A stretch of DNA of 34,760 nt from contig JAGCDD010000079.1 of NCBI GenBank assembly GCA_017651345.1, positions 1-34,760 of the forward strand. The letters run 5' to 3'. The stretch is from Bacteroidales bacterium (GTDB taxonomy: Bacteria > Bacteroidota > Bacteroidia > Bacteroidales > UBA3824). How positions within the stretch are numbered: position 1 is the first letter of the stretch; each line of letters begins with the position of its first letter. The position numbers and the translations under genes were made by a program. Below, piece by piece: positions 1 to 34,760 of this stretch. The notes below the pieces were generated by a model, which saw nothing but the letters and a program-made list of their open reading frames with translations, was not told the DNA's origin and made no database searches.

Positions 1-380
1 GTCTTATCTTTGGCGTTAGGGAAAAACGTGGTAAACAACAAGTTAGCCGTGGTGTTTACGCCCGGGATGAGGATTTTTTTTGAATCCATTTCGGATAATG
101 GAAACGCCTCTTTTGCCACAAGTAGCGGACCATTGTTTCTACCGAGAGCCGAACCTGAGTCGAGAATCACATAATCTTTCCAAATATCTATGCCATAGGC
201 GTTTGATGATATTTTGGTGATGTCGGGCGGATTGGCTGAAACGGCGTTTTTGTTGAGCACGTCGATGTCGGCAAGCGAAATATCAAAATCGATGCCCTCG
301 GTGTCGATTTTGCCGTTGGCGAGGGCGTCGAAAATGAATGTGTCGTTGGGACAGGTGGAATATGCTAATGTAAGTTTCAT
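1..380 (-). CDS. mqnD: 1,4-dihydroxy-6-naphthoate synthase (MqnD), 3' end cut by window edge
   Basis: MqnD acts in the futalosine route to menaquinone, turning cyclic dehypoxanthine futalosine into 1,4-dihydroxy-6-naphthoate. I translated 126 codons from the ATG at 380-378. They carry the family's N-terminal landmarks: STCPNDTFIF (about residues 8-17), a DIDVLN segment, DITKISSNAY, then SGSALGRNNGPLLV and IPGVNTTANLL, which are substrate-pocket segments of this periplasmic-binding-protein-like fold. The remaining part lies left of the window. Its ATG shares one base with the stop of fprA (TAATG), so the two genes are almost certainly co-transcribed and translationally coupled. Recognition rests on motif memory, not a search; the related MqnA is the only serious alternative, but the SxCPNDTF opening favours MqnD. 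Confidence 0.92.
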   Translation of the reverse strand, partial: MKLTLAYSTCPNDTFIFDALANGKIDTEGIDFDISLADIDVLNKNAVSANPPDITKISSNAYGIDIWKDYVILDSGSALGRNNGPLLVAKEAFPLSEMDSKKILIPGVNTTANLLFTTFFPNAKDK

Positions 381-1561
381 TAGTTTTTGTATTTTTCTGC
401 TATTTTTTCGGCTAAGGCTTCAAATTTGGGCAGGTCGTCGCGGTGCATACGTCCCTTTATGGTGATGGTTTCGGGCATAAGTTCGATGTTTTTCATCGGC
501 TCGATAAGTTTGGTCATAGTGCGTATAGCGGTGGGTCCCCACGAACCGTTTTCAATCATACAGATACGACGGTTTTGGAAGTTTTTGTGTGCCAGACGGT
601 TGAGAAAGTCTTCCATAGGCGGAAAAACACCTGCGTCGTACGATGCTGCGGCAAGCACGGTGGTGTCCATACGGAATGCGTCTTCGATAGCCTCTTCCAT
701 ATCGTCGCGGCTGAGGTCGGCGGTGGCAACTTTGGGGCAGCCTTTCTGTTTTAGAAGTTCGGCAAAATGCTCTGCGGCGGCTTTTGTGCCTCCGTGTATA
801 GATGCGTAAGCCACTAATACTCCGGGAGTTTCTACTTCGTATTTGCTCCAGGTGTTGTATAAACCTACATAGTAGCCTATATTTTGGTTCAATACTGGAC
901 CGTGGAGAGGACAGATGGTTTTGATAGTGAGGTTGGCGGCTTTTTTCAAAAGGTTCTGTACCTGAACGCCGTATTTGCCGCAGATGTTGAAATAGTAGCG
1001 GCGAGCCTCGCAAGCCCAATCGTCGGTTTCGTTTTTGATAGCGCCAAACTTGCCGAAAGCGTCGGCGGCAAAGAGAGTACCGTCAGTAGCATCGAACGAG
1101 AGCATCACCTCAGGCCAATGCACCATAGGAGCGGCAATAAATGTAAGGTTGCGTTTGCCAAGGCTGAGATTGTCGCCTTCTTTAATTTCTTGTTTGTTGT
1201 TGATGACGGTATCTTCAAAATATAATTGCGTCATTGCCAACGCCTTAGCCGAGCCTACAACTGTGGTGTCGGGATATTTTTCTAAGAATTTTGCAACACT
1301 TCCCGAATGGTCGGGCTCCATGTGATGGATTATCAAATAGTTGGGCTTTTTGCCGTTGAGAGCTTTGTCTAGATTTGTGAGCCATTCGTCAGCTTTGCGT
1401 GCGTCAACGGTGTCGGTAACGGCAATTTTGTCGTCGATAATAACGTATGAATTGTACGACATACCTTCGGGTACATCGTATTGACTTTCAAAAAGATCGA
1501 TGTCGGTGTCGTCAACACCTATGTAAGTTATGCCTTGCGGCAGTCTTTCTTGCTGGTTCAT
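380..1561 (-). CDS. fprA: A-type flavodiiron protein (FprA family), O2/NO reductase
   Basis: This cytosolic enzyme reduces O2 to water or NO to N2O in anaerobes, taking electrons from rubredoxin or a similar donor. The 393-residue length is typical of class A flavodiiron proteins. An N-terminal metallo-beta-lactamase-like domain has the whole diiron ligand set: H80-x-E82-x-D84-H85, H148 (in HWPEVM), D167 and H220 (in CPLHGP). A flavodoxin domain follows from about residue 248 (VAYASIHGGTKAAAE, FMN-phosphate loop). There is no C-terminal rubredoxin domain, so the donor must be separate. It is the first gene of an fprA-mqnD operon; the mqnD start overlaps its stop. A TACCTTTG -7 box lies about 40 bases upstream. 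The family is clear; whether NO or O2 is the main substrate cannot be told from sequence. Confidence 0.95.
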   Translation of the reverse strand: MNQQERLPQGITYIGVDDTDIDLFESQYDVPEGMSYNSYVIIDDKIAVTDTVDARKADEWLTNLDKALNGKKPNYLIIHHMEPDHSGSVAKFLEKYPDTTVVGSAKALAMTQLYFEDTVINNKQEIKEGDNLSLGKRNLTFIAAPMVHWPEVMLSFDATDGTLFAADAFGKFGAIKNETDDWACEARRYYFNICGKYGVQVQNLLKKAANLTIKTICPLHGPVLNQNIGYYVGLYNTWSKYEVETPGVLVAYASIHGGTKAAAEHFAELLKQKGCPKVATADLSRDDMEEAIEDAFRMDTTVLAAASYDAGVFPPMEDFLNRLAHKNFQNRRICMIENGSWGPTAIRTMTKLIEPMKNIELMPETITIKGRMHRDDLPKFEALAEKIAEKYKN

Positions 1562-1599
1562 TGTGTGTTGTGTTTTTGTAAATGTATCTATGTTTTGGG

Positions 1600-1607
1600 C
1601 AAAGGTA
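1600..1607 (-). promoter_or_regulatory. Bacteroidota-type -7 box for fprA-mqnD
   Basis: On the minus strand this reads TACCTTTG, a full match to the Bacteroidota primary-sigma -7 consensus TAnnTTTG, about 40 bases before the fprA ATG. The expected -33 TTTG is not clear (only a T-rich stretch ending in AC). The box lies just downstream of the terminator of the preceding operon, as expected for a separate transcription unit. Confidence 0.6.
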
Positions 1608-1620
1608 GAGATTTTTTTGT

Positions 1621-1662
1621 AAAAAAACCGCGCCCCCTAAAAAATAATTTAAGGCGGCGCGG
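1621..1662 (-). terminator. Intrinsic terminator of the SrfB/SrfC operon
   Basis: On the minus strand, a 7-bp GC-only stem (arms 1662-1656 and 1634-1628, CCGCGCC/GGCGCGG) with an AT-rich loop is followed by seven T (1627-1621). It starts 24 bases after the srfC-like stop codon and precedes the fprA promoter, so it separates the two units. Confidence 0.8.
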
Positions 1663-1685
1663 ATTAAAAAAAGAGGTGAATGTTT

Positions 1686-4526
1686 CTAATTTTTCAATCT
1701 TTCAAGTATTACACCGAGTTTGGCGTCGGCTTCGGCTTTGGCGGCGTCTTTGACGTTTTCTTCAAAGTAGACGTTGGCTTCAAAACTGCTCTTTAAGCCG
1801 GTAGCCCATTCTGAGAAGAATTTTTCGCCCGGGAACTCTATTTCGAGTTTCAAGTTCTTTTTGGCTGGCGATTTTACCGGTGGATGTGTGAATACAGGAA
1901 GCGTGTCGGTGGGTTTTACCTTCGGACGCTCTGCCTGAGGCACGTAGTCCCAACCAAGTGAGTTGACAAACTTGTTGATTATCACGGCAGAAATACGTGC
2001 CACAATGTCAACGTTAGAGGTCAACTGGAAGTTGATAACGTGCTCGCGAACTGCGTCGGCGATAATCTTTTTGAGGTTGACACGGTTTTTGTTTTTGTTC
2101 AACTCGTTGATTATCAGGTCGGCAGTTTTTTTGTTCATACCGAGTTGCATCAGCACATTGTCGCCCTTGATTTCTTCGATGTATTCAAGCCAACGGCTTA
2201 TGAGGTTTTCGGCAAAGATGTAGGCGCGGTCTTTGATTTCGCCTTCTTCTTTGTCTTTCTTCTCTTCGATAAGGGTTTCGATGTTGATGCCGGTTTCGTC
2301 GAGAATCTTTTTCAACTCGTTGTTGTCGTCGATGCCAAAGTATTCCTTCAACTTAGTAAGAATGCTCTGTGCGCCTTCGCCCGGCTCGATGGTGATGAAT
2401 TGTCCAAGCATTTCGAGCATATCAATGTCGAGGGTCTTGGTGGCAGGTTTGGCAACGGGTGCTACGGGAGCATCGGCTTCTATCTGCTTGTTCATCATAA
2501 GGTCGAAGTAGATTTTCCACGAAAGGTCGTCGGTGATGGTGAGGCGGTCGAGGAAATTACCGAAGGTGTTTTTATCTTTCTGCATTTTCATCAACGCCAT
2601 AAACGCCTGAGTGGCAGAAAGTTTTGCCTTTTTCAACTTTTCGTCGATGTTGCCGCCTTGGTAGAATGCCGACAGTTCGTCGTAGAGGTCGTTTTTGAGG
2701 TCATCGATACCGGCTTTGATTTGCTCGCGCTTGATAATGGGGTTACAAGTGGGAGTCATATACTTGATAATGTAGTCGATACCGCTCTTGTTGGGCTGGG
2801 TAAACTCTTCCCAACATTCAAGAGGATTGTGCACGTGGGCGATAACGTCTTTGTGATTTACCCACGAGTTTTTCATATCCACAAACTTCTGCACGTATTC
2901 GGGACGGAGAGTGTTCTCTTTGCCGTCGGTGTCGATACCCTCAAAGAATGATTTACTCCATTTGGGGTCGCGCAAGGGGAATACGTTTTTGAAAGGTCCG
3001 TTGTTGTCCCAATTCTGAATCCAGAGGTCGCCTACGGAAATGCCCATCTGGTCGGCAAAGTTGGCACCGATACGGGCTGTCCATTTAGCATTGTGAGGAC
3101 CAAGTTCGCCGGGACGCTCTGTGGCAGGGTTGCCCGCAAGTTCGATGTTAAACTTGGTGAATACTACCAACAACGGGATAAGTTTCTCAATATCATTCTG
3201 TTGCACAAGCAATGCGAGTTTACGTTCGCGCTCGGCACGTTTTTCGGGACTTCCGCCGTGAGTGTTGCGAATCCATTCGTAAAGGAATTTTGGTAGGTCG
3301 GCAACTTCGGGCTGTTTGTCGTCCATACAGAATAATAAGGTGCTAATTTCGTAGTTGAAGTTGTAGCGGTTGAAGAGGAATGCAATCTTACCACGCAGGA
3401 ACACAAGGAGTTTGTCGTTGTTATCCTTTTCTTCAAACGTTACTTCGGGAATCTGCTGACGCGAACGTGCACCCGGGAAGTCCAATACGTCGGCTTCTTT
3501 TAAGAATGTGCGCTTGGGGTTGGATGCTGTGTTGTCGGCAAGAGGCAGCACCACTTCGGCGGTAAGTGCCGAAAGGATACTGCGGTCGAGGGTGGCAAGG
3601 AGCGTGCCTCCGTCGTAACAGTTTACAGGTGGTTTCTTGGTGTCTTTGTATAGTTCGCGGAGTCGTTCAACGTCTAAGATGGTGTCTTGCTGCGGAGTAA
3701 GGGCTGCAAGTTCGGTGCGGATTGATGTAAGGAAGTTCAACTGACGCAAACCGTCGCTGAGTTTCTTAAACAATTCGGTAAAGAACGGCTGCTTGCCCCA
3801 AATAATCTCAAACACCTTGTAGCGCTGTGCCGAATCGATGTAGGGTACGATAGATGCGATGTCGTCCCAGAAGTTGATGTTGTTGAGGTCTTTGATGATA
3901 AAGTGGTCGCGGAAGTTGTTGTTGCAATACTCTTTAACATCGTAAACCTCGTCTTCGGTAAAGCCCGGACAGGGTGAGTTCTGCTTGATGGCGGCAAGGT
4001 TTTGAATCTCTTTCTGCACCTCGTCGCGGTTAACAGAATATGTATAATGTGTAATATCAGAGAGATAGCCGTTTGAAATAATTTTTACCAAATCGGCTTG
4101 ACTAAACAAACGGAGCAAGTAAGGTTTGAAACCCGCCTGCCAAGTGTTGTCGGTGGTGAAGCGCGAAACCAAACCAGTGGCCTCTTTGCCGCCTCCCGGA
4201 GGGTTGATGTTGGCAATAAAGTCAACTTCCTCGCCGGTGTCGGGCACTTTTACAAAAAGCGAAAGAGCCTCGGGTGTTTTGGCAAGGTTTGACACAAGGT
4301 AAGATTTGCCCACCTGACTTTGACCGAAAATAGCCACTGAGGGGCGTTTCGGAAGGGCGTTTTCGTAACGTTTAGCGTCGCGGCGGAGTTTTTTAAGATT
4401 GTATATGGTAACAGCCTGTTTGTCTTTCTCGACGTTGGTCTGCACCCATTTCATACTGTCCTCTATCACCTGTTTTACCATAGTGCATTGCTGGATCAGT
4501 TTGCTTGTTTCCGGATTTTCTGACAT
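1686..4526 (-). CDS. SrfC-type P-loop GTPase-like protein (putative virulence factor family)
   Basis: 946 residues, soluble, no signal peptide. A helical N-terminus is followed by a G domain: Walker A GQSQVGKS at 68-75, a DFPGA switch-II-like motif at 349-353 (G3, DxPG), and VVFTKFN at 454-460 in the place of the G4 T/NKxD motif, with Asn instead of the usual Asp. The C-terminal half is predicted helical and charged (KEEGEIKDR, ELNKNKNRVN). Size, G-domain layout and the neighbouring SrfB-like gene fit the SrfC family, known as an SsrB-regulated protein in Salmonella but of unknown biochemical role. It is the last gene of a four-gene operon, 35 bases after its neighbour, with a terminator directly after. 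A large dynamin-like or AIG-type GTPase is the alternative description. The SrfC assignment rests on synteny and motif layout. Confidence 0.78.
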   Translation of the reverse strand: MSENPETSKLIQQCTMVKQVIEDSMKWVQTNVEKDKQAVTIYNLKKLRRDAKRYENALPKRPSVAIFGQSQVGKSYLVSNLAKTPEALSLFVKVPDTGEEVDFIANINPPGGGKEATGLVSRFTTDNTWQAGFKPYLLRLFSQADLVKIISNGYLSDITHYTYSVNRDEVQKEIQNLAAIKQNSPCPGFTEDEVYDVKEYCNNNFRDHFIIKDLNNINFWDDIASIVPYIDSAQRYKVFEIIWGKQPFFTELFKKLSDGLRQLNFLTSIRTELAALTPQQDTILDVERLRELYKDTKKPPVNCYDGGTLLATLDRSILSALTAEVVLPLADNTASNPKRTFLKEADVLDFPGARSRQQIPEVTFEEKDNNDKLLVFLRGKIAFLFNRYNFNYEISTLLFCMDDKQPEVADLPKFLYEWIRNTHGGSPEKRAERERKLALLVQQNDIEKLIPLLVVFTKFNIELAGNPATERPGELGPHNAKWTARIGANFADQMGISVGDLWIQNWDNNGPFKNVFPLRDPKWSKSFFEGIDTDGKENTLRPEYVQKFVDMKNSWVNHKDVIAHVHNPLECWEEFTQPNKSGIDYIIKYMTPTCNPIIKREQIKAGIDDLKNDLYDELSAFYQGGNIDEKLKKAKLSATQAFMALMKMQKDKNTFGNFLDRLTITDDLSWKIYFDLMMNKQIEADAPVAPVAKPATKTLDIDMLEMLGQFITIEPGEGAQSILTKLKEYFGIDDNNELKKILDETGINIETLIEEKKDKEEGEIKDRAYIFAENLISRWLEYIEEIKGDNVLMQLGMNKKTADLIINELNKNKNRVNLKKIIADAVREHVINFQLTSNVDIVARISAVIINKFVNSLGWDYVPQAERPKVKPTDTLPVFTHPPVKSPAKKNLKLEIEFPGEKFFSEWATGLKSSFEANVYFEENVKDAAKAEADAKLGVILERLKN

Positions 4527-4561
4527 ATTTAATGTTTTTTTCGGTTTCTAACTAATTTTAA

Positions 4562-5575
4562 TTATTCAACTACCTTTATATCAGCGTATTTCACGGTCTT
4601 TTTGGTGTCGCGGCGAATAACGCAGAAAGTAGTGCCTTCCTTTATTCTGGCATTTCCAAGACCACCGGCGTTGTGAATGTCGGGGTCGGCGTTGAGTGTT
4701 TGCTCGGGCGATATAAAATCGTACGAAGCAAAGAACGTAGAGCAGTGCTTTGCCACGCAGTCTAAAAGTATGCGGCGTTCCGAAATGTAACATTCCGAAA
4801 CAAATTCCAACATCTTGGTACGCGCGTCGTACACGTTGTCGAGGTTCTGTTTTTCGTCGTCGCCGAGGGTGTCGGTCTTGGTTTTGAGGTAGATCCAACC
4901 TTTGGCAAAGCGGACCACAAATTTTGAGAGCGAACTCTCTTTTGAGGTCTGCAAAGCCTCGTTGAGGGTGCGGATAAGTTCTTTTTGCGGGTCGGTTTCG
5001 TTTCCGGGGTCGCGAAAAATCTCGCTTACGAACTTTGAGAGCGGTATAGCGGTGTTGAGTTCCGAGGCAATCTGCGCCTTTTCGCCTTCAAGTTCTTCCA
5101 TACGGTTTTTGAGTTCTTGAAATTTGGCGTTATACTTGGCGAGTTTGTCCTCAGGAATGTCGCCGCCGCCTGATTGTTTCGCTGGCTGCCCTTTTGTGAG
5201 GGCGTTGAGCGAGGCGGTTATGCTGTTGATACTCTCTTGCGACAGGTAGGTTTTTAAAAGTTTGCCTACCCATTGCAGAGTGTCGATGTCTTTGTCGGTG
5301 TAAGGCAACTGCACGTTTGGGTTTTCTTTTAATTCGTCGAAAACGCCGCTGCCAATGTTGTCCACAAGCCATTTGGCAATGCCGTCGGCTTCGGCTGAGG
5401 CATCACCGGGAGTGGCTGTCTGCACGTGGGTAGATAGCCCCGACGAAGTGTTAACATCCTCGTCGTCAGACTGTTCGGGTTGAACCTTTTTGGTAAGCGA
5501 AAGGCTCACCGGCTTAGGCTCTTCTACCCTGCTGTCGCTGCTTGCGCCGTTTACTGATAAACTTAGTTTTGCCAT
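4562..5575 (-). CDS. Unrecognised coiled-coil protein of the SrfB/SrfC operon
   Basis: 337 residues with no signal peptide or membrane segment. Residues 1-65 are acidic, Ser/Thr/Pro-rich and probably disordered. About 68-130 looks like a small helical domain. A heptad-like, strongly charged helix (NRMEELEGEKAQIASEL, about 155-180) suggests a coiled coil. The rest is mixed, with a short beta-rich end (FCVIRRDTKKTVKYADIKVVE region). I do not recognise the family. It sits between the SrfB-like ATPase (27 bases upstream) and the SrfC-like GTPase (35 bases downstream), which suggests that it bridges or adapts the two NTPases; that is inference. It could be a divergent counterpart of enterobacterial SrfA, but I see no motif that would show it. 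Confidence 0.8.
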   Translation of the reverse strand: MAKLSLSVNGASSDSRVEEPKPVSLSLTKKVQPEQSDDEDVNTSSGLSTHVQTATPGDASAEADGIAKWLVDNIGSGVFDELKENPNVQLPYTDKDIDTLQWVGKLLKTYLSQESINSITASLNALTKGQPAKQSGGGDIPEDKLAKYNAKFQELKNRMEELEGEKAQIASELNTAIPLSKFVSEIFRDPGNETDPQKELIRTLNEALQTSKESSLSKFVVRFAKGWIYLKTKTDTLGDDEKQNLDNVYDARTKMLEFVSECYISERRILLDCVAKHCSTFFASYDFISPEQTLNADPDIHNAGGLGNARIKEGTTFCVIRRDTKKTVKYADIKVVE

Positions 5576-5602
5576 AATTCTTTCGTTTTATAGTACAACA
5601 AA

Positions 5603-8596
5603 CTAATTATCAAAAAGTTGGATAAGGAATATGCCTGAGTCCATCCAATAGCCGTGCTCGTCGGCAAGCGATTGGAGCGTAAGTTTCAGATTGTCAGACG
5701 AAACCTTTTTACCTTCGCGGTCCATAACGTTTTTAAGCGGTTTCAGACGCTCTTTGTCGCGGGGGTCGCGTTCGATGTCGAATGTTAACGGCTCGCGGTC
5801 TTTCAACTGACGTGCTGCCTCCGACGACGAGTAAACCAACTTGTACATCGGTGCCGAAATCCAATCGTCGGTGGGCATCTGCCTCATTCCGAGCATCATA
5901 TGACCAAAGAATTTGATATTCTTTGTATCGGTGTCGGGGTCGAGGAATATCTCTTTGAGGCGTGCCTTGTTGGGGTCGTACTCGCCAAGGTAGTCGGCTG
6001 TGGAGCAGAAATTGCGTTTCAAGAGCGAAGTATCGATTGTAAAATCGTCTAAGCGGCGAAGGTTGCCTGCCATAAGTGCGATTGTAGCACCCACAGCCAC
6101 GCAAGTTTTCGGGTCTTTGATAACGCCTGTGCCCTCGGCAAACGGATACCAAGTGCCTATGCGGTAATGTCCTAACTGTACGATTCGGTCGGGAGTTACG
6201 GGCAGTTTCTTTAAGAATAGGTCGCGAACCACGGGCAACTGGCTGGGACGTCCTGAAAGCAATACGTAATCACATTCGTACTGGGCAATAATGCCGCAAA
6301 GGTCGCCTATCATCTTTTCTACCACGTCTTTAACCACCTTGTTGGTGCCTTCGTTGTCGAGTTCCCAAGTGATTTTTTCGATGTCGAATCCTGTGCAGCC
6401 CTCGTTTTCAAACTCCTTATTAATATAGTCGATGAGTTGCTGATTGGGATGCGGATAATTTACGAAGAATGAATCGAACGAACGTTTTTCTGTTGGGCGT
6501 TCCTCTGAGGCGTGCTGCAAAATGTCTGTACCAATGGGAATTGCAATCTGCATAGCAAACTGTTTTTTCATCAGTTTGTCTTTTGCGGTGGTACGTCCGA
6601 GGTAAGGACCAAAGAGGAAGTTCATTACATTAACCGAATTGCGGCAGCCGCATTTTTCGGCGTGCAACTTGATGGTGGGCAGCACGATACGCTCGATAAC
6701 GCGTTTGAGAATATCGTCGCCGGCAAGGTTGAATCCCTCCCAAAACATTGGCGAAGGTGTTAATACCGAGATATTTGCGCCCGGATTTGCCTGATAATTT
6801 GCAATCATAAGGTCGGTAGTACCACCGCCTATATCCACGCTCGCAATAGTAACGGCGGGCTGGTCGGGGTAAACGGTATCCTGACGCAACTTGCCCACAG
6901 TGTTGATGTAGAGCGAAGCGTTGTTCATAAAGCGGTCTTTGATTTCGCCGTAAACAAAGGTCAACTGGTTGCAGGTGGCCTCGTCGTAGTTCCAATCGTT
7001 GCGTTTATCGGGTTCGCGGCGGATATCGTCGGCATCGGGAATGATTACAAGATTTTCGTCAATGAAGTTGTTGCCAAAATATGCTTTGAGTGCTGCGAGA
7101 GCGTCTTTTGCGTGGTCGCGGAGAATTACCTGCTCGGTTTGCAACATTGCTGTGGGGCAGGTAAGCACAATGCGTTTCAATCGGCGCGGAAGTTTTTCCT
7201 GACCCTGACGTTTGCGGAAACGGTAACTGTTGACGTATGTTACAGCCTGCATAAAAATCTCGCTGAGTGCGAATGTCATAAGCGAACTGCGCGAGAAATA
7301 TGGGTTCATTGCCGGATAAGGCTGTTTCATTTCGGGGTCTTGTTCGGCTTTAATGCGCTCACGTTCAAGTAGTTTACCATCTTCGGTAAAGAGTTCTGCA
7401 ATACCGTAGAGGGCAGGTTTTGCAAACGCCTCCTGAGTTTTTGAAATATATGTCCACGGGAACGCGCGTTTTTCGGTGTCCCAAAGATAACGTTTTGGCG
7501 AACTCATTACCGAGTTTGAATTGTCGGCGGTGTTTAAAACCGTGAGACGTGCAGCCTCGCGACCAATTCGTACAAGGCTTGGCCAAGCAAACGCCTTGGG
7601 ATTGCCGCTCATTATAAACTGCGATTCGTCGCCGAGAGTGGTTTTAACAAATGCCACACGCATATCAAACGGGTCGCTGTAAGTGCGGTCGGGGTAGGTC
7701 ATATCGCGAATTTCGAGCGGAACGGCGTCGGTAAATTCAAACGGCTGACCTGTTTTAACCGATTCTACAAGTATACCTGTGGTGCGGCTGTTGCCCACGT
7801 CGAGAATCAAGTCAACGTCAATGCTTTGGTTATCAGTATAGAGTGTTAGTTTGGGGAATGTCTCCGCCTTGCCCAACACCTTTAATAATGTAAGGTAATA
7901 CGATGTGTGAAGGAAGTTGTATCCTTCGTCGGTTTTGCCGAGGTCTTTGCGTTTTTTGTCAAAGTCGGTTTTGAGCCACTCCTGCACCCACGGACGAGCG
8001 CAGAAAAAGAAGTTGTCGGTATCTTGCACGGCGCACTCAAACACCGAGTTTTGAGCGTCGCGGACAGTGGGCGTAAGGTAAGCCTCAGAATTATCCTCGC
8101 AGCGGGTATCGAATGCAAGTACCACATTGTGAGTGTATTCGCTCTCCTCATCAACGCCCGAAATACGGCTAAACCACATCATTGCCCAAGTTTCGGGACC
8201 CTGTTGGAATTTTTTGCCGTCGTAACTTTTGCGCAAGTAAGGAATCGGAATCCACATTCCCTCGAAACTCTCTATGGCTTCGCGAGCACGAACTGTGATA
8301 ATTTTGTGCTCGGGGATTGTGCGGATAAGGTTTTGAGGAATGCGAGCCTCGTCGATTTGCCCCGTTTCAGAATCGGTGGCCACCTTGCGGATTTCGTCGG
8401 TGAGTTCGATGTACTTTTGAAGTTTTTCGTGGTAGTAGGGAAACACAAAGGTTATCTCCTTGTTGCCTTCGATGTCTTCTTCGAGTTTTTCAAAATAGTC
8501 GGCATTTACTTTCATCGCGGGCGATTTCTCGCCGAGGTTTATCTTAACCGAATGAAACTGTATGCCGGAGTTGGCTATTAAACTGAAATCTCTCAT
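5603..8596 (-). CDS. SrfB-type actin/Hsp70-like ATPase
   Basis: 997 residues, the usual size for the SrfB virulence-factor family. The ASKHA (actin/Hsp70/sugar kinase) ATP site can be traced: phosphate-1 loop DVGNSRTTG at about 266-274, phosphate-2 loop VDIGGGTTDLM at about 587-597, and the adenosine motif LLSGRPSQLP at about 778-787. A 260-residue N-terminal domain precedes the ATPase. The first and second phosphate loops are much further apart than in DnaK or actin, which implies a large insertion. There is no signal peptide, so it should be cytoplasmic. It is the second gene of the operon, 28 bases after the zinc-ribbon gene. ATP binding is well supported by motifs; polymer formation or client handling is not known. 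No function beyond the family can be given. Confidence 0.88.
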   Translation of the reverse strand: MRDFSLIANSGIQFHSVKINLGEKSPAMKVNADYFEKLEEDIEGNKEITFVFPYYHEKLQKYIELTDEIRKVATDSETGQIDEARIPQNLIRTIPEHKIITVRAREAIESFEGMWIPIPYLRKSYDGKKFQQGPETWAMMWFSRISGVDEESEYTHNVVLAFDTRCEDNSEAYLTPTVRDAQNSVFECAVQDTDNFFFCARPWVQEWLKTDFDKKRKDLGKTDEGYNFLHTSYYLTLLKVLGKAETFPKLTLYTDNQSIDVDLILDVGNSRTTGILVESVKTGQPFEFTDAVPLEIRDMTYPDRTYSDPFDMRVAFVKTTLGDESQFIMSGNPKAFAWPSLVRIGREAARLTVLNTADNSNSVMSSPKRYLWDTEKRAFPWTYISKTQEAFAKPALYGIAELFTEDGKLLERERIKAEQDPEMKQPYPAMNPYFSRSSLMTFALSEIFMQAVTYVNSYRFRKRQGQEKLPRRLKRIVLTCPTAMLQTEQVILRDHAKDALAALKAYFGNNFIDENLVIIPDADDIRREPDKRNDWNYDEATCNQLTFVYGEIKDRFMNNASLYINTVGKLRQDTVYPDQPAVTIASVDIGGGTTDLMIANYQANPGANISVLTPSPMFWEGFNLAGDDILKRVIERIVLPTIKLHAEKCGCRNSVNVMNFLFGPYLGRTTAKDKLMKKQFAMQIAIPIGTDILQHASEERPTEKRSFDSFFVNYPHPNQQLIDYINKEFENEGCTGFDIEKITWELDNEGTNKVVKDVVEKMIGDLCGIIAQYECDYVLLSGRPSQLPVVRDLFLKKLPVTPDRIVQLGHYRIGTWYPFAEGTGVIKDPKTCVAVGATIALMAGNLRRLDDFTIDTSLLKRNFCSTADYLGEYDPNKARLKEIFLDPDTDTKNIKFFGHMMLGMRQMPTDDWISAPMYKLVYSSSEAARQLKDREPLTFDIERDPRDKERLKPLKNVMDREGKKVSSDNLKLTLQSLADEHGYWMDSGIFLIQLFDN

Positions 8597-8624
8597 ATAT
8601 ATTATGTTTTTAGGTTTTCGAAAT

Positions 8625-9260
8625 TTAGATTGAAATGTCTACGCTGTCGTCGTCCTGAGTTTTTTTGCCCTGATTGTTGCAATAGATACAAACCGGCATC
8701 GACGATGGATAAACCTCACCGCAGTAGGGACATACGGTTAATTTACCCTTAGTCTTAGGCGGTGTGGGCGGTGCAGGTGGTGTGGGCGGCGGCGGTGTCG
8801 GCTGCGAAACAGGCGGTGTAACAGTTTTGGGCTGTGCAGGCTGAGGTGCCGACTGCGCAACTGGCTGAGCGTTGCTTGGATACATATCGTAATAAGTGCG
8901 CTGCGATTTCCATCCCGAAACGGTGAGAAACCTATCTTGATAACTTTCGCCACGTGCAAGGCAGTATCTACCAACGGGTTGACCTTCGTAAGAGGTAGAT
9001 TTTTGCTTAGATTTGCCGAGCGAAAGGGTTAGTCCCGAACTTTTTTGGATAACGGGGCGCAACTGCAATAAATCGAGGATGTAAGTTTGTTCGTCGTTGG
9101 CAGAGTTGAACCTTACAAACACATTGTACACTGGTGGTGTACCGGCTTGCAGTTGGTTGATCTGCGAAGTGCTGATAGTAAATTTGGCAACAGTGCCGTC
9201 GGGTGCGGGTACAAATATGTGTAGCCCAGCATTATTTTGTTCCCATTTTAATGAATCCAT
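8625..9260 (-). CDS. Small protein with proline-rich linker and C-terminal zinc ribbon
   Basis: 211 residues and three parts. Residues 1 to about 125 form a beta-rich domain with no family I know. A linker of about 50 residues is almost only Pro, Thr, Gln, Ala and Ser (PPPPTPPAPPTPP). The C-terminus has a C-x2-C-x10-C-x2-C zinc ribbon (CPYCGEVYPSSMPVCIYC), followed by an acidic tail. It is the first gene of the four-gene operon and directly follows a good promoter. A zinc ribbon on a flexible arm fits an adaptor or docking role for the SrfB/SrfC partners, but this is inference. The proline tract runs on cleanly in this frame, and the overlapping Arg/His-rich frame is a shadow. Confidence 0.85.
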   Translation of the reverse strand: MDSLKWEQNNAGLHIFVPAPDGTVAKFTISTSQINQLQAGTPPVYNVFVRFNSANDEQTYILDLLQLRPVIQKSSGLTLSLGKSKQKSTSYEGQPVGRYCLARGESYQDRFLTVSGWKSQRTYYDMYPSNAQPVAQSAPQPAQPKTVTPPVSQPTPPPPTPPAPPTPPKTKGKLTVCPYCGEVYPSSMPVCIYCNNQGKKTQDDDSVDISI

Positions 9261-9309
9261 TATTTCTTCAAAAAAATATTATCTCTTTTAACGTTAAAAT
9301 CTGTGTTAA

Positions 9310-9341
9310 CAAATATAAGGTAGATTTTTAACAAAGTCAAG
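9310..9341 (-). promoter_or_regulatory. Promoter of the SrfB/SrfC operon
   Basis: On the minus strand: CTTG at 9341-9338 (TTG core of the -33 box), a 20-base spacer, and TATATTTG at 9317-9310, a full match to TAnnTTTG. The start codon of the first gene is about 50 bases downstream. No other candidate is visible in the 173-base gap before the AbiE genes. Confidence 0.6.
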
Positions 9342-9433
9342 GGGAAACGAGAATTTTTTTTGAAAAAAATGAATTTTACTCCTAAACTTCCATTTTCGAC
9401 CCCAAAAAACTACCACAGCCGGATGGAATGATA

Positions 9434-10219
9434 TTATTCAAGATTCTCTACAAATTTACCAAACCCTAAAATTCTTTCGGCGTTTTCTTCTTTAAATAAA
9501 AGGTGTATAAAATCTTGTTTTTTGATATTTAAATCCACTTTCAAAAGCGTTGCAAATATAGCCGACTTTAATTCTTGTAGGTTTGCAATATGCTGTTTTT
9601 CAACAAGATATTCGTAATTAGGTTTGGTTTTAGACAATAGAAAAATGCTGTCGTAAAAATCACGTCCCTTTTGACGAGATATCAGTGCCGATAGTTTCAT
9701 AGAGCAAAGAACATCGTCGGGTGGGGTCTGCACATCAAAAAAGAAGCCCATTCTGCTGATATTCACTATTTTGGGCTGATATTGAAAACCTTGGTCTTGT
9801 GATTCAATTTTTACAAGAAAACGCTCTTCGCGATGACCTGTTAACCCAAGGTCGAAAAGCATTTGTGGAAAATACAAGTTGCGTCGGAATGCCGTAAGGT
9901 TGGAGTTGACCTTGTCGCGTGTTTCTACATTGATGCCATTTTTTTGTAATTCGTGTATAATATTATCGGTCAATAACATAAAGTCATTTTCGGAGAGGTT
10001 TTTGCAATCAAAGTCTAAATCTTCTGAAAAACGGTCGATACCTTGCACAAGTCGCAAATTAGTACCGCCAATAAACGACAGATTTTCAGCGTATTTGGTA
10101 GACGTAATATAATCAAGAATCATAAGTTGTATGTATTCTTTGAGCATATATCTATCGAAACGCTTATTGTTGGCAATTGTTGGTGAGAAAAAACTGCGTA
10201 TGTATTCTAAATCAATCAT
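9434..10219 (-). CDS. AbiEii/AbiGii-family nucleotidyltransferase toxin
   Basis: 261 residues. Members of this family are the toxins of type IV-like abortive-infection systems and block growth by nucleotidyl transfer to cellular RNA. The Pol-beta-like signature is complete: GGTNLRLV at 51-58 and RFSEDLDFD at 63-71, with the metal-binding pair D67/D69. A later Lys plus RQKGRDFYD motif matches the conserved third motif of the family. The ATG at 10219-10217 overlaps the stop of the antitoxin gene by four bases (ATGA), the usual layout. The coding sequence is visibly AT-richer than tig/clpP on one side and the SrfB/SrfC genes on the other, which agrees with acquisition by transfer. No frameshift or missing key residue was seen, so the system may be active. 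Confidence 0.9.
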   Translation of the reverse strand: MIDLEYIRSFFSPTIANNKRFDRYMLKEYIQLMILDYITSTKYAENLSFIGGTNLRLVQGIDRFSEDLDFDCKNLSENDFMLLTDNIIHELQKNGINVETRDKVNSNLTAFRRNLYFPQMLFDLGLTGHREERFLVKIESQDQGFQYQPKIVNISRMGFFFDVQTPPDDVLCSMKLSALISRQKGRDFYDSIFLLSKTKPNYEYLVEKQHIANLQELKSAIFATLLKVDLNIKKQDFIHLLFKEENAERILGFGKFVENLE

Positions 10220-10833
10220 ATATCATAAACTTTAAGCATTGTTTTTACTCTATTTTCTAATGACTTATTTTTAAAACGGGCGAGATAGTTTTGCAAACGG
10301 AGGCGGTTGAGGTCTTCTTGCATAAAATAGTCGTCGAACCGCAAATCCAATAAATCTTGTTCGGTATTGTAAAATGGATGAAGATATAGCAAGTCGAGAA
10401 TAGCCTTTTCTGGGGTGGCAAAAAGCATAGCACGGCCATCTGACATTATTTTAGGTTCGTATCCAAAAAACAAATCACGTTTTATAGTCTGATAGGTGTA
10501 TGTACCAAAATCGTTGGCAAACTTATTGGTTTTAAGTGTGGTAACACTGGTAATAGAAAAAACCTCTTCGGGAATTATGCCATAAAACGATAAGGCAGAA
10601 TGGATGCTGATATAAGAGGGACTATAAATCTTATTAGCCACATAACGCGCAAAATCAGACACTTGCTTATATTCGGGGAAGGCATAATACTCGTTTTTGA
10701 GTTTCAAGAGCAACCCTTTTGCGCACCACCGAGTAAGATTGTTGCGGTCGAATCCGTGCTCCCAAATCAATACTTGGTTGATGTGGAAACATCCCAAATG
10801 ATACATCCGATTTCTAAATGTCAGAAAGTCCAT
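10216..10833 (-). CDS. AbiEi-type antitoxin and transcriptional regulator
   Basis: 205 residues. AbiEi proteins neutralise the paired toxin and repress their own operon through an N-terminal winged-helix domain. Here residues 1-50 fit such a domain, with a GFDRNNLTRWCAKGLL helix followed by a wing (KLKNEYYAF). The middle has SYISIHSALSFYGIIPE, a conserved segment of the family, and LFATPEKAILDLLYLHP matches its ATPEKAL-type core motif. It is the first gene of the pair, with a four-base overlap to the toxin gene. A perfect 10-bp inverted repeat flanks the promoter -7 box, a likely binding site for this protein. Family assignment is by motifs and by the partner gene. Confidence 0.87.
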   Translation of the reverse strand: MDFLTFRNRMYHLGCFHINQVLIWEHGFDRNNLTRWCAKGLLLKLKNEYYAFPEYKQVSDFARYVANKIYSPSYISIHSALSFYGIIPEEVFSITSVTTLKTNKFANDFGTYTYQTIKRDLFFGYEPKIMSDGRAMLFATPEKAILDLLYLHPFYNTEQDLLDLRFDDYFMQEDLNRLRLQNYLARFKNKSLENRVKTMLKVYDI

Positions 10834-10842
10834 TTAATTTTT

Positions 10843-10880
10843 ATTTCTAAAACTCTGCAAATTTAGTGATTTTTAGAAAT
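10843..10880 (-). promoter_or_regulatory. Inverted-repeat operator of the AbiE operon
   Basis: ATTTCTAAAA at 10843-10852 and TTTTAGAAAT at 10871-10880 form a perfect 10-bp inverted repeat with an 18-base gap. The arms bracket the -7 box at 10858-10865. A third, nearly identical half-site (ATTTCTAAA) lies at 10810-10818 inside the first codons of the antitoxin gene. AbiEi proteins are known to bind inverted repeats at their own promoter, so negative autoregulation is likely. Confidence 0.6.
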
Positions 10881-10888
10881 AAAACAAA
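10858..10888 (-). promoter_or_regulatory. Promoter of the AbiE operon
   Basis: On the minus strand: TTTG at 10888-10885, a 19-base spacer, and TAAATTTG at 10865-10858. Both boxes match the Bacteroidota consensus fully, with normal spacing, about 25 bases before the antitoxin ATG. Confidence 0.75.
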
Positions 10889-10901
10889 TTTTACGCTCAA
10901 T

Positions 10902-10934
10902 AAAAAAAATAACCGCCTCTCCCGAAGCGGTTAT
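10902..10934 (-). terminator. Intrinsic terminator of the tig-clpP-clpP operon
   Basis: Arms 10934-10927 and 10916-10909 pair as ATAACCGC/GCGGTTAT. On the transcribed strand the stem extends inward (CCGCTTC/GAGGCGG with one G-U pair) to a GGGA loop, and a run of eight T follows (10909-10902). It begins 28 bases after the last clpP stop and shields the AbiE promoter from read-through. Confidence 0.9.
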
Positions 10935-10962
10935 CATTTTACTAACAAATATCTTTAAATAC

Positions 10963-11577
10963 TTAGTATTCAAGTTTTTGGGCGATGGAATCTACTATGC
11001 CGTAGGCGAGTGATTCGTTGGCATCCATCCAGTGGTCGTTTTCGATGTCGGCAAGAACCTTTTCGTAGGGCTGACCACAGTTTTTGGAGAGGATTTCAGC
11101 AGTGATTTTCTTGGTTTTGTCGATCTGACGGGCGTGGATTTCAAGATTCGACGCCTTGTCTTGAAAATATCCGCCAATGCTCGGCTGGTGAATCATCACT
11201 TCGGCGTGAGGCATAATTGTGCGGCTGCCTTTTTCGCCGGCTGAAAGAAGTATCGAAGCCATCGACGCGCACAAACCCATACAAACCGTCTTAACAGGCG
11301 ACGAAATGAGTTTCATTGTGTCGAGGATTGCCATTCCTGCTGTTACCGAGCCGCCTGGACTATTGATATAGAATGTAATCGGTTTGCCGGGTTCTTTCAT
11401 ATCAAGATAGAGCAAGCGGTTTACCACCTGCTCGGCGGTGTCGTCCATTACTGCGCCCCAAAGAAAAATGCTGCGTTTTTCGAGGAACTTTTTGTTGAAA
11501 TCTATCGACGATAGTCCGCTCATTAACTTGTCTAAGCCGTTTGACTGCGGTACGTCTTCTTCTTCTAATCTGTACAT
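10963..11577 (-). CDS. clpP: ClpP-type serine protease, divergent second copy
   Basis: 204 residues from the ATG at 11577. A TTG at 11586 would add three residues (MLK), but the ATG gives the more natural start, 18 bases after the previous stop. The catalytic triad is intact: S105 in GLCASMAS, H130 in MIHQPS and D181 in ENDHWM. The oxyanion-loop segment SPGGSVTAG at 73-81 is also present. The Ser motif GLCASMAS departs from the standard GMAASMG, and the N-terminus lacks the propeptide-like stretch of its neighbour. ClpP forms tetradecameric chambers fed by ClpX/ClpC-type unfoldases; two unlike copies suggest a mixed ring or separate rings. It is the last gene of tig-clpP-clpP and is followed by a strong terminator, with no clpX. 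Confidence 0.93.
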   Translation of the reverse strand: MYRLEEEDVPQSNGLDKLMSGLSSIDFNKKFLEKRSIFLWGAVMDDTAEQVVNRLLYLDMKEPGKPITFYINSPGGSVTAGMAILDTMKLISSPVKTVCMGLCASMASILLSAGEKGSRTIMPHAEVMIHQPSIGGYFQDKASNLEIHARQIDKTKKITAEILSKNCGQPYEKVLADIENDHWMDANESLAYGIVDSIAQKLEY

Positions 11578-11595
11578 TTTTAACAATTTAAACGG

Positions 11596-12273
11596 TTAAA
11601 CAACTTTTTTGTCGCGGAAAACAACTTGGTCGATAAGTCCGTATTCTTTGGCCTCGGCTGCGCTCATCCAAAAATCGCGTTGCGAATCTTGGGCTATTTT
11701 TTCAACCGACTGTCCAGTGTGTTCGGAGAGAATTTCGTAAAGGTCGTTTTTAGCCTTAATTATCTCGTTGACAGCGATTTGAATATCCGAAGCCTGACCG
11801 CCGGTGTATCCTGCGGGCTGGTGAATCATCATACGCGAATGTTTGAGTGCGTAGCGTTTGCCCTGAGTGCCGGCTGCGAGCAATACCGCTCCCATCGACG
11901 CTGCCATTCCTGTACAGGTGCAGGCAATGTTGCACGAGATATACTGCATTGTGTCGTACACACCGAGACCGCCGTAAACCGAGCCGCCCGGAGTGTTGAA
12001 ATATATCTGAATGTCTTTCGACGGGTCGGTGCTCTCCAAAAAGAGCAACTGAGCCTGAATTACGTTAGCCACTTGGTCGGAAATCTCAGTGCCGATAAAT
12101 ATGATTCGGTCGGCAATGAGGCGCGAGAATACGTCAACCTCACGGAAGGGCACATCGCGCTCCTCGATAACCGAGCGAGTCATATTTGAGATGTGTCCGG
12201 CGTATTGGTCGAGCATATTGCCGCTGATTCCACGGCTGTGAACGGCGTATTTTCTAAAATCGTTGTTGTTCAT
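11596..12273 (-). CDS. clpP: ATP-dependent Clp protease proteolytic subunit ClpP
   Basis: 225 residues with an intact triad: S126 in TGMAASMGA, H151 in MIHQPAG and D200 in SQRDFWMS. NTPGGSVYGG and YGLIDQV are family landmarks. The first 30 residues form an N-terminal extension that may be a propeptide removed by self-cleavage. This copy is closer to the textbook ClpP than the next gene downstream. Its ATG (12273-12271) shares a base with the tig stop (TAATG), so translation is coupled to trigger factor. Role: the proteolytic chamber in cytosolic protein quality control, working with an AAA+ unfoldase encoded elsewhere. Confidence 0.96.
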   Translation of the reverse strand: MNNNDFRKYAVHSRGISGNMLDQYAGHISNMTRSVIEERDVPFREVDVFSRLIADRIIFIGTEISDQVANVIQAQLLFLESTDPSKDIQIYFNTPGGSVYGGLGVYDTMQYISCNIACTCTGMAASMGAVLLAAGTQGKRYALKHSRMMIHQPAGYTGGQASDIQIAVNEIIKAKNDLYEILSEHTGQSVEKIAQDSQRDFWMSAAEAKEYGLIDQVVFRDKKVV

Positions 12274-13640
12274 TATTTCTCTGATTCAAAGAGTTTTACA
12301 AAATCATCGTAAGAAATATCCTTGCTGTTGAGGGTGGCTTTCTCTTTGATGATTTTTGTAAGTTTGTTGTTGATAACGATGGGACGTATGCGGCGACGCT
12401 CCTCGTCTTTTGCAAGGCGTTCTTTGGCGTAAGAGTCGAGCATATCGTCGGATATAGATCCAAGAGGAAGTCCGTAACGTGCAAACTCGGCTTTCATAAC
12501 TTCTTTTTCCTCAGCGAGTTCGTCGTCTTCGGTGATTTCAATCTTGTTGTCTTTTACAAGGTGGTTTTCGATAAGGTTCCACTTGATGTCCTCTTCCATA
12601 GAGGGGAACGATGTTTCAAGTTTCTCTTTGTCGAAATCTTTGTATTGTTCGAGGCTGAGAAGCCAACGTTTCATAAATTCCATTGGTACAGCAAAATCGG
12701 CTTTTTTCAAGAGTTCGGCTTTGGCGTCGATAAACAGACGGTAGTCAGACTCGTTTTCGTAGTTGGCTTTGTATTGCGAGATGATTTCGGCACGCATTTC
12801 TTCTTCGTTGTGAACTTTGTCTTTGCCGAAGAAACGGTCGAAAACTTCTTGATTGAGTTCGCCAGGAACAAATGTAAGTATCTCGTTGATAGAGAATGCA
12901 AAGTTGGCGTTTACGGTGTTGAAGTCGAGCATATTGTTGTTGAGGATAGCCTTAGCCTCGGCTTCGTTGGGGAATACTTGTTTGAGGTCGAAACAGATTT
13001 TGTCGCCAACCTTTTTGCCGATAAATTTGGCACGCTCTTTTTCGTCTTTTACATTAGAAACAAGCATCGAGGTGGTGTTGCTGAGACCTTCGGCAAGTTT
13101 TTCGCCGTTTTCGTCCACTTGGAAAACTTCGCCTTTGAGAATTGACTTTTCTTCTGAAATTTCGGCAGGTTCGTTTTTGCCAGCGGCGTTTTTGTAGTTT
13201 TCAAATGTGGTGTCAACGTTTTTGTCGTCAACGGTGATGTTGTATTTAGGAACGCTCAATGCATTGTCGATAGCAATCTGGAATTGAGGAGCAAGGGCGA
13301 TGTCGAAAGTGAAAGTAAAATCGGTGTCCTTCTCAAAGTTGCCTTCGGGTTTTTCGGTAAGGCTGGGAAGGGGTTCGCCCATATAGTCGATATTATTGTC
13401 TTTAAGATAGTCGAAAAGACCTTTGCTGAGGGTTTTGTTGATCTCCTCGGCTTTAACGGGAACTTCGTATTTCATTTTGATAAGATTCATCGGCACGTTG
13501 CCCGGACGGAAACCCGGAAGAGCAGCCTTCTTGCGATAATCTTTCAATGTTTTGTCTACGTTAGGTTGATAGTCGTCTTTTACAAGACTTACTTTGATAG
13601 TTGCGTTGAGGTCGTCAACTTTGTTAAATTTAATATCCAT
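12273..13640 (-). CDS. tig: Trigger factor, ribosome-bound chaperone
   Basis: 455 residues from the ATG at 13640 (MDIKFNKVDDL). A TTG at 13664 in frame would add eight residues, but trigger factors normally open with this short strand, so the ATG is preferred. The ribosome-binding signature is GFRPGNVP at 43-50, with Asn where most family members have Lys. The middle section is in the position of the FKBP-like PPIase domain but is poorly conserved, as is common in Bacteroidota. The C-terminal half is helical and charged, as expected for the substrate-binding arms. It is the first gene of the tig-clpP-clpP operon, pairing nascent-chain folding with proteolysis. No clear promoter is visible between it and the tRNA terminator; a TTTTG-containing T-rich stretch near 13663 is a weak candidate. 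Confidence 0.96.
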   Translation of the reverse strand: MDIKFNKVDDLNATIKVSLVKDDYQPNVDKTLKDYRKKAALPGFRPGNVPMNLIKMKYEVPVKAEEINKTLSKGLFDYLKDNNIDYMGEPLPSLTEKPEGNFEKDTDFTFTFDIALAPQFQIAIDNALSVPKYNITVDDKNVDTTFENYKNAAGKNEPAEISEEKSILKGEVFQVDENGEKLAEGLSNTTSMLVSNVKDEKERAKFIGKKVGDKICFDLKQVFPNEAEAKAILNNNMLDFNTVNANFAFSINEILTFVPGELNQEVFDRFFGKDKVHNEEEMRAEIISQYKANYENESDYRLFIDAKAELLKKADFAVPMEFMKRWLLSLEQYKDFDKEKLETSFPSMEEDIKWNLIENHLVKDNKIEITEDDELAEEKEVMKAEFARYGLPLGSISDDMLDSYAKERLAKDEERRRIRPIVINNKLTKIIKEKATLNSKDISYDDFVKLFESEK

Positions 13641-13693
13641 TTTGTATGATGTTTCTACGGGCAAAATTCCCTGTTAAATAATTAATTACTAAT

Positions 13694-13725
13694 AAAAACG
13701 CCGACAAATTTTAGTTTCGTCGGCG
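13694..13725 (-). terminator. Intrinsic terminator downstream of tRNA-Leu
   Basis: A perfect 7-bp stem (13725-13719 with 13705-13699, CGCCGAC/GTCGGCG) with a 13-base loop is followed on the minus strand by five T (13698-13694). It lies between the tRNA and tig, so it probably ends the tRNA transcript and separates it from the tig operon. Confidence 0.75.
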
Positions 13726-13735
13726 GTTTGAATTG

Positions 13736-13817
13736 TACGGGTGAAGGGACTCGAACCCCCACGCCGTGAGGCATTAGATCCTAAGTCTAACGCGGCTACC
13801 AATTACGCCACACCCGC
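13736..13817 (-). tRNA. tRNA-Leu, anticodon UAG (reads CUA/CUN)
   Basis: 82 nt that fold as a class II tRNA. The acceptor stem is GCGGGTG paired with CACCCGT (a G-U pair at the end), with discriminator A. The D arm closes with GCG/CGC and contains GG in the loop. The anticodon arm is TTAGA-CTTAGGA-TCTAA with TAG at the anticodon. A long variable arm (GCC...GGC) follows, then a T arm with the loop TTCGAGT. The 3' CCA is not encoded (CAA follows the discriminator), so it must be added afterwards. A separate promoter lies directly upstream. Confidence 0.96.
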
Positions 13818-13831
13818 TTGGAAATTTCGCG

Positions 13832-13864
13832 CAAATTTAAAAGTATTTTTGCGTAAATCCCAAA
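13832..13864 (-). promoter_or_regulatory. Promoter of tRNA-Leu
   Basis: On the minus strand: TTTG at 13864-13861, a 21-base spacer and TAAATTTG at 13839-13832. Both boxes match the Bacteroidota consensus, ending 14 bases before the mature tRNA 5' end. Confidence 0.7.
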
Positions 13865-13919
13865 AAGTTTTTGTATTTTTTGTTAAAAATTATCGTTACC
13901 CAATGTAAGTGGCGTATTA

Positions 13920-14552
13920 TTAAAATCTTACACCTACACCAAACATAATATCGGCGGCGCGATAACCTTCGTCGTTTACGTCGTCTTTAAGTTTGTTTTT
14001 GTGGTTTGAATAACGGATAAATAGGTTGAGATTATCGGCGAGCAAGCATCCTGCCTGAATTTCAAAGAGAAACGAGGGTTTGTACTTGACTGTCTGACGG
14101 CGGAATTTTGTGATTTCATCCTCTAACCACGGCTCGGCTTTAACGTAATCTTTGGTGTAGATGGTCTTTTGACGTCCGCCTACAAACATACCAAAGCCCA
14201 ACTGTCCGTAAACCGGAAAATCAATCGGTGCATAGTAACGACCTATTACAGCGGTATTTACGCCACGATATTTTTGTGTAAAGGCGTTGTGGTCGGTGTA
14301 GGGATGTTTCATCTTGAAAGTGGGGCTGTAAGCATTGGCACGGGCACCTACGCCCACCTCCACGCCGTCAGCAACCTCTACAAGGAAGGCAACTCCAGCG
14401 GGAACGAATCCTGTTTGACCGTCGTTTTGAGGAAGGTCGTACGATGTGCGGGCGTATCCAATAAAAGCCTCTGTTTTAAAATCTTGCGCGTTTACCATTG
14501 CGGGAAACAATACTGCAAATATTGCTATATATATAAGGTGTATCTTTTTCAT
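13920..14552 (-). CDS. Outer-membrane beta-barrel protein (porin-like)
   Basis: 210 residues. A Sec signal peptide (MKKIHLIYIAIFAVLF, cut after A22 in MVNA-QDF) is followed by alternating hydrophobic/polar strands rich in Tyr, Gly and Phe (FIGYARTSY, VEVGVGARANAY, YGQLGFGMFVGG, LFIRYSNHKNKL). It ends in MFGVGVRF, a C-terminal strand closing on Phe, the usual beta-signal for outer-membrane insertion. The length suits an eight-stranded barrel. It starts 21 bases after the lipoprotein gene, so the two should be co-transcribed and may work together at the cell surface. Specific function is unknown. I see no strong terminator after it; a T-rich stretch near 13870-13890 could serve. Confidence 0.85.
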   Translation of the reverse strand: MKKIHLIYIAIFAVLFPAMVNAQDFKTEAFIGYARTSYDLPQNDGQTGFVPAGVAFLVEVADGVEVGVGARANAYSPTFKMKHPYTDHNAFTQKYRGVNTAVIGRYYAPIDFPVYGQLGFGMFVGGRQKTIYTKDYVKAEPWLEDEITKFRRQTVKYKPSFLFEIQAGCLLADNLNLFIRYSNHKNKLKDDVNDEGYRAADIMFGVGVRF

Positions 14553-14573
14553 TGCTTTAAAAATTTTTAAGGG

Positions 14574-15629
14574 TTAACGTTGTTGTGTAAGAACAAATTT
14601 GAAACGGATAGATTGCTCGTTGTCAAACTTTGTCGCCTCGTGGGTATAAGTAATTGTGTATGCGGCTGCAACAGAGTTTGAAAAATAATCGAAAAATTCG
14701 CTCAACTTATCGCCACTGCCCGGGAAAATTGCAAATCCGCGACCTGTATGACAAAAACTGCTCAAAGTTTCTGACCCAAGCAATCCGTCGTCGCTGTAAC
14801 CGATGGCAAAAACCGAAATATTGCGGTAGTTGCCTTTGGTGAGTGAATCTAAAACATTAGTTCTGATGCCGCTATTGTCTTCAATAGAACTGTAATCCTC
14901 AGCGCCAAAGTAAACCAAAACCTTAGATGAACTTTTGCCAGTGTTAAGTTCTGTCATAGCCTTGTCGCAAGCGGTAAACATATAACTGTATTGGTCTTTT
15001 TCTTTTGACTTAATGGCATTTACGGCTTCATCGGCAGAACCAAGGGGTATTGCAGAAATATTTGCCACATCGCCTGATGTAAAAGCCACTGTAAATTTGG
15101 CAGCGGGAAATTTGCGACCGATAGTGCGTACAAACGATTCGGCGTTGGATTTAAGGTTGTTGAATTGTTTGTCGAGGTAATTGCTATTATCGATAACAAT
15201 TGCCACATCAAGTTCCTTTAAATCGTTGTAAGTTACGGGGTTTTGACGTTGCGACTGAGGTACCCATTGGTCGCCGCGCATTTCGTCAACGCTTACACTT
15301 TGGATTTTGTAACTGCCGTAATCATCAAAAAAACGCACATTGTCGATGTTGATTTCGGTAGTGTTTGAACTCGAAACCTTGCCGGCAAAAGTTTTGCTAA
15401 AATCAATAATCACATCTTTTGAGGTCATATCCTCATTTAATGCAATTGTGGGCTTGTTGCCATACAAACTGTTGGCATCACCAGTGGTGTCGGGGTTGCT
15501 GTAATTGAGATAGAGGTACGACACGCGCTCGATAGCGTTTCCCTCGATAAAGGTAGAGTCCTCGCAGGCAGAAAATCCCGCAAGGGCAAGCGCGGCAAGG
15601 GCTGCCGGCTTCAAAAATTTTAATTTCAT
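14574..15629 (-). CDS. Lipoprotein with a VWA-like domain and degenerate MIDAS
   Basis: 351 residues. A lipoprotein signal peptide ends in GFSAC with the acylated Cys at 22. The next residues (ED) are acidic, as in Bacteroidota lipoproteins that are moved to the cell surface. Residues 23-135 form a strand-rich domain of no known family. From about 141 (ELDVAIVIDNSNYL) a von Willebrand A-like fold can be followed: a beta strand, then DNSNY at 147-151 where the metal site normally reads DxSxS, later helix/strand alternation with KVLVYFGAED and ISVFAIGYSDD, and a last helix (LSEFFDYFSNSV). The third MIDAS position is Tyr, so metal binding may be weakened. It is the first gene of an operon with the beta-barrel protein. 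A ligand-binding or assembly role at the surface is inference. Confidence 0.85.
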   Translation of the reverse strand: MKLKFLKPAALAALALAGFSACEDSTFIEGNAIERVSYLYLNYSNPDTTGDANSLYGNKPTIALNEDMTSKDVIIDFSKTFAGKVSSSNTTEINIDNVRFFDDYGSYKIQSVSVDEMRGDQWVPQSQRQNPVTYNDLKELDVAIVIDNSNYLDKQFNNLKSNAESFVRTIGRKFPAAKFTVAFTSGDVANISAIPLGSADEAVNAIKSKEKDQYSYMFTACDKAMTELNTGKSSSKVLVYFGAEDYSSIEDNSGIRTNVLDSLTKGNYRNISVFAIGYSDDGLLGSETLSSFCHTGRGFAIFPGSGDKLSEFFDYFSNSVAAAYTITYTHEATKFDNEQSIRFKFVLTQQR

Positions 15630-15668
15630 AGTTGGTCAATTTATTTGTTAAAATCAAAAATTATAACG

Positions 15669-15699
15669 CAAAGATGGATTAATTATTTTTGACATCAAA
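15669..15699 (-). promoter_or_regulatory. Probable promoter of the lipoprotein/beta-barrel operon
   Basis: On the minus strand: TTTG at 15699-15696, a 19-base spacer and CATCTTTG at 15676-15669, one mismatch from TAnnTTTG. It ends 40 bases before the lipoprotein ATG. Confidence 0.5.
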
Positions 15700-15772
15700 G
15701 AGCCAAAATATTAACACTATGTTAAATCGTAAAAAAAACGCGAATAAAAATATTTTTGTAAAAAAAAAATAA

Positions 15773-15780
15773 TAATTTTG
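15773..15780 (+). promoter_or_regulatory. -7 box for fusA
   Basis: TAATTTTG matches the Bacteroidota -7 consensus and is followed by a run of six C. A TTTG at 15755-15758 is only 14 bases upstream, shorter than the usual 19-21, so the -33 element is uncertain. The leader to the fusA ATG is about 70 bases. Confidence 0.5.
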
Positions 15781-15852
15781 CCCCCCGAAAAAGTGTGGTA
15801 TTGCAACAATACCCAACGAAGAACAAATTAATAAAATTAAACATACAACACA

Positions 15853-17946
15853 ATGTCACTTGAGAAATTAAGAAACTTCGGTATAGCCGCACACATTGAT
15901 GCTGGAAAGACGACCACCTCGGAGCGTATACTTTTCTACACCGGAGTAAACCGTAAAATCGGTGAAGTTCACGATGGCGCTGCCACAATGGACTTTATGA
16001 AACAGGAGCAGGAAAGGGGTATCACTATCCAATCCGCCGCTATCTCCGCACACTGGAAAGGCTACGACCTCAACCTTATCGACACCCCCGGACACGTTGA
16101 CTTCACTATGGAGGTTGAACGTTCGATGCGTGTGGTTGACGGCTTAGTTTCTGTTTTCTGTGCAGTAGGCGGTGTTGAACCTCAGTCTGAAACCGTTTGG
16201 AACCAGGCTGTTAAATATCACGTTCCCCGCGTTGCCTACATCAACAAGATGGACCGTTCGGGTGCCGATTTCGACTCTGTTGTAAAACAGATGGACGAAA
16301 TGCTTGACGCTCACCCTGTTAAGATGGAAGTTCCCTGCGGTAGCGAAGAAAACTTCTACGCTGTTATCGACGTTGTAACAGGTAAATGCTACAAATTCGT
16401 TGACAAAGAATACGAAGAAATTGAACGTCCCGCTGAATACGAACAAGAATATCAAGATTGCCACGACAAACTTCTCGAAAAAGTTGCTGAAGTTGACGAG
16501 GCTTTGATGGACAAATATTTTACAGATCCTTCTACCATCACAGTAGAAGAAATCAAGAAAGCAGTTCGTAAGGCTACTATCAACTTGATTTTCACCCCTG
16601 TATTCTGTGGTTCATCTTACAAAAACAAAGGTATCCACTTTGTTCTCGACGCAGTAGTTGATTATCTTCCTTCTCCGCTCGACCTTCCCGATGTACACGG
16701 CAAAGATCCCGATGATGAATCAAAAGAAATAGTTGTAAAAGCAACTCAAGACGCTCCCGTAGCCGCTCTTGCATTCAAACTCATCAACGACCCCTTCGTA
16801 GGTCAGCAGGTATTCACCCGCGTATTCCAAGGCGTTATCAAACCTGGTATGAGCCTCGAAAACGCCAACAAACGCAAAAAAGAGCGCATCGGCCGTATCT
16901 TCAAAATCAAAGCAAAAGAGCGTATCGAAATTCAAGAGGCTGTTGCAGGCGATATCGTAGCCCTCATCGGTCTTAAAGAAACCAAAACCGGCGACACCCT
17001 CTGCGACGAGGAGCATCCCGTACTTTTGGAATCTATCTCGGTTCCGCCTCCAGTTATCCAGTTGAAGGTAAGCCCCAAAAACAAAAAAGACCAGCAGAAA
17101 ATGGGCGAGGCTCTTCACAAACTCGCAAACGAAGACCCCTCATTCGTGGCTCAATACGACGAAGAAACCAACGAAACCGTTATCGCTGGTATGGGCGAGT
17201 TGCACCTCGAAATTATGGTTGACCGCGTAAAAGAAGAGTTCAAAGTAGACGTAGAAGTTGGCGAGCCCTCAGTTGCTTACCGTGAAACATTCCTCGTTGA
17301 ACAAGATGCTCACTACAAATATGCTAAACAGTCGGGTGGTAAAGGTCAGTATGCTGAAATCCGCATGATTATGAGCCCCAACCCCGGCAAAGGATACGAA
17401 TTTGAAAACACCGTTAAAGGTGGTCACATCCCCGGCGAATTTATTCCTTCGGTTGACAAAGGTATCCAGAAAACTTTGGAAAAAGGCGTTCTCGCCGGAT
17501 TCCCCGTTGTTGACGTTAAAATCAACCTCTACGACGGTAGTTTCCACCCGGTTGACTCTTCAGACTTCGCATTCCAGACTTGTGCGTCGATCTGTTTCAA
17601 AGAGGCATTCATGAAGGCTCACCCCGTATTGCTCGAACCTGTGATGAAACTCGAAGTAATCACTCCCGACGAGTACATGGGCGATATCATCGGCAACCTC
17701 AACAAACGTCGTGGTAGAATCGAACAGCAGGGTCCTCACCCACACCGCAAGGGCTTAACCGAAATCAAAGGTTACGTTCCGCTCGCAGGTATGTTCGGTT
17801 ACGCTAACGATTTGCGCAACATTTCTTCTGGTCGTGCAAGTTTCTCAATGGAGTTTGCACAATACGAGCAACTCAACGCCGCTACTCAGGAAGAAGTTCT
17901 CAAGAAACTTGCTGCAAAACGTGCCGCTGAAGAAGCCGCTAAATAA
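15853..17946 (+). CDS. fusA: Elongation factor G
   Basis: 697 residues. EF-G drives tRNA-mRNA translocation and, with RRF, ribosome recycling. The G domain is intact: AHIDAGKTT (13-21), RGITI (55-59), DTPGH (77-81, with the catalytic His) and NKMD (131-134). Domain IV and V landmarks follow, such as GQYAEIRMI, YKYAKQSGGKG and LNKRRGRIEQQG. Codon use is strongly biased to C-ending codons (AAC, GAC, TAC), which suggests high expression. The gene stands alone, with its own promoter and terminator, and no rpsL/rpsG or tuf beside it. Bacteroidota can carry more than one EF-G. The GITIQSAA and CAVGGVEPQSETVW segments recall both bacterial EF-G and the spd/mitochondrial EFG1 group, so this may be either the housekeeping copy or a paralog. 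Confidence 0.96.
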   Translation: MSLEKLRNFGIAAHIDAGKTTTSERILFYTGVNRKIGEVHDGAATMDFMKQEQERGITIQSAAISAHWKGYDLNLIDTPGHVDFTMEVERSMRVVDGLVSVFCAVGGVEPQSETVWNQAVKYHVPRVAYINKMDRSGADFDSVVKQMDEMLDAHPVKMEVPCGSEENFYAVIDVVTGKCYKFVDKEYEEIERPAEYEQEYQDCHDKLLEKVAEVDEALMDKYFTDPSTITVEEIKKAVRKATINLIFTPVFCGSSYKNKGIHFVLDAVVDYLPSPLDLPDVHGKDPDDESKEIVVKATQDAPVAALAFKLINDPFVGQQVFTRVFQGVIKPGMSLENANKRKKERIGRIFKIKAKERIEIQEAVAGDIVALIGLKETKTGDTLCDEEHPVLLESISVPPPVIQLKVSPKNKKDQQKMGEALHKLANEDPSFVAQYDEETNETVIAGMGELHLEIMVDRVKEEFKVDVEVGEPSVAYRETFLVEQDAHYKYAKQSGGKGQYAEIRMIMSPNPGKGYEFENTVKGGHIPGEFIPSVDKGIQKTLEKGVLAGFPVVDVKINLYDGSFHPVDSSDFAFQTCASICFKEAFMKAHPVLLEPVMKLEVITPDEYMGDIIGNLNKRRGRIEQQGPHPHRKGLTEIKGYVPLAGMFGYANDLRNISSGRASFSMEFAQYEQLNAATQEEVLKKLAAKRAAEEAAK

Positions 17947-17973
17947 TCAAGCACACACTTTTTTCTCATAACT

Positions 17974-18010
17974 AAATCCCGTTGGACCAAAATCCGACGG
18001 GATTTTTTTT
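17974..18010 (+). terminator. Intrinsic terminator of fusA
   Basis: A 13-bp stem (AAATCCCGT at 17974-17982 plus TGGA at 17983-17986, pairing with TCCG at 17993-17996 and ACGGGATTT at 17997-18005, one G-U pair), a six-base loop, and a T run to 18010. It starts 28 bases after the fusA stop. Confidence 0.93.
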
Positions 18011-18297
18011 ATTATATATATAAGGTGTGGGGGGGAAGAGAGCCTAGTTCTTCTCTGTAAAATTAAGTTTACATTATTTTCTAAAAAAAGTTCAATTTTT
18101 TTTTATTCCCTTGCAACTAATTTCGTAATTTTATTGTCTAAAATTTAGGGTGAACTGTATACTAAACCCAACAAAAAATGAGTTTATAACTAATAGGCGG
18201 GAAAATTGTGAACTGTAAACGCCTGATTTTAAGATAGATTAACACGCTGAGTATCAGATAATAACAACCACTGATACAGGCTAAAAGATATTGAACT
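18011..18297 (+). other. Gene-free leader of the giant repeat gene
   Basis: 287 bases with no gene. It contains a (TA)5 tract at 18013-18022, a run of seven G at 18029-18035, a 10-base direct repeat GTGAACTGTA at 18150-18159 and 18208-18217, and a hairpin close to the start codon (18251-18277). I find no TTTG anywhere in it and no match to TAnnTTTG; TAATTTTA at 18126-18133 is the nearest. The promoter of the giant gene is therefore not recognisable by the consensus that serves the other units here. Confidence 0.6.
18251..18277 (+). promoter_or_regulatory. Hairpin just upstream of the giant gene
   Basis: GTATCAG (18251-18257) and CTGATAC (18271-18277) form a perfect 7-bp inverted repeat with a 13-base loop, ending 20 bases before the ATG at 18298. 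There is no T run, so it is not a terminator; it could be an operator or an mRNA structure affecting initiation. Confidence 0.4.
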
Positions 18298-21200
18298 ATG
18301 AATAAAACTGTCATTAAAAAACATACGGCTATGTCAACTGTATTATTCAAGAGATTCACCTCGTTTGTGATAGGGGTGATTTCGATATTGGTATTAAGCG
18401 CAGGAAATGTGAGTGCGCAGAATGTTACTCTTTCTGCTACTCAGACTACTAATGATAAGTGTAGTGGAAAAGCAAACTTATCTATTTCAATTTCTGGAAC
18501 TAATTACAGAATCCGTAATATTAAATATAGTATTAATGGAGGGGCGCAACAAACCACCAATAATACCAATTTCTCGGTATCTGGTATTGCGTTGGGCGGA
18601 GAGAATGTTTCTGTTAAGTACGATATTCAAGAATATAAATTGGGTACAGATGGTAACTATTCTTGGGTTACTACTAAAACGAATCAAACATCTAATTCTG
18701 TTTACTTAGCAAATAACAAAATTCGATTAGGTGGTGGTGGTACAGTTGATATTTGTGGAAGTTCTGTGACGTTAACGGGTACAGCTCTTCCTTGGGGTGC
18801 TCAAGGACAATGGTCAGGAACTGGCATTACTGGAAATCAAACTAATAATGTTATTACTATTAATAATGTACCCGCTGGTTCAGGTAATCAATACACTTGG
18901 AAAGCAACTGCTAATGGTTGTAGCTCTTCAGAAACGTTTACTGTTAATAATCACGTTAACGAAACAGTTGCTTTTACTATGAATAAAGATTTGGCGGTCT
19001 GTGGTACCACAACATCTGCAGGAATAGGAGTAACTGCACCTGGTGCTTCTGTATATTGGGAACCTTCTAATAAGGTAACAAATCCTGATGCGGCCACAAC
19101 TACTGCCATAAACTTAGATCCTGGTGTTAATACTTTTACTGCACATATTTCTAAGGGTCAGGGATGTCCTGAACAAACAGGAACAATAAAAGTATATCGT
19201 TACGATGCTTCTGCAAGTGCAAGTGCAGCTTTTGTATGTGCTGATGATGAAGATATTGAACTTAGAGCTACACAAAATCCCACATTCCCTACTGGAACTA
19301 CCACAGAATGGATTCCTAATGGAAGTGGAACTATTACTACAGGAAAGAATAATAGCCAAGTTGCTACTGCTCATATTTCAGGTAGCGAAGTATTTTTTAC
19401 ATATCATGTGAATATTCCCGCACCCGTTGCTGGTTCAAGTGGTTGTACTCTTGATATTCCTACTGCAAAAATCACAAAGGAGGAAGTAAACGCTGATATA
19501 GAAAAAGAGTATTGTATCGTTCAAGATGATTCTAAAAATCAAGATGGATACAATCTAGTAGCAGCCGAACCAAAATTTCAAGGTGGATATACTGGTTTAT
19601 GGGAACCTGTTAGCGGACAACCTACCACTATTACTAATGCAGACCAACCGGTGGCTAGTTTTAAATATAATGATAATCTCCATCAATCTCACGGCGTTAC
19701 AACTTTTAAATGGACTGCTACTTCTAATAATAACCCACGTTGTAAGGAAACTACAACTGTAAAAATCGTTAAGCTTTATTCTGCATTTGATATATCAACA
19801 GATCTTGTTTGTTCAAAGGAAGATGTTGTACAACTAACCGCAGAAGATCCTGCTCCTGGTACTGGTGTATGGACACCTGCACAATCAATAAGTTTTGCAG
19901 ATCCAAACGCTTATGTTACTGTTGCATCTAATATCGGTGGTACTGGTGGAGGTTCTCAGTCTGAACACGAAATTCAGTGGAAAGTTACATATAAGTCTAA
20001 AAATGGTGGTACGTGTACAGCTACAGCCTCAAAAACAATTGTAAGTTTAAATGTTGAATCTGTTCCCGGTGCAGCCCAAGAGGTTTGTACTAATACAGCT
20101 ACTATGCAAGCTGGTACGTTGCCGTCAACAACGCCAGCAACTACAGGTCAATGGAATTATATAGGACCAAACGTAGCTGGGGCACCCGCCATTGTTATAA
20201 CAAATACAGCAGATCCGAAAACCACTGTAAATAATCTTCATCCCGGAGCTAATGAATTTAGTTGGACAGTAACACGTAAAAATGCAGATGGCAGTAAGGT
20301 TTGTACCGATACTAAATCTGTTATCATTTATAATAGTGAGGTTAGTGATGCAGAAGCTGGAGACCCACAGTCTATCTGCTATGACCACACGACTCTTGGC
20401 GCCACACCTCCCGCCGATGGTGAAGGCTTATGGGATTATGGTAATCGAGGTCCTAATACAGTTATTGTTGATCCTACTAATCCAAATACTGAAGTTACAG
20501 GATTGAAAAGAGGTAGAAACAATTTCAGTTGGACAGTATATAAAGGTGTGCTTTCGCCTAAGAAATGTCATAAAGTAGATTATGTTGATGTATTCTATAT
20601 GCCTATTGACATTGACGCAGGTAATGAGCAGATGATTTGCGATAATCAAACTAATTTTAAGGCAACCGGTAACCCTGGCGCATATATGGATGAGAATCCC
20701 AATATTGAATGGAAAGCATTTTGGGAGCCTATTGCTGGTGCTAATTCTTATGTGATTACACCATCTACTGCTCAAGGTACAGCAGAGCAAGTGCTTCCTG
20801 TGTTGTCTGCCAACGTTGCTGGTATTACCAAAGGAAAACATAGTTTTAGATTGAATCTTCAGATTATAGACAAAACTACCGGTAACGTAATATGTTCAGA
20901 ATATGACGATGTTGATATTTGGAACGACCAAGTTGGTGTTGTAAGTGCTGGTATGAACGACATTACTTGTGGTGATCCGTTCTCCGCTAAAAAAGCTTCA
21001 ACTGGATCTGCCGACTTATATCATTCATGGTATGAGGGTAACTATCGTTATCTGAACGGTACACCTCCTCCAGATGCTAACTATTGGGGTGAATGGACAA
21101 ACCCTGCTGGTGGAGCTACTATTGCCAACCCTAATAGTTATCAGACTTCGGTATCCAATCTTCAACGTTACTCTCAAGAGACTCGTCCTGATTATTGGAC

Positions 21201-24200
21201 CAACAATCCTACTGTAAACGTTTTTACTTGGACACTGCATTATAAAAACCCTGACACTCAGCACGAGTGCTATAGTTCGGCTGATGTTGAGATTATCTGG
21301 CTTGCTCCTTTTGATGCAGATGCTGGTGATAATCAGCTTGTCTGCGGTAAGGATGTAAACCTTAACGCTGAGGACGAAGGCGCAGGTGCAATGTTCAATT
21401 GGTGGACATCATCTACCGCAGCCAGCAACACAAACAACCTGTTTTACCAAAATCCATATTGGGGTGGTAAGGCGGTTTTGGTAGAAAACCATCAAGGTGT
21501 TGATGTTTCATACAATGTCAACGGAGTCAGTGGTCGCCCTGCAGGTACTGAAGCTACTAAAAAAGATGTCTTCGTATATGAAGATAAGGTAGAATTTGAG
21601 GGCGATGGCAAAACTTATGTTATAATATCTACACGTACTGTTTATTATAATCCGGGTAGTCAGTCAGGATATGATCGAAACAACAATGCTTTGGTTAGCG
21701 GTGTAGATATTAAGTATCAGTATTATGATGCCTCTACCTATGTTGATTATGAACATCGTGGTGCTGAGGTTACCCCTCCAGCTGATTCTCAAGCTGCTGC
21801 ATATCAGATTGCCGATGAAATTTATAATATGTCGGTTAATGGACAGCAGACAGCAGCTACTCCTGCAAATCCTTCAATAACTCAATATCGTTGGTATAAA
21901 GCAAACCGTCTCGTAGATCCGTATCATACAACGCAAGGAGGCGGAGAACAGAAAGTAGTTACATGTTTGGTTTATGACGATACCGAAGTTAAGGTATTGG
22001 GCTTAATGTCAGATGTTAACGCCGGTAGTGAGGCTGCTATCTGTGATGATGAGTATCAACTTGCAGCTGTAGGCTGGGAAACAATTAAACCTAACGGTTC
22101 TATATCAGATTACTCTGTAAGCCTTGTAGAGCAGTCTTGGTCGGTTGTTCATGGTCATGGTACTTTTGTAGATGTACACGAACCAAGTTCAGTTGTACAA
22201 AATATGTCGTACGATACTAACATTTACCGTTGGACAGTTATAGCATCTATAAAATCTACCAACTCTAATGGACAAATCATTCAAGGTGATAACTGTATAA
22301 TGAGTGATGACGTATATATTACTAATGCACAACCTGCAGTGCCCGCACTTCCTGCCGACCGCGAAGTTTGTCAACGCGATCACATCAACCTTAAAGGTAA
22401 CTTGCCTGTTCGTGGTGATGGATTTTGGCATGTTAGAGGTGGTACAGGTATAATCACTCACCAATCTTGTAAAGATGCTACTTGCGATGCTTTTGTTGAT
22501 AATCTCTCATGGGGTGAAAACTTGTTTGAATGGCAGGTAGTAAACAAATGGGAATCTAAAAAGAATCCATCGCAGGTATTTATTGAATGTTCTGCCTCTG
22601 TATTCCAACGTATTTATTATCATGGTATGGACGCTGAGGCAAGTCCTGACCAGTTCTTATGTTCTGATGAAGCTGAATTGAATGGTTCGCTTCCTGATGT
22701 TGGAGATATTTCTCCAGTAGAATTAGCTAAATATGGTGCACCACATGGTTGGTGGGTTACTCGAAGCGGTGTTGCAAAGTTTTATAATTATGATAATACC
22801 TTGGCAACACCAAGTGGAATAAACGTTAATGTTTATGCTTCGCATGTAATATTGAAACATACTCCAAGATCTAACTATACTACTGTTTGGTGGCATGTAA
22901 AATGGGGCGGTTGTGAAAACAGCAAAGAGGTTCGTGTTTTCAACAACTTACCGTACAACTCACCTTCAACAGGACCTACTCAAGACGTTTGCGAAGATTA
23001 TGCAAATTTAACTTCGCAAAATGTAATGAGTACTCATAATAATTTTTCTTCTACAACTCCGCCCCCGACAGTAACATCTAAAGCTCCACATTTCCAAGAA
23101 AGTACTTGGGCAGGTAAAAATTCGCCTATGTCATATAATGAATGGACGTCTACTTCAAATAATGTTACATTTAATGATGCTTTGAATGGTACTACAGTGG
23201 CCAATAATCTTAACAAACCGGGTCTTACCGAATTGTATTTAACATTCTATAATAAGAATGTCGATTGGCAAAACGACCCAAATGGTAATGTCAATCCTAT
23301 TGATAATACCAAACCTGTTGAGTATTGCTTTATTGAAGATAAATTACAAATATATAATAATAGTGTTACTACCTATGCAGGTTTGGACCAAACCCTTTGT
23401 GGTTATCCGCAGAAAGATAATTATGCAACATTGGCGGCACAAAATGTTCCTACCAATGCAGAAGGAGAATGGTCTGTTATAGGTGGTACTGGAAGTGAGA
23501 TTACATTTTTCGATAAAAATCTTAATACTACCAAAATTACTGTAGTAAATGGAGCTTCTGGTGATTATACATTAAATTGGAGAGTAAGAAAGAAAAACGG
23601 AAACAACAATACCGAACCGTGGTGCTATGCCAACGATCAGGTAGTTGTAACTATGAATGTTCCCGATACAGCTATCGCTCAAGCTTTTGATGTTAACAAA
23701 GTCCTCAATAGAGGTAATATTCAAGTTTGCGATGATGATGTAGATCTCCATTTTGACCGCGAATATCAACGTGGTGAAGGTGTTTGGACTTCTACAAGTG
23801 ATGGTATTATAAAATATACTCCCAATAATTCGGCAACCGACCTTAATGTTACAAAGTTACCTATCAATAGCACAGTATTTACATTAACTATTGATTATCA
23901 CGGTTGTAAGTCTATTGATACAATTGAAGTATTTAATAATAAAGTAGTTGCTATTGCCGAAACACGTGCAGGTAGAGATCCTCATGTAATAGATATTTGT
24001 GAAGATAGTTATAAGCTTTCGGCAAACAATTATGCATTGAATGATGGTGATAAGTTCAAGACTGTTCAAAAATGGTCTTGCTCTCATGCTTCTGTACAGT
24101 TTAAAGACAATAGTAGTCCTAATGCAAGTGTAACCGGTTTGGTTCGTAGTCAAAACAAGTCTGTTAGCAACCACTTAGTTTGGACAGTAACCAAAGGCAA

Positions 24201-27200
24201 ATGCTCAACTTATGACTATATTGATGTTTATAACAATAAATTTGAAATTGAAGATAAGCCTAACTTTATAGTTTGTGAAAATACAGCAACTTTGGAAGGT
24301 GAAGCTCCCGGTACTCAAAACAGTAGCTATTATGGTGTTTGGAAAGTAGAGCGTGGCGGTAGCCAATTTACTTCAAATGCAAGTAGCAATACCGTTACTG
24401 TAGGAAAGTTGCAGAAAAAAGAGAATGAATTTAGTTGGACTGTATTCCGCAATGGATGTAGTGCAGAAGATAGAATTATAGTATTCAACAACGAGGTTGA
24501 AGCTAAAGCAGGTGATGATATTAATACTTGCGACGAAACTGTTAAGTTACAAGGTGTTAAACCTGAATGGGGTATCGGTACTTGGACAGTACATTCTGCT
24601 TCGGGTAGCCCTACATTTGGTGAAACTTCTCTTGCAGGTGGTCTATCTGAAATGACCGTGTTTAACGGTTATGTTTTTGGATTAAAACAAGGTGAAACCG
24701 TTCTTAAATGGACAGTTAAGAGCTATTTGAATGACCCTGTTCCAAGTTCTATTACTAATCCTAATGGCACTGTAATTCACGAAGGTAAAATTTACGAATA
24801 CGCCAAAGCTTGTATTGATGAAGATTTTGTTTCAATTCACAACGATATGCCCGATGATCCTGAGGTAATTGAACCTAATGTTGAGATCTGTCAAGAGCAA
24901 ACTGCTGCAGGTCTTGATGTATTGCTCAAAGCAAAAGAGGTTCGTGCCGCAAGTGGTGGTACAAGTTGGGGCGAAGGTCACTGGGAATATTATAGCGGAC
25001 CTACAGGTGGTGTAATAGTTACACCATCGGATAATGAATCAAAAATTGATAACTTACCCTACGGCGAATCGGTTTATGCTTGGGTAGTAGAAAAAACTGG
25101 TTCAAATGGTTTAGTATGTAGAAAAGCCGATTATGTTCACGTATTCAACAATTACGTTGAGGCTGAACTTAATAACGCTTACGATGAGGTTTGTGAACCT
25201 AAAACAAATCTTTATGCAAAAGATCCTGCTGATAGATTTCCCGGTGCAACTGGAGTTTGGTCTTACCAGAATTTCTCTAATATTCCTGCAGCAGATTGTC
25301 CAGTAATTGCACAAGCTACTGATCCTTCTACACAAGTAACCTCTAAATTGCCTTCAGGTCGTTCAAACTTTGTATGGACAGTAAAGAAAGGTTCAGGCAA
25401 ATGTCACGCAGAAGTTATTTATTCGGTTGATAATAATATGGTTGAGGCTGAGATTGCTTCTCCTGCACTCAATAATAACGAACTGAATATTCACAATTCT
25501 TACGAAATTTGTAAACCCGATGAGTTGAGACTTATTGCGAAGGCAATACCAAATGCCGCCACAGGTACTTGGACATTAGATCAGAAACCTTCTGGTTTTG
25601 ATATGTCTTCTCTAAATATTGCTTCACCTAATGGTCTTGTTACCGATGTGAAAGGTCTTTACATGGGTAACTCTACATACGTATTCAAATGGTCGGTACA
25701 AATTGGTACTGGTAAATGTAACAGAGAATCCGACATTACTATCACAAACAACGGCTTTACTGTAGATGCCGACCAGAGCATCGATACCAAGTCGAAATAT
25801 ATCTGTGGTCCTCAATATACTCTCACTACTGAATCTATATCTTGTACAACGGGACCTTGGACTGTGGAAAGCGGCTCAGGTTATTTTATGGAGAATGGTG
25901 TTAGAAGTTCTACCACACACAATGCTACAGCCACAGTTTATGGTCTTACAGAAGGCAAGGCTTCTCAACTAAGATGGTATGTTCAATCCACCAAGTGTGA
26001 TGCCGATGACTATGTACTTTTATTTAACGATGAAATTTCTTTAACTGCAAGTCAGGCTGATCCCAACAAGAAGAGCTGTGATGGTAGCTACGAACTCTCT
26101 GGTACAAGTCTCTCTTCTTATACCGGAGCTAAGGGCGAATGGAAAACCAATGCCACAACAGGTCATTTCACCGGTGATAAATCTAACTCGCAGATTACTT
26201 ATGAAGGTATAATGCCTAATACTGATGTTACTTTGTATTGGACTGTTGTAAGTCCCAATGCAAATTGCCACACTGAGGCTTCGGTTACTGTTCATAACTA
26301 CGAGTTTAACCTCGAAGCTGATCAGAACCGCGTTACTAATTGTGAAGACGACTTTGTACTCGAAGGTCATTATCCCGCAGCTTCTAACGCCGAAACTTAC
26401 AACGGTGTTTGGTCGCTTGATATTGGTTCGGGTCTTGCAGCTCCTGTAGCGGCAAGTTCGGTTAAAGCTACCGGACTAAGCAATAAGATTAATAACGTAT
26501 TCTTCTGGACTGTTACAGGTAGCAAATCTAACTGTAAGAAAGTTCAAACATGGAGCGTTGTTAACCCCAATCCTTCTATACCTTCAATCGTAACAAATAA
26601 TGGGACAGAAACATGTACCGGCGAGATAGACCTTGAAGCCAACGCACCTGAGGTAGGAGAGGGCCACTGGACTTCGGATGTTGCTTGCAGCATTACCGAA
26701 AAGGCTGGCTCTACATATCTTGCCGAGGTAAAAGATATGGCTCTCGACGCTACCAAGTTTACATGGACACTTACTAATACCGTAGGTTCTACTACATGTA
26801 CTCGCGAAACTGACATCACTGTTAACAACAACAAAGTAGAGGCTATAATCACTACCAAGTCAACCAATAAGACTTGCAATGGTGAAATCAAAATGGAGGC
26901 TTTTGCTACTCCTGGTGCAACAACCGCTGTTTGGACCAAGCCTTCGTCAAGTCCTGCAGTTTTCGATCCTGCTGATGGTTCGTCTACAAAGGTTACTGTT
27001 ACTAATCTTGGATACGGTAAAACCACATTTACTTGGACTGTTGCTAAGGGCTCGGGAGCTCCTGGCTGTAAACAGACCGACCAAATTGATATTTATAACA
27101 ACGAGGTTGCTGCTAACATAGCAAAAGATACAGCTCACACTTGTACCGAAGATATTCAACTTTGGGCAGATAATATTGCTGAGTTTGGTTCGGGTGCTGA

Positions 27201-30200
27201 TGCTGCCAAAGGCGAGTGGCGACTTGTAACAGCTCCTCCTTCGATGGGCGCGGCTTCTACAGGCGTTTATTTCGATAATAGCAACAGCTATCAAGCTAAA
27301 GCATCTGGACTTACACACACTGGCGCATATACATTTGAATGGACAGTTAGCAAGGGTGACTGCTCTAAGAGCGACCGTATAATTGTTTACCAATCAAAAG
27401 TTTACGCAGGCGCAGATCAAACAATTACTACCTGCGACGAAGAAGAAGCTCTCCACGGAGCATCGCTCTCTTCTGAAACTACAGGTTTGTGGACGTTTAT
27501 TACACCTAAAGGCTCTCACAATATTCAGTCGGCTACCAGTGCAGAGGCTCTGCTTACTGGAATCACCGACCGCGACGAGGTAACTCTCAATTGGACAGTT
27601 ACTCACAATATTGCTAATTGTAAAGATGTTGCCGAGTTTACTATCAAGAATGTAAAAGTTACAGCAAACATTCAAAAACCCGACGTTCAGCTTTGTGGCA
27701 CCACCGCTACTATCAACGCCGACTATGTTGACCCTGCTGTGGGCACTGGTACATGGACTAAGAAAAATACTGCTGCTTCGGCTAACTTCCTTACCGATGC
27801 CACCAAGTCAGACCTCCAAGTTACTGGATTTGCCGATGGTGCTAAGGTAGAATTTGTTTGGACTGTGGTTTCGGCATCTGCTCCTTACTGCGTTACCGAA
27901 GCTACCGCAATGGTTACCAACAATGTATATAATAATGTTAATGCTGGTGTTGGTGGAAATGTTTGTGGCAACGCTACAACACTTATGGCAGGACAGTTGC
28001 CGACAGGATTTAGTGGCACTTGGGCTGTTAATACTAATGCTCATATAACAATTCCTGCATCTTCGCAAACAACAGTTACCAACCTCGATAAAGGCGAGAA
28101 CAAGTTTACTTGGACAATTTCGCGTTATCCATACGGACACAAAAATTATTGTCCTAACGAAGCTGTTATCAGTAAGTTCAATATCGAACCCACTGCAGCT
28201 CAGATTACCACACCCAACAATACCGAAATCTGCCAGTCTACCTATACTCTTCAAGCAGTTCCTGTTGATGATGACAATGTAGAGTACGGTGTTTGGAGCA
28301 AGATTTCTGGCGAAGGTATTTTCACCACTAACGACTCTTCTAACGAGGTTTCAGTAGCTAACCTCAGCAGTAGCGAACGTTTTAAATGGACTACATACGC
28401 CAAGGCTGACGTAAGCTGCAAACATGAGGCAGAAGTAACTATCAAGAATAATTCTGTTAAAGCTCCTGCTGCAGGTGATTACACTGAAGAAATCTGTATA
28501 ACTGGAAACCAGACCTATACAATCACCACAGAAGATCCCGCTCTCCAAGGTGCAACTGGTGTTTGGTACGACAAAGACCATAATGTTGTAGGAAATGCAT
28601 CTACACTTTCAGTCTCTGCCGCAATGGCTCCTGTAAACGTGGGTGGAACATTTACTTGGACACTTTCTAAGGGAACTACAAATATCTGCCACGCTTATCA
28701 GAATGTTACTTTGGTTAACAATGGCGTTGAAGCTGCTCAGCCTCAGATTACTTCTGGAACAGCTCCTGGCAAAACCGACGTGGTTTGCTCGCCCACAATT
28801 GAGCTTACTGCCAACGATGTTAAGAATATATATGGTGCTAATACCAATGGCTGGTGGGAACTCAAAACCTTCCCCACGGCTTATCTCTCTCGCAATCAGA
28901 TTGTTATTGAATCACCCAACAACTACGTAACTAAGGTTTCGGGTATGACATCTCCTGGAGCATACGAGTTTGTATGGCACGTTAGCAAAGGTTCGTCTTG
29001 TGTCAGTGACGCTACTTTACTTGTTACAAGTCAGTACTTTACCGTAAATGCAGGACATACCAATGATAATGAACACAATGTAACAGTCTGTGGCGACAAT
29101 ACTACTCTTGCAGCTTCGGCTACAATAGGCAACAACGAAATTTCGCAAGGTACTTGGACAATATCTAATCCTTCTGGCGCTGCTATTTCTGGAACTGTTG
29201 CAGGCACTATCAATAGCAACCCCATAGTTTCTAATATAACTACTACAGGTTCGCGCCTCACATGGACGGTAACAAGTACACAGGGATGTACAGCTACCGA
29301 CTTTATTGATATTTCTAATGCTCAGATTTCGCCTGATATTAAGGTTGTTACTACTCTTCCTATCTGTAATGGCGAAGTTGAGTTGCAAGGTTCTCCAATG
29401 CCTTCTGGCAATGTTAGAGGTTATTGGACAGAGGATTCTCCTGATGTTTCTAAGAGCGGTAAATTTACCGACGACTTGAAAAACGAACTTGATGCTGCTC
29501 ACGCTACTACCAACGTTATTTATTATCGTGGTATCAAGGAGGGTAAAAAAGTTACTCTCCGTTGGACTATCAAAAACACTATGACCGATGGCACTATCTG
29601 CGAAAACTCCAAAACAGTGGATATTACCAACAACGGATTTATAGTTGATGCTGGTCCCGATGTGGTTACCGATTGCGAAGATAGCTACACTATGAACGCC
29701 AAACTTCCTGTAGTTCAAGGCAATGAAACCTACACAGGAACTTGGTCTCAAGGTAATGTAGGTAAGGGCGATATTGTTTCTATCAACGATTCTAAAACAG
29801 TTGTTAACAACCTCCGCAACTTTGAAGAAAATCAATTTGTTTGGACAGTGGTTCAAACACTCAACGGACAGCCCGGTTGTACAAATTCGGCTATGGTAAC
29901 CATAGTTAACCCCTCGGCTACTAAACCCGTTATTGATTTGCCCGATAACAATGAAACTTATACATGTAGTGGCATTGTTAACCTTCGTGCTACTGCTCCT
30001 ACCACTACCATCGGTGAAACTGGTAAATGGACTGTTAAACCTGGATATGGTCAAGGTACATTTGATAATACAGGTGCTGCATCGGTTAAAGTTTCTAATA
30101 TGAAACCCGATGCTAATACATACGTTTGGACAATTACTCGTACAAGCAATGGTAAAACTTGTACTGCTGAAGTTGAGCGCACAATCAACAATTACCATGT

Positions 30201-33200
30201 TGACGCTCAGATTACTGAAACCGAAATTGCAGTATGTGGCGGTATAGCTAACCTTGCTGGTCAAAAAGCTTCTACATTCTCTAATACAGAAGGCGTTTGG
30301 ACAGCTAATCAAACTGTACAACTTGTTGAAAATGGAACTTCTACTACTAAGGTGGCAGGTAATCCTATTTCAAATAGCGCTTCTATTACCGTTGTAGTTC
30401 CTTCGGGCGAAACCAACTTTGTTTGGACTCTTACCAAGAATGTTACAAGTGGTGTAATTGGAAGCTGTTCTGCTGCTGATAATGTAGTGGTTAAGAACAA
30501 TAATGTTGTTGCTCAGATTAACAACACCTTGCTTTGGACATGTAATACAAGCGAAACCGTTCAAGCAGAGTCGCTTCTCGGTACTACTGCAACTGGTAGA
30601 TGGACGTGTGTTCAAGCTCACGGAAGCACAGACGCTGCTGATTTGGCTGCTGTGGTAATTTCTGATCCTGACAACAACCGCACCGAGGTTAGCAACATGA
30701 CCACTGCCGGTGCTTACGTATTCCGTTGGACTGTTAACCACGGATCTTGTCCTGCTACATCTGCCGAAGTTACAATCAACCAAGGTACATTTAAAGTTGA
30801 TGCCTACGTTACCGATGGTGTCAATGGTAATAATGTAATGAACATCTGTGGCGATGAGGCATATCTTGCAGCTTCTGAACCCGGAGTTCTCGACCCAGCA
30901 AGAGGTGATTTTGCACGATGGGAAGTTGCAGATCCTTCTTCGGTTATTTTTGCTAATGACAATAGCGATGGTGCAAATGCAAATGTCAATAAAGTAACTC
31001 TTACTGGCAAAACAGCTTCGCTCAAATGGCATGTAAAACGTAATGGTTGCGAAGATAATAGCACTGTTATCATCACTAACCAAATGCCTGACGCATACGC
31101 ATCCGACTATGTAACTTGCGATGGCAAAGGTCAATTGCAAGCTACTCAAGATCTTGTTAACACAACCTATTGGGAAAAGGTTGACCAAACAAGCCATATC
31201 AATATCAAAGATATCAACGATTACGCTTCGTTGTTCGACGGTATGGACGACAACTCGCAAGTAAAACTCAATTGGGTTGTTGAAAGTGCTAATATGCCCG
31301 GATGTAAACATCCTGTTACCATAACAGTTTACAACAACGGTTTTGATAAATCTCGTATTAATGCTGGTTCTGATCAGAATATCTGCGTTGATTATGCTCA
31401 ACTTGGAGCCGTAACACCTGCTGGTTATGAAGGTGTTTGGTCTACCGATGCTACTGGTGTTCTCTTCTACGATGACTCTAACAAGGTAACTTTAAACGCT
31501 TCTACAGCTTCAGCCTTTGTTACCAACCTCCAAGACGGCGACAATGTTCTTACTTGGTCTCTCTACAAAACTCAAAATGGTAAAGAGTGTAAATCTCAAA
31601 AATCTATCACTGTTACCAATAATTTCCCGGGTACACCTCAGGTTACTACTTTGAGTCAAGAACTTTGCAACCCGAGCATCGAACTTACTGCTACTCCTGC
31701 TACAAGCCCCGCAGCTGGATTCTGGTCTAGCGATAATAGCAATGTAGTTTACTCTAATAGTACAAATGCAGTTTGCACAGTAAGCAATTTGAGCCGTGGC
31801 GACAACAAATTCTATTGGAATCTCCACAAAAACGGCAATTGCGTTCAAACATCAGCACCTATTGTAATTACCAACAATGCAGTTAAGGTTGATCCTAACC
31901 TTGACATCCGCGTTTGTAAAGATACAACAATAGTAGTTGCCGATCCTTCGCTTTATGGTGCAAGTGGAACATGGTCGGTAGGTGCTGGAGCTAGCTTCAC
32001 TACCCCAACAGCTGCATCTCCCTTTATAATTAATGTATCACCTTCTCGCGATGGTTCTACTTATAAGTGGACAGTTACTAAGGGAAATTGCTCTAAAACT
32101 CAAGACATAACGATTACAACCGACGAGGTTACCGCCGAGATTCTTTCTCCTTCTACTTCACCCTACGATCTCTGTGGTAATGAGATGATTTTGCAAGCTT
32201 TGGATTTTACTACTCAAGGCTCGGCTGATATCAAAGGTTATTGGACTCTTGAAAACTGGCCTACCAACAAAATCAACCGTTCGGATATCAACATCCTTGA
32301 CCATACAGCCATTTCTACCACAATCAAGAATATGGACGCCGAAGGTCAGTACGTGATTTCTTGGACAGTGAAGAAAAATAACTGTAAAGCTGTTGACACT
32401 AAGATAATCAATGTTCAGCAGGTTAAGATTTTTGCCGAACTCAATCCTAATACTGTCAACAACCGCCGTTCTGTATGCGACGAGGATTACACACTTAACC
32501 CAACCATTCCTTCTTCTTACAATTCTGCTAAGTGGGAGGTTGTTTCTGGTACAGGTTACTTCGGTCCTGAAACCGCTCCTTCTAAGTCTACCAACTTGGC
32601 AAACAGCGTTATTCACGGACTTACAAGCGGTGACACTCAGTTGAAATGGACTGTTACCCGCGGTACTTGCGATGTATCTGCCGAACTTACACTTACCAAC
32701 GACAAGATACCTGCTACCGTTTCGGCAGTACCTAACTACATTTGTACGGAGGATGATATTATCCAACTCACTGGTGCTACTGGCTCTTATTACAAATGGG
32801 AGCTCATCGACGGTGATGGTACTAACGGTAAACTTATCAATGAAAACAACAATTATGTAGAACTTACAGGCGTTCAGATGGGCAAGACAGCTCACGTACG
32901 CTACACGGTAATCAACGAACTTGCCGACAAGTCTACTTGCACCGATGTTAAGGATTACTACTTCACCAACGAAGGTTTTGTGGCTCATGCAGGCAACGAC
33001 GATATTACCGAATGTTCTTCGGAATATCAGTTTAGCGCATCTCTGCCCGATCCTATCAACGGCGAGGCTTACACAGGTGTTTGGGAGCCTAACCATGGTA
33101 CAACGGCAATTATTGCCGCTACCGACAAAACCAACGCTACTGCAACTGTATACGACTTAAGCAATTCTTCGCCCAACACATTTACTTGGACTGTTACTTC

Positions 33201-34760
33201 GCCCAACGGACACTGTGTTGACCATGCAGAAGTTACCATCTACAACAATCAGCCTACTAATGTGAAGATTTCATCGCACACAGATGGTCAGGTTGTTTGC
33301 GAACCTTATATTGGTAATCTCCGTGCTTTGGATTATTCTCCATCTTCTGCTACCGCAGAATGGACAGTTTCGTCTTTCGGTGCAACAATTACAAATGCCA
33401 CAACAACTCACGCATCTGTTGACAAACTCGACGCAGGAGATAACTATATCACATGGACTGTTACCAACCCCAACGTTGGCAAGAACAAAACTGGAATGCC
33501 CGTTACTTGTTCACTCTCTGATCGGATTAGAATTGTAAACAACTACTACGAGGCTAAGATTATTACTCCTGAGCAGGTTGTCTGTGATGGTTCTAACCAG
33601 ATAGAGCTTCAGGCAGAAGACCCCGACCAGTACGCTCACGCTAAGGGTGAATGGACGGCCGATAAGACGGGAGTTACAATCAAAGATCCCACCAAGTTTA
33701 CAACACTTGTAACCGACTTGCCTAACAACGAAGATATTACATTTACTTGGACAGTAGTTCCTTCTACTCTTGGTACTATTTGTGGTGATTCCAAGAAAGC
33801 TACCGTTGTTATCCACAACCAAGCTCTTGACAAGACCAACTATCCGGTATATATTACACCGAGTGTTACCAATACAGATCCTCTCTACCCGAATGTGATT
33901 TGCCAAGACAACCTCTCGCTTACACCTTCGCCCGTTCAGAGCAACTGGATTGGCGAATGGGCTCAAACTAAGATTCCTGACGGTGTTGCGGCTCCCAACT
34001 CGGCTAAGAACGGAAATGTGCTCCAACTTTCTAATATAGTTCCGAGCGTAGGTGATAAATATCAGTATACATGGACAGTTTCTAACAAGAACAACAAGTC
34101 TTGTTACACATCTACCACTTACACATTCTACAACAATGCGTTTACAACCTTCGCTTATTACAATAATGGTGCTTCCAGCGATGTAATGGACATCTGTGGT
34201 ACAACTGGTACTCTCAGTGCACAACCTGGTAGTGCTACTGCTTCGAGCGAATGGAGAATGAGTGATGGCTCGTCCATTAATACTTCTTCTATCGTTATTG
34301 ATAATATTTATTCTGCAGGTTCTTCGTTTGAAATTACTGGTACCGTCGATCCCAGTCTTCGTTGGACTGTTAAAGATAAAGGTTGTGAGGCATCTGCTGA
34401 TTTGACAATTCGCAATGTTAAACCTTCAGTTTCTGACTTTGCCGATATTATAGTTTGTGGAAGCACGGCTATGGCTACTGGTTCTAAACCTCTTGCAACA
34501 GAATGGGGCGTTTGGGAGTATAGCGGCTCTACAACTCTTACTATCAGCAGTCCTACGAATTATTCAACCGAAATTAAAAATATCGAAGATAATACTTCTA
34601 ACCAGATTACATGGACTATCCATACTAAGAGAGTTGCAGACTGCTTTACTTCAAAGACTCTCAACATCAATAACGTTCGCGTTTCTGCTCAACCGCGTAC
34701 CGACAATGCTGTTACATGTGGCACCGAAGGCGAAATTTACGCTAACTTGCCCACAGGTTA
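18298..34760 (+). CDS. Giant secreted Cys/Trp-repeat protein (PKD/Ig-like units), 3' end beyond window
   Basis: I read the frame codon by codon from the ATG at 18298 to the window end and found no stop, giving at least 5,487 residues. An in-frame stop at 18259 bounds the start; a second ATG at 18331 is an alternative. The N-terminus is a Sec signal peptide (VIGVISILVLSAG core, likely cut at VSA-Q, residue 40). A first domain of about 100 residues is followed by about 54 complete repeats of about 98 residues and a partial one. Typical unit: a Cys after a short strand (VCGxxxxLxA), GxW about 15-20 residues on, an FxWTV strand near the middle or end, then GxC and VxIxNNxV leading into the next unit. 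The product is a cell-surface or secreted fibre-like protein; type IX secretion and an adhesin or gliding-type role are inference, since the C-terminal sorting domain lies outside. No catalytic domain was seen. Confidence 0.93.
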   Translation, partial: MNKTVIKKHTAMSTVLFKRFTSFVIGVISILVLSAGNVSAQNVTLSATQTTNDKCSGKANLSISISGTNYRIRNIKYSINGGAQQTTNNTNFSVSGIALGGENVSVKYDIQEYKLGTDGNYSWVTTKTNQTSNSVYLANNKIRLGGGGTVDICGSSVTLTGTALPWGAQGQWSGTGITGNQTNNVITINNVPAGSGNQYTWKATANGCSSSETFTVNNHVNETVAFTMNKDLAVCGTTTSAGIGVTAPGASVYWEPSNKVTNPDAATTTAINLDPGVNTFTAHISKGQGCPEQTGTIKVYRYDASASASAAFVCADDEDIELRATQNPTFPTGTTTEWIPNGSGTITTGKNNSQVATAHISGSEVFFTYHVNIPAPVAGSSGCTLDIPTAKITKEEVNADIEKEYCIVQDDSKNQDGYNLVAAEPKFQGGYTGLWEPVSGQPTTITNADQPVASFKYNDNLHQSHGVTTFKWTATSNNNPRCKETTTVKIVKLYSAFDISTDLVCSKEDVVQLTAEDPAPGTGVWTPAQSISFADPNAYVTVASNIGGTGGGSQSEHEIQWKVTYKSKNGGTCTATASKTIVSLNVESVPGAAQEVCTNTATMQAGTLPSTTPATTGQWNYIGPNVAGAPAIVITNTADPKTTVNNLHPGANEFSWTVTRKNADGSKVCTDTKSVIIYNSEVSDAEAGDPQSICYDHTTLGATPPADGEGLWDYGNRGPNTVIVDPTNPNTEVTGLKRGRNNFSWTVYKGVLSPKKCHKVDYVDVFYMPIDIDAGNEQMICDNQTNFKATGNPGAYMDENPNIEWKAFWEPIAGANSYVITPSTAQGTAEQVLPVLSANVAGITKGKHSFRLNLQIIDKTTGNVICSEYDDVDIWNDQVGVVSAGMNDITCGDPFSAKKASTGSADLYHSWYEGNYRYLNGTPPPDANYWGEWTNPAGGATIANPNSYQTSVSNLQRYSQETRPDYWTNNPTVNVFTWTLHYKNPDTQHECYSSADVEIIWLAPFDADAGDNQLVCGKDVNLNAEDEGAGAMFNWWTSSTAASNTNNLFYQNPYWGGKAVLVENHQGVDVSYNVNGVSGRPAGTEATKKDVFVYEDKVEFEGDGKTYVIISTRTVYYNPGSQSGYDRNNNALVSGVDIKYQYYDASTYVDYEHRGAEVTPPADSQAAAYQIADEIYNMSVNGQQTAATPANPSITQYRWYKANRLVDPYHTTQGGGEQKVVTCLVYDDTEVKVLGLMSDVNAGSEAAICDDEYQLAAVGWETIKPNGSISDYSVSLVEQSWSVVHGHGTFVDVHEPSSVVQNMSYDTNIYRWTVIASIKSTNSNGQIIQGDNCIMSDDVYITNAQPAVPALPADREVCQRDHINLKGNLPVRGDGFWHVRGGTGIITHQSCKDATCDAFVDNLSWGENLFEWQVVNKWESKKNPSQVFIECSASVFQRIYYHGMDAEASPDQFLCSDEAELNGSLPDVGDISPVELAKYGAPHGWWVTRSGVAKFYNYDNTLATPSGINVNVYASHVILKHTPRSNYTTVWWHVKWGGCENSKEVRVFNNLPYNSPSTGPTQDVCEDYANLTSQNVMSTHNNFSSTTPPPTVTSKAPHFQESTWAGKNSPMSYNEWTSTSNNVTFNDALNGTTVANNLNKPGLTELYLTFYNKNVDWQNDPNGNVNPIDNTKPVEYCFIEDKLQIYNNSVTTYAGLDQTLCGYPQKDNYATLAAQNVPTNAEGEWSVIGGTGSEITFFDKNLNTTKITVVNGASGDYTLNWRVRKKNGNNNTEPWCYANDQVVVTMNVPDTAIAQAFDVNKVLNRGNIQVCDDDVDLHFDREYQRGEGVWTSTSDGIIKYTPNNSATDLNVTKLPINSTVFTLTIDYHGCKSIDTIEVFNNKVVAIAETRAGRDPHVIDICEDSYKLSANNYALNDGDKFKTVQKWSCSHASVQFKDNSSPNASVTGLVRSQNKSVSNHLVWTVTKGKCSTYDYIDVYNNKFEIEDKPNFIVCENTATLEGEAPGTQNSSYYGVWKVERGGSQFTSNASSNTVTVGKLQKKENEFSWTVFRNGCSAEDRIIVFNNEVEAKAGDDINTCDETVKLQGVKPEWGIGTWTVHSASGSPTFGETSLAGGLSEMTVFNGYVFGLKQGETVLKWTVKSYLNDPVPSSITNPNGTVIHEGKIYEYAKACIDEDFVSIHNDMPDDPEVIEPNVEICQEQTAAGLDVLLKAKEVRAASGGTSWGEGHWEYYSGPTGGVIVTPSDNESKIDNLPYGESVYAWVVEKTGSNGLVCRKADYVHVFNNYVEAELNNAYDEVCEPKTNLYAKDPADRFPGATGVWSYQNFSNIPAADCPVIAQATDPSTQVTSKLPSGRSNFVWTVKKGSGKCHAEVIYSVDNNMVEAEIASPALNNNELNIHNSYEICKPDELRLIAKAIPNAATGTWTLDQKPSGFDMSSLNIASPNGLVTDVKGLYMGNSTYVFKWSVQIGTGKCNRESDITITNNGFTVDADQSIDTKSKYICGPQYTLTTESISCTTGPWTVESGSGYFMENGVRSSTTHNATATVYGLTEGKASQLRWYVQSTKCDADDYVLLFNDEISLTASQADPNKKSCDGSYELSGTSLSSYTGAKGEWKTNATTGHFTGDKSNSQITYEGIMPNTDVTLYWTVVSPNANCHTEASVTVHNYEFNLEADQNRVTNCEDDFVLEGHYPAASNAETYNGVWSLDIGSGLAAPVAASSVKATGLSNKINNVFFWTVTGSKSNCKKVQTWSVVNPNPSIPSIVTNNGTETCTGEIDLEANAPEVGEGHWTSDVACSITEKAGSTYLAEVKDMALDATKFTWTLTNTVGSTTCTRETDITVNNNKVEAIITTKSTNKTCNGEIKMEAFATPGATTAVWTKPSSSPAVFDPADGSSTKVTVTNLGYGKTTFTWTVAKGSGAPGCKQTDQIDIYNNEVAANIAKDTAHTCTEDIQLWADNIAEFGSGADAAKGEWRLVTAPPSMGAASTGVYFDNSNSYQAKASGLTHTGAYTFEWTVSKGDCSKSDRIIVYQSKVYAGADQTITTCDEEEALHGASLSSETTGLWTFITPKGSHNIQSATSAEALLTGITDRDEVTLNWTVTHNIANCKDVAEFTIKNVKVTANIQKPDVQLCGTTATINADYVDPAVGTGTWTKKNTAASANFLTDATKSDLQVTGFADGAKVEFVWTVVSASAPYCVTEATAMVTNNVYNNVNAGVGGNVCGNATTLMAGQLPTGFSGTWAVNTNAHITIPASSQTTVTNLDKGENKFTWTISRYPYGHKNYCPNEAVISKFNIEPTAAQITTPNNTEICQSTYTLQAVPVDDDNVEYGVWSKISGEGIFTTNDSSNEVSVANLSSSERFKWTTYAKADVSCKHEAEVTIKNNSVKAPAAGDYTEEICITGNQTYTITTEDPALQGATGVWYDKDHNVVGNASTLSVSAAMAPVNVGGTFTWTLSKGTTNICHAYQNVTLVNNGVEAAQPQITSGTAPGKTDVVCSPTIELTANDVKNIYGANTNGWWELKTFPTAYLSRNQIVIESPNNYVTKVSGMTSPGAYEFVWHVSKGSSCVSDATLLVTSQYFTVNAGHTNDNEHNVTVCGDNTTLAASATIGNNEISQGTWTISNPSGAAISGTVAGTINSNPIVSNITTTGSRLTWTVTSTQGCTATDFIDISNAQISPDIKVVTTLPICNGEVELQGSPMPSGNVRGYWTEDSPDVSKSGKFTDDLKNELDAAHATTNVIYYRGIKEGKKVTLRWTIKNTMTDGTICENSKTVDITNNGFIVDAGPDVVTDCEDSYTMNAKLPVVQGNETYTGTWSQGNVGKGDIVSINDSKTVVNNLRNFEENQFVWTVVQTLNGQPGCTNSAMVTIVNPSATKPVIDLPDNNETYTCSGIVNLRATAPTTTIGETGKWTVKPGYGQGTFDNTGAASVKVSNMKPDANTYVWTITRTSNGKTCTAEVERTINNYHVDAQITETEIAVCGGIANLAGQKASTFSNTEGVWTANQTVQLVENGTSTTKVAGNPISNSASITVVVPSGETNFVWTLTKNVTSGVIGSCSAADNVVVKNNNVVAQINNTLLWTCNTSETVQAESLLGTTATGRWTCVQAHGSTDAADLAAVVISDPDNNRTEVSNMTTAGAYVFRWTVNHGSCPATSAEVTINQGTFKVDAYVTDGVNGNNVMNICGDEAYLAASEPGVLDPARGDFARWEVADPSSVIFANDNSDGANANVNKVTLTGKTASLKWHVKRNGCEDNSTVIITNQMPDAYASDYVTCDGKGQLQATQDLVNTTYWEKVDQTSHINIKDINDYASLFDGMDDNSQVKLNWVVESANMPGCKHPVTITVYNNGFDKSRINAGSDQNICVDYAQLGAVTPAGYEGVWSTDATGVLFYDDSNKVTLNASTASAFVTNLQDGDNVLTWSLYKTQNGKECKSQKSITVTNNFPGTPQVTTLSQELCNPSIELTATPATSPAAGFWSSDNSNVVYSNSTNAVCTVSNLSRGDNKFYWNLHKNGNCVQTSAPIVITNNAVKVDPNLDIRVCKDTTIVVADPSLYGASGTWSVGAGASFTTPTAASPFIINVSPSRDGSTYKWTVTKGNCSKTQDITITTDEVTAEILSPSTSPYDLCGNEMILQALDFTTQGSADIKGYWTLENWPTNKINRSDINILDHTAISTTIKNMDAEGQYVISWTVKKNNCKAVDTKIINVQQVKIFAELNPNTVNNRRSVCDEDYTLNPTIPSSYNSAKWEVVSGTGYFGPETAPSKSTNLANSVIHGLTSGDTQLKWTVTRGTCDVSAELTLTNDKIPATVSAVPNYICTEDDIIQLTGATGSYYKWELIDGDGTNGKLINENNNYVELTGVQMGKTAHVRYTVINELADKSTCTDVKDYYFTNEGFVAHAGNDDITECSSEYQFSASLPDPINGEAYTGVWEPNHGTTAIIAATDKTNATATVYDLSNSSPNTFTWTVTSPNGHCVDHAEVTIYNNQPTNVKISSHTDGQVVCEPYIGNLRALDYSPSSATAEWTVSSFGATITNATTTHASVDKLDAGDNYITWTVTNPNVGKNKTGMPVTCSLSDRIRIVNNYYEAKIITPEQVVCDGSNQIELQAEDPDQYAHAKGEWTADKTGVTIKDPTKFTTLVTDLPNNEDITFTWTVVPSTLGTICGDSKKATVVIHNQALDKTNYPVYITPSVTNTDPLYPNVICQDNLSLTPSPVQSNWIGEWAQTKIPDGVAAPNSAKNGNVLQLSNIVPSVGDKYQYTWTVSNKNNKSCYTSTTYTFYNNAFTTFAYYNNGASSDVMDICGTTGTLSAQPGSATASSEWRMSDGSSINTSSIVIDNIYSAGSSFEITGTVDPSLRWTVKDKGCEASADLTIRNVKPSVSDFADIIVCGSTAMATGSKPLATEWGVWEYSGSTTLTISSPTNYSTEIKNIEDNTSNQITWTIHTKRVADCFTSKTLNINNVRVSAQPRTDNAVTCGTEGEIYANLPTG
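18754..34760 (+). repeat. Array of about 55 protein-level repeats, about 98 residues each
   Basis: The first conserved Cys of successive units falls at codons starting 18754, 19000, 19237, 19513, 19810, 20086, 20380, 20638, 20968, 21343, 22042, 22369, 22663, 22990, 23398, 23728, 23998, 24277, 24532, 24889, 25192, 25510, 25804, 26077, 26341, 26614, 26875, 27142, 27433, 27694, 27964, 28231, 28495, 28789, 29092, 29365, 29674, 29965, 30235, 30541, 30847, 31120, 31384, 31669, 31915, 32173, 32476, 32743, 33013, 33298, 33583, 33901, 34195, 34456 and 34717. Mean period is 296 bases; the shortest is 237 and the longest 699 (the tenth unit). A second Cys lies roughly 50-95 residues after each first one. 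The units are well diverged in DNA sequence, with no long identical copies noticed. They resemble PKD-like or Ig-like repeats of Bacteroidota surface proteins. Confidence 0.88.

Follow-up and report, generated by a model that had tools for sequence, protein, structure and literature searches.

The window, by which we mean the whole stretch of 34,760 nucleotides analyzed here, is an entire contig (G000:C44:1-34760) of a Bacteroidales genome of 4.64 Mb in 483 contigs, with completeness of 90.4% and contamination of 6.1%. Its right-hand part is occupied by a giant open reading frame on the forward strand (18298-34758), which begins with ATG, extends for 5,487 codons, and runs off the contig at its 3' end. 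Translation of the whole frame yields no stop codons, against 150 expected by chance from its own position-specific composition and 339 from plain composition, and each of the other five frames over the same region contains 93 to 608 stops. With 150 stops expected and none present, we rejected the possibility that the frame is open by chance. The longest ORF beneath it on the minus strand encodes 434 aa (29017-30321). A sequence-only reading of this DNA had described a frame open from 18298 to the right edge, with minus-strand ORFs of at most 434 codons, and both descriptions are correct. The predicted protein begins with a putative Sec signal peptide, judged by eye, that has a long N-region (18298-18420, forward strand; residues 1-41, ending in SAQ), and the start of the protein is near-identical in the window and in two relatives (G003 and G006).

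Most of the frame encodes an array of PKD/Ig-like modules of ~90 residues, in which a Cys usually lies close to each end (18742-34689, forward strand). The genome search returned 49 of these, and a local HMM, a profile built from 44 modules, returned 53 (domain E ≤ 0.01). The earlier claim of periodic Cys/Trp motifs is well founded: the frame contains 118 Cys and 130 Trp. When 38 of the 44 regular-length modules were aligned, with six omitted, all of them shared two Cys and one Trp, and at least 90% had a second Trp. Cys spacing had been used to delimit the modules, which accounts for part of the Cys invariance but not for that of Trp. Two stretches are free of modules. The first (21430-22017, forward strand; residues 1045-1240), a candidate inserted domain, has no module-profile match, and a gap without modules occurs at a similar place in the G003 counterpart (residues 1043-1232). 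The second (22954-23376, forward strand; residues 1553-1693) has only a sub-zero-bit module match.

The predicted fold of the modules is a PKD/Ig-like beta-sandwich (pLDDT 91.8, i.e., confident), and the best solved matches are the PKD domains of GhpA and K319L, in support of the PKD/Ig-like assignment proposed from sequence. The scores for the K319L-like PKD family (PF22352, cut-off 27 bits) are 13 bits for the window, 51.2 for the G003 counterpart, and 225.8 for G052, a genome of the same order. A Pfam scan of the whole window frame placed no module over any family cut-off. Searches of the PDB using single sequences and phmmer gave no match, and a PHROGs search gave one weak match. By profile comparison, the best solved relative is the grappling-hook protein GhpA of Aureispira (a name taken from PDB titles, not from PMC11205867), with the best matches, among the alignments listed, at residues ~4759-5192 of the window protein. 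GhpA is also ranked first by VIA-align and, when three modules are used, by Foldseek.

These matches raise the question of whether the protein is a capture fibre for predation (ixotrophy) of the GhpA kind. Hooks of this type are reported to attach to the flagella of prey and to be heptamers of a protein secreted by the T9SS (PMC11205867). However, the module type that matches GhpA is widespread, occurring in 119 of 393 genomes in an order-wide sample (E ≤ 1e-8; the window's own genome counted in). With a single module, the Z score of GhpA differs from that of a human PKD domain by less than 1, and Foldseek ranks 2yhg first. Furthermore, a profile of the relatives' C-termini gives no hit in the GhpA sequence deposited in the PDB (E ≤ 1). 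We therefore regard a grappling hook as a doubtful explanation.

Because the contig stops at the window edge, the stop codon of the giant gene is not on contig C44, and the proposal to extend the contig rightwards to a stop codon could not be realized: no continuation was found in the assembly. The module profile matched 49 times when searched against all contigs of the genome, every time on C44. The C-terminus of the G003 protein had, as its best match, a 1,714-codon frame on C71 with 31% identity, and the last 200 bases of the window gave, beyond themselves, only short weak matches and no good overlap. Given these three failed searches (modules, C-terminus, and contig-end bases), the 3' end of the gene is apparently absent from the assembly. 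The close relative G003 has a complete counterpart at the corresponding position, with 8,993 codons from stop to stop and the C-terminal domain present, and residues 1-5487 of the window protein are colinear with residues 2-5529 of this counterpart. If the remainder is also colinear with G003, the visible frame would be about the first 61% of a gene of ~9,000 codons. Colinearity, the complete frame in G003, and dN well below dS between two further relatives (G007 and G009; see below) support the view, already put forward from sequence, that the window frame and its counterpart represent one real gene.

The gene reaches greater lengths elsewhere in the genus. In G017, the frame is complete at 17,185 codons, from stop to stop and with the C-terminal domain present, and these 51.6 kb (G017:C87:16031-67588) lie within a 141-kb contig and account for over 1% of the 4.1-Mb genome. 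The frame in G004 has at least 19,284 codons, with the 5' end off the contig, and that in G001 at least 9,117, with the 3' end off the contig. The longest frame in a relative thus exceeds three times the part visible in the window, and "at least 5,487 codons" is accurate for the window but underestimates the family, in which longer frames range from 8,993 to at least 19,284 codons. A break in the frame had been named as evidence that would count against a single gene. The complete G003 and G017 frames show no such break, but the G007 gene occupies two overlapping frames of 10,618 and 1,735 codons (G007:C2, about 65371-65762), with the start on another contig, an apparent frameshift of either the gene or the assembly. 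In G052, giant frames of 7,914 and 8,359 codons occur on two contigs; the contig ends share 91 identical bases, so the two may be one gene.

A rival explanation is an assembly artefact, in which repeat modules would have been chained into one false frame. The window's assembly is fragmented (483 contigs) and has contamination of 6.1%, several contigs of the giant-gene family end within or beside repeats, and G007 has the apparent frame break. Nevertheless, the modules are 16-34% identical to a reference module, unlike collapsed repeats; the window and G003 are colinear across 5,487 residues; and the entire G017 frame sits inside a longer contig. We consider an artefact extremely improbable.

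We searched for modules in 59 genomes, i.e., the window's own and 58 others, 17 of which are same-genus relatives. Matches were found in 33 of the 59, including 10 of the 17, and not in the other seven same-genus relatives. The srf contigs (described below) of G005, G008, G010, G013, and G016 end inside or beside the srf genes, so loss during assembly is a possible reason for the missing modules there. In the order-wide sample of 393 genomes, the longest frame outside the genus, among the matches listed, has 9,211 codons. Cultured species are represented as well: the profile of the relatives' C-termini identified 297 named loci, and the best 80 of these include loci of Natronoflexus pectinivorans, Saccharicrinis aurantiacus, and Plebeiobacterium marinum with 19-20 modules each, in frames truncated at the flank.

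The left part of the window contains an srf-type operon on the minus strand. It encodes a SrfC-type protein of 946 aa (1686-4526; PF10139 Virul_Fac, E 6e-161), a 337-aa protein with no family over cut-off (4562-5575), SrfB of 997 aa (5603-8596; PF07520, E 1.9e-232), and a 211-aa protein whose best Pfam match is a zinc finger at 21.6 bits (cut-off 23.2; 8625-9260). Across the genus, the giant gene directly follows the srf-type operon, which is a new observation. A giant frame lies directly downstream of srfC, on the same strand, in seven of seven informative same-genus contigs (G001, G003, G006, G007, G009, G012, and G017), the informative ones being those other than the window that reach far enough past srfC. 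SrfB is further upstream wherever the contig extends that far (six of the seven; G012 includes only the end of SrfB). Among the uninformative srf contigs, those of G004, G002, and G010 end about 1,100, 690, and 220 bases after srfC, respectively, and those of G005, G008, G011, G013, and G016 stop before its end; SrfB was not found in G014 or G015. Beyond the genus, a module frame follows srfC in none of the four srf contigs of order-mates that continue for at least 5 kb past srfC, so we rejected an srf-giant unit at that level. Module matches occur in four of four SrfB-positive genomes outside the genus but also in 18 of 37 SrfB-negative ones, and functional coupling based on such co-occurrence was dropped as too weak. 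None of the papers among the literature matches listed ties SrfB or SrfC to type IX cargo, in a search whose coverage leaves out most subscription papers.

The arrangement in the window itself differs. There, a flavorubredoxin-like gene comes after srfC, and the neighbour upstream of the giant gene encodes elongation factor G (15853-17946, forward strand; TIGR00484), whereas in G003 the giant gene comes directly after srfC. Positions 1676-9425 and 10902-17981 match G003:C35 in one orientation, and positions 1-1562 and 18112-18482 match in the opposite one. From these orientations, a 16-kb block running from srf to EF-G (1676-17981) appears to be inverted in the window, parting the operon from the giant gene. 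Both ends of the inversion (1562-1676 and 17981-18112) lie beside terminator-like hairpins, as judged by eye. A chimeric contig, rather than a real inversion, may also have produced this pattern.

Two other features of this part of the window deserve mention. An AbiEii-family nucleotidyltransferase (PF08843) and its 205-aa partner are encoded between the srf-type operon and clpP (9434-10833, minus strand); the pair has no match in G003:C35:1-100000 and is 99-100% identical in G013:C205 and G016:C219. Two different ClpP-family proteases are encoded in tandem (10963-12273, minus strand), beside a trigger-factor-like gene (12273-13664).

A conserved leader precedes the giant gene (18111-18169, forward strand). 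It consists of a promoter-like pair, TTGCAAC ... TAATTTTA (18111-18133), and then a small hairpin (18148-18169). TGCAAC and TAATTTTA-like boxes followed by a hairpin are retained in seven genomes of the genus. In the hairpin (GGGTGG...CCACCC type), the bases of the stem vary yet mostly still pair, with one mismatch in G001; other pairings are predicted in G003, G006, and G009. The leader is possibly a promoter plus a 5'-terminal mRNA stem-loop.

How the protein might reach the cell surface is indicated by its relatives, which have a C-terminus in common. All seven C-termini tested (six of the genus and one of an order-mate; the window's own is absent from the assembly) show significant similarity to TIGR04131 (E 4.7e-6 to 1.5e-8), at 26.6-34.6 bits, just under the curated cut-off of 35 bits. 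The relatives end in a type-B-like version of the C-terminal sorting domain anticipated by the sequence-only reading, always below the curated threshold, and those examined yielded no anchor of a different kind, which had been named as a possible refutation. In G003, the C-terminus also matches PKD_4 over the cut-off and CHU_C below it (24.9 vs. 27 bits). The window's genome encodes SprA, the T9SS translocon (TIGR04189, 1,991 bits; G000:C331), and PorP/SprF, with three TIGR03519 matches over cut-off, on contigs other than the window's. TIGR04131 matches eight times elsewhere in the same genome, four of them over cut-off. Together, the TIGR04131/CHU_C-like C-terminus of the relatives and the presence of SprA and PorP/SprF support type IX secretion of the giant protein, as previously suggested. 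Because type-B cargo is reported to bind PorP/SprF (PMC11205867), a protein of that family is suggested as the anchor.

One alternative is a gliding adhesin of the SprB kind, bound by SprF and moved along a GldJ/GldK track so as to propel the cell. SprB belongs to the same export class, being a type-B T9SS substrate carried by SprF, with a length of ~200 nm (PMC12635249). Along with PorP/SprF, the window's genome has a GldJ-like match (317.7 bits; model positions 126-550); it falls under the cut-off of 458.2 bits and begins at contig base 20, in a 393-codon frame that is possibly cut. Against this reading, the SprB repeat family (PF13573) is absent from the Pfam matches of the whole window frame (E ≤ 1) and of two G003 stretches scanned (E ≤ 0.1), the gene next to the G003 giant is TypA and not PorP/SprF, and seven of the 17 same-genus relatives lack module matches. 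On balance, we think a gliding adhesin unlikely.

The giant gene has diverged strongly. The window and G003 proteins are 46% identical over 5,272 aligned residues, with saturated dS (2.2), whereas nine of the 11 comparable neighbouring genes have dS of 0.065-0.322. The other two encode a 210-aa barrel-like protein (dS 0.73) and a 351-aa protein by EF-G (14574-15629, minus strand; dS 1.94), the latter 59% identical to G003 and with no Pfam match at E ≤ 0.001; two further neighbours have no match in G003. Strong divergence is thus shared with the gene for the 351-aa protein, another fast-changing gene, and is not by itself a mark of the giant gene. None of 20 additional stretches of the window's genome matched G003:C35 over 500 bases, and a 20-kb G003 query gave many scattered matches at 65-93%, so the background for this comparison is the 11 window neighbours, not the genome as a whole.

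Comparisons among relatives reveal how the divergence is distributed. Between G003 and G006, srfC has a dS of 0.15, yet identity of the giant proteins falls from 77% over the first 60 aligned residues to 37-49% across most of the next ~2,800 columns and then rises, with fluctuations, to 58-87%; the C-terminal part is at 39-58%, rising to 78-88% in the last ~600 columns. For G007 (C19) and G009 (C22), for which N-terminal parts only were compared, identity is 29-45% over the first ~1,000 columns and ~90% beyond ~1,250, where dS is 0.27-0.31 and dN 0.05-0.06 (two full blocks of columns). The adjacent srfC has a dS of 1.58. The interior of the giant gene is thus of more recent origin than the srfC beside it, which points strongly to exchange. 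In every block listed, dN is lower than dS. These alignments show the giant gene to be hypervariable and mosaic, which is a new observation, although mosaic evolution of outer-membrane proteins as such is already known (PMC12175518).

Allelic divergence of this kind would be expected from escape, and it could, like the long module arrays and extreme length, fit a structural role. The protein would then be a coat or decoy that lacks a specific ligand and forms a dense brush, or a shield resembling an S-layer, to protect the cell from phages, predators, or host immunity. If the protein is anchored by its C-terminus, however, its N-terminal part would be the distal tip. The module-free stretch at a similar place near the N-terminus in the window and G003, and the greater divergence of the distal part in one pair (G007/G009), suggest that this tip is specialized. 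The cost of so long a product also speaks against a passive coat, as an argument rather than a test. A coat is conceivable, but we lean against it.

In our view, the frame is most likely the N-terminal part (about 60%, if the gene is G003-like) of a giant Bacteroidota cell-surface filament protein, probably a long-range adhesin or capture fibre (probability roughly 0.7). We infer both the placement of the fibre on the cell surface and its adhesive or capture function. The Sec signal would carry the protein to the periplasm and SprA/T9SS would export it, after which a PorP/SprF-type barrel would retain the C-terminus at the outer membrane. Disulfides between the paired Cys within a module may stiffen the fibre, which would consist of a single chain. 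At ~4 nm per module, such a fibre would measure roughly 350 nm in G003 (87 modules) and 650-750 nm in G017 and G004 (165-188 modules). It could attach the cell to other cells, particles, or prey, its exposed part diversifying under recognition pressure, and the diverged first ~1,000 columns in G007/G009 would fit a tip that contacts ligands or is exposed as an antigen and that recombination exchanges. Points against a surface filament are the failure to find the window protein's own C-terminus in the assembly, the sub-cut-off scores of TIGR04131 and the modules, the TypA neighbour, the seven of 17 relatives without modules, the G007 split, and the 6.1% contamination. Sequence does not separate this reading from gliding of the SprB type, prey capture of the GhpA type, or a passive coat. 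Overall, the sequence-only reading was essentially right, its observation being confirmed and its interpretation supported.

A more specific scenario, which we offer as speculation and think improbable as a whole, is that this genus of uncultured Bacteroidota keeps, at a single srf-linked locus, a capture fibre hypervariable in length (9,000 to at least 19,000 codons) and sequence. Mosaic alleles would be swapped between species, the outward tip would switch its recognition target, and the SrfB/SrfC-family proteins would serve assembly or deployment of the fibre.

If the filament reading is correct, the T9SS cargo would be extended by a family of fibres whose frames reach 17,185 and at least 19,284 codons and which curated models narrowly miss, given that the window modules and all seven C-termini fall under cut-offs. 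A saturated, mosaic giant gene set among mostly near-identical neighbours would be a test case for the diversification of recognition fibres, and also for the export of one polypeptide so large. The srf-type operon beside it in the genus provides a concrete, testable context for SrfB/SrfC proteins.

Among the closest known systems is grappling hook protein A of Aureispira sp. CCB-QB1 (PDB 9flp, 9fly, and others; 5,898 residues deposited), which shares homologous PKD/Ig-like modules of ~80-90 residues and T9SS export, reported for the hook protein (PMC11205867) and probable for the giant protein. Unlike GhpA, the proteins of the genus are 1.5 (G003) to more than three times (G004) longer, and their C-terminal profile does not match it. 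The K319L-like PKD domain (PF22352; human KIAA0319L/AAVR) is a further relative, under whose cut-off the window copies fall. SprB of Flavobacterium johnsoniae has ~6,500 aa and is likewise very long and repetitive; it is exported as type-B T9SS cargo and displayed on the cell surface, as the giant protein probably is. This gliding adhesin (PMC12635249) differs in its module family and repeats, with no SprB repeat match here, and no SprF adjoins the giant gene in G003. In extreme single-gene length and presumed cell-surface role, the gene resembles the giant ORFs of Omnitrophota, with 39,678 aa in V. archaeovorus LiM (PMC10066038) and up to 85,800 aa reported (PMC12057145), so the size seen here is no bacterial record; those ORFs belong to another phylum and are longer, and the LiM protein has predicted transmembrane helices. 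Finally, the SrfB and SrfC families found over cut-off beside the giant gene are those of the SrfABC operon (PF07520, PF10139) studied in Salmonella and Xenorhabdus (PMC6950479); unlike the operon of those bacteria, the one described here precedes a T9SS-type giant gene.
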